A DNA stretch of 64,000 nt from a bacterium (GTDB lineage Bacteria; Bacillota; Clostridia; Lachnospirales; Lachnospiraceae), in NCBI GenBank assembly GCA_023664305.1, contig JAMPFT010000002.1, positions 62,001 to 126,000 on the forward strand, written 5' to 3'. The number at the start of each line of letters is the position of its first letter. Position 1 is the first letter of the stretch. The notes below the pieces were generated by a model that worked only from the letters and a program-made list of their open reading frames with translations, did not search any database and had not been told where the DNA came from. The position numbers were made by a program, and so were the translations under genes. Below, one piece after another: positions 1 through 64,000 of this stretch.

Positions 1-1
1 T

Positions 2-616
2 TATCCCGGGGGACAGAATGAACTGCTCTCGGGCGTGAACAATCCGGAGAATGAGGCTTTGGGCACGCGGGTAATTCCGTTTGGCAGGGAACTGTACATT
101 GAGCGGGAGGATTTTATGGAGGAACCGCCCAAAAAGTATTTCCGCTTATTCCCCGGCAACGAGGTCCGGCTGATGAACGCTTACTTTGTGACCTGTACAG
201 GCTGCGTCAAGGATGAGGCGGGCAATGTGACGGAGGTTCACTGCACCTATGACCCGGCTTCGAAGGGAGGAAACAGCCCCGACGGCAGGAAGGTAAAGGG
301 AACGATTCACTGGGTGGCGGCTAAGACGGCGATACCCGCGGAGGCGCGTCTTTATGAGAACCTGATCGACGAAGAGCAGGCCGACGAAAAGGGAGCAATC
401 TATAACGAGGCGGGGGAGCTTTATCTTAACCCTGATTCCCTTGTAGTGAAGAAATGTTACCTGGAGCCTGCGTTTGCGGGCGCAGCGGCCTACGACAGAT
501 TTCAGTTTGTGAGACAGGGTTTCTTCTGTGTGGACGCCAAAGATTCCACGCCGGATCATCTTGTGTTCAACAGGATCGTATCGCTGAAGAGTTCCTTCGT
601 GCTGCCGAAGCAGTGA
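2..616 (+). CDS. glnS: Glutaminyl-tRNA synthetase, C-terminal part (cut by window edge)
   Basis: This is the C-terminal anticodon-binding region of a class I glutaminyl-tRNA synthetase, which charges tRNA-Gln with glutamine in the cytoplasm. The reading frame is open from base 2, so the gene begins outside the window. Family hallmarks are GTRVIPFGRELYIEREDF, followed by PPKKYFRLFPGNEVRL and a beta-rich tail ending in FNRIVSLKSSFVLPKQ. These match the two C-terminal anticodon-binding barrels of GlnRS/GluRS-type enzymes; the FPGNEVRL segment favours GlnRS. An internal GTG at 35 is not the start, because the conserved sequence runs straight through it. The catalytic Rossmann fold is not visible here. 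Confidence 0.93.
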   Translation, partial: YPGGQNELLSGVNNPENEALGTRVIPFGRELYIEREDFMEEPPKKYFRLFPGNEVRLMNAYFVTCTGCVKDEAGNVTEVHCTYDPASKGGNSPDGRKVKGTIHWVAAKTAIPAEARLYENLIDEEQADEKGAIYNEAGELYLNPDSLVVKKCYLEPAFAGAAAYDRFQFVRQGFFCVDAKDSTPDHLVFNRIVSLKSSFVLPKQ

Positions 617-860
617 GGACGGCAGCAGAAGAGAAACAGCCCGATTGAGTGGGCAGAGAAAGTGCCGGTTACGGCGCGGACAACCGGAAGCGGTGTGCTA
701 AAAGGAGGCAGTCGAAACCGGGGGCACTGCAGAAGGAGACAGCCGGAAGCGGTGCAGAGAGAAGCCGACGGTATGAAGACAGCGCAGGGAGAGCGGTGCA
801 GGGAGGCAGCAGGAAACAGGAAAAGGAGCTTCCGCAGAGGCGGATTGGAGGTAGTTAAGA
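617..860. other. Purine-rich, internally repetitive intergenic stretch
   Basis: No convincing gene lies between glnS and the DUF2225 gene. The top strand is strongly G/A-biased. A short phrase, CCGGAAGCGGTG, occurs at about 684 and again about 54 bases later, each time followed by purine-rich sequence, so the stretch looks like an eroded tandem duplication. Open frames exist but have extreme Arg/Gly/Gln composition and no recognisable motif. A good ribosome site, GGAGGT, closes the stretch about 8 bases before the next gene. No terminator hairpin with a T-run was found. Confidence 0.5.
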
Positions 861-1724
861 ATGGGATTGTTATCAGGACTTCGAAAGCTTGGGCTGGGCG
901 GGCTCGAGGGAATGGAAATTTATGAAGAGGAGGAGACAAAGCAGAAGGCCGCGGCGGCCGCCGTGCCCGTAAAGGTTGAGGAAAAGGATCTGATTTATGA
1001 CAAAAGCTTTACCTGTCCGGTCTGCGGTCAGGAGTTTTCGGCCAAAATCATGAAGTCGGGCAAGGCGAAGCTGGTCGGCACCGATTGGGATCTGCGCGCC
1101 AGGTACGACGGAATCGACGCGGTAAAATATGACGTGCTGCTTTGCAATAAATGCGGTTATTCGGCGCTGAGCAGATATTTTAACAGCATTATCAGCGCGC
1201 AGTCCAAGCTGATTCGGGAGAAAATCAGTCCCGGCGTACATATCGATGAGAGCTCCGGCGAGACCTACAGCTATGAGCAGGCGTTTGAGCGGTATCAGCT
1301 GGCGCTTGCCTGCGCGGTGGTGAAGAAGGCAAAGGCCAGCGAAAAAGCGTACATTTGCTTAAAGAGCGCCTGGCTGCTGCGGGGCTGGCGGGAGAGCCTG
1401 CAGGAAGACGGGAAGGAAAGCGCCAAGGAGGACGCAAAGCTGTCGGAGGAACTGGCGAAGCAGGAACTCGAATATCTGCAGAACGCTTACAAGGGATTTG
1501 TGGAGGCCAGAAAGTCGGAGAGCTTTCCGATGTGCGGCATGGACGAGATCACCGTGGATTATCTTCTGGCGGTGCTGGCGTCAAAATTCAGGAAGTATGA
1601 TGTGGCCAGCAAGCTGGTGGCGGGTATCCTGACTTCCTCCTCGGCCAACGCAAGGATCAAGGAGAAGGCGAGAGACCTGAAGGAACAGATACTGGCGGAT
1701 ATGAAAAAGCAGTCCGGCGAATGA
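861..1724 (+). CDS. DUF2225 family protein with two CxxC zinc-type motifs
   Basis: The protein belongs to the DUF2225 family of Firmicutes, whose function is unknown. An Ala/Glu-rich N-terminal segment precedes a zinc-ribbon-like pair, CPVC at residues 52-55 and CNKC at 95-98. The C-terminal two thirds is helical and resembles TPR-like helical hairpins (YSYEQAFERYQLALACAVVKK and later segments). No signal peptide or membrane helix is visible, so it should be cytoplasmic. The ATG chosen has a GGAGGT ribosome site 8 bases upstream; a later ATG at 912 (MEIYEEEE) is less well served. It lies 21 bases before the MocR gene, so the two may be co-transcribed. Confidence 0.85.
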   Translation: MGLLSGLRKLGLGGLEGMEIYEEEETKQKAAAAAVPVKVEEKDLIYDKSFTCPVCGQEFSAKIMKSGKAKLVGTDWDLRARYDGIDAVKYDVLLCNKCGYSALSRYFNSIISAQSKLIREKISPGVHIDESSGETYSYEQAFERYQLALACAVVKKAKASEKAYICLKSAWLLRGWRESLQEDGKESAKEDAKLSEELAKQELEYLQNAYKGFVEARKSESFPMCGMDEITVDYLLAVLASKFRKYDVASKLVAGILTSSSANARIKEKARDLKEQILADMKKQSGE

Positions 1725-1745
1725 GACCCGTCCGGGGAGACGATT

Positions 1746-3203
1746 ATGTATGACATGACGATCCGGCTGCAGACGGACGGCAGAGTCTGCCTGTATGAGC
1801 AAATTTATGAGCATATCAAGAGAGAAATCAGGGATGGGAAGCTTCTCGAGGGGGAGAGGCTTCCCTCTACGCGTTCTCTGGCGGAATATCTGCAGGTGGC
1901 CAGAAGCACGGTGGATTACGCCTACGGACAGCTGCAGGACGAGGGCTATATTGAAGCAAGGCCCTGCAGGGGTTATTTTGTCTGTCCGCTGGAGGGATTG
2001 TTTGTGGCAGCCGAAGAAAGGGTATCCCTGCAGGAGCCGGAGAAGGAACGGCAGGAAATGGCTTTTTTGTGCGATTTTTCGCCTTATGATATCGACATGT
2101 CCGGTTTTCCCTTCAGCGTGTGGAAAAAAATCACAAAAAATATTCTGACGGACGCCAACAGCGAACTGTTCTCAAGGGGCGGTTCCCAGGGAGACGCCAA
2201 TCTGCGGACGACAATCAGCCGGTATCTTCATTCCTCCAGAGGGGTAAAATGCAGGCCGGAGCAGATTATCGTGGGGGCGGGAAACGATTATCTGCTGATG
2301 CTTCTGGAAAAGATTTTGGGGCGTCATATACGCATTGCCATGGAAAATCCCACCTACGTCAGATCTTACCGTATCTTCCAGTCCTTTGCCTATCCCATCG
2401 TCACGGTGGATATGGATGAGAACGGTATGAAGGCAGGGCAGCTGGAGCGGGAAAATGTGGGCGCCGTCTATGTCATGCCGTCGCATCAGTTTCCTTCCGG
2501 AACGGTGATGCCGATCGGCAGGCGGCTGGAGCTGCTGAAATGGGCCTGCGGGGGAGCGGACCGGTATGTGATCGAGGATGACTACGACAGTGAATTTCGG
2601 TATCACGGGAAGCCGATACCGGCTCTTCAGGCTTCCGACGACCATGGAAGGGTCATCTATCTGGGGAGCTTTTCCAAATCCATCGCTCCGGCGATCCGCG
2701 TCAGCTTCATGGTGCTGCCGGAAGCGCTTCTGGAAAAGTACAGGAAGGACTGTTCTTTTTATTCCTGCACCGTATCCAGGATCGATCAAAGTATTTTAAA
2801 TGAGTTTATAAAAGACGGGTATTTTGAACGCCACCTGAATAAGATGCGTAAAATCTATAAGGCGAAGCATGAGCTGCTGTTGGAGAGATTAAAGCCTTTT
2901 CGCGGCGCGTTCACGGTTTCGGGGGAGAACGCCGGACTTCATCTGCTTCTGACCTCAAAGAACGGGCTGTCTGAAAAAGAGATGGTGCAGAGGGCGGCCG
3001 GACAGGGAGTCAGAGTATACGGTCTTTCCCACTGTATGAGGGAGGAGGCAGCGGACGAGGAATGGTTTGCTGTCAAAGAGGACGGCGGGACGGAGCCGAA
3101 AAAAGCGGAGGAAGAAGGAGGAACCGTGCTGCTTGGCTTCGGCGGGCTGAGCCATGAGCAGATCGAAGAGGGGATCCGACGGCTGCGGACGGTCTGGCTG
3201 TAG
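1746..3203 (+). CDS. MocR-family regulator (GntR winged helix fused to aminotransferase fold)
   Basis: A transcription factor combining an N-terminal GntR winged helix (about residues 1-75; GERLPSTRSLAEYLQVAR is the recognition region) with a fold-type I PLP aminotransferase domain from about residue 100 onward. The PLP-binding lysine is Lys311 in GSFSKSIAP, and DDYDSEFRY is the conserved cofactor-contact block. MocR proteins typically use PLP or an amino compound as effector, with PdxR and GabR as examples; the target here is unknown. At 485 residues it has the usual family length. The last codons are repeated, in degenerate form, just beyond the stop (see findings). A hairpin terminator follows. 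Confidence 0.93.
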   Translation: MYDMTIRLQTDGRVCLYEQIYEHIKREIRDGKLLEGERLPSTRSLAEYLQVARSTVDYAYGQLQDEGYIEARPCRGYFVCPLEGLFVAAEERVSLQEPEKERQEMAFLCDFSPYDIDMSGFPFSVWKKITKNILTDANSELFSRGGSQGDANLRTTISRYLHSSRGVKCRPEQIIVGAGNDYLLMLLEKILGRHIRIAMENPTYVRSYRIFQSFAYPIVTVDMDENGMKAGQLERENVGAVYVMPSHQFPSGTVMPIGRRLELLKWACGGADRYVIEDDYDSEFRYHGKPIPALQASDDHGRVIYLGSFSKSIAPAIRVSFMVLPEALLEKYRKDCSFYSCTVSRIDQSILNEFIKDGYFERHLNKMRKIYKAKHELLLERLKPFRGAFTVSGENAGLHLLLTSKNGLSEKEMVQRAAGQGVRVYGLSHCMREEAADEEWFAVKEDGGTEPKKAEEEGGTVLLGFGGLSHEQIEEGIRRLRTVWL

Positions 3204-3257
3204 AGGAAGTTTTTCCGACGGCTGCGGACGGTCTGGCTGTAGAGGGAAGTCTTTTCC
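3178..3257 (+). repeat. Tandem duplication of the MocR gene 3' end
   Basis: The block starting GACGGCTGCGGACGGTCTGG, which encodes the last residues and stop of the MocR protein, is followed about 39 bases later by a second nearly identical copy. Identity continues through the stop codon and into AGAGG(G)AAGT(C)TTTTCC. The second copy is non-coding. It looks like a recent short tandem duplication. Confidence 0.85.
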
Positions 3258-3280
3258 GCGGCAGGGTATTTTGCCGGACG

Positions 3281-3318
3281 AAAAGACGCACCGTCTCAGA
3301 CGGTGCGTCGCCTGTTTT
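3281..3318. terminator. Bidirectional intrinsic terminator
   Basis: A perfect 12-base-pair stem (GACGCACCGTCT, one-base C loop region, AGACGGTGCGTC; 3285-3309) is preceded by AAAA and followed by a TTTT-containing stretch. It can end transcription from the MocR gene on the plus strand and from the convergent small membrane-protein gene on the minus strand. Confidence 0.85.
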
Positions 3319-3324
3319 CGACTG

Positions 3325-3678
3325 TCAATTGTCAGAAATGGGAGGTTCCTCGTCGCTGGGATCCTCTTCGTCAAAAAACTCTTCCACAGCTGTTTCCACG
3401 TTTTCAGCCGCCTGCGCAACGGCCTCCGAGAGAGGAGTGAATCCTTCTTTCTGTTCCTGAGATGCGGACGCCTCGTCGTGCGCGGTTTCAGGAGTCAGCG
3501 ATACATAATTCTGTGAGGAACCGGAAGCCGCGTCCAGATCTTCGCTGAAATCGTCGTAATCTTCGTCTTCCGGCGTTGTATCTGCAGAGTCCTTTTTCTG
3601 CAGGAAATAGTAAGCGGCAGCGACAGCTGAACTGACTGCAGCAGTGAACAGCAGGAATTTTCCAAATTTTTTTGCCAT
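3325..3678 (-). CDS. Small single-pass membrane protein with acidic tail, unknown function
   Basis: A 117-residue protein starting MAKKFGKFLLFTAAVSSAVA. It has one hydrophobic N-terminal helix (about residues 6-24) followed by a highly acidic, Asp/Glu/Ser/Thr-rich low-complexity tail (TPEDEDYDDFSEDLD) and a predicted helix near VAQAAENVETAVEEFFDEEDP. The start was placed at 3678 because GAAAGGAGC lies directly upstream; the frame extends 11 codons further without a ribosome site. The helix may be a signal anchor with the tail outside the membrane. No family was recognised. It is a monocistronic unit convergent with the MocR gene. Confidence 0.75.
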   Translation of the reverse strand: MAKKFGKFLLFTAAVSSAVAAAYYFLQKKDSADTTPEDEDYDDFSEDLDAASGSSQNYVSLTPETAHDEASASQEQKEGFTPLSEAVAQAAENVETAVEEFFDEEDPSDEEPPISDN

Positions 3679-3820
3679 AGTTTGCTCCTTTCGGTTGGTT
3701 GAATCTGCCAATTTTTATTTTAATACTATTCTGCTGAATTGAAAAGAGAATATGTATAATTTTACGAAAAATTTAGGAATTAATTCTTTTCAGAAAGTAC
3801 TGGGATTTTTATACGGAACC

Positions 3821-3830
3821 GTGCTATAAT
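3821..3830 (+). promoter_or_regulatory. Extended -10 promoter for the TetR-type gene
   Basis: TGCTATAAT is a perfect extended -10 element (TGnTATAAT) about 50 bases before the chosen ATG; no good -35 is seen. Transcription should begin near 3837, downstream of the GTG at 3833, which argues against that codon being the start of the TetR-type protein. Confidence 0.65.
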
Positions 3831-3880
3831 GGGTGTATTCCTGTCGAATGGCAGTTGAAGGAACGGTAGGAGCAATTGAT

Positions 3881-4498
3881 ATGAACGGTAAGTTCTTTGA
3901 TTTGAAAAAAGAAAAACAGGACAGAATGATCAATGCGGCGTTGAAGGTTTTTGCCCTTCAGGGATACCGCCATGCCAGTACGGACGATATTGTCCGGGAG
4001 GCGGCCATCAGCAAGGGTCTTTTGTTTCATTATTTTGAGAGCAAGATCGGGGTGTACAGCTTTGCCTATGATTACAGCGTCCGGTTTATCAGCCTGGAGC
4101 TGCGGTCTACGGTAAATCCGAAGGAGCGGGACCTTTTTGAGATCATGAAGCAGATGGAGTGCGCCCGTATGCATGCCATGCGCGGATACCCTTACATGCA
4201 GCAGTTCCTGAACCGGTCCGCCACGGAGGATGTCAACGAGGCGCTGCTGGCGGTGGAAGAGAAGAGAAGCCTGCTGGAGGAGATGTACCGGGGGATTAAC
4301 GCGCGGATCGATTATACGCTTTTGCCGGAAGGAGTGGACGGGGACAAGCTGCGCAAGATGCTTGATTTTACCGTTAAGGGACTGATGACGGAACGGTTCC
4401 AGAACGCTTCCTTCCAGCCGGAGATGCTCTACAGGGAGATCTGCGGCTATCTGGATATGATGAGACAGCTGGTGTATCGGCAGGAGGAAGGTGTGTAA
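3881..4498 (+). CDS. TetR/AcrR family transcriptional regulator
   Basis: A 205-residue regulator with an N-terminal TetR helix-turn-helix (RMINAALKVFALQGYRHAST, then DDIVREAAISKGLLFHYFES) and an all-helical ligand-binding C-terminal domain. The start is placed at the ATG of MNGKFFDLKKEKQ, which has GGTAGGAG upstream and lies downstream of the extended -10 box. TetR proteins normally repress neighbouring genes when their effector is absent, but no transporter or enzyme is adjacent here, so the target is unknown and autoregulation is possible. Its final codons and stop run into a large nested inverted-repeat element that occupies the gap to the next gene. Confidence 0.92.
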   Translation: MNGKFFDLKKEKQDRMINAALKVFALQGYRHASTDDIVREAAISKGLLFHYFESKIGVYSFAYDYSVRFISLELRSTVNPKERDLFEIMKQMECARMHAMRGYPYMQQFLNRSATEDVNEALLAVEEKRSLLEEMYRGINARIDYTLLPEGVDGDKLRKMLDFTVKGLMTERFQNASFQPEMLYREICGYLDMMRQLVYRQEEGV

Positions 4499-4660
4499 AG
4501 ATTTTCTAAGCGGCCTGCCGAACTGCGTTCGGCATAGTACGCCCGCTAAGAAAATCTAAGTTACACAAGTTGCTAAAGCAACTCGAAGAATGCCAAGAGG
4601 GGGCGCAGCCCACCTCTTTGAGCAGGCGTTCTTCCGGATTTGCACCAATTGTTTGTGTCA
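4492..4660. repeat. Stack of nested inverted repeats overlapping a stop codon
   Basis: Several stems are nested or adjacent: TGTGTAA (4492-4498) with TTACACA (4561-4567); AGATTTTCTAAGCGG with CCGCTAAGAAAATCT (one mismatch); GCCGAAC-TGC-GTTCGGC; AGTTGCT-AA-AGCAACT; GAAGAATGCC with GGCGTTCTTC enclosing CAAGAGG...CCTCTTTG; and ACACAA with TTGTGT at the right end. The left arm includes the stop codon of the TetR-type gene. There is no coding potential and no clear T-run. It resembles a mobile hairpin element or complex terminator. Confidence 0.7.
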
Positions 4661-4675
4661 CGCAGGGACGCTTTT

Positions 4676-5437
4676 TTAGCGGCTGGGACGGTAAGGGGAA
4701 TCCGCGGGATAGCCGCCCTTGAGTTTCTGCATACCGCGCTGGATGGCGTCCTTTGAGTTCTTCCAGTCGGCGTCGCGGTTGCGGTGGTCGAACTTTTCCA
4801 CCATCCAGGCCACGTCTTCAGAGAGTCTTTCCATATTTCGCTCCATGAGAGGCAGAAGAGAGCCGTAAAAATCTTCCTTTTCCCTGTCGTTTAATTTAGT
4901 GTCGGACGCCTCGCAGAGATCGCCGAAATGCGGCAGACAAAAGCCCTTGCTCTTTTTTACCTTTTCCACAAAATCGGGGTCCTGCTTCCAAAGGTAGAAA
5001 AAGGTATCCATATATCTTTCATAGGTATCCTTAAACTGGCCGCAGATATAGCAGGAAGCCTCTTTTTTCCGAACCCAGACGCCGATGGCATTACCGCTTT
5101 CGGCGCTTTTTTTAAACTTGTCCATCAGGGAGCTTCGCTGGGGCCTGAAGCCGGAAAATTCCTTTTTCATCTCCCCGATCATCCGGCGGTAATGGGTCTT
5201 TAAGATCCAGGCGTTCCCGAGAGTGTTCCCGTAGCTGAACATTTTCTGGTAATGGGCGCGGCAGAATCCTGCCTTGTCCGTCAGCTCACGGACGTCGGCT
5301 TCCATGTAGGAAGCGCTGCTCCCCAGCACAAAGTCCAGAAGATCCTGCTCGATACTGCGCTCGATATAGCAGAAAGGGCACTCATCGTCTGCGTTGACGG
5401 CATCGTTTAAAGGTATGGTATAAAGCTGTTCTTTCAT
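4676..5437 (-). CDS. DUF6062 family cysteine-rich protein
   Basis: A 253-residue soluble protein matching the DUF6062 pattern known from clostridia; function unknown. Two similar halves each carry Cys/His clusters: CPFC (about residues 20-23) with GFCRAHYQK, then CYIC with KGFCLPHFGDLCE. Such C-x-x-C plus C/H sets suggest metal or Fe-S binding, though this is not demonstrated. The rest is charged and helical. No signal peptide is visible. GAGGAG precedes the ATG at the right distance. It is convergent with the TetR-type gene and divergent from the MBOAT gene. Confidence 0.85.
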   Translation of the reverse strand: MKEQLYTIPLNDAVNADDECPFCYIERSIEQDLLDFVLGSSASYMEADVRELTDKAGFCRAHYQKMFSYGNTLGNAWILKTHYRRMIGEMKKEFSGFRPQRSSLMDKFKKSAESGNAIGVWVRKKEASCYICGQFKDTYERYMDTFFYLWKQDPDFVEKVKKSKGFCLPHFGDLCEASDTKLNDREKEDFYGSLLPLMERNMERLSEDVAWMVEKFDHRNRDADWKNSKDAIQRGMQKLKGGYPADSPYRPSR

Positions 5438-5581
5438 TTGGTTCTCCTCGCTTCCCGCGTGATAGATTGCGGCCTTTCTTTAAGGCACGAAATATCTCCG
5501 TATGTATTCAGTGTACCGCAAATATTATAAAAATGCTACCTGTTTGTAACAATTTGGAAAGTAAAATTAAGAAATCTTAAT

Positions 5582-5610
5582 TTGTCATACGGAGAACTTA
5601 CCGCTACTAT
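5582..5610 (+). promoter_or_regulatory. Probable promoter for the MBOAT-SGNH pair
   Basis: TTGTCA (5582-5587), a 17-base spacer and TACTAT (5605-5610) lie about 35 bases before the MBOAT start in an AT-rich gap. An overlapping TATAAT at 5610-5615 has no -35 at suitable spacing. Confidence 0.5.
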
Positions 5611-5644
5611 ATAATTATAGAAGTAACGAAAGATGGGATAATTT

Positions 5645-7039
5645 TTGATATTCAGCAGTATAGAATTTTTGTTTCGGTTCTTGCCGGCTTTTTTGATTCT
5701 TTATCGGCTCTCTCCCGACAGGATGAAAAACACGGTACTTCTTGCAGGAAGTCTCTTTTTCTATGGGATGGGCGACCCCGGGTATCTGGTGCTGTTGATG
5801 ATATCGGTGTTGGTAAATTACGGGATCGGGTTGAACCTCGCCGGCAGGAAAAAGGACAGGGACAGAAGAAAAGAACATAAGAAAAGTAAATACGAAAGAA
5901 AACGGAAACGGTTATTTGTGGCGGCGGTTGTCGGAAATGTCGGAGTGCTGCTCTTTTTCAAGGCGGCGGCAGAGAAGGTGGGCTTCCCGCTGGGAATCAG
6001 CTTTTATACCTTTCAGATTCTGTCCTATCTGATCGACGTGTACAGAGGAGAGCAGAAGAGGGAGACGTCCTTCGTGCGGCTGGCGACCTATGTGACCATG
6101 TTCCCGCAGTTGATTTCCGGCCCGATTGTCAGTTACCCGGAGGTGCGAAACGATCTGCACAGGCGGAGCTTTACGGCTCAGAATCTGCAGGAAGGTCTGA
6201 AGGTGTTTACCGTGGGACTGGCGGCAAAGGTGCTGTTGGCCGACCGATTGGGGATTTTGTGGCAGGAAGTACAGGTTACCGGGTTTGAGAGCATATCGAC
6301 GCCGTTGGCCTGGCTGGCCGCCTTTGCCTATTCGCTGAAGATTTATTTTGACTTTTACGGGTATTCTCTCATGGCGGTCGGTCTGGGACGTATTTTGGGC
6401 TTTGATCTCCCGGAGAATTTCAGGACGCCGTATATGGCGCGTTCCGTCAGAGATTTTTACCGCCGCTGGCATATCACGCTGGGAAGGTGGTTCTGCCGCT
6501 ATGTCTATATCCCGCTGGGCGGGAACAGAAAAGGGGAGTTCAGAACGGTGTGTAATCTTCTGGCGGTCTGGGGGCTGACGGCGGTATGGCACGGAAGCAC
6601 CGCGAACTTTCTGATCTGGGGTATGCTGCTGTGGCTTTTCATCGTGCTGGAAAGGCAGCTGGAAACGCCGCGCATGAAGCGGATATTCGAAAAGGGAGTC
6701 CTGCGGGCGGTCCCGCATCTGTACCTTTGGACCGTGATCCCCGTGACCTGGATCTGCTTTGCAATCACGGACGTGTCTCAGCTGCAGCTGTATCTGGGCA
6801 GGATGTTCGGTGTGCTGGAGGGCGTCAGGGTCAGTGCGGGAGACTGGCTGAGAGCGCTGGGGACTTACTGGTATCTGTTCGGAATCGGCGCGTTGGCGTG
6901 TACGCCGCTTTTGCAGAAGCTGTTTGAAAAGTGGAAGAACCGGTTTCTCGGAGTATTGGTTTTGACGGCGCTGTTCTGGCTTTGCGTCTGGCGTCTGCAG
7001 ACAGAAGGACAGAATCCTTTTATGTATTTTAGTTTCTGA
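5645..7039 (+). CDS. MBOAT-family O-acyltransferase (AlgI/DltB-like)
   Basis: A 464-residue polytopic membrane protein of the membrane-bound O-acyltransferase family, which passes acetyl groups across the membrane onto polysaccharides or other extracellular acceptors. The hallmark DFYRRWHITLGRWF places a conserved His at residue 276, and AVWHGSTANFLIWG holds the catalytic-type His316. The TTG start gives the typical opening IFSSIEFLFRFLP; no better start exists. A basic cytoplasmic loop (KKDRDRRKEHKKSKYERKRK) follows the second helix. The next gene encodes an SGNH hydrolase-like protein 22 bases later, the usual partner in AlgI/AlgJ-type acetylation systems. Confidence 0.92.
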   Translation: MIFSSIEFLFRFLPAFLILYRLSPDRMKNTVLLAGSLFFYGMGDPGYLVLLMISVLVNYGIGLNLAGRKKDRDRRKEHKKSKYERKRKRLFVAAVVGNVGVLLFFKAAAEKVGFPLGISFYTFQILSYLIDVYRGEQKRETSFVRLATYVTMFPQLISGPIVSYPEVRNDLHRRSFTAQNLQEGLKVFTVGLAAKVLLADRLGILWQEVQVTGFESISTPLAWLAAFAYSLKIYFDFYGYSLMAVGLGRILGFDLPENFRTPYMARSVRDFYRRWHITLGRWFCRYVYIPLGGNRKGEFRTVCNLLAVWGLTAVWHGSTANFLIWGMLLWLFIVLERQLETPRMKRIFEKGVLRAVPHLYLWTVIPVTWICFAITDVSQLQLYLGRMFGVLEGVRVSAGDWLRALGTYWYLFGIGALACTPLLQKLFEKWKNRFLGVLVLTALFWLCVWRLQTEGQNPFMYFSF

Positions 7040-7061
7040 GCCGGCGAAGGGCTCAAAAAGG

Positions 7062-8057
7062 GTGATTTGTTTGAAATTCTGGAAAAAATGGAATTATCTG
7101 ATATTAATGGCGGCGGTGGGACTTTTTTATCTTTGTTTTGTGGATCACTGGCAGATCTATGCGCAGACGTTGGAGCAGACAAGAGAGTTTTGCAGGGTCT
7201 TTTTTGACGGAGAGAGCGGCGACGTCCCGCCCGGGATGAGTGAAGAGAGCAGGGAAAAGGATCCGGAGCAGGGAGACGGAGGGGCGGCGGAGGAAGCGCC
7301 GTCTGAATCTCCGTCAGGCAGAGAAGATATCCGGCCGGAGCCGGACGGCGGGGAGCCTTCGGAGGCTTTGGAACCCTCGGAGTCGGACTCTGTGGAAGGG
7401 GCCGGTTCGGAGGAGACGCAGCCGGAGGAGGAAGCCGTGCGGATACCGGAGTTTGTGACGGTGGAGGACGACTATTTTGCCGACGCGGTGTTCATCGGAG
7501 ATTCCAGGACCGTCGGGATGTACGAGTACGGGGGACTGGAGGAAATTTCCACCTTCTACGCTTCCACGGGGCTGACGGTTTATAAGCTTTTTGATTCCGC
7601 GATCGTCAAGATACCGGGACAAAGGCAGAAGATTACGGTGGAAGAGGCGCTGCAAAACAATTCGTTTGCCAAGATTTATCTCATGATCGGGATCAACGAG
7701 ATGGGAACGGGAACGGTGGAAACCTTTATCAAAAAGTACGGCGAGGTTGTGGCGCATCTGCAGGAGCTGCAGCCGGACGCGGTCATCTATATCCAGGGAA
7801 TTATAAAAGTCACCGCGGAGCGCTCAAATCAGGGCGATTACATTAATAACGAGGGGATTGAAGCCCGCAACCTGGAGCTGGAAAAGCTGGCGGATAACGA
7901 AAAAATCTTTTATCTCGATGTGAATCCCCTGATCTGCGACGAGACGGGCGGAATCGTTGATTCCTACACCTTCGACGGAGTCCACCTGAAGGCGCGCTAC
8001 ATTGAAATCTGGAAGGATTATCTCAAGGAGCATGCGGTCTCCTTTACAGTAAAATAA
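7062..8057 (+). CDS. Membrane-anchored SGNH/GDSL hydrolase-like protein, probable acetylation partner
   Basis: A 331-residue protein with one N-terminal membrane helix (about residues 10-27), then a long acidic Glu/Pro/Ser-rich linker (about 50-130), then an SGNH domain outside the membrane. Family blocks are FIGDSRTVGM (block I, nucleophile Ser), IYLMIGINEMG (block III) and TFDGVHLKARY (block V, Asp-His pair). It likely finishes or edits O-acetylation begun by the upstream MBOAT protein, by analogy with alginate and peptidoglycan acetylation systems; the acceptor is not known. GTG at 7062 or TTG at 7071 could start it; ribosome-site spacing does not decide. Confidence 0.87.
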   Translation: MICLKFWKKWNYLILMAAVGLFYLCFVDHWQIYAQTLEQTREFCRVFFDGESGDVPPGMSEESREKDPEQGDGGAAEEAPSESPSGREDIRPEPDGGEPSEALEPSESDSVEGAGSEETQPEEEAVRIPEFVTVEDDYFADAVFIGDSRTVGMYEYGGLEEISTFYASTGLTVYKLFDSAIVKIPGQRQKITVEEALQNNSFAKIYLMIGINEMGTGTVETFIKKYGEVVAHLQELQPDAVIYIQGIIKVTAERSNQGDYINNEGIEARNLELEKLADNEKIFYLDVNPLICDETGGIVDSYTFDGVHLKARYIEIWKDYLKEHAVSFTVK

Positions 8058-8084
8058 AAAACATCCGTTACGGTGCGTTTTTTC

Positions 8085-8113
8085 TTGACTCATGTACAGG
8101 AAAATATTATGAT
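8085..8113 (+). promoter_or_regulatory. Promoter of the uracil permease gene
   Basis: TTGACT (8085-8090) and TATGAT (8108-8113) are separated by exactly 17 bases. Transcription should begin near 8120, giving a leader of about 105 bases before the permease ATG. The leader begins with a hairpin, AACGGGGCCG-GTTAT-CGGCCTCGTT (8128-8152). No T-run follows it, and no clear PyrR-binding consensus was recognised. Confidence 0.75.
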
Positions 8114-8224
8114 TAGATAGGAAAAGCAACGGGGCCGGTTATCGGCCTCGTTGTGCGAAAACCGGAAATGTCGCGCGCAAAAGGAAACGCGGGACAAAAG
8201 GGGAGATTACAGGAGGATGAGTTC

Positions 8225-9583
8225 ATGAGCGAGAAAAAGACGGCTCTCGGAGAGAGCGGCATCTATGATGCCAAAGCGCTGGGCGCGCCGAAGGTTGCTG
8301 TGCTGGGGCTGCAGCACATGTTTGCAATGTTCGGTTCCACGATTCTGGTTCCGATTCTGACGGGGCTGGATGTTTCCACAACACTGTTGTTTGCGGGTCT
8401 TGGCACATTGCTGTTTCACTTTCTGACGAAGAGAAAGGTGCCGGCGTTTTTGGGTTCCTCCTTTGCTTTTCTGGGAGGATATTTTGCCATCGCGCCGAAC
8501 GGGGAGCCCGAGCTTCTGCCCTATGCGTGCTTCGGCGTCGCCTGCGCGGGGCTGCTGTATCTGCTGCTGGCGCTTCTGATCAAGCTGTTCGGCACCGGAA
8601 AGGTGATGAAGTTCTTCCCGCCTGTGGTGACCGGGCCGATCATCATCGCGATCGGTCTTACCCTTTCCCAGTCGGCTATCGACAGCTGCTCCAGCGACTG
8701 GATTATCGCCCTGGTGGCGATCGCGCTGATCGTGGTCTGCAATATCTGGGGAAAAGGAATGATCAAGATTGTACCGATTATCGTCGGCGTCATCGGCTCC
8801 TATCTGCTGGCCGTGATCCTGGGCAGGGTCGATTTTTCGAGCGTGGCCGAGGCCTCATGGATCGGGCTGCCGATCCACTGGGAGAGTACGGTGTTCTGGG
8901 CGTTTGGCGACGGCAACATTTCTCTGCTGATTACAAGCGTGATCACCATTATGCCCATCGCGCTGGCTACGATTGTGGAGCATATCGGAGATATCTCCGC
9001 CATCTCCTCTACCGTCGGAACGAACTATATTAAGGATCCGGGCCTGCATAGAACGCTTTTGGGTGACGGACTGGCGACGATCGTGGCATCCCTCTTTGGA
9101 GCGCCTGCCAATACCACCTACGGGGAAAATACAGGGGTGCTTTCCCTGACCAAGGTGTTCGATCCCATGGTAATCCGCCTTGCGGCCTGCTTTGCCATTC
9201 TGTTTTCCTGCTGTCCCAAATTCGCGGCCATAATCGGCTGTATGCCTACCGCGACGGTGGGCGGTGTGTCGCTGGTGCTTTACGGTATGATTTCCGCGGT
9301 CGGCGTCCGCAATGTGGTGGAATCCCACTGTGATTTTTCAAAGAGCCGTAACGTCATTATCGCGGCCCTGATTCTGGTGCTGTCGATCGGTATCAAATAC
9401 AGTGCGGCGGGAGCGATTTCCTTCCAGGTGGCGTCCGTTACCATCAGCCTTTCCGGTCTGGCGGTGGGCGCGCTGGTGGGTATCATTCTGAACGCGGTTC
9501 TCCCCGGCAAGGATTATTTCTTCGACGAGGAAGAACCCACGGATACCGGCGTGAACTTTGCGGTTATGAATAAAGAAAAATAG
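8225..9583 (+). CDS. uraA: Uracil permease (NCS2 nucleobase:cation symporter)
   Basis: A 452-residue NCS2-family membrane protein with about 14 hydrophobic segments that takes up uracil, normally with protons. The N-terminal LGLQHMFAMFGSTILVPILT is the classic UraA signature. The QSAIDSCSSDWIIALVAIAL region and the EHIGDISAISSTVG block (Glu/His substrate-site helix), with GAPANTTYGENTGVLSLTKV downstream, confirm the family. The start is the ATG preceded by CAGGAGGATGAG, 24 codons inside the longest open frame. It has its own promoter and appears monocistronic, ending at a GC-rich hairpin. Confidence 0.95.
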   Translation: MSEKKTALGESGIYDAKALGAPKVAVLGLQHMFAMFGSTILVPILTGLDVSTTLLFAGLGTLLFHFLTKRKVPAFLGSSFAFLGGYFAIAPNGEPELLPYACFGVACAGLLYLLLALLIKLFGTGKVMKFFPPVVTGPIIIAIGLTLSQSAIDSCSSDWIIALVAIALIVVCNIWGKGMIKIVPIIVGVIGSYLLAVILGRVDFSSVAEASWIGLPIHWESTVFWAFGDGNISLLITSVITIMPIALATIVEHIGDISAISSTVGTNYIKDPGLHRTLLGDGLATIVASLFGAPANTTYGENTGVLSLTKVFDPMVIRLAACFAILFSCCPKFAAIIGCMPTATVGGVSLVLYGMISAVGVRNVVESHCDFSKSRNVIIAALILVLSIGIKYSAAGAISFQVASVTISLSGLAVGALVGIILNAVLPGKDYFFDEEEPTDTGVNFAVMNKEK

Positions 9584-9601
9584 ATTCGAACAGATTGAAA
9601 G

Positions 9602-9639
9602 AGCGGGGGGAGGGGTGTCGAAAGATGCCCCTTCCTGCT
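9602..9639 (+). terminator. GC-rich hairpin after the uracil permease
   Basis: AGC plus GGGGGGAGGGGTGTC pairs across a GAAA tetraloop with GATGCCCCTTCCTGCT (about 15 pairs, some G-U). The following T-run is short (TTT), so termination efficiency is uncertain. Confidence 0.55.
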
Positions 9640-9721
9640 TTGGACTTAAGAGAAACACGGAAGAACCGTCGGCGGAAAAGAATAGAAGGAATACCCGCAA
9701 AGCGGGCAAGGAGGGATTCGT

Positions 9722-10804
9722 ATGAAGGTTGTAGACATGCATTGCGATACCGTCAGCAGACTGCTGCCGTCCCTGGGAGCAAGGGGAGAGGAAGGTCTGC
9801 GGGAAAACAGCGGGCATCTGGATCTGATCCGCATGAAGCAGGGAGAGTATCTGCTGCAGAATTTCGCTCTCTTTGTGGATCTGAAGAGAGACGGGGATCC
9901 CTGGGAGAGGGTGTGTACCCTGTACCGCTTTTACCGGGAGGAGCTGGAGAAAAACGGCGATCTGATCGGGCCGGTGCTCTGCTATGAGGACATCGAAAAG
10001 AACAGCGCTGCCGGAAAGCTGTCCGCCATGCTGACGGTAGAGGAGGGCGGCGTATGCGGAGGGGAGATCTCCAGGCTGGAGGAGCTTTACGGCATGGGCG
10101 TGCGCATGCTGACGCTGACCTGGAATTATCCCAACGAGTTGGGCAGCCCGAACCGGGACAGAGAGCTGGGGGAACGGGTGAGCAGGCTCCGCGGCAGGCT
10201 GCAGGAGGGCGCCGCAGGGCCCGGACAGGAGACGGCAAAGAGAGAGCTGGCCGAGGCTTTTCGGACTTTGTTCTGTACGCCGAACGAGACGGAAGGGCTG
10301 ACGGAGAAGGGAAGAGAGTTTGTAGTCCGGATGGAGGAGTTGGGGATGATCCCGGACGTCTCCCATCTGTCGGACGCAGGCTTTTACGATGTGCTGGAGA
10401 CGGCGAAAAAGCCCTTTGCAGCCAGCCACTCCGACGCCAGAAGCGTCTGTCCCTGGGCGCGTAATATGACGGACGACATGATCCGCCGCTTAAGCGAGCG
10501 GGGCGGCGTTATGGGTTTGAATTACTGCGCCGATTTTCTGGAGGAAGTGCCTCTTGGGGAGAAAAATCCGGGAACGGTAGCGGCGATCGTAAGACACGCG
10601 AAGCATATTGTAAACGTGGGCGGGATCGAGGTGCTGGGACTGGGCAGCGATTTTGACGGTATCGACACACATGAGGAGCTGCCCGGGGCGCAGAGCATGG
10701 GGAGGCTTTGGGAGGCTCTTCGAAAGGCCGGATTTTCGGAGGACAGCCTGGATTTGATTTTTGAGAAGAATGTATTGCGGGTATACCGGGACACACTGCG
10801 GTGA
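9722..10804 (+). CDS. Membrane dipeptidase (peptidase family M19)
   Basis: A 360-residue zinc dipeptidase of family M19 (renal dipeptidase-like), which hydrolyses dipeptides, including some with D-residues. The metal-binding DMHCDTVS (HxD at residues 7-9) opens the protein. EEGG around residue 107, ASHSDARSVCPWARN and GLGSDFDGID supply the other conserved metal and active-site segments. No signal peptide is visible, so it should act in the cytoplasm. AAGGAGGG sits just before the ATG, directly after a small CCCGC-AAA-GCGGG hairpin. The hybrid-kinase gene follows within about 45 bases, suggesting an operon. Confidence 0.93.
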   Translation: MKVVDMHCDTVSRLLPSLGARGEEGLRENSGHLDLIRMKQGEYLLQNFALFVDLKRDGDPWERVCTLYRFYREELEKNGDLIGPVLCYEDIEKNSAAGKLSAMLTVEEGGVCGGEISRLEELYGMGVRMLTLTWNYPNELGSPNRDRELGERVSRLRGRLQEGAAGPGQETAKRELAEAFRTLFCTPNETEGLTEKGREFVVRMEELGMIPDVSHLSDAGFYDVLETAKKPFAASHSDARSVCPWARNMTDDMIRRLSERGGVMGLNYCADFLEEVPLGEKNPGTVAAIVRHAKHIVNVGGIEVLGLGSDFDGIDTHEELPGAQSMGRLWEALRKAGFSEDSLDLIFEKNVLRVYRDTLR

Positions 10805-10848
10805 ATGATCCGCCGCAGGCGCGGAGCAATCTACTGGGGAGGATTCCT

Positions 10849-12717
10849 ATGAAGACACGGGAAGAATTGGGAAGACTTTTTGACGGCGGCGAACAGGCTT
10901 TTTTGGTGACAACTCTGCCTTTTTCCGACGAGGCCAGAATCCTTTACTGTAACGCGGAGGCCGCTTTGATGCTGGGGGAGACGGCGGAGACGCTTTGCGG
11001 CAGAAGGGTAGACAGCCTGAAAACGGACTGGCGGGATGGCCGGGCGGTGTACGGCTCGGTTCTTGACGGGGATATGTGTCTGAATGTCCTTGTGGAGGAC
11101 GGCGGGCTCAGCTATCGGACGAAAAAGAGCCATGAGGAATATCGGGAGAATATGGAACGGGCGCTGGAGGCGGCGAACGCAGCCAATCAGGCCAAAACCA
11201 AATTTTTGTCGGAGATGTCTCACGATATCCGCACACCCATGAACGCTATCGTGGGGATGGCGGATATCGCCTTGAATTATATCGAGGACAGAAACAGGGT
11301 GGAGGACTGTCTGAAAAAGATTCAGACGGCGTCAGGACACCTTCTGCGGCTGATCAACGAGGTGCTGGATATGTCCCGGATCGAGAGCGGGAAGCTGACG
11401 CTTGTGGAGGAAAAATTCCAGCTGGCGGATCTGATCCATGAGATTTTGATTGTGATTAAACCGCAGGCGGAGAAGAAGGAGATCGGATTTCATCTGGAGC
11501 TGGGCAGGATCCTGTACGAGGAGCTGATCGGAGACCGGATGCGGATCCAGCAGATTTACATCAACATTTTATCCAACGCCGTGAAATATACGCAAAACGG
11601 CGGCGAGGTCCGGATGAGACTGTGGCAGGAAGAGTCGGAGGAAGGACGGATCGGCCTGTTTTTGGAGGTGCAGGACAACGGAATCGGTATGTCGCCGGAG
11701 TTTGTGGAGCATATCTTTGACGCCTTCGAGCGGGAGAGGAATACGCCCCTGAGCAAGATCGAGGGGACGGGGCTCGGTATGAGTATCACCAAGCGGCTGG
11801 TGGATATGATGCGGGGTCATATTGCCGTGGAGAGCCAAAAAGGCGTGGGCAGCAGATTCGACATTGATTTTCCCCTGGAGTTTTCCGGGCGGGAGAAAGG
11901 GTTTGAGCGCCGGTCCCTGCAGGGAAAGAAGGTGTTGATCCTGCAGGGCGAGGAGGAAAAGCTGTCCCATCTTCCGGAGATGCTTGAGAAGCTGGGCATG
12001 GAGGGAGATGTGGCCGCCTGCGGGACAGAGGCCGTGGAGTTTTTAAACGAGGCGGAAATAGAGGGCGACGACTATTTTGCCATGCTGACCAACGATAAGC
12101 TGTCGGATCTGGAGCTGTCGCTGCTGCTTCCCGAGATCCGGGCGAGAAAGGGAAAGGATTTTCCGATCCTGCTTTTGGCGGAGAGCGACTGGACGGAGCT
12201 GGAGTATCTGCTGCAGCAGGCTGGAGTCACGGCCTTTGTCCCCTTGCCGCTGTTTGAGAGCCGTCTGGCGGAGGCGCTGTATGCCTGCACGGAGGAAGGA
12301 CGGCAAAAACCGGAGAAGCCGGAGGCGCATTATGAAAACTGCCGTATTCTTCTGGCAGAGGACAATGAACTGAATCTGGAAATCGCCGTGGAGATCCTGG
12401 GGAGCACCGGCGCTCAGGTGGATACGGCAGGCAACGGGCAGGAGGCTATAGACGCCTTCTCGAACAAACCGGAGGCTTATTACGACCTGATTCTGATGGA
12501 TATCCAGATGCCCGTGATGGACGGGCTGGAGGCGACGAGAAGGATCCGCGCCCTGCAAAGGCCGGATGCCGCCGGGGTGCCGATCGTGGCCATGACAGCC
12601 AACGCTTTCGTGGAGGACAGGCGAAAATCCATAGAGGCGGGAATGAACGACCATATCACAAAGCCACTTGATGTGAAGCAGGTGCTGGAGTGCCTGGACA
12701 AGTGGGGCGGGAGGTAG
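10849..12717 (+). CDS. Soluble hybrid histidine kinase with a degenerate and an intact receiver domain
   Basis: A 622-residue cytoplasmic kinase: a short PAS-like sensor region (about 1-85), a coiled linker, HisKA with phospho-acceptor His125 in EMSHDIRTPMNA, and an HATPase domain (NAVKYTQNG N-box; DNGIGM and GTGLGM G-boxes). Two receiver domains follow. The first (about 355-485) lacks the key Asp: the aligned segment reads AMLTNDKLSD, with Asn at the acceptor position. The second is intact, with Asp551 in LILMDIQMPVMDG. There is no membrane helix. The start at 10849 has GGGGAGG upstream; a GTG at 10801 overlapping the dipeptidase stop is less likely. The HD-domain gene begins 2 bases after its stop. 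Confidence 0.92.
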   Translation: MKTREELGRLFDGGEQAFLVTTLPFSDEARILYCNAEAALMLGETAETLCGRRVDSLKTDWRDGRAVYGSVLDGDMCLNVLVEDGGLSYRTKKSHEEYRENMERALEAANAANQAKTKFLSEMSHDIRTPMNAIVGMADIALNYIEDRNRVEDCLKKIQTASGHLLRLINEVLDMSRIESGKLTLVEEKFQLADLIHEILIVIKPQAEKKEIGFHLELGRILYEELIGDRMRIQQIYINILSNAVKYTQNGGEVRMRLWQEESEEGRIGLFLEVQDNGIGMSPEFVEHIFDAFERERNTPLSKIEGTGLGMSITKRLVDMMRGHIAVESQKGVGSRFDIDFPLEFSGREKGFERRSLQGKKVLILQGEEEKLSHLPEMLEKLGMEGDVAACGTEAVEFLNEAEIEGDDYFAMLTNDKLSDLELSLLLPEIRARKGKDFPILLLAESDWTELEYLLQQAGVTAFVPLPLFESRLAEALYACTEEGRQKPEKPEAHYENCRILLAEDNELNLEIAVEILGSTGAQVDTAGNGQEAIDAFSNKPEAYYDLILMDIQMPVMDGLEATRRIRALQRPDAAGVPIVAMTANAFVEDRRKSIEAGMNDHITKPLDVKQVLECLDKWGGR

Positions 12718-12719
12718 TC

Positions 12720-14516
12720 ATGCGTCAGTATCAGGAGGAGTATATCGCGAATACGAAAAAAGTGACGGAGCTGATGCAGCATACGGGGCTCTGGAAATTT
12801 ACCGCGGAAGAGACCGGCAGAAGGCTCCGGGAGGGCAGCGGCAGAATCCGGGGACTGCGGGAGGAAAATTCCCGGATCCTGCGGGAAAGTCTTTTTCCGC
12901 TGCTGGATAACATCCTTGCGGCCGGAGAGGAGGAAATCCGGGAGCTGGAGGATTTTGCCGACGGCCTGCAGCGGGAGCGGATGGACGCGGGGGTCCGGTA
13001 TTATGTGTGCAACGGGCTGATCACCTACGCCAGAGTCAACGGCAGGCGGGAGCTTTTGATCAAGGAGCTCTACCTGACCGGAATGGCGCTCTATGAGTTT
13101 TTGAGCAAGACGGATCAAAGCCGGACGGGAAACAGTCTTTGGAAGCTGAGTATGCTGTTCGGAGAGGCGGCCGGGTATCTGCGCTATTATGACGAGATCG
13201 AAGACGCCCAGATCAGGGGATACATACACAGGGCCATGGGAAATATCGCGCTGGGAATCTCTGTGGACGGGGAGAGATCCGCGGAGAAGAAATTTGACGC
13301 GATCCGCCGTTCGCTGAAGGTGCTGACGGATCCCGCGTACCAGCAGAAGACGCCGGAGCTTCCCTGGGAGCTGTATATTTATAAAAGCCATCAGGAGCGG
13401 ACGACCATGCTGTCCTATCTGAGGAGCGGGACGGCTACCAGCAGGGACGTAAGGGAGGTCATGGAATCCGCCCAGTACGTTTATGAGCGGCAGATGGAGG
13501 AGGCGCGCAGGCGGGGCGGCAGGCCCGGCGTGAGATGGCTTTACGCCTATTATGCCTCCAACTATCACTGCGGGATCCACACGCTGCCGGAGCTTCTGCA
13601 CAATCTGGAAAAGGTTTACGCCGCGGTTTCCCACGACGATTACAGCCAGGAGGGGATGTACGGCAACATTTTCCTTCCCCTGATCTATTCCGATTATGTG
13701 ATGCGGGACGGGACCGGGGTCATGCGGGAAAAGAAAAAGCCCGTGGTGCTGCTGATGTACCGGAGGCAGCAGGAGTATCTGAAGCGGGTGCCCAAGGATG
13801 AAAACATGAACGAGCTGTTTTACTATATCAGGAGCTGCCTGGATATTTATCTGGAATATCCGGGAGAGAACAGCTTCCGGGAATATATCAAACAGGTGAT
13901 CGGTGGGTGGCATCCCGAGATTCATGTGCATTCCAGGACGGTGGCGGGTATCGCCCGGATCCTTTTGAAGGATATCCTGCGGGAGGATCCTGCGCTTTTA
14001 TTGGGCGTCCGGGGAGCGGAAAGCCTGAAGGAGCTTGAAGAGCGGGAGGAGGAGCTTTTGCAGTTTATCTACGACGCGGGCGTCCTGCACGATATCGGGA
14101 AATTCAAGCAGCTGGAGCTTTACGATATTCCCAACAGAGGGCGGCTGGCGGAGGAGGAAGAGATGCACCGTCTGCATGCCTTCTACGGTGCAAAAATATT
14201 ACAGCACTGTGTCTCTACACAGGATTTCGCGCCGATTGCTCTGGGACATCACAGATGGTTTGACGGCCGGGGCGGCTATCCGCAGGAATACCGCAGGGAA
14301 GAGGTACGGGACGCGGTGTTGACGGATATCGTCAGCGTGGCTGATTTTATCGACGAAAGCTGTAATCCGGCGGCGGATTACCAGACGGATGTGGTCTCCT
14401 TCGAGGAGATGCTGAAGAGACTGACGGCGCTGAGCGGATCCAGATTTTCGCCTCGGGTGGCGGATGCCGTGCTGCGGCAGCAGAATATGATCAGAGGGGC
14501 TTATAAAAAGGAATGA
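12720..14516 (+). CDS. HD-GYP-like phosphohydrolase with long N-terminal domain
   Basis: A 598-residue protein. The C-terminal domain carries an HD motif (VLHDIGKFKQ, His457-Asp458) and a GHHRWFDGRGGYP block corresponding to the HHE...GYP region of HD-GYP cyclic-di-GMP phosphodiesterases, with one extra residue before GYP. The N-terminal 400 residues are helical and unlike any domain I recognise; they may be sensory. Cyclic-di-GMP hydrolysis is a family inference, not shown. GGGAGG precedes the ATG, which is 2 bases after the hybrid-kinase stop, so translation is probably coupled and the kinase may control this enzyme. Confidence 0.82.
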   Translation: MRQYQEEYIANTKKVTELMQHTGLWKFTAEETGRRLREGSGRIRGLREENSRILRESLFPLLDNILAAGEEEIRELEDFADGLQRERMDAGVRYYVCNGLITYARVNGRRELLIKELYLTGMALYEFLSKTDQSRTGNSLWKLSMLFGEAAGYLRYYDEIEDAQIRGYIHRAMGNIALGISVDGERSAEKKFDAIRRSLKVLTDPAYQQKTPELPWELYIYKSHQERTTMLSYLRSGTATSRDVREVMESAQYVYERQMEEARRRGGRPGVRWLYAYYASNYHCGIHTLPELLHNLEKVYAAVSHDDYSQEGMYGNIFLPLIYSDYVMRDGTGVMREKKKPVVLLMYRRQQEYLKRVPKDENMNELFYYIRSCLDIYLEYPGENSFREYIKQVIGGWHPEIHVHSRTVAGIARILLKDILREDPALLLGVRGAESLKELEEREEELLQFIYDAGVLHDIGKFKQLELYDIPNRGRLAEEEEMHRLHAFYGAKILQHCVSTQDFAPIALGHHRWFDGRGGYPQEYRREEVRDAVLTDIVSVADFIDESCNPAADYQTDVVSFEEMLKRLTALSGSRFSPRVADAVLRQQNMIRGAYKKE

Positions 14517-14591
14517 GAGCGCATGTGGTTATGAAAACTATTAAAAAAAGATAAAATAACCACAAAATGTAATTTAAAGAAGCAAAATGTG

Positions 14592-14620
14592 TTGATATTT
14601 CTGAGCAGACGTGGTATCCT
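14592..14620 (+). promoter_or_regulatory. Promoter of the DegV-family gene
   Basis: TTGATA (14592-14597), a 17-base spacer and TATCCT (14615-14620), with an upstream TG giving an extended -10. The predicted transcript start near 14627 lies downstream of the first in-frame TTG (14589), so the protein must start at the later ATG. Confidence 0.75.
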
Positions 14621-14657
14621 TTACATTGTAAACATACATGAAAGGTTATATCAGCAT

Positions 14658-15563
14658 ATGAATGAAGCATTTCACATTATCAGCGACGGTTCCTGCGATC
14701 TGCCTGTAGAACTGACAAAAGGAAAAAATATTACAGTAGTTCCGTTTTATGTTTCCTTTGACGATGCGACCTATTTAAAGGAAAATGTAGAGATCGGCAT
14801 CCGGGAGTTTTATCAGCAGATGGTGGACAAAAAGGGCGTTTACCCGAAGTCGTCCATGCCGTCCGCACAGGACTATGTCGATGTATTTCTGCCCTATGCG
14901 AAACAGGACATGCCCGTAATCTGTATCTGCATCACTACAAAATTCAGCGGCTCCATGCAGTCTGCGGTAAACGCGAGAGAGCTTGTGCTGGAAGAGTGTC
15001 CGGGCGCGCGGATTACGGTAATCGATTCCTGTGTCGATACGGTTTTACAGGGAATCTATGTGTTGGAGGCGGTCAGGCTGCGCGACGCGGGAACGGGTTA
15101 TGAGGACGCGGTAAAGCGTCTGGAGCAGATCAAGAGTACCGGAAGAATCTTTTTTACGGTTGGCGATATGGAATATCTGCAGCACGGGGGCCGCATCGGC
15201 AAGGTGGCTGCCGTGGCCGGGAGCGTGCTTGGGATCCGCCCGGTTATCACGCTGAAAAACGGAGAAATATATCCGTCGGGGATCGGCAGGGGCAGAAAGC
15301 GGACCACGGAAAAAGCGCTGGAGCTGCTGCTGCGTTATATTGAGGAAAGCGGCGTCAGGGCAGACTGCTTCAGCATCACGGTGGGATACGGATATGATAT
15401 CGAAGAGGGGAAGGAATTTCGGGATCATGCGCTGGAGGTGCTGCGCGGCAAGGGCTATAAGGTGGATGAGATTCCCACCTATCAGATCGGCGCTACCATC
15501 GGGGTTCACACAGGCCCTTATCCGCTGGGCTTCGGTATTATCGAGAAGGCAATTCATGACTGA
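14658..15563 (+). CDS. DegV family fatty-acid-binding protein
   Basis: A 301-residue DegV/FakB-type protein. The family binds a single fatty acid and, in FakA/FakB systems, presents it for phosphorylation. Visible hallmarks are HIISDGSCDLP at the start, TTKFSGSMQSA in the middle, IDSC, LQHGGRIGK and the C-terminal IGVHTGPYPLGFG. The start is the ATG of MNEAFH, with GAAAGG upstream and the promoter just before. No FakA-like kinase gene is adjacent. It is convergent with the HAD phosphatase gene. Confidence 0.9.
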   Translation: MNEAFHIISDGSCDLPVELTKGKNITVVPFYVSFDDATYLKENVEIGIREFYQQMVDKKGVYPKSSMPSAQDYVDVFLPYAKQDMPVICICITTKFSGSMQSAVNARELVLEECPGARITVIDSCVDTVLQGIYVLEAVRLRDAGTGYEDAVKRLEQIKSTGRIFFTVGDMEYLQHGGRIGKVAAVAGSVLGIRPVITLKNGEIYPSGIGRGRKRTTEKALELLLRYIEESGVRADCFSITVGYGYDIEEGKEFRDHALEVLRGKGYKVDEIPTYQIGATIGVHTGPYPLGFGIIEKAIHD

Positions 15564-15595
15564 TTCTATCTTATAGGAAATTTTGTTGCAGTTAG

Positions 15596-15655
15596 GGAAG
15601 AATGCGAAGCATTCTTCCAAGTGTCCTACGGACACTTTGTGTCCGTTAGGACACT
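15596..15655. repeat. Two adjacent hairpins between convergent genes, first with a GCGAAGC core
   Basis: GGAAGAAT-GCGAAGC-ATTCTTCC is a perfect dyad (15596-15618). It is followed by AGTGTCCTACGGACAC-TTT-GTGTCCG-T-TAGGACACT (15620-15655), a 16-pair stem with one bulged base. The stop codon of the HAD gene on the minus strand (15646-15648) lies inside the second hairpin. No T-run follows on either side, but the pair could act as a convergent terminator. Confidence 0.75.
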
Positions 15656-16470
15656 TTGTGGGCTCCTGCGCAGTATGCCAGGAGCTCTTTTATGTTTTCA
15701 AACGCGTAATCCGGCGGATAAGGGGTATCCTTTATGTCCTCAGGGGACGCTTCTCCCGTAAAGACCACACAGGTATCTACACCGCCGTTAAGGCCGCAGG
15801 CGATATCCGTGTAAAGCCTGTCCCCCACGACAAGGGTTTCCTCAGGGGAAAAACCGGACCGTTCCAGACAGAGCTCCACCACCTCCCGGCTGGGCTTGCC
15901 GAGATAAACAGGTTTCTTCCCCGTGGTCTGTGTGAGCATATCGCAGATAGCGCCGCAGTCGGGGATAAACCCGAAGTCGATGGGACAGCGCAGATCGGGG
16001 TTCGTGGCGTAGAAGGGCGCGTCCGTAGTCTGCAAAAGCCTTGAGGCCCGCGCCAGCTTTTCATAGGTCAGCTCGCTGTCGTAGGCGGCCACAATGCATT
16101 CCACATCTTTCTCCGCTTCCTCCGTCACATGCAGCCCGTTGCTTTTCAGCTCCGCCAGAAAAGACGACGTTCCCAGTACAAAGATTTTCTTTCCGGCAAA
16201 ATGGCGGGTCAGAAAGCGGACGGTCATATAGCCGGAGGTAATAAACTGTTCCTCTGCGGTTTCCAGGCCGAAGGCCCTGCGGAATTTTTCCACATAATCT
16301 CTGCCGCTTTTGGTAGAATTGTTGGTGATATAATACGCTTTACCGCCGATTTGTTCTATATAGGTCAACAGCGCCGCGCTTCCCTCATACAAAGTATCGC
16401 CTACCGCAAGCGTGCCGTCGATATCAAACAGAAACAGCTTCTTTTTTTTCAGATGATCCAATGCTTTCAA
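15646..16470 (-). CDS. HAD-superfamily phosphatase (NagD/p-nitrophenylphosphatase type)
   Basis: A 274-residue HAD hydrolase of subclass IIA. Motif I is LFLFDIDGTL (Asp16 and Asp18), motif II is ITNNSTKSG, and motifs III/IV are LGKPSREV and VVGDRLYTDIACG. The central cap region (about residues 80-185) matches the NagD-like C2 cap. Members dephosphorylate small phosphate esters such as sugar or glycerol phosphates; the substrate here is unknown. It has its own promoter (16506-16534). The last four or five codons and the stop fall within a hairpin element, so the natural C-terminus may have been altered. Confidence 0.92.
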   Translation of the reverse strand: MKALDHLKKKKLFLFDIDGTLAVGDTLYEGSAALLTYIEQIGGKAYYITNNSTKSGRDYVEKFRRAFGLETAEEQFITSGYMTVRFLTRHFAGKKIFVLGTSSFLAELKSNGLHVTEEAEKDVECIVAAYDSELTYEKLARASRLLQTTDAPFYATNPDLRCPIDFGFIPDCGAICDMLTQTTGKKPVYLGKPSREVVELCLERSGFSPEETLVVGDRLYTDIACGLNGGVDTCVVFTGEASPEDIKDTPYPPDYAFENIKELLAYCAGAHKVS

Positions 16471-16505
16471 TTTTATACCTCCGGTATCGTCTGTTTTCGT
16501 TCACA

Positions 16506-16534
16506 AGTATAGCATTCGTCGGCCCCGACTGCAA
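16506..16534 (-). promoter_or_regulatory. Promoter of the HAD phosphatase gene
   Basis: On the minus strand, TTGCAG (16529-16534), a 17-base spacer and TATACT (16506-16511) lie about 36 bases upstream of the HAD ATG. Confidence 0.75.
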
Positions 16535-16574
16535 GGATTATGTTTTGAGCAGGGATGATGTTTAACGATATATC

Positions 16575-16604
16575 TTGACCGTTGCAAGCGCTCTGTGATA
16601 TCAT
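16575..16604 (+). promoter_or_regulatory. Possible promoter of the glycan operon
   Basis: TTGACC (16575-16580), an 18-base spacer and TATCAT (16599-16604). The -10 lies inside the first copy of a degenerate repeat that fills the leader of the first glycosyltransferase gene. Confidence 0.5.
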
Positions 16605-16709
16605 GACCTTATTCGGGGCGGGAAGAGACCGAATGGCCATCCGCCGGACGATGCCGTGCCAGGATATCATGTCTTATTCGAGATAGGAAAGCGACAGAAC
16701 GGCTATCCG
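16597..16709 (+). repeat. Two-copy degenerate repeat upstream of the glycan genes
   Basis: The phrase GATATCATG...TTATTCG...GGAA.G..AC.GAA(T/C)GGC(C/T)ATCC occurs at 16597-16642 and again, diverged, at 16663-16709, an offset of 66 bases. The first copy ends in CCGAATGGCCATCC, a 14-mer found again at 61120-61133. No coding potential is seen. Confidence 0.6.
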
Positions 16710-16762
16710 TCATGTTCAGGGCAGAGACAATCGCGGAAGCGGGATAAGCAGGAGAGTATTTC

Positions 16763-17698
16763 ATGAGCAAAATTTCTATTGTGGTGCCGGTATATTACAA
16801 TTCCGATACGCTGGAGCTTTTATATGAGGATATGAAGGCGAAAATACTGGACAGGCTGGGCGAGTACGAGATTGTCTTTGTGGACGACGGCTCGGGGGAT
16901 AATTCCTGGGAGATCATGAACCGGATCCGTCTGAGGGACGAAAACGTGCGCTGTGTGAAGCTGTCGAAAAACTATGGGGAACATGCGGCAATTCTGGCAG
17001 GACTTTCCGCGTGTACGGGCGACTGCGCCGTGACCAAGCAGGCGGATCTTCAGGAGGACTCCTCCCTGATTCTGGAAATGTATGAAAGCTGGAAGAAGGG
17101 AAATAAGGTTGTCCTGGCGGTCCGTAAAGAGCGTAAAGAAAACAGGGTCAAGGTATTTTTTGCAAATCTGTACTATGCGCTGATCCGGAAGATGGTCAAT
17201 AAAAATATGCCTGCGGGCGGCTGCGACTGTTACCTGATCGACCGCAAGGTGATCGAGGTGCTGGAGCGTCTGGACGAGAAAAATTCCTCGCTCACCCTGC
17301 AGGTGATGTGGGTCGGGTTTCAGACCGACATGATTTATTTCGTGCGCCAGGACCGGGAAGTGGGGAAATCCAGATGGACGCTTTCCAAAAAGGTAAAGCT
17401 GGTGGCGGATTCCATCTTCAGCTTTTCTTATCTGCCGCTTCGCCTGATGATGGGGCTGGGCGTGCTTTTTGACTTTGCGGCGCTGGCTCTTTTTATCTCC
17501 GTTTTTGTGGAAAAGCTTACTACAAATACCCCCCCCAGCGGCTGGGCTTCCATTATGTGTGTGCTGCTGTTCGGGTTCGGAATGCTGATGCTGATGTTGG
17601 GCATTATCGGTGAATATATCTGGAGAGTCTTGGACGCAGCAAGGAACCGTCCCCCGTATATTGTGGATGAGATAAAGGATAAGGACTCGGAAAAATGA
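16763..17698 (+). CDS. GT2 glycosyltransferase, polyprenyl-phosphate type (GtrB/DPM1-like)
   Basis: A 311-residue GT-A fold enzyme (ISIVVPVYYNSDTLELL; VFVDDGSGDNSWEI nucleotide-sugar Asp motif; a QADLQE motif where relatives have DADLQ) followed by two C-terminal membrane helices. Such enzymes load a sugar onto undecaprenyl phosphate at the cytoplasmic face, and the lipid-sugar is then flipped by a GtrA protein; one is encoded downstream in this operon. The conserved tail ends in ARNRPPYIVDE. A run of eight C residues (17529-17536) interrupts the loop between the two helices. The stop overlaps the next start (ATGA). A paralogue lies at 33209. Confidence 0.92.
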   Translation: MSKISIVVPVYYNSDTLELLYEDMKAKILDRLGEYEIVFVDDGSGDNSWEIMNRIRLRDENVRCVKLSKNYGEHAAILAGLSACTGDCAVTKQADLQEDSSLILEMYESWKKGNKVVLAVRKERKENRVKVFFANLYYALIRKMVNKNMPAGGCDCYLIDRKVIEVLERLDEKNSSLTLQVMWVGFQTDMIYFVRQDREVGKSRWTLSKKVKLVADSIFSFSYLPLRLMMGLGVLFDFAALALFISVFVEKLTTNTPPSGWASIMCVLLFGFGMLMLMLGIIGEYIWRVLDAARNRPPYIVDEIKDKDSEK

Positions 17699-19371
17699 TA
17701 AACTTTTTGGAAAATCATAAAAAGAAGTGCCTTGCCCTTTTGTGGACGGCAGTAGTTTTGGCCAGTATCAAAAGTATTTTTACGGATACAGGCTTCGACA
17801 ATGCCTATACGGTTGCCATGTCCTTCCGTCATTTAAAGGGAGACGGGATGTTTGCGCAGATGTGGGAGCCTCACCAGACCTCTATTTTCTTTACGGACTT
17901 TTTCATGTGGCTGTACCGCATTTTTGTACCCTCCTACACAGGCGTAATGCTGTATCTGCAGGTCGTGGGAACCGTCTTTTTTGTTTTTGTCGCATTTCTG
18001 CTTTATAAAGTATTGAAAAACATTGCCGGAAGCGATATTGCACAGCTGTCGGCCGCTTTTTTTATCATGTTCCGGGCAAAGCAGACTCCCTTTCCGGAGT
18101 TTGCCAATCTTCAGATTGCGTTTTCGGTTCTCCTTTTTCTGTGTCTGGTTTCCTTTATCAGAGAGCAGAAAAAAAAGCGGTATTTGTGCCTTGCGGCAAT
18201 TTTCCTCTGTCTGGAGGTTCTGTCCTACCCTTCCTGTCTGTTGGCTTATTTTCCGGCAGTATTGATTTTGTTCTTCAAGACGGAGGAGCGCTGGAAGAAT
18301 ATCGGGCTGTTTACGGGAGTGTGCGCGCTGTTCGGCGGGATTTATGCGGGTTACTTTGTCTGCAGGATCGGTTTCCGGGATTTTTTGCGTAATCTTGCAA
18401 ATATTTTTTACTCGGATTCCCACAGCGGGGAAGCCTATATCAGTACCGGAAATTATTTTTACGGCATCACGGCGGCGATCGTCTGGCTGGCGGTTTGCGG
18501 GGGAATTGTCTGGCTTGTGCTGTGGACGGCGAAAAAGCTTTGGAAGAAACGCTTTGATTTTCTTGCCGTCTACGGCATTGTCCTTTTTGTAACGGAGCTT
18601 GCGCTTTTGTTTTTGCAGAAAAAGACGGGACTGGACTGGACGTGTATTTTTTACATTTTGCCCGCTCTGCTGATGGCGCTGAGCTGTTCCTGTTATAAGG
18701 ATATGGAGGAGCAGGAAAAGACGGTCTGGCTTGCGGGAAATCTGTTTGCCTTATGTTCTTTTATTTCCACTTGGCTGCTGACGGATTTGGGTCTGATCAC
18801 AATGGCTTCCTATATGGTACTTGGCGGCGTGGTCTCGCTGGCGGCCCTCCGGCACAGAAAAAAGCAGATCTGGACCTTTTTGCTGGCTGTCTGCGCGCTG
18901 GTTACCGTACACCGGGGGCTGGTGGTGTGGGGGTATGCCAACAAGGACAATATCTGGATGGTGCAGGATTTGGCTGCGGTTGTCAGATCCGGGCCTTCTG
19001 TGGGCGTGCTTTGCGACTATATGACCTATTATCAGATGCGCTGCGATGCGGAAGACCATAAACAGTATATTTCGTCAGAGGACACTTTGCTGCTGGTAGG
19101 GGATTATGTGATCGATTCTCTGGAGTTTTTGCTGACGGATGCCGACATCGGCAATTATTCTACTATAGATACTCCGGTTTACAATGAAAAACTGCTGGAT
19201 TACATGGAGATTTATCCGGAGAAAAGGCCTACCGTAGTGGCGGTGAGCAGTTATTACGGCGTTCTGCGGATACCGGCTGACTCCTGGATCATGCAGTGGG
19301 TGGATGAAAATTATGAATTGGCGGGAGACGGCCGGTATTGGCGCTATTATCGGGCGAAGGAGACGCAGTGA
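17695..19371 (+). CDS. Large polytopic membrane protein, GT-C-like, first of a tandem pair
   Basis: A 558-residue protein with roughly 11-13 hydrophobic helices and a hydrophilic C-terminal domain of about 130 residues. The first extracellular loop reads TDTGFDNAYTVAMSFRHLKG and then MWEPHQTS. Acidic and His residues at this position, next to the first helix, are typical of lipid-sugar-dependent GT-C glycosyltransferases, but family membership is inferred from topology and context. It starts within the stop of the GT2 gene and is followed by a clear paralogue, so the pair arose by tandem duplication. A role in adding sugars to a surface glycan is plausible. Confidence 0.75.
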   Translation: MINFLENHKKKCLALLWTAVVLASIKSIFTDTGFDNAYTVAMSFRHLKGDGMFAQMWEPHQTSIFFTDFFMWLYRIFVPSYTGVMLYLQVVGTVFFVFVAFLLYKVLKNIAGSDIAQLSAAFFIMFRAKQTPFPEFANLQIAFSVLLFLCLVSFIREQKKKRYLCLAAIFLCLEVLSYPSCLLAYFPAVLILFFKTEERWKNIGLFTGVCALFGGIYAGYFVCRIGFRDFLRNLANIFYSDSHSGEAYISTGNYFYGITAAIVWLAVCGGIVWLVLWTAKKLWKKRFDFLAVYGIVLFVTELALLFLQKKTGLDWTCIFYILPALLMALSCSCYKDMEEQEKTVWLAGNLFALCSFISTWLLTDLGLITMASYMVLGGVVSLAALRHRKKQIWTFLLAVCALVTVHRGLVVWGYANKDNIWMVQDLAAVVRSGPSVGVLCDYMTYYQMRCDAEDHKQYISSEDTLLLVGDYVIDSLEFLLTDADIGNYSTIDTPVYNEKLLDYMEIYPEKRPTVVAVSSYYGVLRIPADSWIMQWVDENYELAGDGRYWRYYRAKETQ

Positions 19372-19430
19372 CAGAACGCTGCAGGAAGCGATGTCGCCTG
19401 ATCTCTCAGAAAAGGATAAGGATGCGGAAT

Positions 19431-21137
19431 ATGATAAGTTTTTTGGAAAAACACAGGAAATTATGTCTGGCTCTTTTGTGGACGGCAGTAGTTTTAGCCA
19501 GCATAAAAAGTATTTTTACGGATACCGGTTTTGACAATGCCTATACTGTGGCAATGTCCTTCCGGCATTTAAAGGGGGACGGGATGTTCCGACAGATGTG
19601 GGAGCCTCACCAGACCTCCATATTCTTTACAGATTTTTTTATGTGGCTGTACCGTTTCCTGGTCCCTTCCTACACGGGAGTGATGTTATATCTGCAGATT
19701 GTCGGAACCGCTTTTAATGCTGTCATTGGGTTCCTGCTCTACAGACTGTTGAAAACAATTGCGGGAAGCGATGTCGCCCAGCTGGCGGCCGCGTTTTTTA
19801 TCCTGTTTCGGGCAAAGCAGACTCCTTTTCCGGAGTATGCAAATCTTCAGATAGGATTTTCGGTTCTTCTTTTTCTGTGCATGGTTTCCTTTGTCAGAGA
19901 GCAGCAGAAAAGGCGGTATCTGTGCTTTGCGGCTTTCTTTCTCTGTCTGGAGGTCCTGTCCTATCCGTCCTGCCTGTTGGTTTACTTTCCGGCGGTTCTG
20001 ATCCTGTTTTTCAGGACAAAAGAACGGTGGAAGAATATCGGGCTGTTTACAGGCGTATGTGCATTGTTCGGAGGAATTTACACAGGTTATTTTGTCTGCA
20101 AGACAGGGCCTGCTGCTTTTATCCGGAACCTGAGAAATATATTTTACGCAGATCCCCACAGCGACGGGGCTGTTGTCAGTGCGTGGAATTATTTTTACGG
20201 CGTTATCGTGGCCGTTTCCTGGCTGGTTCTCTGCGGAGTCTTTGCATGGCTTTTGATATGGGCGCTGCGCAGGCTGCTGAAAAGAACCTTTGACTTTTTT
20301 GCCGTCTACGGAATGGTATTGTTTGTGTCCGAACTTGCTCTCCTCTTTTTGCAGAAGAAAACCGGATTGGACTGGACCTGCACCTTTTATATCCTGCCCG
20401 CTCTGTTGATGGCGCTCAGCTGTTCCTGCTACAAGGATATGGACGAGTTGGAAAAAACCGTCTGGCTTGCCGGAAACCTTTTTGCCCTGGGGGCATTTTT
20501 GGCCACTTGTCTGCTGACAGCTCTGGGGCTGATTACCATGGTTCCCTATATGGTATTGGGCGGTGTGGTTTCACTGGCGGCGCTCCGGCACCGGAAAAAG
20601 CAGATTTGGACTTTTTTGTTCTTTGTCTGCGGCCTGGTTGTCATGCACCGGGGGCTGGTGATTTGGGGCTATGCCAATCAGAAGGGCATCTATCTGGTAC
20701 ATGAGGCGGATACAATTGTCAGATCCGGCCCGTGCCTTGGCGTTATCTGTGACTATAATACCTATCATCGGCTTGCTTTTGATACGGAGGATCACAATCA
20801 GTTTATTACATCGGAGGATTCCCTGCTGTTGGTGGGAGATTGGCTGGTAGATTCTATGGAATTTCTGCTGACTGATGCTGATATCAGCAATTACTCAACC
20901 ATTGATGTCCCTGCTTACAATGAACTGCTGTTGGAATATCTGGAGCTTTATCCCGAAAAAGAGCCTACCGTAGTGGCGGTCAGCATGTCCTCCAACGCCA
21001 TGCTGATGCAGGACGCCTCCTGGATTATGCGGTGGATAAACGAGAATTACGAGGCGGTGGGAGACGGCCGGAACTGGCGCTATTACCGGGCGAAGGAGGG
21101 GCAGGATATTTCGGAAGAAACGGAGAGTGCGCGCTGA
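19431..21137 (+). CDS. Large polytopic membrane protein, GT-C-like, second of a tandem pair
   Basis: A 568-residue paralogue of the preceding protein, similar over its whole length. The N-terminal region and the SIFTDTGFDNAYTVAMSFRH loop are almost unchanged, while the extracellular C-terminal domain differs more (CDYNTYHRLAFDTEDHNQF against CDYMTYYQMRCDAEDHKQY). The start is set at the ATG equivalent to that of the first copy; the open frame runs back to 19338 and overlaps the first gene, but those 31 residues are Arg/Cys-rich junction sequence. A longer tail (QDISEETESAR) distinguishes it. A shared reaction with different acceptor or donor would explain keeping both. Confidence 0.75.
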   Translation: MISFLEKHRKLCLALLWTAVVLASIKSIFTDTGFDNAYTVAMSFRHLKGDGMFRQMWEPHQTSIFFTDFFMWLYRFLVPSYTGVMLYLQIVGTAFNAVIGFLLYRLLKTIAGSDVAQLAAAFFILFRAKQTPFPEYANLQIGFSVLLFLCMVSFVREQQKRRYLCFAAFFLCLEVLSYPSCLLVYFPAVLILFFRTKERWKNIGLFTGVCALFGGIYTGYFVCKTGPAAFIRNLRNIFYADPHSDGAVVSAWNYFYGVIVAVSWLVLCGVFAWLLIWALRRLLKRTFDFFAVYGMVLFVSELALLFLQKKTGLDWTCTFYILPALLMALSCSCYKDMDELEKTVWLAGNLFALGAFLATCLLTALGLITMVPYMVLGGVVSLAALRHRKKQIWTFLFFVCGLVVMHRGLVIWGYANQKGIYLVHEADTIVRSGPCLGVICDYNTYHRLAFDTEDHNQFITSEDSLLLVGDWLVDSMEFLLTDADISNYSTIDVPAYNELLLEYLELYPEKEPTVVAVSMSSNAMLMQDASWIMRWINENYEAVGDGRNWRYYRAKEGQDISEETESAR

Positions 21138-21156
21138 AGCGTGCAGGAGGTGAAAA

Positions 21157-22248
21157 ATGAATATAATGGCAAACACCCTTGACAGGGGATTTTACATGTA
21201 TCAGGAAGAATTTGAACAAAAGGCGCTGGAGGTGCTGCGCTCCGGTTGGTATGTGCTGGGCCGGGAGGTGAGCTCCTTTGAGACGGAATTTGCCGATTAT
21301 GTCGGCAGCAGACACTGCGTGGGCCTGGCCAGCGGGCTGGACGCGCTCTGGATTGCGTTCCGCATTCTGGGCATCGGCGCGGGCGACGAGGTTTTGGTGC
21401 AGGGCAATACCTACATCGCCTCCGTGATGGGGATCACCATAAACGGGGCCACGCCGGTGTTTGTCGAACCGGATGAGTATTATAATCTGGATGCGTCGAA
21501 GATAGAGGAGAAGATCACGGACAGGACAAAGGCAATCCTTGTGGTGCATCTTTACGGACAGGCCTCCAATATGGAGGAGATCATGAAGATCGCCGGGCAG
21601 TACAATCTGCGTGTCGTGGAGGACTGTGCCCAGTCCCACGGGGCAAAATTTAACGGCCGGATGACGGGAACCTTTGGGGATATCGGCTGCTTTTCCTTTT
21701 ATCCTTCTAAAAATCTGGGGGCTTTCGGAGATGCGGGAGCCATTGTCACAGACGACGACAAAATTGCGGAGGATGTGAGGGTCTTTCGAAATTACGGCAG
21801 CGAAAAGCGCTATTACAATAAAGTGGTGGGCGCAAATTCCCGGCTGGACGAGCTGCAGGCGGGGCTTCTGCGGGTAAGGCTCGGACATATGCAGGAGCTG
21901 GAGGCGCAGAAGCGGGATATTTGCGAGAGATATCTGCGGGAACTGGACGGAGAAAAATTTGAGCTTCCCAGGATCAGGGAGGGCGCAACGCATATATGGC
22001 ACCAGTTTGTAGTCAGATCCCACAGGCGGGACGAGCTGGCGGAATACCTGAAAGGTAAGGGGATCGGCACCATCATTCATTATCCGATTCCGCCCCATTT
22101 GTCGGAGGCTTACCGTTATCTGGGCTTTACGGAAGGCTTTTTGCCGATCACGGAGCGGTACGCGAAGTCCGTTCTGTCGATTCCGCTGTTTTACGGAATG
22201 ACAAAAGAAGAGCAGGATTATGTCATTCATTGGATGAATCGGTTTTAG
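21157..22248 (+). CDS. DegT/DnrJ/EryC1-family sugar aminotransferase (FdtB/QdtB-like)
   Basis: A 363-residue PLP enzyme that transaminates keto-sugar nucleotides. The PLP Lys lies in SFYPSKNLGAFGDAGA. Other hallmarks are LASGLDALWIAFRILGIG, GNTYIASVMGIT, VEDCAQSHGA and the C-terminal ARLDELQ-type segment NSRLDELQAG. The sequence style (TIIHYPIPPHLSEAY) is that of enzymes making dTDP-3-amino-3,6-dideoxyhexoses, which use the product of an FdtA/QdtA ketoisomerase; that partner lies about 11.5 kb downstream. GCAGGAGGTG precedes the start. It sits in the glycan operon between the GT-C-like pair and the GtrA gene. Confidence 0.9.
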   Translation: MNIMANTLDRGFYMYQEEFEQKALEVLRSGWYVLGREVSSFETEFADYVGSRHCVGLASGLDALWIAFRILGIGAGDEVLVQGNTYIASVMGITINGATPVFVEPDEYYNLDASKIEEKITDRTKAILVVHLYGQASNMEEIMKIAGQYNLRVVEDCAQSHGAKFNGRMTGTFGDIGCFSFYPSKNLGAFGDAGAIVTDDDKIAEDVRVFRNYGSEKRYYNKVVGANSRLDELQAGLLRVRLGHMQELEAQKRDICERYLRELDGEKFELPRIREGATHIWHQFVVRSHRRDELAEYLKGKGIGTIIHYPIPPHLSEAYRYLGFTEGFLPITERYAKSVLSIPLFYGMTKEEQDYVIHWMNRF

Positions 22249-22259
22249 AGAGGGTTGGG

Positions 22260-22703
22260 ATGCTGAAAAAGATATTGGAAAATAAAAAATGGAAGCCATG
22301 GCTCCAATTTGTCAAATTCGGGCTGGTGGGAGTAAGCAACACGGCGGTCTTTTACCTTTTATATGCCATGATCGTCTTCCTTCTCCGGGGGTTGGAGTGG
22401 AAGCGGGACTATATTCTGGCGAATGCCGTCGCTTTTACCGTCAGCATTTTCTGGTCCTTTTACTGGAACAATAAGTATGTTTTTACAAAGGCGGAGGGCA
22501 GCAGGCGAAATCTCTGGAGGGCCCTGGGCAAATGCTTCCTTTCCTACGGATTTACGGGTTATATCCTGGAGAATGTTTTGTCCTTTGTCTGGATCGAATG
22601 GATGGGGCTTTCCAAATATATCGCGCCGCTGCTGAATCTGTTTTTTACCGTCCCGGTCAATTTTCTGTTGAACAAATTGTGGGCGTTTCGGGATAAATCC
22701 TGA
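22260..22703 (+). CDS. GtrA-like membrane protein (probable lipid-linked sugar flippase)
   Basis: A 147-residue protein with four membrane helices, matching the GtrA/DPMS family. QFVKFGLVGVSNTAVFYLLY opens the domain, NAVAFTVSIFWSFYWNNKYVF holds the conserved WNxxxxF-type motif, and the end reads PVNFLLNKLWAFRDKS. GtrA proteins are thought to flip polyprenyl-phosphate sugars made by a GtrB-type GT2 enzyme, here the gene at 16763 or its paralogue at 33209. The start is the ATG after GAGAGGG, 11 bases beyond the aminotransferase stop. Confidence 0.9.
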   Translation: MLKKILENKKWKPWLQFVKFGLVGVSNTAVFYLLYAMIVFLLRGLEWKRDYILANAVAFTVSIFWSFYWNNKYVFTKAEGSRRNLWRALGKCFLSYGFTGYILENVLSFVWIEWMGLSKYIAPLLNLFFTVPVNFLLNKLWAFRDKS

Positions 22704-22726
22704 AAAACGCGGTTTGAGGACAGCGT

Positions 22727-24064
22727 CTAATCGTGGAGTACGCTGTCGGCATATCCCTCCTCAATGGCGGCGTTGCATGTTGCGTCAATGCTTGCGGCTA
22801 CTTCCTCGGGGGTTTTGTCGCCGAAAAGCAAATCCTGTATGTTGAGATAGAATGCAGACCGGACGCCGCGCCAGTTCGGATTGTTTCCGGTGAGATTTAC
22901 GTTTGCGCTGCTGTTATTGATGTATTTGCGCAGACCTTTTAGTTCCTCGGCATATTTCTCCGCCACACCGGCGCTGCACGGTATCGAGCCGGCCATGTAG
23001 TCGATATACTCGCTCTCATAAACAAAACGGACAAACGCTTTGGCGGTCGCCAGCTTTGTTTCGTCGCCGTTGTCAAACACTTCGAAGCCAGTGGTAAAGA
23101 CCGTCGCATAACCGGGCGCTTCCGGATCCGCAAAATTGGGGAAATTGACGGAATAAATGTCAAAGCCGGCCTCCTTTCGGCAGGATTCCTCCTGGGCGGC
23201 GTTGTTGATATACAGCGCCAGCAGCCCGTTAATAAACTGGTGATAGTTGTCCATGATGACCAGGGTATCCGCTCCGGCGGGGAAATATCCCTTATCGTTA
23301 CAGTCCTTAATCCACTGCAGAGCCGCAATCCCTTCCGGCGTGTTGACGCAGAAGCGGCCGTTTTCATCGAACAGCGGACAGCCGAAAGCCCGCAGAAGCG
23401 TCATAATGTGGGTGTCGCCCTGATTGTCTCCGGCGTACATCATCATGGGAGAGACCAGGTCGGACAGATTGGTTTTCAGCGTTTCAAAGATATATTCAAA
23501 CTGTTCCCGGTTCCAGTTCTGAACGACATCGGGTTCCCTGATAAATTCTTCCAGTCCTGCCTGACGGAACAGATCCGCGTTGAACGAGAGGGTGTTCTGC
23601 GCGGTGACGAAGGGCATCATATAGGTTTTTCCGTTTAAGGAGCTTTCCTGCCAATAGCTGGGATAAATGTCGGCACGAAGCTCTTCGCTGATAATGTCGT
23701 CCAGGGGCGCTACCCGTCCCGTGTGGATGTAGGTAGACATATTAAAGTATCCCTCGTAGAGCACGTCTGCGGCGTCCGGCGTATCGAAGCAACCGGGGAT
23801 CTCCGCGTCCTCGCCGGTCAGTTCAAACTCGATCAGATTTACGGTAACATCCGCATCCTCATACTGCTCACAGAAGGCGTCGGCGGCTTTTTGCAGAAAT
23901 TGGGCGGCGGACGTAACATTTGTCCCTGTCAGATCGTTCATTTGAAGCGTGGGGCATTTGACGTTGAGAACCACAGACGGCTTCTGTGCCGTCTGTCCTC
24001 CGCACCCGGCGAGAAGTCCGCACAGCAGAATTGTCAAAAACAAAATTACAGGCTGTTTTTTCAT
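22727..24064 (-). CDS. Extracellular sugar-binding lipoprotein (ABC-type solute-binding protein)
   Basis: A 445-residue secreted lipoprotein. The signal peptide ends in the lipobox LLAGCG, with Cys21 as the lipid-modified residue. The body has the family-1 solute-binding layout: DAADVLYEGYFNMSTYIHTG, NGKTYMMPFVTAQNTLSFN, and a C-terminal helical lobe. Such proteins deliver oligosaccharides to ABC permeases, yet no permease or ATPase is adjacent. It is instead the second gene of a unit led by a hybrid histidine kinase (13-base gap), so it may work as an extracellular co-sensor; this is inference. Confidence 0.9.
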   Translation of the reverse strand: MKKQPVILFLTILLCGLLAGCGGQTAQKPSVVLNVKCPTLQMNDLTGTNVTSAAQFLQKAADAFCEQYEDADVTVNLIEFELTGEDAEIPGCFDTPDAADVLYEGYFNMSTYIHTGRVAPLDDIISEELRADIYPSYWQESSLNGKTYMMPFVTAQNTLSFNADLFRQAGLEEFIREPDVVQNWNREQFEYIFETLKTNLSDLVSPMMMYAGDNQGDTHIMTLLRAFGCPLFDENGRFCVNTPEGIAALQWIKDCNDKGYFPAGADTLVIMDNYHQFINGLLALYINNAAQEESCRKEAGFDIYSVNFPNFADPEAPGYATVFTTGFEVFDNGDETKLATAKAFVRFVYESEYIDYMAGSIPCSAGVAEKYAEELKGLRKYINNSSANVNLTGNNPNWRGVRSAFYLNIQDLLFGDKTPEEVAASIDATCNAAIEEGYADSVLHD

Positions 24065-24077
24065 AGTGTTTCCTCCG

Positions 24078-26249
24078 TTATGATAAGAATTGACGCAGAG
24101 TTTTCAACAGTGCGGGAATATCGATCGGTTTGCCGACATGGGCGTTCATACCCGCGTCGAGAGCGGCCTGCCTGTCTTCTTCGAAAGCGTTTGCGGTCAT
24201 GGCGATGATCAGGATCCCGGACAGCTTCGGGTCGTCCAGTAAACGGATCGCCCGGGTGGCCTCGTAGCCGTTCATGACCGGCATCTGTACATCCATCAAA
24301 ACCGCGTCGAAGTATCCGGGCGCGGAAGCCTGTACCGCCTCCACTGCCTCCCGGCCGTTTTCTGCCGTCTCGATCAAAAAGCCCCATTCCTGCAAAAGCT
24401 CTGTCGCAATTTCCCGGTTGAGCTCGTTGTCCTCCACCAACAACAGCCGCCGTCCCTGGAAGGATACCGCTTCCTCCTCGGCCGGAGCCTTCTTCCCGAC
24501 AGCCTCGGCACACAGACGGAAAGACAGCTCTATGACAAATTCGGTTCCCTTATCTTTTTCGCTGTGAACCTCGATGGTCCCCTTCATCATGTCTACGATA
24601 CTTTTGGTGATCGACATGCCTAAGCCTGTGCCCTGGATACCGCTGACGGTGCTTGTCTGCTCCCGGGTGAAAGGTTCAAAGATGGTGGCGGCAAATTCCG
24701 GACTCATGCCGATGCCGGTATCCCTGACCCGGAGTTCATAATCGCCCCAGCCGGGCCGTTGACCTTCTTTTTCGGTCAGGCACAGAGTGACGGATCCGCC
24801 GGCAGGGGTAAACTTCATGGCGTTGGAAAGCAGATTCAGTAAAATCTGGTTCAGACGCAGCTTATCGCAGTAAATATTCTCGTTTGTGACATTCTCCGCG
24901 TCAATGTATAATTTTAGCTGCCTGGAAAGGATATCCGTCTGGATGATACTGCGGATATTCTGCAGGATCTCGGCCAGATTTTCCGGTTTTTCCTCAATGA
25001 CCACTTTTCCCGATTCAATCCGGCTCATATCCAGCACATCGTTGATCAGGCTGAGAAGATGGTTGGAGGATTGGGTGATTTTTTCCAGATATCCCCGCAC
25101 CTGTTCCGTGCTTTCAATGTGCTTTGACGCCAGAGCGGTGAAGCCGATAATCGCGTTCATCGGCGTGCGGATATCGTGGGACATATTGTTGAGGAAAGCG
25201 GTTTTGGCCCGATTGGCCGACTCCGCCATCGCCAGAGCCTCATTCAGCTCCTCCTGATGCTGTTGGTTCAGTCTGGCCTGTACCGCAGCCTGACGGCCGC
25301 GCAGAGTCAGCAGAAGAACGAGCACCACCGCCGACCCCATGGCAATGAATATCAGCAGCACAATCTGAAGGAGCTCCATACTCTGCGCCTCAAAGACTGA
25401 CCGGTAAACCGATGTAACAAAATACCAATCCATTTCCGGCATGGGCGTAAAGCGCATCAGGGCGCTGCCCCGGTCCGTTTCAAACGAAATGGTGAACGAT
25501 TCGTTCCGTGCGATCCGCTCCCGGATATTTTCGACGGCAGCGCCGTCCTCCAGCCGGTACTTTTCAATGTCGGTGAAAAAGTTTTCCCGCACCTGAATGC
25601 TGTGGCTGCGGTTCAGGTTCACGATGTAGTTGCCGTCCTGGTCGATGATGTTGCTGTAGCCTTCCCCGCCGTAGCTGTCGATCTTCAGTTCATTGGCCAG
25701 CGTGTTGATATGAAAGCGGCAGACAATATGGGTAAATGTTTTTTCTTCTACCGTGAAGGGCTTGATTTTCACCCCGAACAACAGGCTTTCGTTCCGGGAT
25801 TCCACACTTTCGCCTTCTCCGTCGTACCTGGCTACAAAGCGCTCCTGTTCCCCCCGGCAGAGGGAAGCGATACTTTCGCTTTTGGAGATAAACAGGGAAC
25901 TGTAGTAAATATTTTCCTCTTCGTCGATCAGCGCGAGGTCGAGACAGTCCATGCCGCTTTCTTTCAAGTGCAGCAGCTCCAACAGTTCGTAAGTTGTCTG
26001 GCACTTTGCCTGACGGCATTCGCTTCCCACGCTGGACAAGGTGTTCCAGCGGTATTCCAGTGATTTTAAGATGGCCGCCTCATCGTGAAGCGCCACCTCG
26101 TCCATGGACTGCACTGCCAGGTTGATCACCTTGCTCGTCACAACAGAATAGAGAATTGCTACTCCTGTAAAAACCGCAAGAATCAAGGACAGCAGCAAAA
26201 ATGCCTTGCCTCGCCAGCCGGCGGGGGCGGTTCGCTTATTCAGCCTCAT
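24078..26249 (-). CDS. Membrane hybrid sensor histidine kinase with extracellular CACHE-like domain
   Basis: A 723-residue protein. An N-terminal membrane helix (about 15-37) precedes an extracellular sensor of about 260 residues with CACHE-like features (DGNYIVNLNRSHS, MDWYFVTSVYRSVF) and a second helix (LLQIVLLIFIAMGSAVVLVL). The cytoplasmic part has a coiled linker, HisKA (NNMSHDIRTPMNA), HATPase (NAMKFTPAGG; DTGIGM; GTGLGM) and an intact C-terminal receiver (AVLMDVQMPVMNG). The start at 26249 has AGAGGAG upstream; the open frame extends 21 codons further with no ribosome site. No separate response regulator with a DNA-binding domain is adjacent, so the output is unknown. Confidence 0.92.
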   Translation of the reverse strand: MRLNKRTAPAGWRGKAFLLLSLILAVFTGVAILYSVVTSKVINLAVQSMDEVALHDEAAILKSLEYRWNTLSSVGSECRQAKCQTTYELLELLHLKESGMDCLDLALIDEEENIYYSSLFISKSESIASLCRGEQERFVARYDGEGESVESRNESLLFGVKIKPFTVEEKTFTHIVCRFHINTLANELKIDSYGGEGYSNIIDQDGNYIVNLNRSHSIQVRENFFTDIEKYRLEDGAAVENIRERIARNESFTISFETDRGSALMRFTPMPEMDWYFVTSVYRSVFEAQSMELLQIVLLIFIAMGSAVVLVLLLTLRGRQAAVQARLNQQHQEELNEALAMAESANRAKTAFLNNMSHDIRTPMNAIIGFTALASKHIESTEQVRGYLEKITQSSNHLLSLINDVLDMSRIESGKVVIEEKPENLAEILQNIRSIIQTDILSRQLKLYIDAENVTNENIYCDKLRLNQILLNLLSNAMKFTPAGGSVTLCLTEKEGQRPGWGDYELRVRDTGIGMSPEFAATIFEPFTREQTSTVSGIQGTGLGMSITKSIVDMMKGTIEVHSEKDKGTEFVIELSFRLCAEAVGKKAPAEEEAVSFQGRRLLLVEDNELNREIATELLQEWGFLIETAENGREAVEAVQASAPGYFDAVLMDVQMPVMNGYEATRAIRLLDDPKLSGILIIAMTANAFEEDRQAALDAGMNAHVGKPIDIPALLKTLRQFLS

Positions 26250-26374
26250 AATAATACTCCTCTGCGTGTCCGGAGCACGCGTGTCGTTCAATTGTCTGAA
26301 AGTTCGTCTCAAACCTTGACGCTCCTCAAAGCGGCTTTCCGGAAGCTTGCTGTAGCATACAAAAATCCACTATT

Positions 26375-26403
26375 ATTATAGCTTTCCGGCATACCGCCGT
26401 CAA
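26375..26403 (-). promoter_or_regulatory. Promoter of the hybrid-kinase / binding-protein unit
   Basis: On the minus strand, TTGACG (26398-26403), a 17-base spacer and a perfect TATAAT (26375-26380). It predicts a leader of about 120 bases before the kinase ATG. Confidence 0.8.
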
Positions 26404-26421
26404 GGTTTTCGGAAAATCATA

Positions 26422-26450
26422 TTGACGAATATACCCGGAAAGAGTATTGT
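26422..26450 (+). promoter_or_regulatory. Promoter of the aldo/keto reductase gene
   Basis: TTGACG (26422-26427), a 17-base spacer and TATTGT (26445-26450). It is arranged back to back with the kinase promoter, only 18 bases away, so one regulator could control both directions. Confidence 0.7.
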
Positions 26451-26569
26451 TTTATTAAAAACCGCTTCCGAATGCTGTCGCGGAAACGGCAGCTTTCGAG
26501 GGGGCTCAGACGCTTCGTTCGACGTATGAAATTTAGTATGCGGGCCGGAGAGCGCAAAGGGGTGTAAGT

Positions 26570-27751
26570 ATGAAATACAGATCGGACCGATACGGCAATC
26601 CGATTTCCCAGCTGGGTTACGGATGTATGCGATTCACCAGAAAGGGAAATGCCATCGACTATGAAAAGGCTGAGAGGGAAGTCCTTCTTGCCATTGAAAA
26701 AGGCGTCAATTATTTTGATACCGCTTACGTTTATCCCGGCAGCGAGGAATGCCTCGGACGGATTCTGGACGAAAATCAGTGTCGGGACAGGGTTTCTATT
26801 GCCACCAAGCTTCCGCAGTATATTATGCGTTCCTCTGCGGCGGTTGACAAAACCTTTCAGGAGGAGCTGTCCCGCCTCCGCACGGACCGCATTGATTATT
26901 ACCTGATGCATATGTTTACGGACTATGCGGAGTGGGAGCACCTTAAGACGCTGGGAATTGAGGAATGGATCGAGCGGCAGAAAGCGGAGGGCCGTATCCG
27001 CAACATTGGTTTTTCCTACCACGGCGATACGGAAATGTTTTTGAAAATTCTGGATGCGTATGACTGGGATTTCTGCCAGATTCAGTATAACTATTTAGAC
27101 GAGCACACCCAGGCCGGAAGACGGGGGCTTCAGGCGGCGGCCCAAAAGGGTATTCCGGTTGTCATTATGGAGCCGCTCCGCGGCGGAAAGCTGGTCAATC
27201 TGCCGGATAAAGCGAAAGAAGCGCTTGCCTCGGACAGCAAGGGCTATACGCCCGCCGAACTGGGACTGCGCTGGCTGTGGGATCAGCCGGAGGTCAGCTG
27301 TGTGCTTTCCGGTATGAACTCCGAGGATATGATAAATGAAAATATCCGCATCGCATCGGAGGCGGAGCCGGGACATTTTACCGAAGAAGACAGGAAGATT
27401 GTGGAGCAGATCAAGGCGATTATCCGCGAACGGGAAAAGGTAGGCTGCACGGGCTGCCGGTATTGTATGCCTTGCCCTAAGGGAGTGGATATTCCGGGTA
27501 ATTTTTACTATTATAACCTGATGTATATGGAGAAAAAGTCCTCGGCCCGTTTTGAATTTGCGCAGAATATGGGACTGCGAAGAGAGCCCGGCTTTGCATC
27601 GCAGTGCGTCGGATGCGGCAAATGTGAAAAGCACTGCCCGCAGCACATCAATATCCGTGAAAAATCAAAGGAAGCCGATCACGGTCTCAGACCCCTGCCT
27701 TATAAAATCGGTATTCAGGCCGCGCGTAAGATTATGATACGGAAAACCTGA
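26570..27751 (+). CDS. Aldo/keto reductase with C-terminal [4Fe-4S] ferredoxin domain
   Basis: A 393-residue oxidoreductase: a TIM-barrel aldo/keto reductase (LGYGCMRF; the DTAYVYPGSE Asp/Tyr pair; ATKLP lysine; YYLMHMF histidine) joined to a ferredoxin-like tail. The tail has cysteine clusters CTGCRYCMPCP (about residues 300-310) and CVGCGKCEKHCPQ (about 350-362). This two-domain class is common in anaerobes and probably couples carbonyl reduction to electron carriers; the substrate is unknown. AAGGGG lies before the ATG. The GH88 gene follows after about 100 bases, suggesting a role with sugar acids or sugars. Confidence 0.92.
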   Translation: MKYRSDRYGNPISQLGYGCMRFTRKGNAIDYEKAEREVLLAIEKGVNYFDTAYVYPGSEECLGRILDENQCRDRVSIATKLPQYIMRSSAAVDKTFQEELSRLRTDRIDYYLMHMFTDYAEWEHLKTLGIEEWIERQKAEGRIRNIGFSYHGDTEMFLKILDAYDWDFCQIQYNYLDEHTQAGRRGLQAAAQKGIPVVIMEPLRGGKLVNLPDKAKEALASDSKGYTPAELGLRWLWDQPEVSCVLSGMNSEDMINENIRIASEAEPGHFTEEDRKIVEQIKAIIREREKVGCTGCRYCMPCPKGVDIPGNFYYYNLMYMEKKSSARFEFAQNMGLRREPGFASQCVGCGKCEKHCPQHINIREKSKEADHGLRPLPYKIGIQAARKIMIRKT

Positions 27752-27853
27752 AGACTGCGCCGGGACATGTCAGGATACGGATCTGCAACACATCAGAAAG
27801 CGCAAACAGGACCGGGATACGGTCGGAGACTGTTTAAACGGAAAGGACTGTAT

Positions 27854-28981
27854 ATGGAAAGAGAATGGATCGGCGAGGTCTACAACAAAATCCTCGCAAA
27901 GGAAAAAAAGGTAGCGGAGCGGAACCGGAACAAAATCCCGTATACTACAGAGAACGGCGTCTTTGACGACAGGGGAAAGACGGATATCTGCTGGTGGACA
28001 AATGGTTTTTGGGGCGGCATGATGTGGCAGCTCTACCATGCGACGGGGGAGCCTGTTTATCTGGAAAATGCCCTGCGGACAGAGCTCAGGCTGGACGAAA
28101 ACCTTATGAACCGCCAGGGAATGGACCATGACAGCGGCTTTAAATGGATGCCCACATCGGTGGTACACTACCGTCTGACAGGGGATGCGGCGTCCCGGAA
28201 CAGAGCGCTTCTTGCGGCAGATAATCTTGCGGGCCGTTTTAATCCGGTGGGAAAATTTATCCGCGCGTGGAATAGCTGGGACGGAAACGAGGACGGTTCT
28301 TTTGCGGGACGCGCGATCATTGACTGCATGATGAATCTGCCGCTTCTGTATTGGGCGGGGGATGAACTCCATGACCCGAGGTTTTATCACATTGCAAAGA
28401 TGCATGCGGACACTGCCGTCAGAACCTTTATCCGCGAGGACGGTTCGGTGAAGCATATTATTGAGATCGACGCCGAGACAGGGGAATATCTGCATTCTGT
28501 CGGAGGACAGGGCTACGGCCACGGTTCTTCCTGGACGAGGGGACAGGCGTGGGCTGTATATGGCTTTATTTTAAGCTATATTCATACGAAGGAGGAACGG
28601 TATCTTGAAGCCTCCAGGAGAGTGGCGGACTATTTCATTGCCAATATTCCGGAATCGAATTTGATACCCGTTGATTTCAGACAGCCCGAGACGCCGGCTT
28701 ATGAGGATTCCACGGCGGCAGCCATTGTGTCGTGTGGCCTTTTGGAGCTTGCAAAATATGTGCCTGAAAGGGAAAAGGCCAAATACGGGGACGCCGCGCT
28801 GAAGCTGCTCAAGGCGTTGGCGGATAAGCGCTGTAACTGGGATGAGAACACGGACAATCTGGTGGAAAAATGCACGGCGGCATATCATGACGCGGAGCAT
28901 GAGTTTTCGATTATTTATGGTGATTATTATTTTATAGAAGCGATCTGGAAGCTGACGGGGAAGGAGATTTTTGTTTGGTAG
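27854..28981 (+). CDS. Unsaturated uronyl hydrolase (glycoside hydrolase family 88)
   Basis: A 375-residue cytoplasmic enzyme with the alpha/alpha barrel of family GH88. It hydrates the 4,5-unsaturated uronic acid left at the end of oligosaccharides after lyase action, releasing it for catabolism. Catalytic-type Asp residues are visible in DHDSGFKWMPTSV and IIDCMMNLPLLYWAG. GYGHGSSWTRGQAWAVYGF and the C-terminal EHEFSIIYGDYYFIEAI are family-typical. There is no signal peptide. The start is the ATG after AAAGGA, not the earlier one at 27767. Its product would feed uronate catabolism such as the Uxa genes in this window. Confidence 0.93.
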   Translation: MEREWIGEVYNKILAKEKKVAERNRNKIPYTTENGVFDDRGKTDICWWTNGFWGGMMWQLYHATGEPVYLENALRTELRLDENLMNRQGMDHDSGFKWMPTSVVHYRLTGDAASRNRALLAADNLAGRFNPVGKFIRAWNSWDGNEDGSFAGRAIIDCMMNLPLLYWAGDELHDPRFYHIAKMHADTAVRTFIREDGSVKHIIEIDAETGEYLHSVGGQGYGHGSSWTRGQAWAVYGFILSYIHTKEERYLEASRRVADYFIANIPESNLIPVDFRQPETPAYEDSTAAAIVSCGLLELAKYVPEREKAKYGDAALKLLKALADKRCNWDENTDNLVEKCTAAYHDAEHEFSIIYGDYYFIEAIWKLTGKEIFVW

Positions 28982-29314
28982 AGGAGCGATGTAGAATACA
29001 GCGTTTTAAGAGAGAAAATTAACATGATTAAGGCGCTTTTGTGTTACGGTAAAAGATTGAAAAGGGAGAAATGTTTGAAAACAGAACTACACTTTTTGGG
29101 GTGTGTGCGGGTGAGAAAAGCAAAATGGAAATAACTCGAGAGTTTAAGAAGTAAGGAGCAGTAAAAAGTGATATAATAGGGATTAGAAAAAGAGGCTTTG
29201 GACTAATATTGATTGGCGATAAGGTGAAAGAGAAAGCCATTTCATAATTGATCAAAACTTGCAAAACCAATTGTCTGAAATGACAGAAGAACAGAAAGAA
29301 ACAGAGGATATAAG
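28982..29314 (+). other. AT-rich intergenic region with an extended -10 box
   Basis: No gene is seen in this 333-base gap. Composition turns AT-rich here and stays so through the following genes. TGATATAAT at 29169-29177 is an extended -10 promoter element for the polymerase/ligase gene, lacking a good -35. The minus-strand frame in this stretch is Phe/Ser/Ile-rich shadow sequence. Confidence 0.5.
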
Positions 29315-30982
29315 ATGTCTTTATTAAAAAAAGTATTTGAGAGAGTAAATTTGCAGAGATGGATTGTTTCACTTTGTATTCTTTATGTCTGCATCGGTAC
29401 ACAGCAGATGCAGACGGTAAAATGGGATACCGGAGTCATAGAGTTTGCCAGAGATTCTCTGGGTGTTCTGATGGCAGCTATTTTGTTCACACATTATAAA
29501 TGGAGTGATTTTGCTAAATTTAAAATTCCTTATATTGTGTGGAGTCTTGTGGGGGCTATAGCGGGAATCCTTATAGTTCCTATGGTTTTTGACAAAAGGG
29601 AAGCCTTTTTAAAGGCGGATACAATAGTAATTGCTCTGGGTATCTTTTTTATGGGATACTGTGTGATTCATACCTTTATCAGTTTTTTTGTCGAAAAATG
29701 TCGTCCGGAGTTCTACCGACCATTATTTATCATATGGGTGGTGATGCTTCTTTTGATGATTTTTTCAAAAAGTAATTATCTTTGGCCGGAATGTTATTTT
29801 GTATTGTTTTTATGCTATTATATGACGCCCCAGACACCGAAGCAACGCTCAAATGTATATATTGGGATAGTAAACGGAATCATTCTGGGTTTTATCCTTA
29901 TTCAGGCACATGCATTGTTGTGCCGTCCTTATGACAGGCTTAGATATTACGGAAATTTCTGTAACCCGAATCAGAATTCTACATTTCTGTGTTTTTGCCT
30001 TGCAGCGCTGCTTGCTAAAATTTTGATAGTGACCAGAGAAAATCAAGGAAAAGTTGTCAGAATTTTTTGCTTTTTGCTTACAGGGATCTGTTATTCTCTT
30101 ATTTGTATGACTATGTGCCGTTCCGGATATCTCGCGACTTTTGTTGTCACACTTTTTTTCCTTTATGCTTATTGTAGTATTCAGCAGAAGAGAGTTTTCT
30201 TTAGGACAGGCATCATTTTAGTCGCTCTTTTTGCGGTGCTTCTTCCTGTAACATACCTTGCCGTTCGGTATATTCCTACCATCCACCCTCATGTACTTTT
30301 TTATTTTCAGGAAGGCTATTCTGAATCAAGGGTTCATTCCTGGGATGAAAGGAGCTCGTCAAAGTACATTACCTTTGAGCAAATGATACAGGGAATATTT
30401 GGCAGAATGGAAGATACGATGACGGAGATAAGTGGTTCTGGAGAAGGAAAGGAGGAGTCCTCAAAGACAGAAAATTTCCTTGTGGCGGCAGCGGCGGCGG
30501 ATAAAGTTCCATTCAACATTCTGCTGGCGGATGCTGATATGGTTTCTACAGAAGAAGCGATAAATCCTAATAAAATTCCTGCTTTAGACGGAGAGTATGC
30601 GGGAAATGCATTTCTTGTAAGATATACAATTTATAAGTGGTATTTTGATCATTTATCTTTAAGGGGCATGCCGTATGAGGAGCAGGGCTTTCAACTTACA
30701 AAAACTCATTGGATACAGAATACTCATGATATCTATTTAGATTACGGAATAAACTTTGGATATCCGGTCATGATTCTTTTCACTATTTTTATATGGTGGG
30801 GAATAGGGCGGCTTACCGTGCTGGGCTCCAAGTCACGGGACGCAGAGATATTCAGCTGTCTGCTTATTACTCTTGTTCCGCCTGTTTTTGGACTTTTTGA
30901 GTTTGCATGGGGAACAGGTATGATTGCTACAGTGGCGTTTTATCTTTGCTTTAAAGAAATGATGGTAAGATTTTGTCGATGA
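29315..30982 (+). CDS. O-antigen polymerase/ligase-like membrane protein (Wzy/WaaL family)
   Basis: A 555-residue protein with about 12 membrane helices. The segment RLRYYGNFCNPNQNSTFLCF is typical of the Wzy_C/O-antigen-ligase superfamily (G.f.NPN.x.a). A long extracellular loop follows (about residues 330-470), ending in TKTHWIQNTHDIYLDYGINFGYPVM, where relatives have an HN.yl...G.iG motif. It should polymerise or transfer lipid-linked glycan at the outer membrane face. Base composition is AT-richer than in the genes up to 28 kb, consistent with transfer of a glycan cassette. Confidence 0.85.
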   Translation: MSLLKKVFERVNLQRWIVSLCILYVCIGTQQMQTVKWDTGVIEFARDSLGVLMAAILFTHYKWSDFAKFKIPYIVWSLVGAIAGILIVPMVFDKREAFLKADTIVIALGIFFMGYCVIHTFISFFVEKCRPEFYRPLFIIWVVMLLLMIFSKSNYLWPECYFVLFLCYYMTPQTPKQRSNVYIGIVNGIILGFILIQAHALLCRPYDRLRYYGNFCNPNQNSTFLCFCLAALLAKILIVTRENQGKVVRIFCFLLTGICYSLICMTMCRSGYLATFVVTLFFLYAYCSIQQKRVFFRTGIILVALFAVLLPVTYLAVRYIPTIHPHVLFYFQEGYSESRVHSWDERSSSKYITFEQMIQGIFGRMEDTMTEISGSGEGKEESSKTENFLVAAAAADKVPFNILLADADMVSTEEAINPNKIPALDGEYAGNAFLVRYTIYKWYFDHLSLRGMPYEEQGFQLTKTHWIQNTHDIYLDYGINFGYPVMILFTIFIWWGIGRLTVLGSKSRDAEIFSCLLITLVPPVFGLFEFAWGTGMIATVAFYLCFKEMMVRFCR

Positions 30983-31089
30983 AATTTTCTTTACAGGGCG
31001 GAAGAAATATCCTATAATGAATTATGTCGTTAATAAATTTTTAAGCATGCAGATTATTAAAGTGTGTAGTAGAAGTTTGAATCATAAAA

Positions 31090-31138
31090 GAGGAAACGAA
31101 ACGGACGGCTTCAGCTTTAGCGGAGCCGTCCGTTCCTC
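31090..31138 (+). terminator. Long hairpin after the polymerase/ligase gene
   Basis: AACGGACGGCT (31100-31110) pairs perfectly with AGCCGTCCGTT (31124-31134), and GAGGAA with TTCCTC extends the stem across a 4-base bulge. No T-run follows, so it may be a processing or partial termination signal. Confidence 0.5.
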
Positions 31139-31182
31139 GTTCGGACCAGACAAAGAGCCTTTAGAAAAAAATGTAAAATACA

Positions 31183-31211
31183 TTGGAATTATAAAGAGAA
31201 TCTGTTATAAT
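31183..31211 (+). promoter_or_regulatory. Promoter upstream of the second glycan gene block
   Basis: TTGGAA (31183-31188), a 17-base spacer and TGTTATAAT with a perfect TATAAT at 31206-31211 (extended -10). Transcription would begin near 31218 and run into the membrane-protein gene at 31352 with a 130-base leader. Confidence 0.8.
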
Positions 31212-31351
31212 GGTCCTTGTTGATAGCAGGGAGAGGCTGGTTTGTTTTTTGGGCAGGCGGGGAACTGCCGGTATTATGACAGGGACCGGGCAATCACGGC
31301 GGTCTTGGAGTTGTATGGGAAGAGAAATTTCAGGGCGAAGGAAAAGCCAAT

Positions 31352-32650
31352 ATGGAACATACAGAGAACATTCGAAAAAGAAATAAAATAATTGATATCA
31401 CTGCCTTTGTCGTGATGCTGGTAATTGTATCGGCTGTCATGCTGATTCTCTTTTACAGGCAGACATGTGGCAATGATGAAGAATATGCCTCTGATATGGC
31501 GGCATATATTCAGGAAATGCAGGGATTGGACAGCAGATATAGTTTTCCTTATCCGATTTTCTTTAAATTTGCGGCGATGATTCATCTGTTTGCGTCGCCC
31601 GAACTTGCTGTGGCGATTGCAACAATGCTTTTGAACAGCTTGGCAATCCTTGTGACAAAGCTGATTTTCAATCGGTTGATTTTGACGGAGTTGGAGAACG
31701 GTCTGAAAGCATTCTCCAAAAGATCCGATATCTCATGGATGGCTGGCATTGCGGTCAGTCTGATTTCCGTCTCTCTGTTTTTTGTCTCTATGCTGTATCC
31801 GCCGGAGGGTATTTATCTGCCGGGGATTCGCTTTAAATATGTAGGGGTTTTCAGCCCCAATCCTTTTCACAACGCGACCTACTTGGCGGCCCGGCCTTTC
31901 GCTATTTTGGCTTTTTTATGGTATATAAAGCTGCTGCCCCTGTATGAGATGGGAACAAAGAAAAACGGAAGGCTTCCCGATTACTTTTTATTTTCATTTT
32001 TCCTGTTAATCGCCACAATGACTAAGCCGAGTTTTACACTGGTTCTGGTGAGCGCGGCAGGGCTTCTCATGTTGTATCGGCTGGTGAGAGCGAGGTTTCG
32101 CAATTTCATTCCTACCGTGCAGTTGGGACTGTGTTTTATCCCCACCTTTCTTGACCTGCTGTATCAGTATCGGGGAGTATTCTATGGGGGAGACGGCGCG
32201 GAGCGTGGCATAGGATTTTGTTTTGGGTATGTATGGGCATTATATTGTGACAGTATTCCGCTGGCTGTGGGGCTGGTGATTGCGTTTCCACTGTCGGTAT
32301 TGATATTAAACTATAAGGAATGCGGTAAAAGTACTTTATTCCGTTTTTCATGGCTGCTTTATCTGATGAGTTTTCTGGAAGCCTTTTTTCTCTATGAAAA
32401 AGGGTTTCGGATGGTTGACTTCAATTTTTCGTGGGGATATATGTATGGCATCTTTTTCTGCCATTTTGGGGCGTTGTTGGTATTGCTCCGAGTGACCGCA
32501 AAAAGGTTTTACGGAGGAAAAAATTCCGGCGCGAAAAGGGAAAAAATGGATAAGATATTTATTGCTTTGCAGTGGCTGCTGTACGCATACCATGTGGTTT
32601 GCGGGATCGCATATTTTATGAATATTTTTGCCGGGGAGACTTATTATTGA
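31352..32650 (+). CDS. Polytopic membrane protein of the glycan locus, function unknown
   Basis: A 432-residue protein with about 10-11 hydrophobic helices. After the first helix comes CGNDEEYASDMAAYIQEMQG, an acidic extracellular loop in the position where GT-C enzymes carry their catalytic Asp/Glu; FSPNPFHNATYLAARPFA follows in a second loop. This suggests a lipid-sugar-dependent glycosyltransferase or a transport role in glycan assembly, but no family was recognised with confidence. It has its own promoter and leads a unit with the ketoisomerase, GT2 and GNAT genes. Confidence 0.65.
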   Translation: MEHTENIRKRNKIIDITAFVVMLVIVSAVMLILFYRQTCGNDEEYASDMAAYIQEMQGLDSRYSFPYPIFFKFAAMIHLFASPELAVAIATMLLNSLAILVTKLIFNRLILTELENGLKAFSKRSDISWMAGIAVSLISVSLFFVSMLYPPEGIYLPGIRFKYVGVFSPNPFHNATYLAARPFAILAFLWYIKLLPLYEMGTKKNGRLPDYFLFSFFLLIATMTKPSFTLVLVSAAGLLMLYRLVRARFRNFIPTVQLGLCFIPTFLDLLYQYRGVFYGGDGAERGIGFCFGYVWALYCDSIPLAVGLVIAFPLSVLILNYKECGKSTLFRFSWLLYLMSFLEAFFLYEKGFRMVDFNFSWGYMYGIFFCHFGALLVLLRVTAKRFYGGKNSGAKREKMDKIFIALQWLLYAYHVVCGIAYFMNIFAGETYY

Positions 32651-32777
32651 GCTTGTGGGAGTTGACCGCGCGCAAAAGTATTTTCCGCAATTTTAGTAGC
32701 GGTTAGATGCGGATCGGAGTATTATGGAGAAGGACGGAAATCAGTGTACAGTAATTTGGAGGAGAGTGAGGGTTTAC

Positions 32778-33191
32778 ATGCAGGAAATATGCGCAAAAAT
32801 GTTGGAATTTGCACAAAAGGGAGATGAGAGGGGACATCTGGTCATTGTGGAAGGCATGAAAGATATTCCTTTTGAAATCAAACGAATCTTTTATATTTAC
32901 GGTTCCGATGCCTCTGTGGTACGGGGGCAGCATGCCAATCGGAACAGTGAATTTGTCTTGATTAATGTCGCCGGAACGAGCAAGGTAAGGGTAATGGACG
33001 GCAAAGGAAATGAAGCGATCTTTGTGCTGAACAGGCCGCATACGGGTATTTACCTTCCTACAATGGTTTGGAAGGAAATGTATGACTTCAGCGCCGATTC
33101 TGTATTGTTGTGTCTTGCATCGGAATATTACGATCCTGAAGAATACATCCGCAGCTACGAGGACTTTCAGAAGATAGTGGAGCAGGAATGA
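32778..33191 (+). CDS. dTDP-sugar 3,4-ketoisomerase (FdtA/QdtA cupin family)
   Basis: A 137-residue cupin of the WxcM/FdtA type, which moves the keto group of dTDP-4-keto-6-deoxyglucose from C4 to C3 so that C3 can be aminated. Family features are GDERGHLVIVEG, FEIKRIFYIYG, VRGQHANRNSEFVLINVAGT and PHTGIYLPTMVWKEMYDF. The metal/active-site motif usually reads RGxHAH; here the second His is replaced by Asn (HAN). The start at 32778 gives the normal family length and has GTGAGGG upstream; ATG at 32724 would add 18 unusual residues. Its product suits the aminotransferase at 21157. Confidence 0.87.
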   Translation: MQEICAKMLEFAQKGDERGHLVIVEGMKDIPFEIKRIFYIYGSDASVVRGQHANRNSEFVLINVAGTSKVRVMDGKGNEAIFVLNRPHTGIYLPTMVWKEMYDFSADSVLLCLASEYYDPEEYIRSYEDFQKIVEQE

Positions 33192-33208
33192 CAGGGAGGA
33201 AGGGGTCC

Positions 33209-34141
33209 ATGAAAATATCTATCGTAATTCCCGTCTATTTTAATGAAGACAATTTGAAACCGCTGTATGCGGATATAAAGGAAAAGCTTCTGTCGCAGGA
33301 TGAGTATGAATGGGAGCTTGTGATGGTAAATGACGGTTCCGGAGACGGAAGCTATCGTGTCATGCAGGAACTGGCGAGGGAGGACAAAAGAATCCGGATA
33401 TTCAGCCTTTCCAGAAATTTTGGCTCCCACGCCGCTATTTTATGCGGTTTGTCAAAGTGTACCGGCGACTGCGCGGTCGTGAAAGCAGCAGACATGCAGG
33501 AACCGACGGAACTGGTGCTTGAGATGGTGGGAAGTTGGAAAAAGGGGAATAATGTTGTCCTTGCAGTCAGGAAGGAACGGAATGAGAAAAAAAGCCAGAC
33601 GGTCTTTGCCAATTTGTACTATTGGATGGTCCGGAAAACCGCTTTGCCGGATATGCCGAAGGGGGGATTCGATGTATATCTTTTGGATCGGAAGGTGATA
33701 GAGGTGCTGATGCGGCTAGACGAAAGAAACAGTGCGTTGACCGGACAGATTTTATGGAGCGGTTTTCGGACGGAAAAGGTATATTACACAAGACTTGCCA
33801 GAGAGATTGGAAGCAGTAAATGGACGATGAAGAAAAAGGTTCGGTTGGTATCGGACACGCTGTTTAGTTTTTCCTCTTTGCCGATTACGGTAGTAAGTGT
33901 GATCGGGACATGCTCTTGCGCGGGCTCGGCTGTATGGGCTACATTGGTCTTTGTCTTAAAGCTTTTAGGAATGATTGACGTCAGCGGATGGACAACGCTG
34001 TTCATTTTTAATTTGTTCAGTTTTGGCGTTACCATGCTGACGCTGGGAATCCTGGGAGGATATTTATGGCGGGCTTTTGACGCTTCCAGAAACAGGCCCC
34101 CGTATATCATTGAGGACGAGGGCAACGCAGATGAGAAATAG
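33209..34141 (+). CDS. GT2 glycosyltransferase, polyprenyl-phosphate type, paralogue of the 16763 gene
   Basis: A 310-residue GT-A enzyme with two C-terminal membrane helices. Conserved parts are ISIVIPVYFNEDNLKPLY, MVNDGSGDGSYRVM, AADMQEPTEL and the tail FDASRNRPPYIIEDE. It resembles the enzyme at 16763 along its full length but lacks that gene's C8 tract. It likely charges undecaprenyl phosphate with a second sugar, possibly the 3-amino-6-deoxyhexose made by the neighbouring enzymes. The ribosome site AGGGAGGAAGGGG supports the start at 33209, 17 bases after the ketoisomerase stop. Confidence 0.92.
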   Translation: MKISIVIPVYFNEDNLKPLYADIKEKLLSQDEYEWELVMVNDGSGDGSYRVMQELAREDKRIRIFSLSRNFGSHAAILCGLSKCTGDCAVVKAADMQEPTELVLEMVGSWKKGNNVVLAVRKERNEKKSQTVFANLYYWMVRKTALPDMPKGGFDVYLLDRKVIEVLMRLDERNSALTGQILWSGFRTEKVYYTRLAREIGSSKWTMKKKVRLVSDTLFSFSSLPITVVSVIGTCSCAGSAVWATLVFVLKLLGMIDVSGWTTLFIFNLFSFGVTMLTLGILGGYLWRAFDASRNRPPYIIEDEGNADEK

Positions 34142-34162
34142 CATCGAGAAGGAGTACAAAAA

Positions 34163-34768
34163 ATGAGGCATCATTATTGCGGAATCTATGAAAACATAGG
34201 AATCAGAGCGCTCGGCGAAAATGATTTGGAATTGCTGAGGACGTGGAGAAATGATAAGGGGCTGTCAAAATATCTCACACCTATTCCGGAAATTACGAAA
34301 GAGATGCAGCAGCAATGGTATCAAAATTATCTGGTAGACGAGGATATAATATTTTTCGCGGTTATCGATATGGAAAAAGACCAGACCATAGGAACCGTCG
34401 CGCTGTACCATTTTGAAAAAGAGGTTTGCAAAGTTGGGAAGATTGTCATTGGCGACGCTACGGAAAGAGGGCGGAATTTAGGATATCGCTCTCTGCTGCT
34501 TGCGATGAAAGTGGCAATTGTAAAGTTAAGCGTTCAGAAATTTAGATTACAGGTATGTGAGGACAATGCCGCCGCATATCGAATTTATGAAAAAGCCGGA
34601 TTTCACGAAATCGGAAGACATGCTTTTGTGGGCGGTGGGCTGGAGATTGATATGGAAATCGACAGGGAAACCTTTGAAGAGGAAAACCCGCTGCTAAAAG
34701 ATATGATTATTTATGAAGAAAAAAAGACGGCGAAAACATTTGGGGGGGGTAATTCCCTTAGCGCATAA
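34163..34768 (+). CDS. GNAT-family N-acetyltransferase of the glycan locus
   Basis: A 201-residue GNAT protein of the RimJ/RimL-like group. The core includes IRALGENDLELLRTWRND, GTVALYHFEKEVCKVGKIVIG, the acetyl-CoA loop ATERGRNLGYRSLLLAM and ENAAAYRIYEKAGFHEIGRH (here DNAAAYRIYEKAGF). In this context it may acetylate an amino sugar; that is inferred from location. The last codons pass through a run of eight G residues (34742-34749) and end in GGGNSLSA, which is not conserved sequence, so the natural C-terminus may depend on tract length. A hexapeptide-transferase remnant follows at once. Confidence 0.85.
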   Translation: MRHHYCGIYENIGIRALGENDLELLRTWRNDKGLSKYLTPIPEITKEMQQQWYQNYLVDEDIIFFAVIDMEKDQTIGTVALYHFEKEVCKVGKIVIGDATERGRNLGYRSLLLAMKVAIVKLSVQKFRLQVCEDNAAAYRIYEKAGFHEIGRHAFVGGGLEIDMEIDRETFEEENPLLKDMIIYEEKKTAKTFGGGNSLSA

Positions 34769-35127
34769 TAGGAAGGAATTGTGTAATTAGTCAGGAGGCC
34801 ACGATTGGTTATGGCGTACAGATAGGAAATAATTGCATTATTGAAAGAGCAGAGATCGGAGAGAATTGTATTATAGAAGATAATGTAATTATCCGCAACA
34901 ATGTTCATGTTGGGAAAGATTCGTATATAGGCGCTAATGTAATCCTGGGCGAAAAACGGATGGACGGAATACAGGATTGTCAAAAAAAGCAAAAGAGATA
35001 TTATTTTAAGAGAAATATGCCTTGGGAGGATAGCGATTACGATAGCTGGAAACAAGGCAACAAGTATGATACAAACTTAGTAGAGGGAAATACGGCAAGT
35101 AAGATGACAGATAAACGGCTCAATTGA
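34762..35127 (+). pseudogene. Hexapeptide-repeat acetyltransferase remnant, no canonical start
   Basis: The frame from 34762 encodes left-handed beta-helix repeats: IIGRNCVISQEATIGYG, then IGNNCIIERAEIGENC, IIEDNVIIRNNVHVGKDS and YIGANVILGEKR. It then leaves the family pattern and ends after about 50 unrelated residues (NLVEGNTASKMTDKRLN). There is no ATG, GTG or TTG before the repeats. GGAAGGA at 34771-34777 is 8 bases before an ATT (34786) in exactly the place where a Met-Ser-Gln start would fit, so a start-codon mutation or a rare AUU start is likely. FdtC/QdtC enzymes of this fold acetylate dTDP-3-amino sugars, so this may be the ruined third step of the pathway. Confidence 0.75.
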
Positions 35128-36799
35128 TCTGAAAAAGAACCGAGTTTTCATCCTCAGCTATTTTTTCATATCCTGCCTGGAGGCATTGGGCTTCTACAAG
35201 TCCTCCGCGCTGCGCATAAAGATAGCGGCAGCGCAGGGAATCGATATGCCCTATGACGTAATCGGGCATACAGCAGCTGATCCCAAAGCCTTCCGGAAGA
35301 GCGTAAAGCAATTGCCACTGCGCGTTTATTGTGACTGTATCTACCGTGTCGTTAAAGGCCCACATAAGCGTATTATCATAACTTGGAACCTGCTCTTGGT
35401 TAAGCTCCAAAGCGTCCGCAAATATTTCTCGCCACTCTTCTACGGCAGCTGCGCGCTCTTCCTGCCGGAACGGGATTTGATAATCATAGGGGACAATAGC
35501 CATATGAATATAAAAATAGGCAAAGGTGACGCCGACCAAAACGGCTTTTTTGTAAAAGCGGGTTTCCAACATTGCAATTACAAAAACAGCCGCCGCTATA
35601 AATGTCAACAGATGCTTGCTGCCCTCCGTTAAAGTATACATAAGAAGCAAGGCCAAAAGCATTGCAAGGAAGCTGAAGACCATGTGCGCCTCTATGCAAA
35701 GGCGGTCGCGCACAGTTTTTATCCTGTCTATGTCCGAGTGCTTCGTCGGCTGCGAAGTCGTCGCAAAGTTCCTTTTATAACGATCCGCCGAAAAAGCTTT
35801 CTGCGAGCGCCGCAGTTCCAGTAAATCGCGGATACTCTGTATTATCAGTACGCCAAGACAGACCAGATATCCTGCAAAAAATGCTCCTGACGCCAATCCT
35901 GTGTGAATTCCCTCTTGAATGTGTGTAATGAAATTTTGCCCCTGATAAATTATTTTGGACAATGTATAGCGGATGCCGCCAAAGAATCCCTGTTCGAAAA
36001 AGGCGACAATCCAGTCCGTAAAGAACAGGGGCCAAAAATACTCCGTTCCTAAATAGTGTTTAATACATGCATATAAACCGAGTGAAGCCAGGATCAGCAA
36101 AAAGGAAGCGGCGAGCCTTTTTCCTTTGCTGAAGGAATTTCCGCCCTCCCGGATCCAAAGCCATGCGGGGAGCAGCATAAAAAGCAGAAGATACGGTCTC
36201 ATCACAGCCATCAAAGCAGAAAGTAAAAAAAGCAGCACTAATTTATAGCTCTTCTTTTGCCTCAGATAGTTAAAAGCCAGAGAATATAAAAGGATCAGCA
36301 TACTAAAGCAGATAACCTCCGGCATACCGGAGAGCATATAACGCACGAACAGGGTATAAAGACTAAAAAGCACCGTCAGGATACCCAGCTGTTTCCAGCT
36401 CGGCCTTACCAGCCATACAAATAAGAAGCAGCTAAGGGACATCAGAAAAATATTGCATAAAATCGGCGACATAAGATTCCAGCCAAAGAGAAGTCCCCAG
36501 ACAACCCAGGGAAAAAACAGCAAAGGACTCCATGCCCCGAAAGATAAGTTTAAGGCATGGCTCTCGTTATAACCGAAGTAGCCCTGAGGATACCCATAAT
36601 TTATAATCGCTTCTACTTGTTTGTAATAGAGAAGTTCGTCGTTCCATTCCGAAGACGGTAAATAGACGTCGCCTATTCGGCGCCCCTGCGCGGCGCAGGT
36701 TACGACGCAGCACGTTACCGGTAGCAAAGCCAGCAACAGTGCCTTGATGAAAGTGATATATCGTTTGTTATATTTCCACCAATTGCAAACTTTTTTCAT
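35120..36799 (-). CDS. Large polytopic membrane protein, GT-C-like
   Basis: A 559-residue protein with about 11-12 hydrophobic helices and a C-terminal hydrophilic domain of about 120 residues. The first extracellular loop (SSEWNDELLYYKQVEAIINY, then FGYNESHALNLSFGAWSPLL) holds acidic residues in the position expected for a GT-C glycosyltransferase; homologues are common in Firmicute glycan loci. Function is inferred from topology. It has a strong promoter (36819-36847) and GGAGATG before the ATG. Its 3' end overlaps the end of the hexapeptide remnant by 8 bases, tail to tail. Confidence 0.72.
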   Translation of the reverse strand: MKKVCNWWKYNKRYITFIKALLLALLPVTCCVVTCAAQGRRIGDVYLPSSEWNDELLYYKQVEAIINYGYPQGYFGYNESHALNLSFGAWSPLLFFPWVVWGLLFGWNLMSPILCNIFLMSLSCFLFVWLVRPSWKQLGILTVLFSLYTLFVRYMLSGMPEVICFSMLILLYSLAFNYLRQKKSYKLVLLFLLSALMAVMRPYLLLFMLLPAWLWIREGGNSFSKGKRLAASFLLILASLGLYACIKHYLGTEYFWPLFFTDWIVAFFEQGFFGGIRYTLSKIIYQGQNFITHIQEGIHTGLASGAFFAGYLVCLGVLIIQSIRDLLELRRSQKAFSADRYKRNFATTSQPTKHSDIDRIKTVRDRLCIEAHMVFSFLAMLLALLLMYTLTEGSKHLLTFIAAAVFVIAMLETRFYKKAVLVGVTFAYFYIHMAIVPYDYQIPFRQEERAAAVEEWREIFADALELNQEQVPSYDNTLMWAFNDTVDTVTINAQWQLLYALPEGFGISCCMPDYVIGHIDSLRCRYLYAQRGGLVEAQCLQAGYEKIAEDENSVLFQIN

Positions 36800-36818
36800 G
36801 AAACATCTCCATGCTCAA

Positions 36819-36847
36819 ATCATACGCTTTGGGGGTATTATTGTCAA
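36819..36847 (-). promoter_or_regulatory. Strong promoter of the 36799 membrane-protein gene
   Basis: On the minus strand a consensus TTGACA (36842-36847), a 17-base spacer and TATGAT (36819-36824), 20 bases before the ATG. Confidence 0.85.
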
Positions 36848-37261
36848 GAAAATAAATCATTGAGTTTCCGCGAATTGCGGATTGCGGAAGGCTGAATTGC
36901 CGGAAGCAAAAATTATCAAAAATTTAAGATATGAGGGTGGCGGCAGGGGCTGAAAAATGATATACTGAAAATCAGGATTCCGGCGTGTTGTTGGAATCCT
37001 GTATGTTTTGCTTATAAAATACAGTATATTTTGCCCCTGCCGGAACCTGTAGCATACGTCTCAAAAATGGGTAAAAATGTCGAAAAACCGCGGAAAACAG
37101 CCAGTTGTACGGACATCGGTTTTACAACTTTTTTTACAACTTTTGCCCTCCAAAACATGTCGGTTTGAACTGCTTTTTGAGGCGATAACGGAAGCAGGCG
37201 GTTATCCTGAAAATGCCGGGAAAGCCCGGAAATACAACAAAAAAGGAACCTGTAAGGAGTT
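36848..37261. other. Intergenic region with a 9-bp inverted repeat
   Basis: No gene is supported in this stretch. CAGGATTCC (36973-36981) pairs with GGAATCCTG (36993-37001) around an 11-base loop, flanked by T-rich sequence on both sides, so it may be an orphan terminator. Short open frames on both strands are Cys/Phe/Leu-rich without recognisable motifs. AAGGAG near 37255 serves the phosphatase gene. Confidence 0.45.
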
Positions 37262-37744
37262 ATGAAAACGATGGTAAAAATACTATTTGTCTGCCACGGC
37301 AACATCTGCCGCTCTCCCATGGCGGAATTTGTCATGAAAGATATAATTCAAAAAAACGGTCTTGAAGACCGGTTCTTCATCGCATCCGCGGCGACCAGCA
37401 CGGAAGAGATCTGGAACGGAGTCGGTAATCCGGTATATCCTCCCGCGAAGGCGGAGCTTGCCAGGCATGGGATTGGCTGTGAAGGAAAGAGGGCGGTGCA
37501 GCTGCAAAGATCGGATTACGAAAAATACGATTATTTCATTGGCATGGATAGTGCCAATATCCGCAATATGTACCGTATGCTGGGAGGAGACCCAGATCAA
37601 AAGATCTTTAAGCTGCTTTCCTTTGCGGGATCGGAGGCGGATATATCCGATCCCTGGTATACCGGGGAGTTTGGTGCGGCTTACCGGGATGTGGAGCGGG
37701 GATGTCGCGCTCTTTTGAAATTTCTGACGGAAGAAGGCGGCTGA
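37262..37744 (+). CDS. Low-molecular-weight protein tyrosine phosphatase
   Basis: A 160-residue phosphatase. The CX5R signature appears as VCHGNICRSPMAEF (nucleophile Cys near residue 11), and the general-acid Asp lies in ISDPWYTGEF. In Gram-positives such enzymes often dephosphorylate BY-kinases that control polysaccharide export, which fits the neighbouring glycan region, though no BY-kinase is visible here. Two ATGs 9 bases apart could start it: the first is only 2 bases after AAGGAG, the second (37271) is 11 bases after it. A degenerate copy of its 3' end follows about 87 bases downstream. Confidence 0.93.
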   Translation: MKTMVKILFVCHGNICRSPMAEFVMKDIIQKNGLEDRFFIASAATSTEEIWNGVGNPVYPPAKAELARHGIGCEGKRAVQLQRSDYEKYDYFIGMDSANIRNMYRMLGGDPDQKIFKLLSFAGSEADISDPWYTGEFGAAYRDVERGCRALLKFLTEEGG

Positions 37745-37843
37745 CGGCAGGGAGTGAATGGCGCGGCTCCCGGGAAGGGCAGGGGTGTTTGGTGTCAGGG
37801 CCTTTTTGAAAATTCAGAAGAGGGCGGCTGGCGGCAAGGGGCG
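37730..37843 (+). repeat. Degenerate echo of the phosphatase 3' end
   Basis: GAAGAAGGCGGCTGACGGCA plus GGGAGTG (37730-37756), covering the last codons and stop, recurs as GAAGAGGGCGGCTGGCGGCA plus AGGGGCG (37817-37843). 22 of 27 positions match by eye. The second copy is non-coding. Confidence 0.6.
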
Positions 37844-37972
37844 GAAGCTTTACACGGGCTTATGAAAGGAGAGTGTTTGGAAATTTGCCTGTCCCGAAAG
37901 CCTGTAGGGCGTCGGAAGGCAGGGCGATGCTATATATGGCGGGGTGATGCGGCAGGTGGAGCCTTTGGTGCA

Positions 37973-38548
37973 TTATATCAAATGAAAGCCTTTTCTCAAC
38001 AGTCCTTCGCAGATTTTTGCAATTTCTTCCGGCGGTTTCGGGCTGGGGTGGTTCAGCCAGGTTTCGATGACGCCGGTGCATCCGGAAACGATAAAGGATT
38101 CGATGTAGATAAGATCCTGTTCTTTTTGGGCCACTGTCAGGATACTGTAGAGGCGTTCCTGCACCAGCTTTTTCATTTTCTTCACAAAGGTCAGATCTCC
38201 GTGGGGGCCCATTGTCACTCTCGCAAATGCCTTGTGGCGTTCCAGAAAGGCAAATATTTCGTTTAAGGTGGTCTCTGACGAATCGGGTACGCAGGTGAGT
38301 GTGCGATCCAGAATCTCGTTAAATTCCAGAAAGAGTTCGTCTTCCATTTTCTCCAGCATATCGTAAATGTCGGTGTAATGCAGATAAAAGGTTCCGCGGT
38401 TGATATCTGCCAGATCGGACAGTTCTTTTACGGAGATATCCTTGACGTCCTTTGTCTCCATCAATTGTATCAGTCCCTGCTGCAGCAGGGAGCGTGTTCT
38501 GCGGACGCGTCGGTCGGTGCCGGCGCTTTTTTTCGTGTTTTCTGTCAT
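37973..38548 (-). CDS. TetR/AcrR family regulator, divergent from the MMPL transporter
   Basis: A 191-residue regulator. The DNA-binding region runs from RRTRSLLQQGLIQLMETKDV through ISVKELSDLADINRGTFYLH (recognition helix NRGTFYLHYTD). The C-terminal domain is of the type seen in clostridial TetR proteins near transporters (LTCVPDSSETTLNEIFAFLE, FIVSGCTGVIETWL). It is transcribed away from the MMPL/RND transporter across a 274-base gap that holds the transporter promoter and two dyads, so it most likely represses that transporter. A run of G residues (GGGGGG) precedes the ATG as the ribosome site. Confidence 0.92.
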   Translation of the reverse strand: MTENTKKSAGTDRRVRRTRSLLQQGLIQLMETKDVKDISVKELSDLADINRGTFYLHYTDIYDMLEKMEDELFLEFNEILDRTLTCVPDSSETTLNEIFAFLERHKAFARVTMGPHGDLTFVKKMKKLVQERLYSILTVAQKEQDLIYIESFIVSGCTGVIETWLNHPSPKPPEEIAKICEGLLRKGFHLI

Positions 38549-38659
38549 CTTTATCCCCCCTTTGGCATCAATTCAGTGTTTGGAGTTTCCTTCCAAACTT
38601 CTTCCTTTTTATCATAGACAGGCGTTCTCCGGCTGATTTCTAAAAAAAATGTAAATTGA

Positions 38660-38786
38660 TTGACACAAACCGCTAAAATGTCAAGAAATATACAGCTGCG
38701 CGGAAAGTGTGCATTGCCTTTTAAATCAGTTTTATTATAATAGCCTTTAAAAAGAAAATCAACACATGTTTAGTAAAAGACATGGT
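38660..38786 (+). promoter_or_regulatory. Transporter promoter and candidate TetR operators
   Basis: TTGCCT (38714-38719), a 16-base spacer and TATAAT (38736-38741) form a promoter for the MMPL gene. A dyad TTGACA...TGTCAA (38660-38684) lies upstream. An imperfect dyad, AACACATGTTT...AAAAGACATGGTT (38759-38786), lies just after the predicted transcript start, a good place for a repressor. Which dyad the TetR protein binds cannot be told from sequence. Confidence 0.55.
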
Positions 38787-38822
38787 TGCTAATAAAACAG
38801 AATGGCGAAAGGAGAGTAAATT

Positions 38823-41378
38823 ATGGCGAGGGAAAACGGGAAGAAGGATGAGTCCTTTATGATCAGGCTGTCTACCTTGATCGTGGATAAACGGAAGGGC
38901 TTTTATCTGATCTTTATCATGTTGATTTTGTTCAGTGTGGCTTCCATGGATAAGGTAAGGGTGAATAATGATCTGACGTCTTATCTGCCGGGCACCACGG
39001 AAACCAGGATCGGTCTGGATTTGATGGAGGAGCAGTTTATTACATATGGCACGGCAAGGGTCATGGTGTGTAATGTGACGCTGGAGGAAGCGCAGAATAT
39101 TGCGGAGCGTTTGGAGGAATTGGAAGGAGTCAGTATGCTGACCTTTGATGATTCCGCGGAGCATTATCACGATATGGAGGCGTTGTTTGATATTACCTTT
39201 GCCGGGGAGGCAGAGGAGGCGGTGTCGCAGGAGTATCTGAACGGAGTGCTGGAGGAATTAAAAGGGTACGATACTTATTATTCCTCGGACATCGGCCAGG
39301 AGGAGAGGGATGCGGACGACCTGAACCGGGATATGATTCTGATCCTGATTTTGGCGGGAGTTGTGATCGTGGCGGTGCTGTTGTTCACGTCCACTACCTA
39401 CGCGGAAATCCCGGTGTTTCTGATAACGTTTATCGTGGCGGCTATCCTGAATAAAGGAAGTAATTTTATCTTCGGTACAATCAGCTTTGTCACGGATTCC
39501 ATTGCGGTAGTGCTGCAGCTGGCTTTGGCAGTGGATTACGCGATCATTCTCTGTCATCGCTTTATGGAGGAGCATGAGGATAAGGATGCCAGGGAGGCGG
39601 TGATCGTGGCGTTAAGCAAGGCGATACCGGAGATTTCGTCCAGCTCTCTGACCACGGTTTCCGGCATGGTAGCCATGATGTTCATGCAGTTTCGGATCGG
39701 CTATGACATGGGAATCGTCCTGGCGAAGGCAATCGTGCTCAGTCTGGTGTCCGTTTTCTTCCTGATGCCCGGGCTGCTTCTGACCTTTGCCGGGGCGATT
39801 GACAATTCCCATCACAGAAGCTTCGTTCCGAAGATCACGGCAGTGGGAAGGTTTTGTGTGGCCACCAGATTTTTTGTGCCGCCGATCTTTGTGGCGGTTG
39901 TGATTGTGGCGGCGGTGATTTCGGGCAAGACGAATTATGTGTACGATGTAAATGCTCTGGAAGCGAAGAAAATGAGTGACAATAAGTTTTCCCAGGCTAT
40001 GGTGAACCGGGAATTTGGGACGGTGAACCAGCTGGCGGTCATGGTTCCGAACGGCGATTATGAGCGGGAGGGAGAGGCTTTGAGAGCGCTGGAGTCTATG
40101 GAGGAGGTAAACTCCTGCATGGGGCTGGCAAATATAGAGGCCATGGACGGTTATCTGCTGACGGAGCAGCTTTCGCCAAGAGAGTTTGCCGAGCTGATCG
40201 ATATGGATATCGAGGTGGCGGATCTGCTTTATTCCGCCTATGCGGTGGATCACAGCAATTACGGGGCGTTGTTGAACGGCATAAATGAATACAGGGTTCC
40301 GCTGATCGACATGTTCCTCTTTATTTACAATCAGAAGGAGGCGGGAAACATTACGCTGGATGACGGCCTGGAGGAGACTCTGACGGAGGCCTATTCCCGG
40401 ATCAGTATTGCGAAAGATCAGCTGTCAGGGGAGAGCTACAGTCGTTTCGTACTGGATCTCTCCGTCCCGGCGGAAGGAGAGACGACTTATGCGGCGCTTC
40501 AAAAGATCAGAGATACTGTGGCGAGGTATTACAATTACGATGACATTGTCCTTGCGGGAAATTCCACCAGCAATCAGGATCTGAGTGATTCCTTCGGCAC
40601 GGACAACACGATCATTACGGTGCTCACCGCGTTGTTCGTCATGATCATCCTGTTGTTTACGTTCCAGTCTGCAGGCTTGCCGGTGCTGTTGGTGCTTTCC
40701 ATCCAGGGAAGCATCTGGATGAACTTTTCCCTGCCTTATCTTACGGGGGAGTCAGTGTATTTTCTGGGATATCTGGTGGTATCCGCCATCCAGATGGGCG
40801 CTACCATTGATTACGCGATTGTGATTACCAGCCGCTACATGGAGCTGAAGACCTATATGCCGATCAAGGAGGCTATTGTGGAGACCCTGAATCAGGCGTT
40901 TCCTACCATTGTGACCAGCGGTTCCATGCTGGTGGCCGCGGGCTTTATTATCAGCAATACCTCTTCCAATGCCGTTGTGGCAGCGATCGGACTGGCGCTG
41001 GGCCGGGGGACACTGACGTCTATTCTTTTGGTGCTGCTGGTGCTTCCGCAGACGCTGCTCATGGGAGATATCATCATAGAAAAGACAGCGTTCACGCTGA
41101 AGCGGGAGACGGTAAAGCCTTTGCCGGCGGGAGGAAGGATCCGTATGTCGGGGCATATCAGGGGTTATGTGAACGGCGTGATAGACGGAGAGTTCAGCGG
41201 TGTGATAGACGGAGAGATGGGGGCCGTCGTCCGTGTACGGGACGAGGTGGAAGATATTGACCAAAATAGTCAAACAATGAACGGGGAGGTGTCGCAGACG
41301 GATGCGGTCAACGAAACTGACACAAAAAGCGACACAGAAGCACAGGCGCGGGAGGTGGCGGAAAATGAGGAAAAATAA
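38823..41378 (+). CDS. MMPL/RND-superfamily transporter
   Basis: An 851-residue protein with the two-fold RND design: helix 1, a large extracellular loop, helices 2-6, then the same again. Examples are VNNDLTSYLPGTTETRIGL after helix 1, ALAVDYAIILCHRFMEEHED and MGATIDYAIVITSRYMELK. Asp in DYAI within the helix-4 equivalents is the usual proton-relay residue. MMPL-type proteins of Gram-positives export lipids, fatty acids or peptides using proton flow. The cytoplasmic tail holds a small internal repeat (NGVIDGEFSGVIDGEMG). The next gene overlaps its last 14 bases, so the two proteins should work together. Confidence 0.9.
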   Translation: MARENGKKDESFMIRLSTLIVDKRKGFYLIFIMLILFSVASMDKVRVNNDLTSYLPGTTETRIGLDLMEEQFITYGTARVMVCNVTLEEAQNIAERLEELEGVSMLTFDDSAEHYHDMEALFDITFAGEAEEAVSQEYLNGVLEELKGYDTYYSSDIGQEERDADDLNRDMILILILAGVVIVAVLLFTSTTYAEIPVFLITFIVAAILNKGSNFIFGTISFVTDSIAVVLQLALAVDYAIILCHRFMEEHEDKDAREAVIVALSKAIPEISSSSLTTVSGMVAMMFMQFRIGYDMGIVLAKAIVLSLVSVFFLMPGLLLTFAGAIDNSHHRSFVPKITAVGRFCVATRFFVPPIFVAVVIVAAVISGKTNYVYDVNALEAKKMSDNKFSQAMVNREFGTVNQLAVMVPNGDYEREGEALRALESMEEVNSCMGLANIEAMDGYLLTEQLSPREFAELIDMDIEVADLLYSAYAVDHSNYGALLNGINEYRVPLIDMFLFIYNQKEAGNITLDDGLEETLTEAYSRISIAKDQLSGESYSRFVLDLSVPAEGETTYAALQKIRDTVARYYNYDDIVLAGNSTSNQDLSDSFGTDNTIITVLTALFVMIILLFTFQSAGLPVLLVLSIQGSIWMNFSLPYLTGESVYFLGYLVVSAIQMGATIDYAIVITSRYMELKTYMPIKEAIVETLNQAFPTIVTSGSMLVAAGFIISNTSSNAVVAAIGLALGRGTLTSILLVLLVLPQTLLMGDIIIEKTAFTLKRETVKPLPAGGRIRMSGHIRGYVNGVIDGEFSGVIDGEMGAVVRVRDEVEDIDQNSQTMNGEVSQTDAVNETDTKSDTEAQAREVAENEEK

Positions 41379-44334
41379 AAATATTATGACAATTATGTCG
41401 TTTATCCTGTGCGGGACGCTGCTGATCTTTGGACAGTTGAATGTGTCAGCGGCGGAAAGCGGGAAGACCTATGAGGATTATCTTGCGGGGACAGGGCAGG
41501 AGCTGGCGGAGAGCGAGTATATCCGGATCCGCATCTCGTCGGAAGAGGATCTGGCAAAGCTGGCCGAGGACTGTGAGCTGGACTCCTGGTCCACGGATAA
41601 ATATGTCATACTGGATCAGGACATTGTGCTGGAGAAATACCGGGATTTGACGATTCCGGGCTTTGGGGGAATCTTTGACGGCTGCGGCCACCGGATTGCC
41701 AATCTGGAGACAGAAGCGTACGGTTCTTCCGTAGGGTTGTTCCGCTCTGTGCGCGAGGGAGGCGTCGTCCGCAATCTCCGGGTCTCGGGAAGGGTGCATC
41801 CCCAGGGCAGCCGGAGCAATGTGGGAATTTTGGCCGGTGTTAATTATGGAGAAATCGTCAACTGCAGCGCGGCAGGGAGCGTGACGGGCGAGGAGGCGGT
41901 AGGCGGCCTTGTGGGGACGAATCAGGCGTCGGGGGAGATCCGCAGGTGCAGCGCAGCGGTTCTGGTGGCGGGCGACCGATGTGTGGGCGGTATCTGCGGC
42001 GTCAACTACGGAACGCTGAATAACTGCTCCAATGACGGAAAGATCAATGCCTACAGCAGGGAAACGACTTACAGTCTGGATGACATCACCGCGGAAAACC
42101 TGGAGAATCTGAACGATATGGGGAATGTGGGCGCTCATACGGATACGGGCGGAATTGCAGGATATTCGGAGGGAAAGATTTATTACTGCACCAATACGGG
42201 CACCGTAGGGTATCAGCATGTAGGGTATAATACGGGCGGAATCGTGGGCAGACTGCATCAGGGGTATCTGCAGAGCTGTACCAACAGCGGCGAAGTGTAC
42301 GGCAGAAAGGATGTAGGAGGAATCGCGGGTCAGATGGAGCCCTTTCTGGAGATCCTTTATTTAAACGATAAGCTGAGCGAGATAGACCGGGAGACGGGGA
42401 AGCTGCTCGATCTTCTGGATGCGGCTCATGAGGATTTGAGCGGCTACGGCAAACAGGCCTCGAATCTGGCGAAGTCGCTGACGGATCATCTGGGGAATGT
42501 GTCTGACGCGGCGAATTATCTGAGTAATACTGCGGTGGAACTCTGGTATGTCTACAATCAGGAGCTGACGGGAGCCGGTGACGATCTGAAACGGCTGAAC
42601 ACGGAGCTGGAAAACACAGGCGGCACTACGGAGTATACGGTCAGCGGCGGGGATGCGGGAGACATTACCGTTAAGGTTCCCGACGATTATGACAGCTATA
42701 AGGCGGCGCTTCGGCGTTTCGGCGACAGCGCGGGCGCGCGTGTGGACAATGTCACGAAAGCAACCTCCGACAGAAGCGGCGGGATTACCGGCAGCCTGGA
42801 ATTTCTGAATCGGGAGATGAGCGATGCGGCAGACGATCTGCAGCAGCTTTCGGATGTTTTGCTCAAGGAGACGGATCAGACCGGAGAGGATGTGGACGCC
42901 GTGGCGGAGCAGATAAGAATTTTGCGGAAATCCGTCAACGAATTGAGGGACGATCTGTTCCGGTATGAAGGGATTACGGTGGAGGATACCTCCGATGAAG
43001 CGGCGGGAACAGAACCGGTCGAACCCGGGGCCGGGCAGGAGGTATATTATGATACCGCCTCTTTCCAGAAGGGAAAGATCACTCTGTGTGTCAACAAAGG
43101 AAATGTGACGGCGGATACCGCTGTGGGAGGAATCGTGGGGCAGGTGGCGACGGAGTATGATTTTGACCCGGAGGACGATATCACCCTCAGCGGAGAAGAA
43201 AGCTTTCACATCGAACAGACGGTGAAAGCCATCGTGCGGGAAAGCGTCAATTTCGGCGTGATTACGGGCAAGAAGGATTATGTGGGAGGCGTGGTCGGCA
43301 AGGCGGATTTCGGCGCCGTCATTTCCTGCGAGTCCTACGGCGATGTGTCCAGCGCGGGCGGCAGCTATGTGGGAGGCATTGCGGGATCTTCCGGTTATGC
43401 CGTTCGAAGCTGTTCCTTTTTGGGAAGTCTGAGCGGGAAAAATTATGTGGGCGGTATCGCAGGCAGAGGGTGTGATATCTTTTACTGTTACGCTTATCCG
43501 GACTTGCAGCTGGAAGGAGAATGCGGCGGTTCTGTCGCGGGACAGGCAGACGAAGAGGGCATCCTGACGGGGAATTATTATGTGAAGGGATGCATGGCCG
43601 GGGTGGACTCTGTGGGATATGACGGCGGGGCCACACCGGTGGAATACGGGGAGCTTTGCAGTATGGACGGGGTGCCGGAGGCCTTTCGGGAATTTACGGT
43701 GATCTTCAGGGCAGACGGGAAGGAGCTGGCTGTTTTTACCTGTAAATACGGGGATTCTCTGGAGGAAGCGCAGATTCCGCAGGTGCCGGAGAAGGAAGGC
43801 TGTTACGGCTTCTGGCCGGAATCCGGCGACGGAACGGTCAGGAAAAACCTGATTATCGATGCGCAGTATCAGCCCTGGATTTCCGCATTGGCGGGAGCGG
43901 ATAAGGATGAAAGCGGAAAGGCGCTCGTCCTGGCGCAGGGAAATTTCAGACCGGGCGCGGAGCTCGTTCTGACGCAGGAGGAAGAAGGACAGCGGCTGGA
44001 GGTGGTATACCGGGAGGAGACGGGCCGGGTGACGGAAAAGTATTCGGAGCCGCTTGCGGTGCGGATCCTCTGTGAGGATGCGGAGCACACGGCGGTGGAG
44101 GTGTACGACGGCGGCAGCTGGGTACAGACACAGACCTCGGTGACAGGCAGTTATGTGGGATTTGTCCTGCCGGTCTCCGGGATTTACAGGGTGACAATTC
44201 TGCAGGACGGCAGTAAAATAAAACTGATCGGCATTGCAGCCGGAGGCGGCGCGGCCGTGGCGGCAGCGCTGTTCGCGGCAAAGCGTTCGAAGCGCCGCCG
44301 CAGAAAAGACTCTTCGAAAGACACAGATATTTAA
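41365..44334 (+). CDS. Large secreted GLUG-repeat protein with C-terminal membrane anchor
   Basis: A 989-residue cell-surface protein. A signal peptide (to about VSAAES) is followed by a region of GLUG repeats, the pattern GGI(V/C)G..xG.I..C...G.V.G, seen as GGLVGTNQASGEIRRC, GGICGVNYGTLNNC, GGIAGYSEGKIYYC and GGIVGRLHQGYLQSC. A long helical coiled segment follows (about residues 330-550), then further GLUG units, a beta domain, one membrane helix (IAAGGGAAVAAALFAAK) and a basic end (KRSKRRRRKD). GLUG repeats are known from surface proteins such as M26 peptidases. The start is fixed by GGGAGGTGG. It overlaps the transporter gene, so it may be its extracellular partner. Confidence 0.85.
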   Translation: MRKNKNIMTIMSFILCGTLLIFGQLNVSAAESGKTYEDYLAGTGQELAESEYIRIRISSEEDLAKLAEDCELDSWSTDKYVILDQDIVLEKYRDLTIPGFGGIFDGCGHRIANLETEAYGSSVGLFRSVREGGVVRNLRVSGRVHPQGSRSNVGILAGVNYGEIVNCSAAGSVTGEEAVGGLVGTNQASGEIRRCSAAVLVAGDRCVGGICGVNYGTLNNCSNDGKINAYSRETTYSLDDITAENLENLNDMGNVGAHTDTGGIAGYSEGKIYYCTNTGTVGYQHVGYNTGGIVGRLHQGYLQSCTNSGEVYGRKDVGGIAGQMEPFLEILYLNDKLSEIDRETGKLLDLLDAAHEDLSGYGKQASNLAKSLTDHLGNVSDAANYLSNTAVELWYVYNQELTGAGDDLKRLNTELENTGGTTEYTVSGGDAGDITVKVPDDYDSYKAALRRFGDSAGARVDNVTKATSDRSGGITGSLEFLNREMSDAADDLQQLSDVLLKETDQTGEDVDAVAEQIRILRKSVNELRDDLFRYEGITVEDTSDEAAGTEPVEPGAGQEVYYDTASFQKGKITLCVNKGNVTADTAVGGIVGQVATEYDFDPEDDITLSGEESFHIEQTVKAIVRESVNFGVITGKKDYVGGVVGKADFGAVISCESYGDVSSAGGSYVGGIAGSSGYAVRSCSFLGSLSGKNYVGGIAGRGCDIFYCYAYPDLQLEGECGGSVAGQADEEGILTGNYYVKGCMAGVDSVGYDGGATPVEYGELCSMDGVPEAFREFTVIFRADGKELAVFTCKYGDSLEEAQIPQVPEKEGCYGFWPESGDGTVRKNLIIDAQYQPWISALAGADKDESGKALVLAQGNFRPGAELVLTQEEEGQRLEVVYREETGRVTEKYSEPLAVRILCEDAEHTAVEVYDGGSWVQTQTSVTGSYVGFVLPVSGIYRVTILQDGSKIKLIGIAAGGGAAVAAALFAAKRSKRRRRKDSSKDTDI

Positions 44335-44471
44335 ATTTTTTGCCAACAAAAACAGCGTTCTGGTTACTCTATCAGGGAAGCGGCAGTTTTACCGTGACAA
44401 AAAGCCGGTCCGGAAACGGTTTTGCGTGGGTAAAACGCCGCAGATTTCAAGAGGAAAGCGAGGCGAAGAGC

Positions 44472-46379
44472 TTGACGGAGAAGGAAGAGCTGCTGCAGAC
44501 GCTGGAAAAGGAGCTGCTGCCTAAAATATACGGCTTCTGCGTCCTGAAAATGAATACGCAGCAGGAGGCCGAGGACCTGTCGCAGGAAATCTGCACGGAG
44601 GTTTTGAAGGCGATCCGCAGCGGCAAAAGGATTGAGAATCTGAACGCTTTTGTGTGGAGTGTGTCAAATCATATGTTCTACAATTATCTGCGCAGGAAAA
44701 GGCACGGCGCGGATGTATATCTTTCCGAACTGCTTTCGGCGCGGGACGACCCGGAGGAGGAGTGTATCCTAAAGGAACAGAAGTCGCTTCTGCGCAGGGA
44801 GCTGGCTCTGATGACCGGCGATTACAGGAAGGCCGTTATCATGCATTATTTTGACGAGCTCTCCTGCGAGGAGATCGGCGCGGCGCTGGGAAAAAGCCCC
44901 GGCACCGTCAGATGGTGGCTTCACGACGCGAGAAAGACAATCGGGAAAGGAATGAACACAGTGAGGGAATTTGGAGAAAAGAGCTTTCATCCGGGCGCGC
45001 TGAACGTGTCCTGCCAGGGAATGCCGGGAGACCGGTTTGAACCCATGAGCTGCGTGACGAGAAAGTCCACGCAGAACATATTGCTGGCGGCGTACAAGGC
45101 CCCGGTTACGGTGGGCGAGCTTTGCACGGAGTTGGGGATCGCCGCCCCTTATGTGGAGGACGAGCTGGAGTATCTGACGGAAAATCAGCTAATGCGGGAG
45201 GTATCCAGGGGAAGGTATCAGACGGATTTTGTGATTCTGCCGTGGGACAGCGCGGAGACTGCGGACAAAATCCGGGAGGCGCTTTTCCCGGCCTATTATG
45301 AGAAGCTGATCCGTTTCCTGGAGGAAAGAAAGGAAATTTTGACGGAAGGCAGATTCAACACCGCCGGGTTTTCCTGGGAAAGGCTGCTCTGGGTTTATCT
45401 GTTTATCATCACGGACAGGGCGGCCGCCAGATACAAGGTTCTCCACGGAGTCGGCATAAGAGGACGGGAAATGCCGCTGCGCCCCAGGGGCGGGCAGTGG
45501 GTGGCTCTGGGCTTTGACGGCAGCGCCGGCGCGGGAAATGAGGGGACGGCAGCAACGAAGAGCAGGGAGACCTCCCGCTTTGACGGCAGCGCCGGCACGG
45601 GAAATGCGGGGACGGCAGCAACGAAGAGCAGGGAGACCTCCCGCTTTGACGGCAGTGCCGACGCGGGAAATGTCGGGGAGGGGAAGGCGTACTACGAGTA
45701 CAACGGCCCCTTATACGGAGTGGGGCAGGAAACCTGCGCCGTATGTCTGATTCACGGCTGGAGCCGCTGCGGGGCGGAGGAATTTTTAGAGATTCCCGGA
45801 GAGGTTTTTGCGCTGTGCGGGCGGGTGGCGGAAGGAAAGCTTAAGATAGGAGAGCTGGAGGGAGAGGAGAAGTATCTGTTCAGCGTCGCCCTGGAGAGGA
45901 AGCTGTTTGTGGAAACGGTGGATGGTTTTTCGCAGAATTTCTTTTATGTGGCGGGAGAGGAGCATGACGCGATCGAGAGGATGGCGCAGGATTTTTACGA
46001 GGAGACGGCGGAGTTTTACGAAAAGGCCTACGATATCATCCTGCGGCAGTATGTAAAATCCATACCGCCCCATCTGTACTGGCAGATGGATTGCATTCTC
46101 TCTTTTAAGCTGAACTATCTGATTACCTGCTCCCTGGACGAAGGGCTTAAGCGGGGAAACCTGTGTGAGCCAGACGAAAATGCAGGAAAGTGGCTAAGTC
46201 TCTATGTGAGCGGAAACGAACGGAACGCGGCAGGAGAGGACACCGCCAGCCAGACTCGGTCGGAAGCAAGGGAACCCGAGCAGGGCGCGGCAGGAAAAAA
46301 GACCGTCAGCCAGCGCGAACCGGAAGCAGGGGAACCTAAGCAGGTCGCGCGCGCTGCGGGAAAGGAGGCGCAGGTATGA
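44472..46379 (+). CDS. ECF-type sigma factor with long winged-helix C-terminal extension
   Basis: Sigma regions 2 and 4 occupy about the first 175 residues: FCVLKMNTQQEAEDLSQEIC with NAFVWSVSNHMFYNYLRRK, then HYFDELSCEEIGAALGKSPG. Beyond this are about 460 extra residues. A winged-helix-like domain (LLAAYKAPVTVGELCTELGI, then YVEDELEYLTENQLM) comes first, then a helical region holding a 24-residue in-frame tandem repeat (FDGSAG...GTAATKSRETSR), and a Glu/Ala-rich repetitive end. The start is uncertain: the frame is open from 44340, but TTG at 44472 precedes the sigma domain with GCGAGG upstream. The stop overlaps the ABC gene (ATGA). Confidence 0.8.
   Translation: MTEKEELLQTLEKELLPKIYGFCVLKMNTQQEAEDLSQEICTEVLKAIRSGKRIENLNAFVWSVSNHMFYNYLRRKRHGADVYLSELLSARDDPEEECILKEQKSLLRRELALMTGDYRKAVIMHYFDELSCEEIGAALGKSPGTVRWWLHDARKTIGKGMNTVREFGEKSFHPGALNVSCQGMPGDRFEPMSCVTRKSTQNILLAAYKAPVTVGELCTELGIAAPYVEDELEYLTENQLMREVSRGRYQTDFVILPWDSAETADKIREALFPAYYEKLIRFLEERKEILTEGRFNTAGFSWERLLWVYLFIITDRAAARYKVLHGVGIRGREMPLRPRGGQWVALGFDGSAGAGNEGTAATKSRETSRFDGSAGTGNAGTAATKSRETSRFDGSADAGNVGEGKAYYEYNGPLYGVGQETCAVCLIHGWSRCGAEEFLEIPGEVFALCGRVAEGKLKIGELEGEEKYLFSVALERKLFVETVDGFSQNFFYVAGEEHDAIERMAQDFYEETAEFYEKAYDIILRQYVKSIPPHLYWQMDCILSFKLNYLITCSLDEGLKRGNLCEPDENAGKWLSLYVSGNERNAAGEDTASQTRSEAREPEQGAAGKKTVSQREPEAGEPKQVARAAGKEAQV
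45511..45670 (+). repeat. In-frame 72-base minisatellite in the ECF sigma gene
   Basis: The unit encoding FDGSAGxGNxGTAATKSRETSR plus flanking residues occurs twice in full and a third time in part (FDGSADAGNVGEG). The copies are nearly identical in DNA, indicating recent tandem duplication. Unit length is a multiple of three, so copy number can change without frameshift. Confidence 0.85.
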
Positions 46380-48163
46380 TTCCGGGGAAGATAAAGCGCA
46401 GACTGGGGTACTGTGTACAGATGTTCCGTGTGCTTTGGAACACGGACAGGGCGTTTCTGTTTTTCATTCTGGCGGACGTGCTGCTGGGGGCGATGCAGCC
46501 CTTCCCGCTGCTCTTTCTCGCCAGGGAGTCCGTGGATATTCTGACGGATCCGGCCCGCTCCTTCCGGGAGTTGATCCTGGTGACGGCGGCGCTTCTGGCG
46601 GCGGATTTCGTGATCGGTATTCTGGAGAATCAGGTGCAATATGTGACTTCTGTGAAGGGAAATCTGATCGGAAACAAGATGAACGAAAAAATTTTCCGAA
46701 AATGCATCGAGATGGACTATGAGCTTCTGGCGCGAAAGGATATTCAGGAGAAGCGGAGTTTGGCGAAAAAAACGGTGGAGGGCGGAAGCTTCAATAATCT
46801 GATCCGCAATTTCAGAACTCTGGCGGCGGGGCTTCTGACGCTGGCGGGAATCGCCGTGACCGTAGCGGCTGCGGACATCTGGATTTTGCTGGCGACGGCG
46901 GTTGTCATCGGAGTGAACACCGCCGCCGTATACAGGCGCAAGGAGGCGGAATACGAAGGGTTCCGCGCGGCGATTCCGGTAAACCGGAAGATCGACTATT
47001 ACGACACGGTCAGCTCTGACTTTTCCTATATGAAGGAAATCAAGGTCTTTCACATGGGAGAGGCCCTGATTGCGAGACAGGCCGGGCTTCTGCAGGAGAT
47101 CAGCGCCTTTTTGCGGAAGGTTTTTGCCGGGTGGACGGTTACCAACGGAATCGGCATCCTCACCAATACGGTTCTGCAGGCGCTTTTGTACCTTTTGCTG
47201 GGCTTTAAGCTGATGGTGCGGAGGGCGATCACCGTGGGGGACTTTACCCTGTACCTGACGGCGGTTCTGCAGTTTAAGACGGCGCTGACCAATATCGGCG
47301 CGGCCTTTGCTGACCTGGACCAGAACGGGCAGTATCTGGGGGATTATTTTGAATTTATGAATCTGGCGAACCGTTTCGATCAGGGGAACATGCCGCTGGC
47401 GGAGGCGGCGGGCGAAGATTTCGTCATCACCTTCGAGGATGTTTCCTTCCGCTATCCCTTTACGGAGGTGTATGCCCTGCGGCATATCAACTGCACCGTG
47501 CGGAAGGGAGAGAGGATCTGCGTGGTAGGGGAAAACGGCTCCGGCAAGACCACGTTTATCAAGCTTCTGATGCGTCTGTACGATCCCACGGAGGGCGTGA
47601 TCCGCCTGAACGGCGTCGATATCAAAAATTTGCGCTATTCGGAATATCTGGACTTTTTCTCCGCGGCGTTCCAGGATTTCAAGACCTTTGCCTGCACGAT
47701 CCGGGAAAATGTGGCGGCTCTGCAGGAGGCGGAGGAGGGCGAGGTGCGCCGGGCGGTGGAGCGGATCGGTCTGGGGGAGAAGGTGCGCAGCCTGGAGAAA
47801 GGGCTGGATACCTACCTGTACCGGATCTACGATGAAAACGGTGTGGAGCTTTCCGGCGGCGAGGCACAGCGGCTGGCCATTGCCAGAGCCATGTGCAAAA
47901 AGGCGCGGGTGATGGTGCTGGACGAACCCACGGCGGCCATCGACCCGAAGGTGGAGGCGGAGATTTTTCAAAATTTCGATGAGATTGCCAGGGACACGAC
48001 CTCTGTCTGCACCACCCACAGGCTGGCTGGAGCCAGAAGCGCGTCGAAAATTCTGGTGTTTTCCGCGTCGAGGCTGATCGAAACCGGAAGTCATCAGGAG
48101 CTGCTGGAGGCGGAAGGAACCTACGCGCGGCTGTATCGGATGCAGGCGCAGCTGTATCTGTAG
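46376..48163 (+). CDS. ABC exporter, fused membrane and ATPase domains
   Basis: A 595-residue half-transporter. Six membrane helices span about residues 1-310, and the nucleotide-binding domain follows with Walker A GENGSGKTT, Q-loop AFQDFKTF, signature LSGGEAQRLAIARAM, Walker B VMVLDEPTAAID and H-loop TTHR. It probably works as a homodimer exporting a lipid or peptide. The ATG lies in the overlapping stop of the ECF sigma gene, with AAAGGAGG in that gene's last codons, so the regulator and exporter are translationally coupled. Degenerate repeats of its 3' end follow. Confidence 0.93.
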   Translation: MIPGKIKRRLGYCVQMFRVLWNTDRAFLFFILADVLLGAMQPFPLLFLARESVDILTDPARSFRELILVTAALLAADFVIGILENQVQYVTSVKGNLIGNKMNEKIFRKCIEMDYELLARKDIQEKRSLAKKTVEGGSFNNLIRNFRTLAAGLLTLAGIAVTVAAADIWILLATAVVIGVNTAAVYRRKEAEYEGFRAAIPVNRKIDYYDTVSSDFSYMKEIKVFHMGEALIARQAGLLQEISAFLRKVFAGWTVTNGIGILTNTVLQALLYLLLGFKLMVRRAITVGDFTLYLTAVLQFKTALTNIGAAFADLDQNGQYLGDYFEFMNLANRFDQGNMPLAEAAGEDFVITFEDVSFRYPFTEVYALRHINCTVRKGERICVVGENGSGKTTFIKLLMRLYDPTEGVIRLNGVDIKNLRYSEYLDFFSAAFQDFKTFACTIRENVAALQEAEEGEVRRAVERIGLGEKVRSLEKGLDTYLYRIYDENGVELSGGEAQRLAIARAMCKKARVMVLDEPTAAIDPKVEAEIFQNFDEIARDTTSVCTTHRLAGARSASKILVFSASRLIETGSHQELLEAEGTYARLYRMQAQLYL

Positions 48164-48234
48164 GGCGAGGTTCCATCGGCAGTTTATCCGTGCGGGCATC
48201 GGCCCTGCATGGCGCAGCTGTAGCTGTAGAGTGA
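48141..48234 (+). repeat. Degenerate echo of the ABC exporter 3' end
   Basis: TGCAGGCGCAGCTGTATCTG plus TAGGGCGA (48141-48168), which includes the stop codon, recurs as TGCATGGCGCAGCTGTAGCT plus GTAGAGTGA (48206-48234). The second copy is outside the gene. Confidence 0.7.
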
Positions 48235-48389
48235 CCTTTCGTTTGGAGGCAGTCCGGTTCTGCAGGATGTCAGGCCCGCATGGCTGGCGCTCTGCAGAAA
48301 GGCGAACGATTTCATCTTTTATAAGATTCCCGGCAAGATTTCTTCTGTCTGATATTGCATTTTGCGGGGGCGCGTGTTATGATTTTTGA

Positions 48390-48483
48390 CGGCAGAATTT
48401 TGCGAAGCAGAAATTCTACCCGGCAGAATTTTGCGAAGCAGAAATTCTACCCGGCAGAATTTTTGCGAAGCAGAAATTCTACC
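48390..48483 (+). repeat. 31-bp tandem repeat, three copies, each a GCGAAGC hairpin
   Basis: The unit CGGCAGAATTTTGCGAAGCA plus GAAATTCTACC occurs three times head to tail; the third has one extra T. Each unit folds as GAATTT-(T)-GCGAAGC-(AG)-AAATTC. There are no spacers between copies. It lies in the gap between the ABC exporter and the phosphate butyryltransferase gene. Confidence 0.9.
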
Positions 48484-48544
48484 GTATTAACGATGATGTC
48501 TGGAAAGGGCGCGGTGTTTTCCGGAGTTTTCGCTTTTGGAAATT

Positions 48545-48620
48545 CAGACGCAGCAGAAAGCGTCTCCTTGCGACGCTTGAAAGAACGCGAAGCGTTCTCT
48601 CAGGCGGGGCGTTCGTTTTT
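48545..48620 (+). terminator. Hairpin cluster with GCGAAGC core and T6 run before ptb
   Basis: AGACGC...GCGTCT (from 48546) is followed by the perfect dyad AGAACGC-GAA-GCGTTCT (48582-48598). GCGTTCG then leads into TTTTTT. The last part could fold as an alternative terminator stem with AACGC, so this may end upstream transcription or attenuate the butyrate genes. Confidence 0.5.
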
Positions 48621-48682
48621 TGACCGAAAAGGGAGCGCCGCAGGACAAAGGAGATGCCGCGGGCAGAAAGGAAGAAGAGAAA

Positions 48683-49606
48683 ATGAAACAGGGTTTTGAC
48701 GACGTGATCGCGAGAGTGAAGGGCTGCGGGATGAAGAAGATTGCCGTGGCCGCAGCGCAGGATTCCGCTGTGCTGGAGGCGGTGAAGGAAGCAAGGGCGC
48801 AGGGGATTGCGGAAGCCGTGCTGGTGGGCGACGAGGCAAAGCTTCGGGAGATCGCCGGGCAGATCGGTATGGATCTCGCGGGGTATGAGATCATCGACGA
48901 GCCGGATATGATCCAGGCGGCTTTAAAGGCGGTAAAGCTGGCCCATGAGGGCAAGGTAGACATGTACATGAAGGGGCTGGTGGATACCAAGAACTTCTTA
49001 AAGAGCGTGCTGGATAAAGAGGTGGGTTTAAGAACCGGCGGCCCTCTGTCCCATGTGGCGGTATTTGAGATTCCCGGCATCCACAGGCTTCTGTTCCTGA
49101 CGGATGTAGCGTTTATGACCTATCCCACGCTGGAGGATAAGGTACATATTATTCAGAATACCATCCCGGTCTGCCGGGCCTGCGGTATCGAGACGCCGAA
49201 GATCGCGCCGCTGGCGGCGGTAGAGGTCGTCAATCCCAAGATGGAGGTTACCGTAGAGGCGGCGGAGCTGACGAAGATGTGCGAGGAGGGGCAGCTTCCC
49301 GGCTGTATCGTGGACGGTCCTCTTTCCCTTGATCTGGCCATCGACCCCGAGGCTGCAAAGCATAAGGGAGCCACGGACAGAAAAATTCAGGGAGACGCGG
49401 ATGTACTGCTGTTCCCGGATATCCACGCGGGCAATCTGGTATACAAGTGTCTGGTACACACGGTTCCGGGCTTTAAGAACGGCTGTATCCTGACCGGGAC
49501 AAAGGTGCCCGTCATCCTGACCAGCCGCTCCGATACCTTTGAGACCAAGGTGCATTCCATCGCGCTGGCGGCTGTTGTGGCGGAGGAACTGAGGAAGAAC
49601 GCCTGA
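48683..49606 (+). CDS. ptb: Phosphate butyryltransferase
   Basis: A 307-residue enzyme of the phosphate acetyl/butyryltransferase family, converting butyryl-CoA and phosphate to butyryl phosphate. Family features include KKIAVAAAQDSAVLEAV, AVLVGDEAKLREIA, LMKG-type segment MYMKGLVDTKNFLKSVLDKE, GGPLSHVAVFEIP, DGPLSLDLAIDPEAA, GDADVLLFPDIHAGN and TSRSDTFETKVHSIALA. Presence of a butyrate kinase gene downstream supports butyryl rather than acetyl specificity. The start is the ATG after GGAAGAAGAG; 21 further upstream codons are open but lack conserved sequence. An unrelated small gene lies between it and the kinase. Confidence 0.92.
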   Translation: MKQGFDDVIARVKGCGMKKIAVAAAQDSAVLEAVKEARAQGIAEAVLVGDEAKLREIAGQIGMDLAGYEIIDEPDMIQAALKAVKLAHEGKVDMYMKGLVDTKNFLKSVLDKEVGLRTGGPLSHVAVFEIPGIHRLLFLTDVAFMTYPTLEDKVHIIQNTIPVCRACGIETPKIAPLAAVEVVNPKMEVTVEAAELTKMCEEGQLPGCIVDGPLSLDLAIDPEAAKHKGATDRKIQGDADVLLFPDIHAGNLVYKCLVHTVPGFKNGCILTGTKVPVILTSRSDTFETKVHSIALAAVVAEELRKNA

Positions 49607-49781
49607 GACGGAAGCAGGGAGGCCGGGGAAAAAACCAGGCCCGAAGCGAAATGGGAGCACCCGGGAAGAGAACAAAGCCGTGTCGAAAATCTTTTTAGGG
49701 ATTTTGTCCGTCAGAAAACGGATATCATGACGCTGATAAATTGGGATTTTTCATACACGCCTTAAAGCGGAGGAGGATAGA

Positions 49782-50249
49782 ATGTCATATACATTTCAGC
49801 CGGTAAAAAGCAGGGAGAAATTAACAGAAAGCAGTAATATTTGTAATTTTATAGAAGACTATAGAGATGATGAAGAACAGTTTCCGCTTATATGCGGTAA
49901 AATTAAAGCGCTATTCGGTCAACCAATTTATGAAACGGAAGATCTGGAGAATCTTTTTTTATACTGTATTTGTGCGACATCGGAAGAAATGGAAGAAGTT
50001 TACTTAGATGTTTACTGCGCAGGCACAGGCCCCGCAGTTGGCGGTATGTCGGACGAAAAATCCAGGAAGGCCGCAAAGGCCTTAGTAGATTATGTCCGAC
50101 AGGCAGAACCGATTGACTACGCATACAAAGCTTACTACTTCGACGGGCCTACTGCTCTTGAATTTGGAATCAAAGATGGCGTTCCTTACTATAATGAAAC
50201 AGAATTAAGCTTTCCGGAAAATAGTGAGGGAACTTTCCCGGAGTTTTGA
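49782..50249 (+). CDS. Small acidic protein of unknown function inserted between ptb and buk
   Basis: A 155-residue soluble protein starting [20 protein letters not shown]. It is acidic and rich in Tyr, Phe and Glu ([39 protein letters not shown]). No family was recognised; size and composition resemble immunity or phage-type accessory proteins, but that is a guess. Its sequence is visibly AT-richer than the flanking ptb and buk genes, suggesting later insertion. AGCGGAGGAGG provides a strong ribosome site. Its stop is 62 bases before the butyrate kinase start. Confidence 0.75.
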
Positions 50250-50311
50250 GGAAACAGCGGCGGCGCGCCTTTTTGAAAGGGAAGAAACGAAAAAAGAAGG
50301 AGGGAAATTTT

Positions 50312-51379
50312 ATGTCCGTAAAAAGCCTGATTATCAATCCCGGTTCCACCTCCACCAAGATCGGTGTATTTGAGGATGAGAACCTGTTGTTTGAGGAAAC
50401 CTTAAGACATTCCACGGAGGAGATCTCCAGGTATGAGACCATTTTTGACCAGAAGGATTTCCGGAAGAAGATTATTACAGACCTTCTGGCCGCCAAAAAT
50501 TTTGACGTTAAGTCCCTGAATGTAGTGGTGGGCAGAGGCGGTATGCTGAAGCCGATTCCGGGCGGTACTTATGAGGTTACGGAGGCCATTCTGGCCGATT
50601 TGAAGGTCGGCGTCCAGGGGCAGCACGCGTCCAACCTGGGCGGTATCCTGGCAAAGGAGATCGCGGATGAGATCGGCGTGCCCGCTTATATCGTAGACCC
50701 GGTAGTGGTGGACGAGCTGATGCCGATCGCCAGGTATTCCGGCGTGCCGGAGCTGCCTAGAGGCAGTATCTTCCATGCGTTAAACCAGAAGGCTGTGGCA
50801 AGGCGCTACGCGGCGGAAATTGGAAAGCCTTATGAATCCCTGCGGCTGATCGTGGTTCATATGGGCGGCGGCGTGTCCGTGGGCGCTCACGAGAACGGCA
50901 GGGTCATCGACGTTTTTAGCGCCTTTGACGGGGACGGCGCTTTCTCCCCGGAGCGGGCGGGCGGCGTTCCGGCCGGCGTGCTGGTGAAGCTTTGCTTCTC
51001 CGGAAAATACACGGAGAAGGAATTGTACGGCAAGCTGATCGGGAAGGGCGGCTTTAACGCCTACCTGGGAACCAACGACATGCGGGAGGTTTCCAGACGC
51101 GCGGAGGAGGGCGACGAAAAGGCGGCGGAAGCGAAGGAAGCTTTCCTGCTCCAGGTCGCCAAGGATATCGGTTCCATGGCCTGCGTTTTAAACGGCAAGG
51201 TAGACCGGATCATCGTCACGGGCGGCATCGCCTACGGCGCGGACGTGGTGGCGGCCCTGAAGGAGCGGGCGGAGTGGATCGCGCCCTTCACGGTATATCC
51301 CGGCGAGGATGAACTGCTGGCGCTGGCGCAGGGAGCGCTGCGCGTGCTAAAGGGCGAAGAGAAGGCGAAGGAGTACTAA
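50312..51379 (+). CDS. buk: Butyrate kinase
   Basis: A 355-residue acetate/butyrate-kinase-fold enzyme that makes ATP and butyrate from butyryl phosphate. It opens with [19 protein letters not shown] (phosphate-1 motif) and contains [57 protein letters not shown] and the phosphate-2/adenosine region [13 protein letters not shown]. Length and motifs fit Buk rather than acetate kinase. GAAGGAGGG lies 9 bases before the ATG. It ends at a strong bidirectional terminator shared with uxaC. Confidence 0.95.
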
Positions 51380-51410
51380 GAAAGAGTATTCAGCGATAGA
51401 GACGAAACCA

Positions 51411-51457
51411 TAAAAAGGCAGCCGGACGGGGCAAGACGACCTGTCCGGCTGCTTTTT
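51411..51457. terminator. Strong bidirectional terminator between buk and uxaC
   Basis: GCAGCCGGACgGG pairs with CCtGTCCGGCTGC around AAGACGA-type loop sequence, with AAAAA before and TTTTT after. It can stop both convergent genes. Confidence 0.9.
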
Positions 51458-51469
51458 AAATTCTATAAA

Positions 51470-52879
51470 TTACAGCTCAAATCCAAAATAATTTACTGCG
51501 TTGTAGTAAGAAATATTCTTCACGATCTCCGACAGGATCTCGTAGTCAGCGGGGAACTCGCCGTTTTCCACCCAGTTACCCAGCAGATTGCAGAGGATTC
51601 TCCGGAAGTACTCGTGTCTTGTGTAGGACAGGAAGCTTCTGGAGTCGGTCAGCATCCCCACAAAGCCGGAGAGGTTGCCCAGATTTGCAAGGGAAATCAT
51701 CTGATCCTGCATCCCCGTCTTGTGATCGTTGAACCACCACGCGCTGCCCTGCTGGATCTTTGCCACGGCGGTGGAATCCTGGAAGCACCCTAAGATTGTG
51801 CCGATGGACTGGTTGTCGTTGGGATTCAGGCTGTACAGGATGGTCTTCGGCAGCTCGTCGGTGATGTTGAGGGCGTTCAGGAAATCCGCCATCTGGGACG
51901 AGGGAGCGTAGTTGTTGATGCAGTCGTAGCCGGTGTCGGGGCCCATGGCCTTGTACATCAGGGTGTTATTGTCCCGCTTGCAGCCGTAGTGCAGCTGCAT
52001 CACCCAGCCCAGTTTATGGTATTCTTTGCCCACGAAGAGCATAAAGGCAGTCTTGAATTTCATCTCCTCGTCACGGGTGAGGATCATGCGGTTCATTCTC
52101 TTTAAGAAGATTGCCTCGATCTCGTCTTCGCTTGCCGGGAAGTACATGACGTATTCCAGAGCGTGGTCGGAAACGCAGCAGCCCATGGAGACAAAGAATT
52201 CCATGCGCATCTTCAGCGCCTTTTTCAGGGCGGCAAAGGTGTTGATTTCCGCCATGCCGCAGACGGCGGCGAGCTTATCCAGATAGTCCAGATACTCGGG
52301 CTTTTCGATATTCATGGCCTTGTCGGGTCTCCAGGCGGGAAGGACCTTTACCTCAAAGCTTGTGTCCTCCGCAAGCTTTTTATGCCATTCCAGAGAGTCG
52401 ATGGGGTCGTCGGTGGTGCAGATCAGGGTGACATTGCTTCTTCTGATCAGGTTGCGGACGCTCATATCGGGCTGCGCCAGCTTTTCGTTGCAGAGGTTCC
52501 ATACTTCGTCCGCGGTTCTGCCGTTTAAGACGCCGTTGTAGCCGAAGTATCTCTGCAGCTCCAGATGGCTCCAGTGGAAGAGAGGGTTGCCGACGGCCTT
52601 GCCCAGACATTCCGCCCACTTGCAGAATTTTTCATAATCGGACGCATCCCCGGTGATATATTTTTCGTCCACGCCGCAGGAGCGCATGAAACGCCATTTG
52701 TAATGGTCGCCTCCCAGCCATACCTGGGTGATGTTTTCAAACTGTCTGTCCTCGGCGATTTCCCTGGGATTGATGTGACAGTGATAGTCCAGGATCGGCG
52801 TGTCCTTTGCGTAATCGTGAAACAGCTTTTTTGCCGTTTCGGTTTCGAGAAGAAAGTCTTTGTCCATAAATGCTTTCAT
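51470..52879 (-). CDS. uxaC: Uronate isomerase
   Basis: A 469-residue enzyme of the amidohydrolase-like UxaC family, converting D-galacturonate to D-tagaturonate and D-glucuronate to D-fructuronate, the first step of uronate catabolism. The N-terminal LETETAKKLFHDYAKDTPIL and ILDYHCHINPREIAED (HxH metal motif), with TTDDPIDSLEWHKKLAED and LQLHYGCKRDNN-type sequence (MQLHYGCKRDN) and LNPNDNQSIGTILGCFQ, identify it clearly. Length matches the Escherichia coli enzyme. It has a near-consensus promoter and is divergent from uxaB-uxaA-GH28. Confidence 0.96.
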   Translation of the reverse strand: MKAFMDKDFLLETETAKKLFHDYAKDTPILDYHCHINPREIAEDRQFENITQVWLGGDHYKWRFMRSCGVDEKYITGDASDYEKFCKWAECLGKAVGNPLFHWSHLELQRYFGYNGVLNGRTADEVWNLCNEKLAQPDMSVRNLIRRSNVTLICTTDDPIDSLEWHKKLAEDTSFEVKVLPAWRPDKAMNIEKPEYLDYLDKLAAVCGMAEINTFAALKKALKMRMEFFVSMGCCVSDHALEYVMYFPASEDEIEAIFLKRMNRMILTRDEEMKFKTAFMLFVGKEYHKLGWVMQLHYGCKRDNNTLMYKAMGPDTGYDCINNYAPSSQMADFLNALNITDELPKTILYSLNPNDNQSIGTILGCFQDSTAVAKIQQGSAWWFNDHKTGMQDQMISLANLGNLSGFVGMLTDSRSFLSYTRHEYFRRILCNLLGNWVENGEFPADYEILSEIVKNISYYNAVNYFGFEL

Positions 52880-52924
52880 GTAGTTGCCCTCCGTTTGGTG
52901 TTTGTGAATGCGCCTCTACTCAAG

Positions 52925-52953
52925 ATTATAGCGGACAGGGAGCCTTTTTTCAA
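52925..52953 (-). promoter_or_regulatory. Promoter of uxaC
   Basis: On the minus strand, TTGAAA (52948-52953), a 17-base spacer and a perfect TATAAT (52925-52930), about 46 bases before the uxaC ATG. Confidence 0.85.
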
Positions 52954-52997
52954 GGTGTATTTTGTATTGTCAGGCTTTTCGATCCGCCGATTTCAGG

Positions 52998-53026
52998 TTG
53001 ACGAAAGACGGTTTAGGAAGTAAAAT
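52998..53026 (+). promoter_or_regulatory. Promoter of the uxaB-uxaA-GH28 operon
   Basis: TTGACG (52998-53003), a 17-base spacer and TAAAAT (53021-53026). It lies 45 bases from the uxaC promoter, a compact divergent control region. No clear UxuR/ExuR-type dyad was recognised. Confidence 0.75.
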
Positions 53027-53114
53027 GATTTTAGGAAGGTACTTACAGGAATTATGCGGTAAGACGGCAAAAATTTGGTATGGGTTGCCCGGGACAGGGC
53101 GGAAGGGAGCAGAA

Positions 53115-54575
53115 ATGGAATTATTGAACAAGGCGATGACCGGCAAAAAGGAAAGGCCGATCAAAGTAGTCCAGTTTGGAGAGGGAAATTTTCTCCGGGC
53201 GTTTGTGGATTATATGATCGACATTGCCAACGAGCAGGGAAAATTTGACGGAGACATTGTGCTGATCAAGCCCATCGAGTTCGGCAATCTGGACAGCTTT
53301 CACAGGCAGGACTGCCAGTACACCGTGTCCCTGCGCGGCAATGTGAACGGCGAGGGGAAGATCATAAACAGGGTGGTGACCAGCGTCGCGGACGCGGTGG
53401 ACGCCATCAACGAATACGAGAAGTACATGGGCCTGGCGGAAATCGATACCCTGCGCTTTGTGGTCTCCAATACGACCGAGGCGGGTATCGTGTACGATGC
53501 GGAAGACCGGTTTGAGCTGAATCCTCCCAGGAGCTTCCCCGGAAAGCTGACCAAGTTTTTGTACCATAGATTTGAGACCTTTGGGGGCGATAAGACCAAG
53601 GGACTTGTGATGCTGCCCGTGGAGCTCATCGATGACAACGGGATCATGCTGCGCAAATGCGTGATGCAGCAGATTGAGAACTGGGGACTTTCCCAGGAAT
53701 TTAAGACCTGGGTGGAGGAGGCCTGCGTCTTCACGGCGACGCTGGTGGATCGTATCGTCACCGGATATCCCAGGGCGACAGAGCAGGAAGAGTGGGAAAA
53801 GCTGGGCTACGAGGATCGCATCATGGTGACGGGCGAGCCCTTTGCCCTCTGGGTCATCGAGTCCGACCGGGATATCAGCGGGGAGTTCGACCTTCCCGGC
53901 GCGGGTCTTCCCGTCGTCTTTACGGATGACCATCATCCCTACAAGCAGAGAAAGGTACGCATCTTAAACGGTGCCCATACCTCTTTCGTGCTGGCTTCCT
54001 GGCTCTGCGGGAACGATATTGTGAGACAGTCCATGGAGGATCAGGATATCCGCGACTTCATGAACAAGACGATTTTTGACGAGGTGATTCCTACCCTGAC
54101 CCTGCCCGAGGACGAGCTGAAGGAGTTCGCGGGAGAGGTGGTAAACCGTTTCAATAACCCTTATGTGGATCACGCCTTGCTGGCGATCTCCTTAAACTCC
54201 GTGTCAAAGTGGAGAGCGAGATGCCTTCCCAGCCTGCTGGGCTATGTGGAGAAATTCGGAAAGCTCCCGGCGCATCTGACCTTCTCCATCGCGGCGCTGA
54301 TGGCGTTCTATCAGGGAAGCGAGATTCAGGACGGCGTGCTGAAGGGCAGCAGAAACGGCCAGCCCTACGATATCAAGGACGATTTGAGCGTGCTGGAGTT
54401 CTTCCGTGACAACAGCGGCAAGGACGCTGAGGAGTTTGTAAAGGGCTATCTGGGCAGAGAGGACTTCCACGGCCAGGATCTGAATCAGGTTCCCGGGCTG
54501 ACGGAAGCGGTGACCGCTTATCTGAAGGATATCAGAGAGAACGGTATGAGGGAGGCGTTATGCAGGATTTCTTAA
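53115..54575 (+). CDS. uxaB: Tagaturonate reductase (altronate oxidoreductase)
   Basis: A 486-residue member of the mannitol dehydrogenase superfamily that reduces D-tagaturonate to D-altronate with NADH. The nucleotide-binding start VVQFGEGNFLRAFVDYMID is the UxaB signature. VVSNTTEAGIVYD, LVMLPVELIDDNG, FEWTLVDRIVTGYP-like segment FTATLVDRIVTGYP, VTGEPFALWVIES and VRILNGAHTSFVLASWLCG (catalytic Lys region) agree. Its length is close to the E. coli enzyme. The start is the ATG after GGAAGGGAG. The uxaA start lies inside its last codons. Confidence 0.96.
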   Translation: MELLNKAMTGKKERPIKVVQFGEGNFLRAFVDYMIDIANEQGKFDGDIVLIKPIEFGNLDSFHRQDCQYTVSLRGNVNGEGKIINRVVTSVADAVDAINEYEKYMGLAEIDTLRFVVSNTTEAGIVYDAEDRFELNPPRSFPGKLTKFLYHRFETFGGDKTKGLVMLPVELIDDNGIMLRKCVMQQIENWGLSQEFKTWVEEACVFTATLVDRIVTGYPRATEQEEWEKLGYEDRIMVTGEPFALWVIESDRDISGEFDLPGAGLPVVFTDDHHPYKQRKVRILNGAHTSFVLASWLCGNDIVRQSMEDQDIRDFMNKTIFDEVIPTLTLPEDELKEFAGEVVNRFNNPYVDHALLAISLNSVSKWRARCLPSLLGYVEKFGKLPAHLTFSIAALMAFYQGSEIQDGVLKGSRNGQPYDIKDDLSVLEFFRDNSGKDAEEFVKGYLGREDFHGQDLNQVPGLTEAVTAYLKDIRENGMREALCRIS

Positions 54576-56053
54576 AGATCAATGAGAAGGATAAGGTTGT
54601 TGTAGCCCTGAAAACCATTCCCGCGGGAAAGACCGTGACGGTGGAGGTAGAGGGGCAGACAAAAGAAATCACCGCGCTGGAGGAGATCCCTGCGGGTCAC
54701 AAGATGGCGGTCTGCGATATCCCTGCGGGCGGCGAGGTCATCAAATACGGCAGCCGCATCGGAAACGCGAAGGAGGAGATCAAGGCAGGCGCATGGATCC
54801 ACACCCACAACCTGAAGACGGCGCTGGGCGACCTGCTGGAGTACACCTATGAGCCGGTCGCGATGGAGGAAAAAAGGACGGAGGATGTTTCCTTTATGGG
54901 CTTTGTGCGTCCCGACGGCAAGGTGGGCGTCCGCAACGAGATCTGGGTGATCCCCACGGTGGGCTGCGTCAACAATGTGGCCCAGGCCATCGCCAGGCAG
55001 GCGAATCAGTATGTGAAGGGGAGCGTGGAGGAGGTCATCGCCTTTCCCCACCCTTACGGCTGCTCTCAGATGGGGGATGATCAGGAGCACACCAGAACGA
55101 TTCTCGCCGACCTGATCAATCATCCCAACGCGGGCGGCGTCCTGGTCTTGGGACTGGGCTGCGAAAACAGCAATATTGACGTTTTGAAGCCTTATCTGGG
55201 CGAGTATGACGAGAAAAGGGTAAAGTTTGTGGTGGCGCAGGAGTATGAGGACGAGATTGCCGAATCGGTGGAGGTAATCAGAGGACTCATCGATTACGCC
55301 GCAGGCTTTGAGAGAGAGCAGGTCAGCGTAAGCCGTCTGATCATCGGGATGAAGTGCGGCGGCAGCGACGGCCTGTCCGGCATCACGGCGAACCCGCTGG
55401 TGGGAAGGTTCTCGGATCTCTTGATTTCCAAGGGCGGTACCACGATTTTGACAGAGGTGCCGGAGATGTTCGGCGCGGAGACGATTCTGATGAACCGCTG
55501 CGCCGACAGGGAGCTGTTTGACAAGACCGTGAATCTGATCAACGATTTCAAGAATTACTTTAAGAGCCATAACCAGACGATTTACGAGAATCCCTCCCCC
55601 GGGAACAAGAAGGGCGGGATCTCGACGCTGGAGGACAAATCTCTGGGCTGCACCCAGAAGTCCGGCAGCGCGCCTGTCAGAGGCGTGTTGCAGTACGGCG
55701 AGACGGTGAAGGCTTCCGGCCTGAACCTGCTCAGCGCCCCGGGCAATGACTTGGTAGCGGCGACGGCGCTTGCGGCGGCGGGCGCACAGATCGTACTGTT
55801 TACCACAGGGCGGGGAACGCCCTTCGCCTCTCCTGTTCCCACGGTAAAGATTTCCACCAACTCCGCGCTGGCGGGCAAAAAGAGCCGCTGGATCGATTAT
55901 AACGCCGGGGTATTGGTGGAGGATGGGAATCCGGAGGAGGAGGCGGAAAAATTCTTCCGCTATGTGGTGGAGGTGGCCTCCGGGAAGAAGGTCTGCAGCG
56001 AGGAGGCCGGATTCCACGATATGGCGATCTTCAAGCAGGGCGTGACACTGTAA
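54560..56053 (+). CDS. uxaA: Altronate dehydratase
   Basis: A 497-residue dehydratase that converts D-altronate to 2-keto-3-deoxygluconate, completing the isomerase-reductase-dehydratase route. An N-terminal SAF domain (about residues 1-90; INEKDKVVVALKTIPAGKTV, EIPAGHKMAVCDIPAGGEVI) precedes the UxaA core with GFVRPDGKVGVRNEIWVIP, HPYGCSQMGDDQEHT, GLGCENSN, GMKCGGSDGLSGITANP and FTTGRGTPFASPVPTVKIS. It overlaps uxaB by 16 bases. No KDG kinase or aldolase gene is in this window. Confidence 0.96.
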   Translation: MQDFLKINEKDKVVVALKTIPAGKTVTVEVEGQTKEITALEEIPAGHKMAVCDIPAGGEVIKYGSRIGNAKEEIKAGAWIHTHNLKTALGDLLEYTYEPVAMEEKRTEDVSFMGFVRPDGKVGVRNEIWVIPTVGCVNNVAQAIARQANQYVKGSVEEVIAFPHPYGCSQMGDDQEHTRTILADLINHPNAGGVLVLGLGCENSNIDVLKPYLGEYDEKRVKFVVAQEYEDEIAESVEVIRGLIDYAAGFEREQVSVSRLIIGMKCGGSDGLSGITANPLVGRFSDLLISKGGTTILTEVPEMFGAETILMNRCADRELFDKTVNLINDFKNYFKSHNQTIYENPSPGNKKGGISTLEDKSLGCTQKSGSAPVRGVLQYGETVKASGLNLLSAPGNDLVAATALAAAGAQIVLFTTGRGTPFASPVPTVKISTNSALAGKKSRWIDYNAGVLVEDGNPEEEAEKFFRYVVEVASGKKVCSEEAGFHDMAIFKQGVTL

Positions 56054-56149
56054 TACGGCGGTATCGGGAGCGTAATGCGGCAAGAGGGCGCTTCCGGTGT
56101 CAGGTACGATTGACTGGTATGTCCGCTAAAGCGGACACGGGGTATAGGG

Positions 56150-58489
56150 ATGAAGGAAGAGTTGATAAGCAGCCTAAAGGCTGTGAAGGCGGGGGTTATA
56201 GAGGCTGCAACGCCTGTTGCGGCGCGGATCAAGGCGCTTCCCAGAAGGGAAGACGGCCTGTTTGAGACGTCCTGCGTGGAAGAGGATCTGTTTTTGGCGG
56301 CGCGGCTGGTTTACCCCCTGTACGCGGTTTATGAGACGGAGTGCAATAAAAAGGAAGGGTATCCTGACCTTTTGCAGCAGATCAGGCTGCTGAAGGAGGA
56401 GCTGCGGAAAGCGGATACCCTGAAGAACAGAGCGGTTTTTCTGGATATGCTGATCAGCGTGATCGACTATGTGAGTCCCCAGCTTTATGAATATTACAGA
56501 GAGCTGGAGGAGCTGTTTCGGGAGACCGTCCGGGAAACGGAGCAGATTTATTGCCGCGGGGGACGCTTCCTGGGGCCGGACGGCCGGGAAAACGGCGAGG
56601 CGGAGGAGCTGATCAGGGCGGCTGTCCTGCACGCGGCGGAGATTCATGTGCTGCTGGGCGAGAAATATGAATGGGCCTGCAAAGCTTCGGACGGGAAGGA
56701 AACCTGTGCCGGGGCGGGAGTATGCCGGAAGAAGACAGATGACGACGAAGACACTGAAAGCGGCTTGAGCAAAAGGAACAGCAGCGAAGAAGGCGTTGGA
56801 AGCAGCTTTGGCGGAGCGAATGTCGGCCAAGAAGATGCCGGAAGCGGCTTTGGCGGAACGGACGGCGGTGAAGAGGATACCGGAGGCAGCTTTGACGGAA
56901 CGGGCGACGCGGGGACGGCGGCGAAGCCGCAGGTCAGCCTTGTGTGGAAAACGGCCCGCAACGCGGTGATCGAGATCGCGGACGGCGGAAAATACTTTAC
57001 GAAAAAGCCTTATCGGGTGATCGTGAACGGCAAGGAAGAGCTGACGACGGAGAAGGTGATCACTTCCCTGTACGGCCTGAAGCCGGACACGGCCTGCCAT
57101 GTGGAGATTTTTGACGGCGAAGACAAGGTCGCGGAGACAGAGTTTCGGACAGAAGACGAGTTTGTGACCCTGAACGTCAGGGATTTCGGCGCGAAGGGCG
57201 ACGGGGTGCAGGATGACACACATCTGATCCAGGCGGCGATCATGGCCTGCCCGAGGAACGGGCGCGTGCTGATTCCGGAGGGAGTTTACCGGATCACGAC
57301 GCTGTTTTTAAAGAGCCATCTCAAGCTGGAGCTGGCAAAGGGAGCAGAGCTGAAGGCCTTTACGGAGAAAGAGAAATTCCCGATCTTCCCCGGAATCATC
57401 CAAAGCCATGACGAGTGCGGGCAGTATAATCTGGGAAGCTGGGAGGGAAACCCGCTGCCGATCTACACCGGAATCATCTGCGGCGTCGATGCGGAGGATG
57501 TGGCGATTTACGGAGAGGGAACGATCAACGGAAACGCGTCCAAAGAAAACTGGTGGAAGAACCCCAAGGGCTATCGCGGCGTGTTCCGGCCCAGACTCTT
57601 TTTTATCAACAACTGCAGGAATGTGACGCTGCAGGGCGTGACATGCTGTAATTCGCCGGCATGGACGCTGCATCCTTATTTCAGCAACGACTTAAGGTTT
57701 ATTGACCTGAATATCAAGAATCCTTCCGACTCTCCCAACACGGACGGCCTGGACCCGGAGTCCTGCAGGAATGTGGAGATCCTCGGCGTGCGGTTCTCGC
57801 TGGGCGACGACTGTATTGCAGTCAAGAGCGGTAAGATTTATATGGGAAAGACCTATAAGACGCCCTCCGAGAATATCCGGATCCGCCAGTGCCTGATGGA
57901 GGACGGCCACGGGGCCGTGACGCTGGGAAGCGAGATGGCAGGGGGAATTATCAATCTCACGGTGGAGGATTGTATTTTCCGCCATACGGACAGAGGACTC
58001 AGGATCAAGACCAGACGCGGCAGGGGAAAGGACGCGGTGTTAAACGACATCGTGTTCCGCAATCTGGATCTGGATCATGTCATGACGCCGCTTGTGGTCA
58101 ATTCCTTTTATTTCTGCGACCCGGACGGCAGGACGCCCTATGTGCAGTCCAGAGAGGTGTATCCGGTGGACGACAGGACGCCGTCCGTCAGAAGACTGGT
58201 GTTTGAGAATATGAAGTGTACCAACTGCCATGTGGCGGCGGCCTTTTTTGACGGCCTGCCCGAGAGAAAGATCGAGGAGATCATCATGCGGAATATCTCG
58301 GTCAGCTATGCGGAGGATCCCAGATGCGACGTGCCCGCCATGTCGGAGGGAGTGCCCAGGAGCCAAAAGAGGGGACTATACGCGAGAAACGTGGAAAGAC
58401 TGGTTCTGGAAAACGTCACCATCGAGGGACAGGACGGAGAAGCCTTTGAGTTTGACGGAGTGGACGAACTGATCCGTGAAAACAGGTAG
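56150..58489 (+). CDS. Intracellular polygalacturonase (GH28) with extra N-terminal region
   Basis: A 779-residue protein. Residues about 345-779 form a GH28 right-handed beta-helix with the full catalytic set: NTDGLDPESCRNV, LGDDCIAVKSG, GHGAVTLGSEM and LRIKTRRGRG. A fibronectin-III-like domain (about 265-340; SLVWKTARNAVIEIADGGKY, TSLYGLKPDTACHVEIFDG) lies before it. The first 185 residues are helical and unassigned, faintly like half of a GH88/GH105 barrel. A Gly/Asp/Glu repeat linker (about 205-260) joins them. There is no signal peptide, so it probably cleaves imported galacturonides. It follows uxaA by 96 bases. Confidence 0.9.
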   Translation: MKEELISSLKAVKAGVIEAATPVAARIKALPRREDGLFETSCVEEDLFLAARLVYPLYAVYETECNKKEGYPDLLQQIRLLKEELRKADTLKNRAVFLDMLISVIDYVSPQLYEYYRELEELFRETVRETEQIYCRGGRFLGPDGRENGEAEELIRAAVLHAAEIHVLLGEKYEWACKASDGKETCAGAGVCRKKTDDDEDTESGLSKRNSSEEGVGSSFGGANVGQEDAGSGFGGTDGGEEDTGGSFDGTGDAGTAAKPQVSLVWKTARNAVIEIADGGKYFTKKPYRVIVNGKEELTTEKVITSLYGLKPDTACHVEIFDGEDKVAETEFRTEDEFVTLNVRDFGAKGDGVQDDTHLIQAAIMACPRNGRVLIPEGVYRITTLFLKSHLKLELAKGAELKAFTEKEKFPIFPGIIQSHDECGQYNLGSWEGNPLPIYTGIICGVDAEDVAIYGEGTINGNASKENWWKNPKGYRGVFRPRLFFINNCRNVTLQGVTCCNSPAWTLHPYFSNDLRFIDLNIKNPSDSPNTDGLDPESCRNVEILGVRFSLGDDCIAVKSGKIYMGKTYKTPSENIRIRQCLMEDGHGAVTLGSEMAGGIINLTVEDCIFRHTDRGLRIKTRRGRGKDAVLNDIVFRNLDLDHVMTPLVVNSFYFCDPDGRTPYVQSREVYPVDDRTPSVRRLVFENMKCTNCHVAAAFFDGLPERKIEEIIMRNISVSYAEDPRCDVPAMSEGVPRSQKRGLYARNVERLVLENVTIEGQDGEAFEFDGVDELIRENR
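56770..56920 (+). repeat. In-frame minisatellite in the GH28 gene linker
   Basis: A unit of about 42 bases encoding GSSFGGANVGQEDA, GSGFGGTDGGEEDT and GGSFDGTGDAG occurs three times with divergence. The phrase GAAGAT/GAGGATxCCGGAxGC recurs at each boundary. The result is a flexible acidic/glycine linker whose length can change without frameshift. Confidence 0.75.
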
Positions 58490-58595
58490 TTGGAAGCGGA
58501 GCGCTAATAAGATGAAACCGGCTGCGGAATGAGAGCATTCTGCGGCCGGTTGTCGTATGGCGGGAAGAAGTCTTTAGAATGGAAAAATTTTGCAT

Positions 58596-58639
58596 TTACC
58601 TTCTCGCTTAAATGAAGTACAATTTAAGCGAGAAAGTAA
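58596..58639 (+). promoter_or_regulatory. Promoter with long inverted-repeat operator for the AbiEi-like fragment
   Basis: TTACCTTCTCGCTTAAAT and ATTTAAGCGAGAAAGTAA are inverted over an 8-base spacer, with one mismatch in 18 pairs. A -10 (TACAAT, 58618-58623) lies in the centre, with TTACCT 16 bases upstream as -35. AbiEi antitoxins repress their own promoters by binding inverted repeats, so this is a likely autoregulatory operator. Confidence 0.75.
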
Positions 58640-58652
58640 AGAGGTGCATTTT

Positions 58653-58793
58653 ATGGATAAAAATGATATTCTACAGCAATTGACAGAGAGTAATAATGGA
58701 TATCTGTTATCGAATGAGGCAGCTGATAGTAATATATCCAAGGCGTTTCTGGCAAAATATGTAAAGGAAAAGGGACTGGAACGGATTTCCTGA
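58653..58793 (+). pseudogene. Truncated AbiEi-type antitoxin (type IV TA), N-terminal fragment
   Basis: A 46-codon frame starting MDKNDILQQLTESNNGYLLS and ending KEKGLERIS followed by a stop. This is the winged-helix start of AbiEi-family antitoxins, which normally continue PG(I/V)Y and run to about 200 residues. The ribosome site (AGAGGTG) and an operator-like dyad are intact, so a short peptide may still be made. The AbiEii nucleotidyltransferase toxin gene is absent. The next 74 bases before the AlkZ-related gene carry no recognisable remainder of the antitoxin. Confidence 0.72.
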
Positions 58794-58867
58794 AGACCCG
58801 GAAGGAAACGTACAGGCGCTGTGGGGCAGGCTGCGGCGGATAACTGGAAAGGAGATACCCTGGAAGA

Positions 58868-59566
58868 ATGAAACTGATGAAAGTAACGTCTCCGGAAACC
58901 CTTATAGAACTGATCAATCAGACAGGCTTCCTGCCCTTTTTCCAAAACGAAGTAGAGGGCTTTTCGTTGGAGGAATGCATTGCGAGGGAATATTGGTTCC
59001 CGGAACAGGGTGAAGGGGCATGGGAGTGGAAAGGAAAGGTCATCGCGGGGGCGGACTGCGCTTATGGAAAATTCTTCCGCGGAAGGGCGGGATTCATCAG
59101 CAGGGAGTGGTTTCCTGATTTTGCCAATTTCCGCAGGAATGGCTATGATTTTGACGCCCTTTATGACGACGGCATGGCGAGGCATACGGATAGACAGGTG
59201 TTTGGCCTTATTGAAGAAAACCAGTCGGTATTGTCAAAAGACCTGAAAAAACAGGGAAATTTCAGAAAGGGCGGGAATAAAGGGTTTGATTCCATCATCA
59301 CCCGGCTGCAGATGCAGGGGTATGTGTTGGTCAGTGATTTTGAGTACCAGAAGGATAAATTTGGAAACGTCTACGGATGGGGCATCGCGCGGTATGAAAC
59401 GCCTGAGTACCGGTTTGGGGAGGCTTTCTCAAAACAGGTCTATCAAAGGGAGCCGGAAGACTCCCTGAAAAGAATAAAGCAATATTTAAGCGGGACTTTT
59501 TCCGCGGAGGAAGCCGCCAAAATAGAAAAAATGATAAGAAAAGGAGCTGTGAAAGAATGGGTATGA
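58868..59566 (+). CDS. AlkZ-related protein
   Basis: A 232-residue soluble protein of the kind annotated as AlkZ-related in clostridia. Characteristic segments are GFLPFFQNEVEGFSLEE, EGAWEWKGKVI, CAYGKFFRGRAGFISREWF, PDFANFRRNGYDFDALYDDG and RLQMQGYVLVSDFEYQKD. AlkZ glycosylases remove damaged bases with a winged-helix fold; whether this small relative has such activity is unknown. GAAAGGAG lies about 15 bases before the ATG. It sits between two gene fragments, in a recombined accessory stretch. Confidence 0.8.
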   Translation: MKLMKVTSPETLIELINQTGFLPFFQNEVEGFSLEECIAREYWFPEQGEGAWEWKGKVIAGADCAYGKFFRGRAGFISREWFPDFANFRRNGYDFDALYDDGMARHTDRQVFGLIEENQSVLSKDLKKQGNFRKGGNKGFDSIITRLQMQGYVLVSDFEYQKDKFGNVYGWGIARYETPEYRFGEAFSKQVYQREPEDSLKRIKQYLSGTFSAEEAAKIEKMIRKGAVKEWV

Positions 59567-59567
59567 C

Positions 59568-59669
59568 GGAACAGGCAATAACGTGATCGTGGCGGCAGGC
59601 GGCGTGCCTGCCAGAGTGCTGCGGGCTTTGGAAAACGATGTCCCGGAGGACGATCGAAAGCCTAAATGA
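59568..59669 (+). pseudogene. C-terminal scrap of a hexapeptide O-acetyltransferase
   Basis: The frame encodes NNVIVAAGGVPARVLRALEN and a short acidic tail before a stop. The C-terminal motif VxAAG...GxPAxVxR belongs to maltose/galactoside O-acetyltransferases (LbH fold). The segment between the two halves is missing and there is no N-terminal part. It overlaps the ends of both neighbouring genes. Confidence 0.65.
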
Positions 59670-60252
59670 CGCCCCCCGTGATCTCGATCACATTCCGGTC
59701 TTCGTCCCACAGATGAAAATAGTAATAGCCCTCGTGTACCTTTTGGATCTCGGTCATCTCCCCGAGATCCAATTTTTTCAGGCGGTCGTATTCTTTCCGC
59801 AGATCCTCCACCCAGAAATTCAGAACAAATTTATAGTCGCCCTCCGAGTAGTGATGTCCGATCAGGTTTTCTTCGTTCATCAGCGCCAGACACTTGTTGT
59901 CAAAGTAAAATTCCGCGAATCGGTTGCCGCAGTTTCGGGTGGAGACGGTCATGGATAACAGCTTTTCATAAAAGGCAATGGCTTTTTCAAAATCCCGTAC
60001 AATCAGGTAAATGCTGCCCAGGTGAAGCTGCTGCGGGTCATTGCGCCGGATTTCCGCCTCGTCCAGCAGAATCCGGTCTGTGGACGTCGAAAACAGACGG
60101 CTCATCTGAACGATTTTTTCCGCGTCGGGAACCGACTGATCCATCTCCCATTTGGAGACGGACTGCCTCGACACGTTCATTTTTTCCGCCAACTGTTCCT
60201 GGGTCAGACCGTTGTCAATCCTCAATTTCTGAATCCTTGCGCCAATTCCCAT
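59662..60252 (-). CDS. HTH-XRE / VOC (glyoxalase-like) fusion protein
   Basis: A 196-residue protein. An N-terminal XRE helix-turn-helix (about residues 1-65: IQKLRIDNGLTQEQLAEKMN, VSRQSVSKWEMDQSVPDAEK) is joined to a VOC-superfamily domain (about 75-196: HLGSIYLIVRDFEKAIAFYE, CLALMNEENLIGHHY, YYYFHLWDEDRNVIEITGG). VOC domains bind small ligands or metals, so this is likely a one-component sensor regulator, though enzyme activity cannot be excluded. An 11-bp perfect inverted repeat lies about 50 bases upstream and may be its operator. A tail fragment of a related VOC protein lies at 62546. Confidence 0.85.
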   Translation of the reverse strand: MGIGARIQKLRIDNGLTQEQLAEKMNVSRQSVSKWEMDQSVPDAEKIVQMSRLFSTSTDRILLDEAEIRRNDPQQLHLGSIYLIVRDFEKAIAFYEKLLSMTVSTRNCGNRFAEFYFDNKCLALMNEENLIGHHYSEGDYKFVLNFWVEDLRKEYDRLKKLDLGEMTEIQKVHEGYYYFHLWDEDRNVIEITGGVI

Positions 60253-60302
60253 AGTTATACCCCTTTGCGTGCTTTAACGCGCATATCAATCAATAGTACT
60301 TG

Positions 60303-60332
60303 ACAATAGAATCAAAAGAACGATTCTATTGT
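60303..60332. promoter_or_regulatory. Perfect 11-bp inverted repeat, likely operator
   Basis: ACAATAGAATC and GATTCTATTGT are perfectly inverted around AAAAGAAC. It is about 50 bases upstream of the HTH-VOC start, beside TTGACA (plus strand) and TTGATT/TTGTCA (minus strand) boxes. XRE-type regulators commonly bind such dyads. Confidence 0.65.
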
Positions 60333-60477
60333 ATGAAAGGAACCTTCAAACTTGTTACCATGCCGCCCGAGGCGGCACAAATATACCCTCATGTCCGTTT
60401 TGCAGTCGATCGAGATATCTCGCCTCTGCCGCTTTCGAAAAGCGGAAGCACGGCGGCGGGAGGATGCGCGGCGTGTG

Positions 60478-60756
60478 TCAGGCCCATCGCTTTAACATTT
60501 TCAGCTGCTTTGTCAGTCCCAGTCTTGCCGTTTCCTGATCCGGGTATTCGCCCGCCTTCAGGGAAAACGGGATGCAGTTTTCCACCATCTCCTCCAGCGT
60601 CTCGTCCTTTAAAAAGGATCCGCCGGAAAAGCAGTAGCGGCAGTATTCCTGACTTTTGCTTCCGTCCGCGTTTGAGCCGAGATCGCTTTCTGAGGTAAGC
60701 GTCATCCCGCAGCTCTGGCAGATTCTCAATTCCGCCTCAGTCTTTGTCTGTTCCAT
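60478..60756 (-). CDS. Small zinc-ribbon protein
   Basis: A 92-residue protein of the putative zinc-ribbon type (PF12674-like). CQSCGMTL at about residues 13-20 and YCRYCFSGGSF at about 38-48 supply four cysteines, and SDLGSNADGSKSQEYC between them matches the family spacing. LKDETLEEMVENCIPF follows. The molecular role is unknown; such proteins often sit near stress or regulatory genes. AGGAGGA lies before the ATG. It is transcribed away from the hairpin-rich region upstream. Confidence 0.83.
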   Translation of the reverse strand: MEQTKTEAELRICQSCGMTLTSESDLGSNADGSKSQEYCRYCFSGGSFLKDETLEEMVENCIPFSLKAGEYPDQETARLGLTKQLKMLKRWA

Positions 60757-60953
60757 AGGTTCGTCCTCCTTTTTGTTTGCATTCAGTATATCTGTTCCGG
60801 GGAGGATATTCTACCAATTTAAATTGGAATCGCCGCAACTGTGGGTTGCGGACGAAGTTTTCAGGGCGCCGTATCCAGAGGCTTTTGCTTGCTTTTATTA
60901 TAAGTCCTGGCTCACCGAATTTTCAATCAGTTCTTTTCGTCCGGTTTATTTTA

Positions 60954-60962
60954 TGTTATAAT
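60954..60962 (+). promoter_or_regulatory. Extended -10 element before hairpin array
   Basis: TGTTATAAT is an extended -10 (TATAAT at 60957-60962) with no good -35. Transcription from it would run through the hairpin array into the GNAT gene. Confidence 0.5.
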
Positions 60963-60964
60963 GA

Positions 60965-61071
60965 GCGCAGAGGAAAATCGAGCGGCTGCGAAGCAGACAT
61001 TTGATTTTCCTGCGCTATTAACGAGCAAGCGTCCTGCGAAGCAGGACAGGGAGCGCGAAGCGCGAGCTTGC
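60965..61071. repeat. Array of nested GCGAAGC hairpins upstream of a GNAT gene
   Basis: Element 1: GCGCA-GGAAAATC pairs with GATTTTCC-TGCGC (60965-61015) enclosing CTGCGAAGCAG. Element 2: GCAAGC pairs with GCTTGC (61025-61071) enclosing GTCCTGC-GAA-GCAGGAC and GCGC-GAA-GCGC. Three GCGAAGC cores lie within 75 bases. It has no coding content and forms most of the leader of the GNAT gene. Confidence 0.8.
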
Positions 61072-61179
61072 GAGTGCAGGAGAGCCTAAGTGAAGTATCA
61101 CATTCAGGTCAGGAGGCGGCCGAATGGCCATCCATGCCGTGATTGCGGAGCAATCGTGGTATTTACAAGAGGAGCAGTA

Positions 61180-61617
61180 ATGTATGAAATAAAATACATT
61201 GAGAATGAAGACGAATTGTCTAAAGTTTTAAAATTGTGTTATGATATTTTAGGACAGGCGACGGCGCAAAGCGAATTGTATTGTTATGAAGCATGGAAAA
61301 ACAGGATGCGTGAATTTAGTAAACTTATGCTCTATGCGCAAGATGGCAATCAAATCCTATCACTTGTTTTAGGAAGAGCCGAAAGTGAAGATAGTCTTGT
61401 GTGCGGTTGTGTTGCGTGTCATCCCGATTTTCGAAAAAGAGGCATTACGCGTTCCTTAATGACACAATTTGAAAACAATGCGAGGGAAATGAGATTTAAG
61501 TACATTACTTTGGGAGCAGCAGATAACGCGGTTGGTTTTTATGAAAAATGCGGATATGCGCAAATCATGGAAGTACAAGGGCAAAAAATCTTTCAAAAAT
61601 TATTAAATTTACCATAG
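61180..61617 (+). CDS. GNAT-family N-acetyltransferase
   Basis: A 145-residue GNAT acyltransferase. The acetyl-CoA loop reads CHPDFRKRGITRSLM (R-x-x-G motif), followed by MRFKYITLGAADNAVGFYEK and the C-terminal GYAQIMEVQGQKIF. The substrate is unknown. The start is the ATG of MYEIKYIENEDEL, with AAGAGGAGC upstream; an ATG at 61090 would add 30 residues encoded by repeat sequence, including the dispersed 14-mer CCGAATGGCCATCC. AT-rich codon use differs from the isomerase gene that follows. Confidence 0.87.
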   Translation: MYEIKYIENEDELSKVLKLCYDILGQATAQSELYCYEAWKNRMREFSKLMLYAQDGNQILSLVLGRAESEDSLVCGCVACHPDFRKRGITRSLMTQFENNAREMRFKYITLGAADNAVGFYEKCGYAQIMEVQGQKIFQKLLNLP

Positions 61618-61712
61618 ACGAGCAGGAAAACGGCTGTAAAATTCTTGTTAACAAAACAGTTAAGGAAGAATCCTTTCCGAAACGGGAAAGAGAAAACACA
61701 GGAGGGATCAAA

Positions 61713-62549
61713 ATGCAGTTAGGAATCAGATTACATGACACGACAAAGCTCCCCTTTGAGGAGCGGATTGCGGAGGTTCACGAATTGGGATTTGCCTGCG
61801 GTCATCTGGCGCTGGCGAAGGTGATAAAGGAGTTTCCGACTACCGATGAGGCGTTGACTCCGGGCCTGGCTATGTACATCAAAAATGTGTTTGCCGAAAA
61901 CAAGGTGGATATCGCCGTGCTGGGATGCTATTTAAATTTGGCCACTCCGGACAGAGAGCAGTTGGAGAAGAATGTTCATCGCTATATGGCGCATATCCGT
62001 TTCGCGTCCTGGCTGGGCTGTGGCGTGGTGGGAACGGAGACGGGAGCGCCGAACGAGACTTATTCCTTTACGCCGGAATGCCATACGGAGGAGGCGCTGC
62101 AGCTGTTCATCCGAAATCTGAAGCCCATTGTCAGATACGCGGAGCGGATGGGAGTAGTATTTGCCATCGAGCCGGTGTACCGTCACATTGTCTGGAATCC
62201 CGTACAGGCGAGGAAGGTGCTGGATGAGATTGCTTCCCCGAACCTGCAGATTATTTTTGACCCGGTCAACCTGTTGGATATGGCCAATTATCAGGACAGG
62301 GACGCGGTGTTCCGGGAGGCCATCGAGCTGCTGGGGCCCGATATCGCCATGGTTCACCTGAAGGACTTTGATATTGTGGACGGAAAGATGGTTTCCATGG
62401 GCTGCGGGCTGGGGAGGATGGATTACACGGACATCCTGAAGTTCATGAAGGAGCGCAAGCCGTTTATCCATGCGACGCTGGAGGACACGAAGCCGGAGAA
62501 TAACCGGCAGGTGAGGGATTTTATTCTCAAAAAGTATGCGGAGGCTTAA
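61713..62549 (+). CDS. Sugar phosphate isomerase/epimerase-like TIM-barrel protein
   Basis: A 278-residue protein of the xylose-isomerase-like TIM-barrel family. Metal-ligand segments are visible: MGVVFAIEPVYRHIVWN (Glu), LQIIFDPVNLLDMANY (Asp), IAMVHLKDFDIVDGK (His) and IHATLEDTKPENN (Glu). Relatives isomerise or epimerise sugars, inositols or hydroxypyruvate; the substrate cannot be told. GGAGGGATC precedes the ATG. Its stop codon overlaps the stop of a VOC-protein remnant on the opposite strand. Confidence 0.9.
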   Translation: MQLGIRLHDTTKLPFEERIAEVHELGFACGHLALAKVIKEFPTTDEALTPGLAMYIKNVFAENKVDIAVLGCYLNLATPDREQLEKNVHRYMAHIRFASWLGCGVVGTETGAPNETYSFTPECHTEEALQLFIRNLKPIVRYAERMGVVFAIEPVYRHIVWNPVQARKVLDEIASPNLQIIFDPVNLLDMANYQDRDAVFREAIELLGPDIAMVHLKDFDIVDGKMVSMGCGLGRMDYTDILKFMKERKPFIHATLEDTKPENNRQVRDFILKKYAEA

Positions 62550-62620
62550 GGAAAGCCTCCGGTGATCCCGATCAGGATCATATTCCTGTTCTCGTCCCAC
62601 AGATGAAAATAATGATAGCC
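62546..62620 (-). pseudogene. C-terminal fragment of a VOC/glyoxalase-like protein
   Basis: On the minus strand the frame reads GYHYFHLWDENRNMILIGIT, then GGFP and a stop. It closely resembles the C-terminus of the HTH-VOC fusion 2.9 kb away (GYYYFHLWDEDRNVIEITGG), with two extra residues. Nothing upstream extends the domain, so only the last strand and helix survive. It may mark an old duplication and deletion. Confidence 0.75.
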
Positions 62621-62682
62621 GGCGTCTTGAGGCGCGGTTAGCAGTACCGTTTTTTGTGAGACAGGAGCTTTGTTTTTTCCGA

Positions 62683-63303
62683 TTATGCCTCGGTCTCAGG
62701 AGGCGTTCGATACAGTTCCTTCAGGGCAGTGATTCTGTCCTGATGAGAACGCATGGCATTTGTCACGGTGGGATTTATATCCTTCCAGGTCAGGCAGGTG
62801 CCTTTTTTCCTGCATCGGATGAGGACTTCGTATAGAGATTCTACAAGTATGGCATGTTTTCTGGAGAAATAAGTCTTTGCCAGAAATTTGGCGCCACAAT
62901 CGTCAGACATGAAATAGTGATATCCCTTTTTGACAGCCATATAAAGCGATCGGATTTCGCCGAGATTTTCATGCGGCTGTCTGTATTCGTATACATTTTC
63001 TTTTTCCGGAAAGGAAAATCGGTTCAGTTTTTCATAGGCATCTCGAAAAAAATCATCATACTCCTGTCGGTCTGTATCGGTAAGCAGATAATCTTCATAA
63101 TCCATTATTTTGATTTCGCAGGCGCTGATCAGAGAGGAGAGATAAGGGTTGTCTTTTAATTCGGTGTCGGCCACGAACCGATGCATAACCGGATATGTAT
63201 TCAGATCCCGCATGATCTGTAAAAAGAGATTATGTCCATGGTCGTATTCAGTTGTCTTGATAAAGAAGTCTGCATCGATTACAGCCATTATCCGGTTGTC
63301 CAT
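62683..63303 (-). CDS. PIN-like domain protein, partner of ImmA/IrrE peptidase
   Basis: A 206-residue soluble protein. The order of acidic motifs fits a PIN-like nuclease: MAVIDADFFIK at residues 6-16, FVADTELKDN, ENLGEIRSLYMAVKKGYHYF, then FMSDDCGAKFLAK. PIN nucleases usually cut RNA, for example VapC toxins. Assignment rests on motif order, not overall similarity. Its ATG is 2 bases after the stop of the ImmA/IrrE gene, so the two are translationally coupled. This could be a toxin-antitoxin or phage-defence type pair. Confidence 0.65.
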   Translation of the reverse strand: MDNRIMAVIDADFFIKTTEYDHGHNLFLQIMRDLNTYPVMHRFVADTELKDNPYLSSLISACEIKIMDYEDYLLTDTDRQEYDDFFRDAYEKLNRFSFPEKENVYEYRQPHENLGEIRSLYMAVKKGYHYFMSDDCGAKFLAKTYFSRKHAILVESLYEVLIRCRKKGTCLTWKDINPTVTNAMRSHQDRITALKELYRTPPETEA

Positions 63304-63305
63304 AT

Positions 63306-63998
63306 CTATTCCCCAAACTGGTATTTTTCATCGTTTTCAGTATGCTCTGTCTGTTCCAGGTGAAACAATTTTCTGAGATAATTTGTTTTTGCAGCATCCG
63401 GGTACACGGAATTGCGTTCTAACAGACAGATATCCTGTTCGATGGATTCCATGGAACAGGCTTTGTTCACGGTTTCCAGACGGGTATATTGGTTTTCTGT
63501 TCGCAGACGTTGATAAAGGGCCTCCTGCCTTTGAAAGCCCTGCAGAAATGCGTTTTCGGAATCTTCTTCGATATAACCCAGCTCAATGAATCGGCGAATA
63601 ACTGCCTTGTAGGGTGTGCAGAAGTAATTCATCAGGTAGGTGACCAGTCGAACCATTGTCTCAGTTGACATGGTTGCCCCCCGGTAGTCGTATTCCCGCA
63701 GGCGCTGCTGAATTTCTGCACGGAAAATGGGTTCGGGGAGAAGCAGTTCGGCAGCGAAACGGTTGACTACAGCTTCCGGATCTAAATCAGGACGTCCCAG
63801 CTTATCCGTTACATAGCGGTCGATCTTCCAGACATGCCCAAGTTCATGGGCTGCGATCCATGTCTGCTCCTGCACGGCTTTTGTGGTATTGATAAATACA
63901 AATTGTTCTTCGGTTGTGCCCAGAGGCTTCATGATGTGGCAGCCTTCGATTTTATCGTCCTCAAGCGGATAATACAACACGACGCAATGCTTTTCCAA
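63306..63998 (-). CDS. ImmA/IrrE-type metallopeptidase (partial at window edge)
   Basis: A protein of the M78/COG2856 family. The zinc motif HELGH lies in TWIAAHELGHVWKIDRYV, and ANxFAAELLLPE-type sequence (VVNRFAAELLLPEPIF) follows, as in ImmA and IrrE. These peptidases cleave XRE-type repressors to switch on mobile elements or stress genes. The first visible codon is a TTG at the edge, so the true start, and perhaps an XRE domain or gene, lies outside. About 110 residues after the peptidase core are helical and unassigned. The PIN-like gene follows after 2 bases. Confidence 0.87.
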   Translation of the reverse strand: MEKHCVVLYYPLEDDKIEGCHIMKPLGTTEEQFVFINTTKAVQEQTWIAAHELGHVWKIDRYVTDKLGRPDLDPEAVVNRFAAELLLPEPIFRAEIQQRLREYDYRGATMSTETMVRLVTYLMNYFCTPYKAVIRRFIELGYIEEDSENAFLQGFQRQEALYQRLRTENQYTRLETVNKACSMESIEQDICLLERNSVYPDAAKTNYLRKLFHLEQTEHTENDEKYQFGE

Positions 63999-64000
63999 CA

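What the first reader, a model, noticed from the sequence alone, without database searches (positions are those of the whole stretch)
37973..44334. TetR-MMPL-GLUG surface system
A TetR repressor is divergent from an MMPL transporter whose gene overlaps that of a 989-residue, membrane-anchored GLUG-repeat protein. Overlap suggests a stoichiometric complex. RND pumps in Gram-positives lack the classical adaptor and outer channel, so a large extracellular GLUG/coiled-coil partner could be a cell-wall-spanning conduit or a receptor for the exported lipid. I know of no described system of this make-up.
Basis: inference. Interest (0 to 1): 0.7.

Follow-up and report, generated by a model that had tools for sequence, protein, structure and literature searches.

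The report
Gut-bacteria export pump with surface partner
Many gut Clostridia carry a membrane export pump whose gene is locked together with, and sometimes fused to, the gene of a large surface protein that probably helps carry the pump's cargo outward; such paired pumps seem undescribed in these thick-walled bacteria.

Summary
In detail: a TetR gene is divergent from an MMPL (RND-type) transporter gene that overlaps, by 14 bp, the gene of a 989-residue secreted, C-terminally membrane-anchored GLUG protein. The pair is a conserved unit. Among 298 genomes of the window's family, the 43 with this MMPL subfamily are exactly the 43 with a strong GLUG match. Of 169 loci read, 155 have the genes side by side, 9 in one frame, 5 are cut by a contig end. 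Single-chain fusions arose about three times. The GLUG protein is a solenoid interrupted by a two-armed coiled coil; the window's transporter has none. In mycobacterial MmpL5 and MmpL10 such a coil sits inside the pump. Other MMPLs of this family have other secreted coiled-coil neighbours in 20 of 21 regions, one cut short. Best reading: one envelope exporter whose coiled-coil extension is supplied in trans. A physical complex is well supported genetically; conduit and substrate are inferred. Ten literature searches found no description.

The parts
37973..38548 (-). TetR-family regulator, 191 aa (TetR_C_8), divergent from the pump
   Evidence: TetR neighbour in 87 of 139 loci with upstream DNA
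38549..38822 (.). Divergent intergenic region: promoter-like TTGCCT-16-TATAAT (38714-38741, +) and an imperfect inverted repeat 38650-38665/38679-38694; the stretch around the TATAAT and the following ATCAAC is conserved in an alignment of 10 related loci. Operator function inferred. The small extra gene seen here in 28 other loci is absent from the window.
   Evidence: promoter-like sites in the scanned region: 7, against 5.2 with sd 2.5 in shuffles
38823..41378 (+). MMPL/RND transporter, 851 aa, MMPL profile matched in two stretches
   Evidence: D238-Y239 in 140 of 143 and D663-Y664 in 143 of 143 aligned members
39945..40592 (+). Second outside loop of the MMPL (residues 375-590, 216 aa); no heptad run; median 216 residues against 136 in 21 other MMPLs
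41133..41231 (+). Cytoplasmic tail of the MMPL with h-x-G-x repeats (residues 771-803), bactofilin-like in appearance
   Evidence: pattern in 117 of 137 GLUG-linked MMPLs (fused ones left out), 0 of 21 other MMPLs, 0.05 of 137 in shuffled tails; Pfam Bactofilin only below cut-off in 2 of 10 tails
41365..41378 (+). 14-bp overlap of the two genes
   Evidence: overlap in 123 of 138 two-gene pairs with a start chosen by a rule that favours starts near the MMPL stop
41365..44334 (+). GLUG partner protein, 989 aa, signal-peptide-like N-terminus, ectodomain, one C-terminal TM, basic tail
41527..42342 (+). First GLUG segment, presumed beta-solenoid (residues 55-326)
   Evidence: profile A3 weakly matches the GLUG region of solved IgA1 proteases (7uvl E 1.2e-4, 6xjb E 3.6e-4)
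42343..43092 (+). Inserted coiled-coil segment (residues 327-576), heptad runs at 329-406 and 467-535 with a non-heptad stretch between
43093..43584 (+). Second GLUG segment (residues 577-740) with the acidic motif EYDFDPEDD at 597-605 (43153-43179), 8 of 9 positions invariant in the 61-row alignment A1 but its pattern not found in most of the more distant relatives
44218..44283 (+). C-terminal transmembrane segment (residues 952-973) followed by a run of basic residues

Best explanation
The MMPL and the GLUG protein are two subunits of one envelope exporter of Clostridia. SHOWN by sequence: they occur together, mostly overlap, co-diverge and have been fused about three times; the pump keeps both Asp-Tyr pairs; the partner looks secreted and anchored at its C-terminus and is built of GLUG segment - two-armed coiled coil - GLUG segment. 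INFERRED: the MMPL uses the proton gradient to lift a hydrophobic, probably lipid-like, molecule out of the membrane; the GLUG solenoid docks on the outside loops of the pump; the coiled-coil hairpin projects into the wall and does, in trans, what the built-in coiled coil of MmpL5/MmpL10 does in cis (oligomerise the pump and extend its path outward). The divergent TetR probably represses the operon until a substrate-like ligand appears. Other MMPLs of the same bacterial family use other secreted coiled-coil partners in the same gene position.
For: MMPL directly upstream in 77 of 80 GLUG-seeded loci, the other 3 begin at a contig end. The same 43 genomes of 298 hold both. In 393 class-level genomes 48 hold the MMPL; GLUG rang at E <= 1e-25 in 36 of them and in no other genome, and reading the remaining 12 showed a more distant GLUG protein next door in all 12. 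Three further genomes outside the class also have the pair, one cut by its contig end. GLUG-linked MMPLs fall on one side of a branch against 21 other MMPLs (FastTree support 1.0); the fused state needs three changes on the MMPL tree. Distances correlate, r = 0.87 over 135 pairs, permutation maximum 0.09. Coiled coil: pooled hydrophobic periodicity peaks at 3.5 and each of 142 inserts exceeds its own shuffles and its own N-terminal GLUG segment; no heptad run in the window MMPL's loops. In 5 of 6 complete fusions a hydrophobic segment is seen at the junction, which fits a cytoplasmic MMPL C-terminus leading outward. Precedent: MmpL5 has a 196-aa coiled-coil insertion needed for function and modelled as a 13-nm tube (PMC12501195, passages); MmpL10's coiled coil drives oligomerisation (PMC12183618, abstract).
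Against: No structure or interface could be predicted. No substrate evidence: in the loci compared the only recurrent neighbours besides TetR are a small unnamed protein in 28 of 169 loci and, among close relatives, a few genes shared by 6 loci. At support 0.95, 10 of 77 MMPL splits conflict with supported GLUG splits, so some swapping or tree error exists. In one fusion (L157) no hydrophobic segment passes the threshold at the junction. Insert length varies from 184 to 729 residues, odd for a fixed tube. 52 of 139 loci lack a detectable TetR. For the other MMPL partners the heptad measure of 6 of 21 neighbours (L231's own among them) does not exceed the highest of 53 control genes. Co-occurrence is also explained by a receptor or assembly role.
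Confidence: 0.55

Rival explanations
1. The GLUG protein is a surface receptor, display platform or acceptor that takes the exported lipid or glycopolymer from the pump and fixes it in the wall; the coiled coil is only a spacer of variable length.
For: Variable insert length 184-729; the GLUG segment resembles that of surface IgA1 proteases; one subgroup (L019, L024, L040, L067, and L039 in part) carries an extra TM and a beta-rich tail domain.
Against: The best conserved features are solenoid glycines and motifs next to the coil; no binding domain was recognised. In 20 of 21 regions other MMPLs have partners without GLUG matches that share secretion and a coiled coil (the neighbour in L281 is cut short).
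Confidence: 0.22
2. The GLUG protein is an assembly or oligomerisation factor of the pump, MmpS-like, without any part in the substrate path.
For: MmpS5 is reported as required for MmpL5 trimerisation and activity (PMC12501195, passages); the coiled coil drives oligomerisation of MmpL10 (PMC12183618, abstract).
Against: A ~1000-residue ectodomain is large for this role (inference).
Confidence: 0.18
3. Two unrelated functions in one operon: the GLUG protein is an adhesin or wall sensor merely co-expressed with an efflux pump.
For: Free-standing GLUG repeat proteins are common: 45 of 298 genomes have only weak GLUG matches and no MMPL of this subfamily.
Against: Exact co-occurrence, about three fusions, one branch of linked MMPLs.
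Confidence: 0.05

Closest known systems
Mycobacterial MmpS5-MmpL5 (and MmpL4, MmpL10)
   Same: MMPL/RND pump; a coiled coil outside the membrane; partner gene in the operon; closest solved relatives of the MMPL (9u51, MmpL5, E 4.8e-10)
   Different: There the coiled coil is inserted in the pump's second loop and MmpS5 has one TM and an Ig-like domain; here the window's pump has no coil and a ~1000-residue GLUG protein carries it
~700-aa MMPL + secreted coiled-coil protein of the same bacterial family, e.g. L231 in the same genome
   Same: Same gene order, a TetR in 17 of 21 regions, secreted-looking partner with coiled coil, overlapping in 7 of 21. TIGR03057 heptads in 4 of 5 partners scanned (L231, L266, L268, L280; not L262)
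   Different: Partners have no GLUG match; the window GLUG protein has no TIGR03057 match; the MMPLs lie on the other side of a supported branch, with a shorter second loop (median 136 vs 216) and no repeat tail
Gram-negative RND-adaptor-outer channel pumps (AcrAB-TolC type)
   Same: RND pump with a partner that has helical hairpins (recalled)
   Different: No adaptor or channel family was matched in the pair
IgA1 proteases of streptococci (M26, name recalled)
   Same: GLUG segment weakly alignable
   Different: No HExxH in 142 of 143 GLUG partners (one sequence matches the pattern) and no LPxTG in their last 80 residues

Membership tests
MMPL family (Pfam PF03176), RND superfamily | Profile match above cut-off | tested here: met
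   122.1 bits against cut-off 20.5, two stretches
MMPL family (Pfam PF03176), RND superfamily | Asp-Tyr pairs in TM4 and TM10 (proton path; recalled from MmpL3 work) | tested here: met
   140 of 143 and 143 of 143 members
MMPL family (Pfam PF03176), RND superfamily | Oligomeric state, proton-driven transport | not testable with these tools
   needs biochemistry
HAE3 transporters (TIGR00921) and actII MMPLs (TIGR00833) | Score above curated cut-off | tested here: not met
   116.5 vs 351.9 and 105 vs 874.7 bits
MmpL5/10-type pumps with built-in coiled coil | Coiled coil in an outside loop of the pump | tested here: not met
   no heptad run in either loop of the window MMPL
MMPL + xxxLxxG partner systems | TIGR03057 repeats in the partner | tested here: not met
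   no match of the window GLUG protein at E <= 1; L231 partner E 2.4e-23
GLUG-motif proteins (PF07581) | Glug repeats above cut-off | tested here: met
   54.6 bits against 20.5
M26 IgA1 proteases | HExxH zinc motif (recalled) | tested here: not met
   absent in 142 of 143 partners
Bactofilin (MMPL tail) | PF04519 above cut-off | tested here: inconclusive
   15.1 and 14.6 bits in 2 of 10 tails, cut-off 27.9; bactofilin chain 6ria only at E 1.3

The most novel reading that the evidence does not exclude
Gram-positive Clostridia have a general class of two-component, wall-penetrating RND machines in which the coiled-coil conduit is a separate secreted protein, and evolution has used several scaffolds unrelated at the level tested (GLUG solenoid, xxxLxxG proteins, and a third type in L278/L279 with neither match) to dock it on the pump; the GLUG form is the most tightly locked of these, to the point of fusion.
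Probability: 0.4. Interest if true: 0.8.

Novelty: new variant of a known kind. Interest (0 to 1): 0.62.

Why it matters
How RND pumps of one-membrane, thick-walled bacteria move bulky hydrophobic cargo beyond the membrane is open, because they lack the adaptor and outer channel. A near-obligate large partner, with natural single-chain versions of pump plus partner, gives ready-made constructs for structure work and a clear gene to remove. The pair is in 43 of 298 sampled genomes of the window's family (14%), many of the named relatives are gut bacteria, and the cargo could be a surface molecule or a defence against host or dietary compounds (inference).

Tried and rejected
Profile A1 against solved structures listed, in the 60 best of 1376 matches, long coiled coils because of the insert; the first GLUG segment alone (A3) gave the IgA1-protease match. 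A weak MCE-family hit of the insert (E 0.0024, far below cut-off) was taken as generic coiled coil; the same model also matches other partners weakly. The C-terminal tail of L067 and kin looked lipid-carrier-like (LolA/LppX, by eye, recalled), but no library or solved structure supports that; a search for it found 0 of 98 genomes, which says little because no genome known to hold it was in that draw. Insert borders sought by motif caught only 16 of 143 and 76 of 137 proteins; borders were then taken from the profile alignment (142 of 143; L155 dropped because nothing aligned between the border columns). L026 and L078 share a frame only in part of a disrupted MMPL and were not counted as complete fusions. 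Residue-level co-evolution was not attempted: 135 pairs are too few. A paper on a GLUG protein in a metagenomic clone active on NF-kB (PMC8480279, passages) has no occurrence of MMPL or RND.
Full report
OBSERVATION. The window (G000:C22:62001-126000) holds a TetR gene (37973-38548, -), an MMPL gene (38823-41378, +) and a GLUG gene (41365-44334, +) as described. TetR_C_8, MMPL and Glug score well above their Pfam cut-offs; no NCBIfam model reaches E 0.001 on the GLUG protein, and none of the four listed for the MMPL reaches its curated cut-off.

CONSERVATION OF THE PAIR. A scan of named prokaryote genomes with the GLUG protein kept 80 of 85 relatives. In 77 an MMPL homologue (mostly 46-88% identical over the best segment) lies directly upstream on the same strand; the other three start at a contig end. 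Two searches over the same 298 genomes of the family gave 43 with the MMPL at E <= 1e-100 and 88 with any GLUG match; the 43 strong GLUG genomes (E < 1e-50, a cut set after seeing the gap) are exactly the 43 MMPL genomes, and the other 45 have weak matches only (best 3.8e-19). At class level 48 of 393 genomes have the MMPL and 36 of these, and no other, a GLUG match at E <= 1e-25. The 12 left over were read directly: all have a more divergent GLUG protein next to the MMPL (of the two copies in G554 one ends with its contig). At phylum level 5 of 299 have the MMPL; the three outside the class also have the pair, one cut by its contig end. In total 169 loci were read with profile models: 155 side by side, 9 with both in one frame, 2 MMPLs and 3 GLUG genes cut by a contig end; some loci are duplicates. 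In 138 two-gene pairs with a chosen start, 123 overlap the MMPL stop (the start rule favours this).

FUSIONS. In L017 and L018 (named Lachnoclostridium MAGs), G361, G461 and G477 (one genus code), and G631, MMPL and GLUG form one open frame of 1916-2041 codons; G526, of the same genus code as G361, shows the same on two contigs with a shared end. On the MMPL tree the six complete ones need three changes of state: L017/L018 sit among the window's close relatives (sister support 0.71), L156-L158 beside L214-L223 (1.0), L159 in another clade (1.0). A hydrophobic segment at the junction passes the scan in 5 of 6, not in L157.

CO-DIVERGENCE. MMPL and GLUG distances correlate at r = 0.87 over 135 pairs (permutation maximum 0.09). 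At support 0.95, 56 splits are shared of 77 MMPL and 84 GLUG splits, and 10 MMPL splits conflict. The nearest relative is the same for both proteins in 53% of pairs. So the pair mostly travels as a unit, with exceptions or tree error. Two other members of the window's genus have MMPLs 50% identical to it while a Roseburia MAG has 88%, which suggests horizontal movement; not tested further.

ANATOMY. The transporter keeps D238-Y239 (140 of 143) and D663-Y664 (143 of 143). The outside loops of the window protein show no heptad run. Its cytoplasmic tail carries h-x-G-x repeats in 117 of 137 unfused members and 0 of 21 other MMPLs, bactofilin-like by eye but below threshold; the repeat is present in the L017/L018 fusions and not seen at the junction of L156-L159 and L161. 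The GLUG protein has two GLUG segments; the first aligns weakly with IgA1 proteases of known structure. Between them lies a segment of 184-729 residues (250 in the window): pooled hydrophobic periodicity peaks at 3.5, each of 142 exceeds its shuffles (L155 dropped), and Gly plus Pro make 8% against 19% in the N-terminal part. In the window the heptad runs are 329-406 and 467-535, as expected of a hairpin; at 0.15 nm per residue each arm would be about 10-12 nm (inference).

ACCESSORY GENES. TetR is beside the pair in 87 of 139 loci. A small protein of about 100-130 aa is encoded just before the MMPL, same strand, in 28 of 169 loci, not in the window; it has no NCBIfam match in the two scanned and one sub-threshold Pfam match (DUF4873, 20.3 bits, cut-off 25) in one of four scanned.

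COMPARISON INSIDE THE FAMILY. The same genome holds another MMPL (L231) followed at once by a secreted-looking TIGR03057 heptad protein. Of 21 such regions (20 fetched plus L231), 18 have a homologue of that partner downstream (L281's is cut short), two (L278, L279) a different secreted-looking coiled-coil protein without Glug or TIGR03057 match, and L271 none. TIGR03057 itself matched 4 of 5 partners scanned. By the heptad measure 15 of 21 neighbours exceed the highest of 53 control genes and 6 do not (L231, L270, L271, L274, L276, L281). The GLUG-linked MMPLs lie on one side of a branch with support 1.0.

MECHANISM. MmpL5 carries a 196-residue coiled coil in its second periplasmic domain; deletion abolishes function and models show a 13-nm tube (PMC12501195, passages); in MmpL10 the coil drives oligomerisation (PMC12183618, abstract). 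The simplest reading is that the GLUG protein brings this element in trans. Complex formation is strongly suggested by genetics; conduit, proton coupling and substrate are inferred. Rivals (receptor, assembly factor, unrelated co-expression) are given with tests.

LITERATURE. Ten full-text searches of the open library listed no paper that describes an MMPL-GLUG pair or an MMPL with a secreted xxxLxxG partner, judged from titles, abstract starts and hit counts; several searches listed only part of their hits (for example 10 of 50, 12 of 1397). Passages of two papers and one abstract were seen. Most subscription papers and preprints are not held, so absence is provisional.

VERDICT. A real, widespread, undescribed (as far as searched) pump-partner unit. 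It belongs to the MMPL family by the tests made, but not to the type with a built-in coiled coil nor to the NCBIfam subfamilies tested. Interest 0.62.

Noticed in passing
L231 (G000:C33:57500-70500), 2987-7464: Second MMPL system of the same genome: MMPL followed at once by a 769-aa secreted-looking xxxLxxG heptad protein, with a DUF308 membrane protein and a TetR upstream.
   Followed up: yes
L019:3131-3454, L024:2254-2580, L043:3163-3552 and others (28 of 169 loci): A small unnamed protein (about 100-130 aa) encoded between TetR and MMPL on the pump's strand, often touching the MMPL gene; a possible third component in a subset, absent from the window.
   Followed up: partly
L067:9325-10605 and L019, L024, L040 (L039 partly): A subgroup of GLUG partners has a second TM and a beta-rich, seemingly duplicated tail domain with no family match; it looks lipid-carrier-like by eye.
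   Followed up: partly
41133-41231: Glycine-hydrophobic tetrad repeat in the cytoplasmic tail of the GLUG-linked MMPLs, absent from 21 other MMPLs; kept in the L017/L018 fusions, not seen at the junction of L156-L159 and L161.
   Followed up: partly
44340-46379: Sigma-70-like factor with a C-terminal extension of roughly 470 aa that contains a 66-bp in-frame tandem repeat (45511-45672), overlapping an ABC transporter gene (46376-48163).
   Followed up: no
37262-37744: Low-molecular-weight phosphotyrosine phosphatase upstream of the TetR; its cluster has members in 6 of the 82 regions compared, the window included.
   Followed up: no
48390-48483: 31-bp tandem array, 3 copies, 98% matches.
   Followed up: no
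L009 (JAMPHU010000008.1): Record labelled Gastranaerophilales holds a pair whose MMPL is 78% identical to the window's; probably a mislabelled or mixed MAG.
   Followed up: no
L278:6602-8725 and L279:6483-8810 (G036): MMPLs of 751 and 823 aa followed by a third type of secreted-looking coiled-coil partner without Glug or TIGR03057 match; L278's matches Pfam DUF6674 just above cut-off (32.9 vs 28.5 bits).
   Followed up: partly
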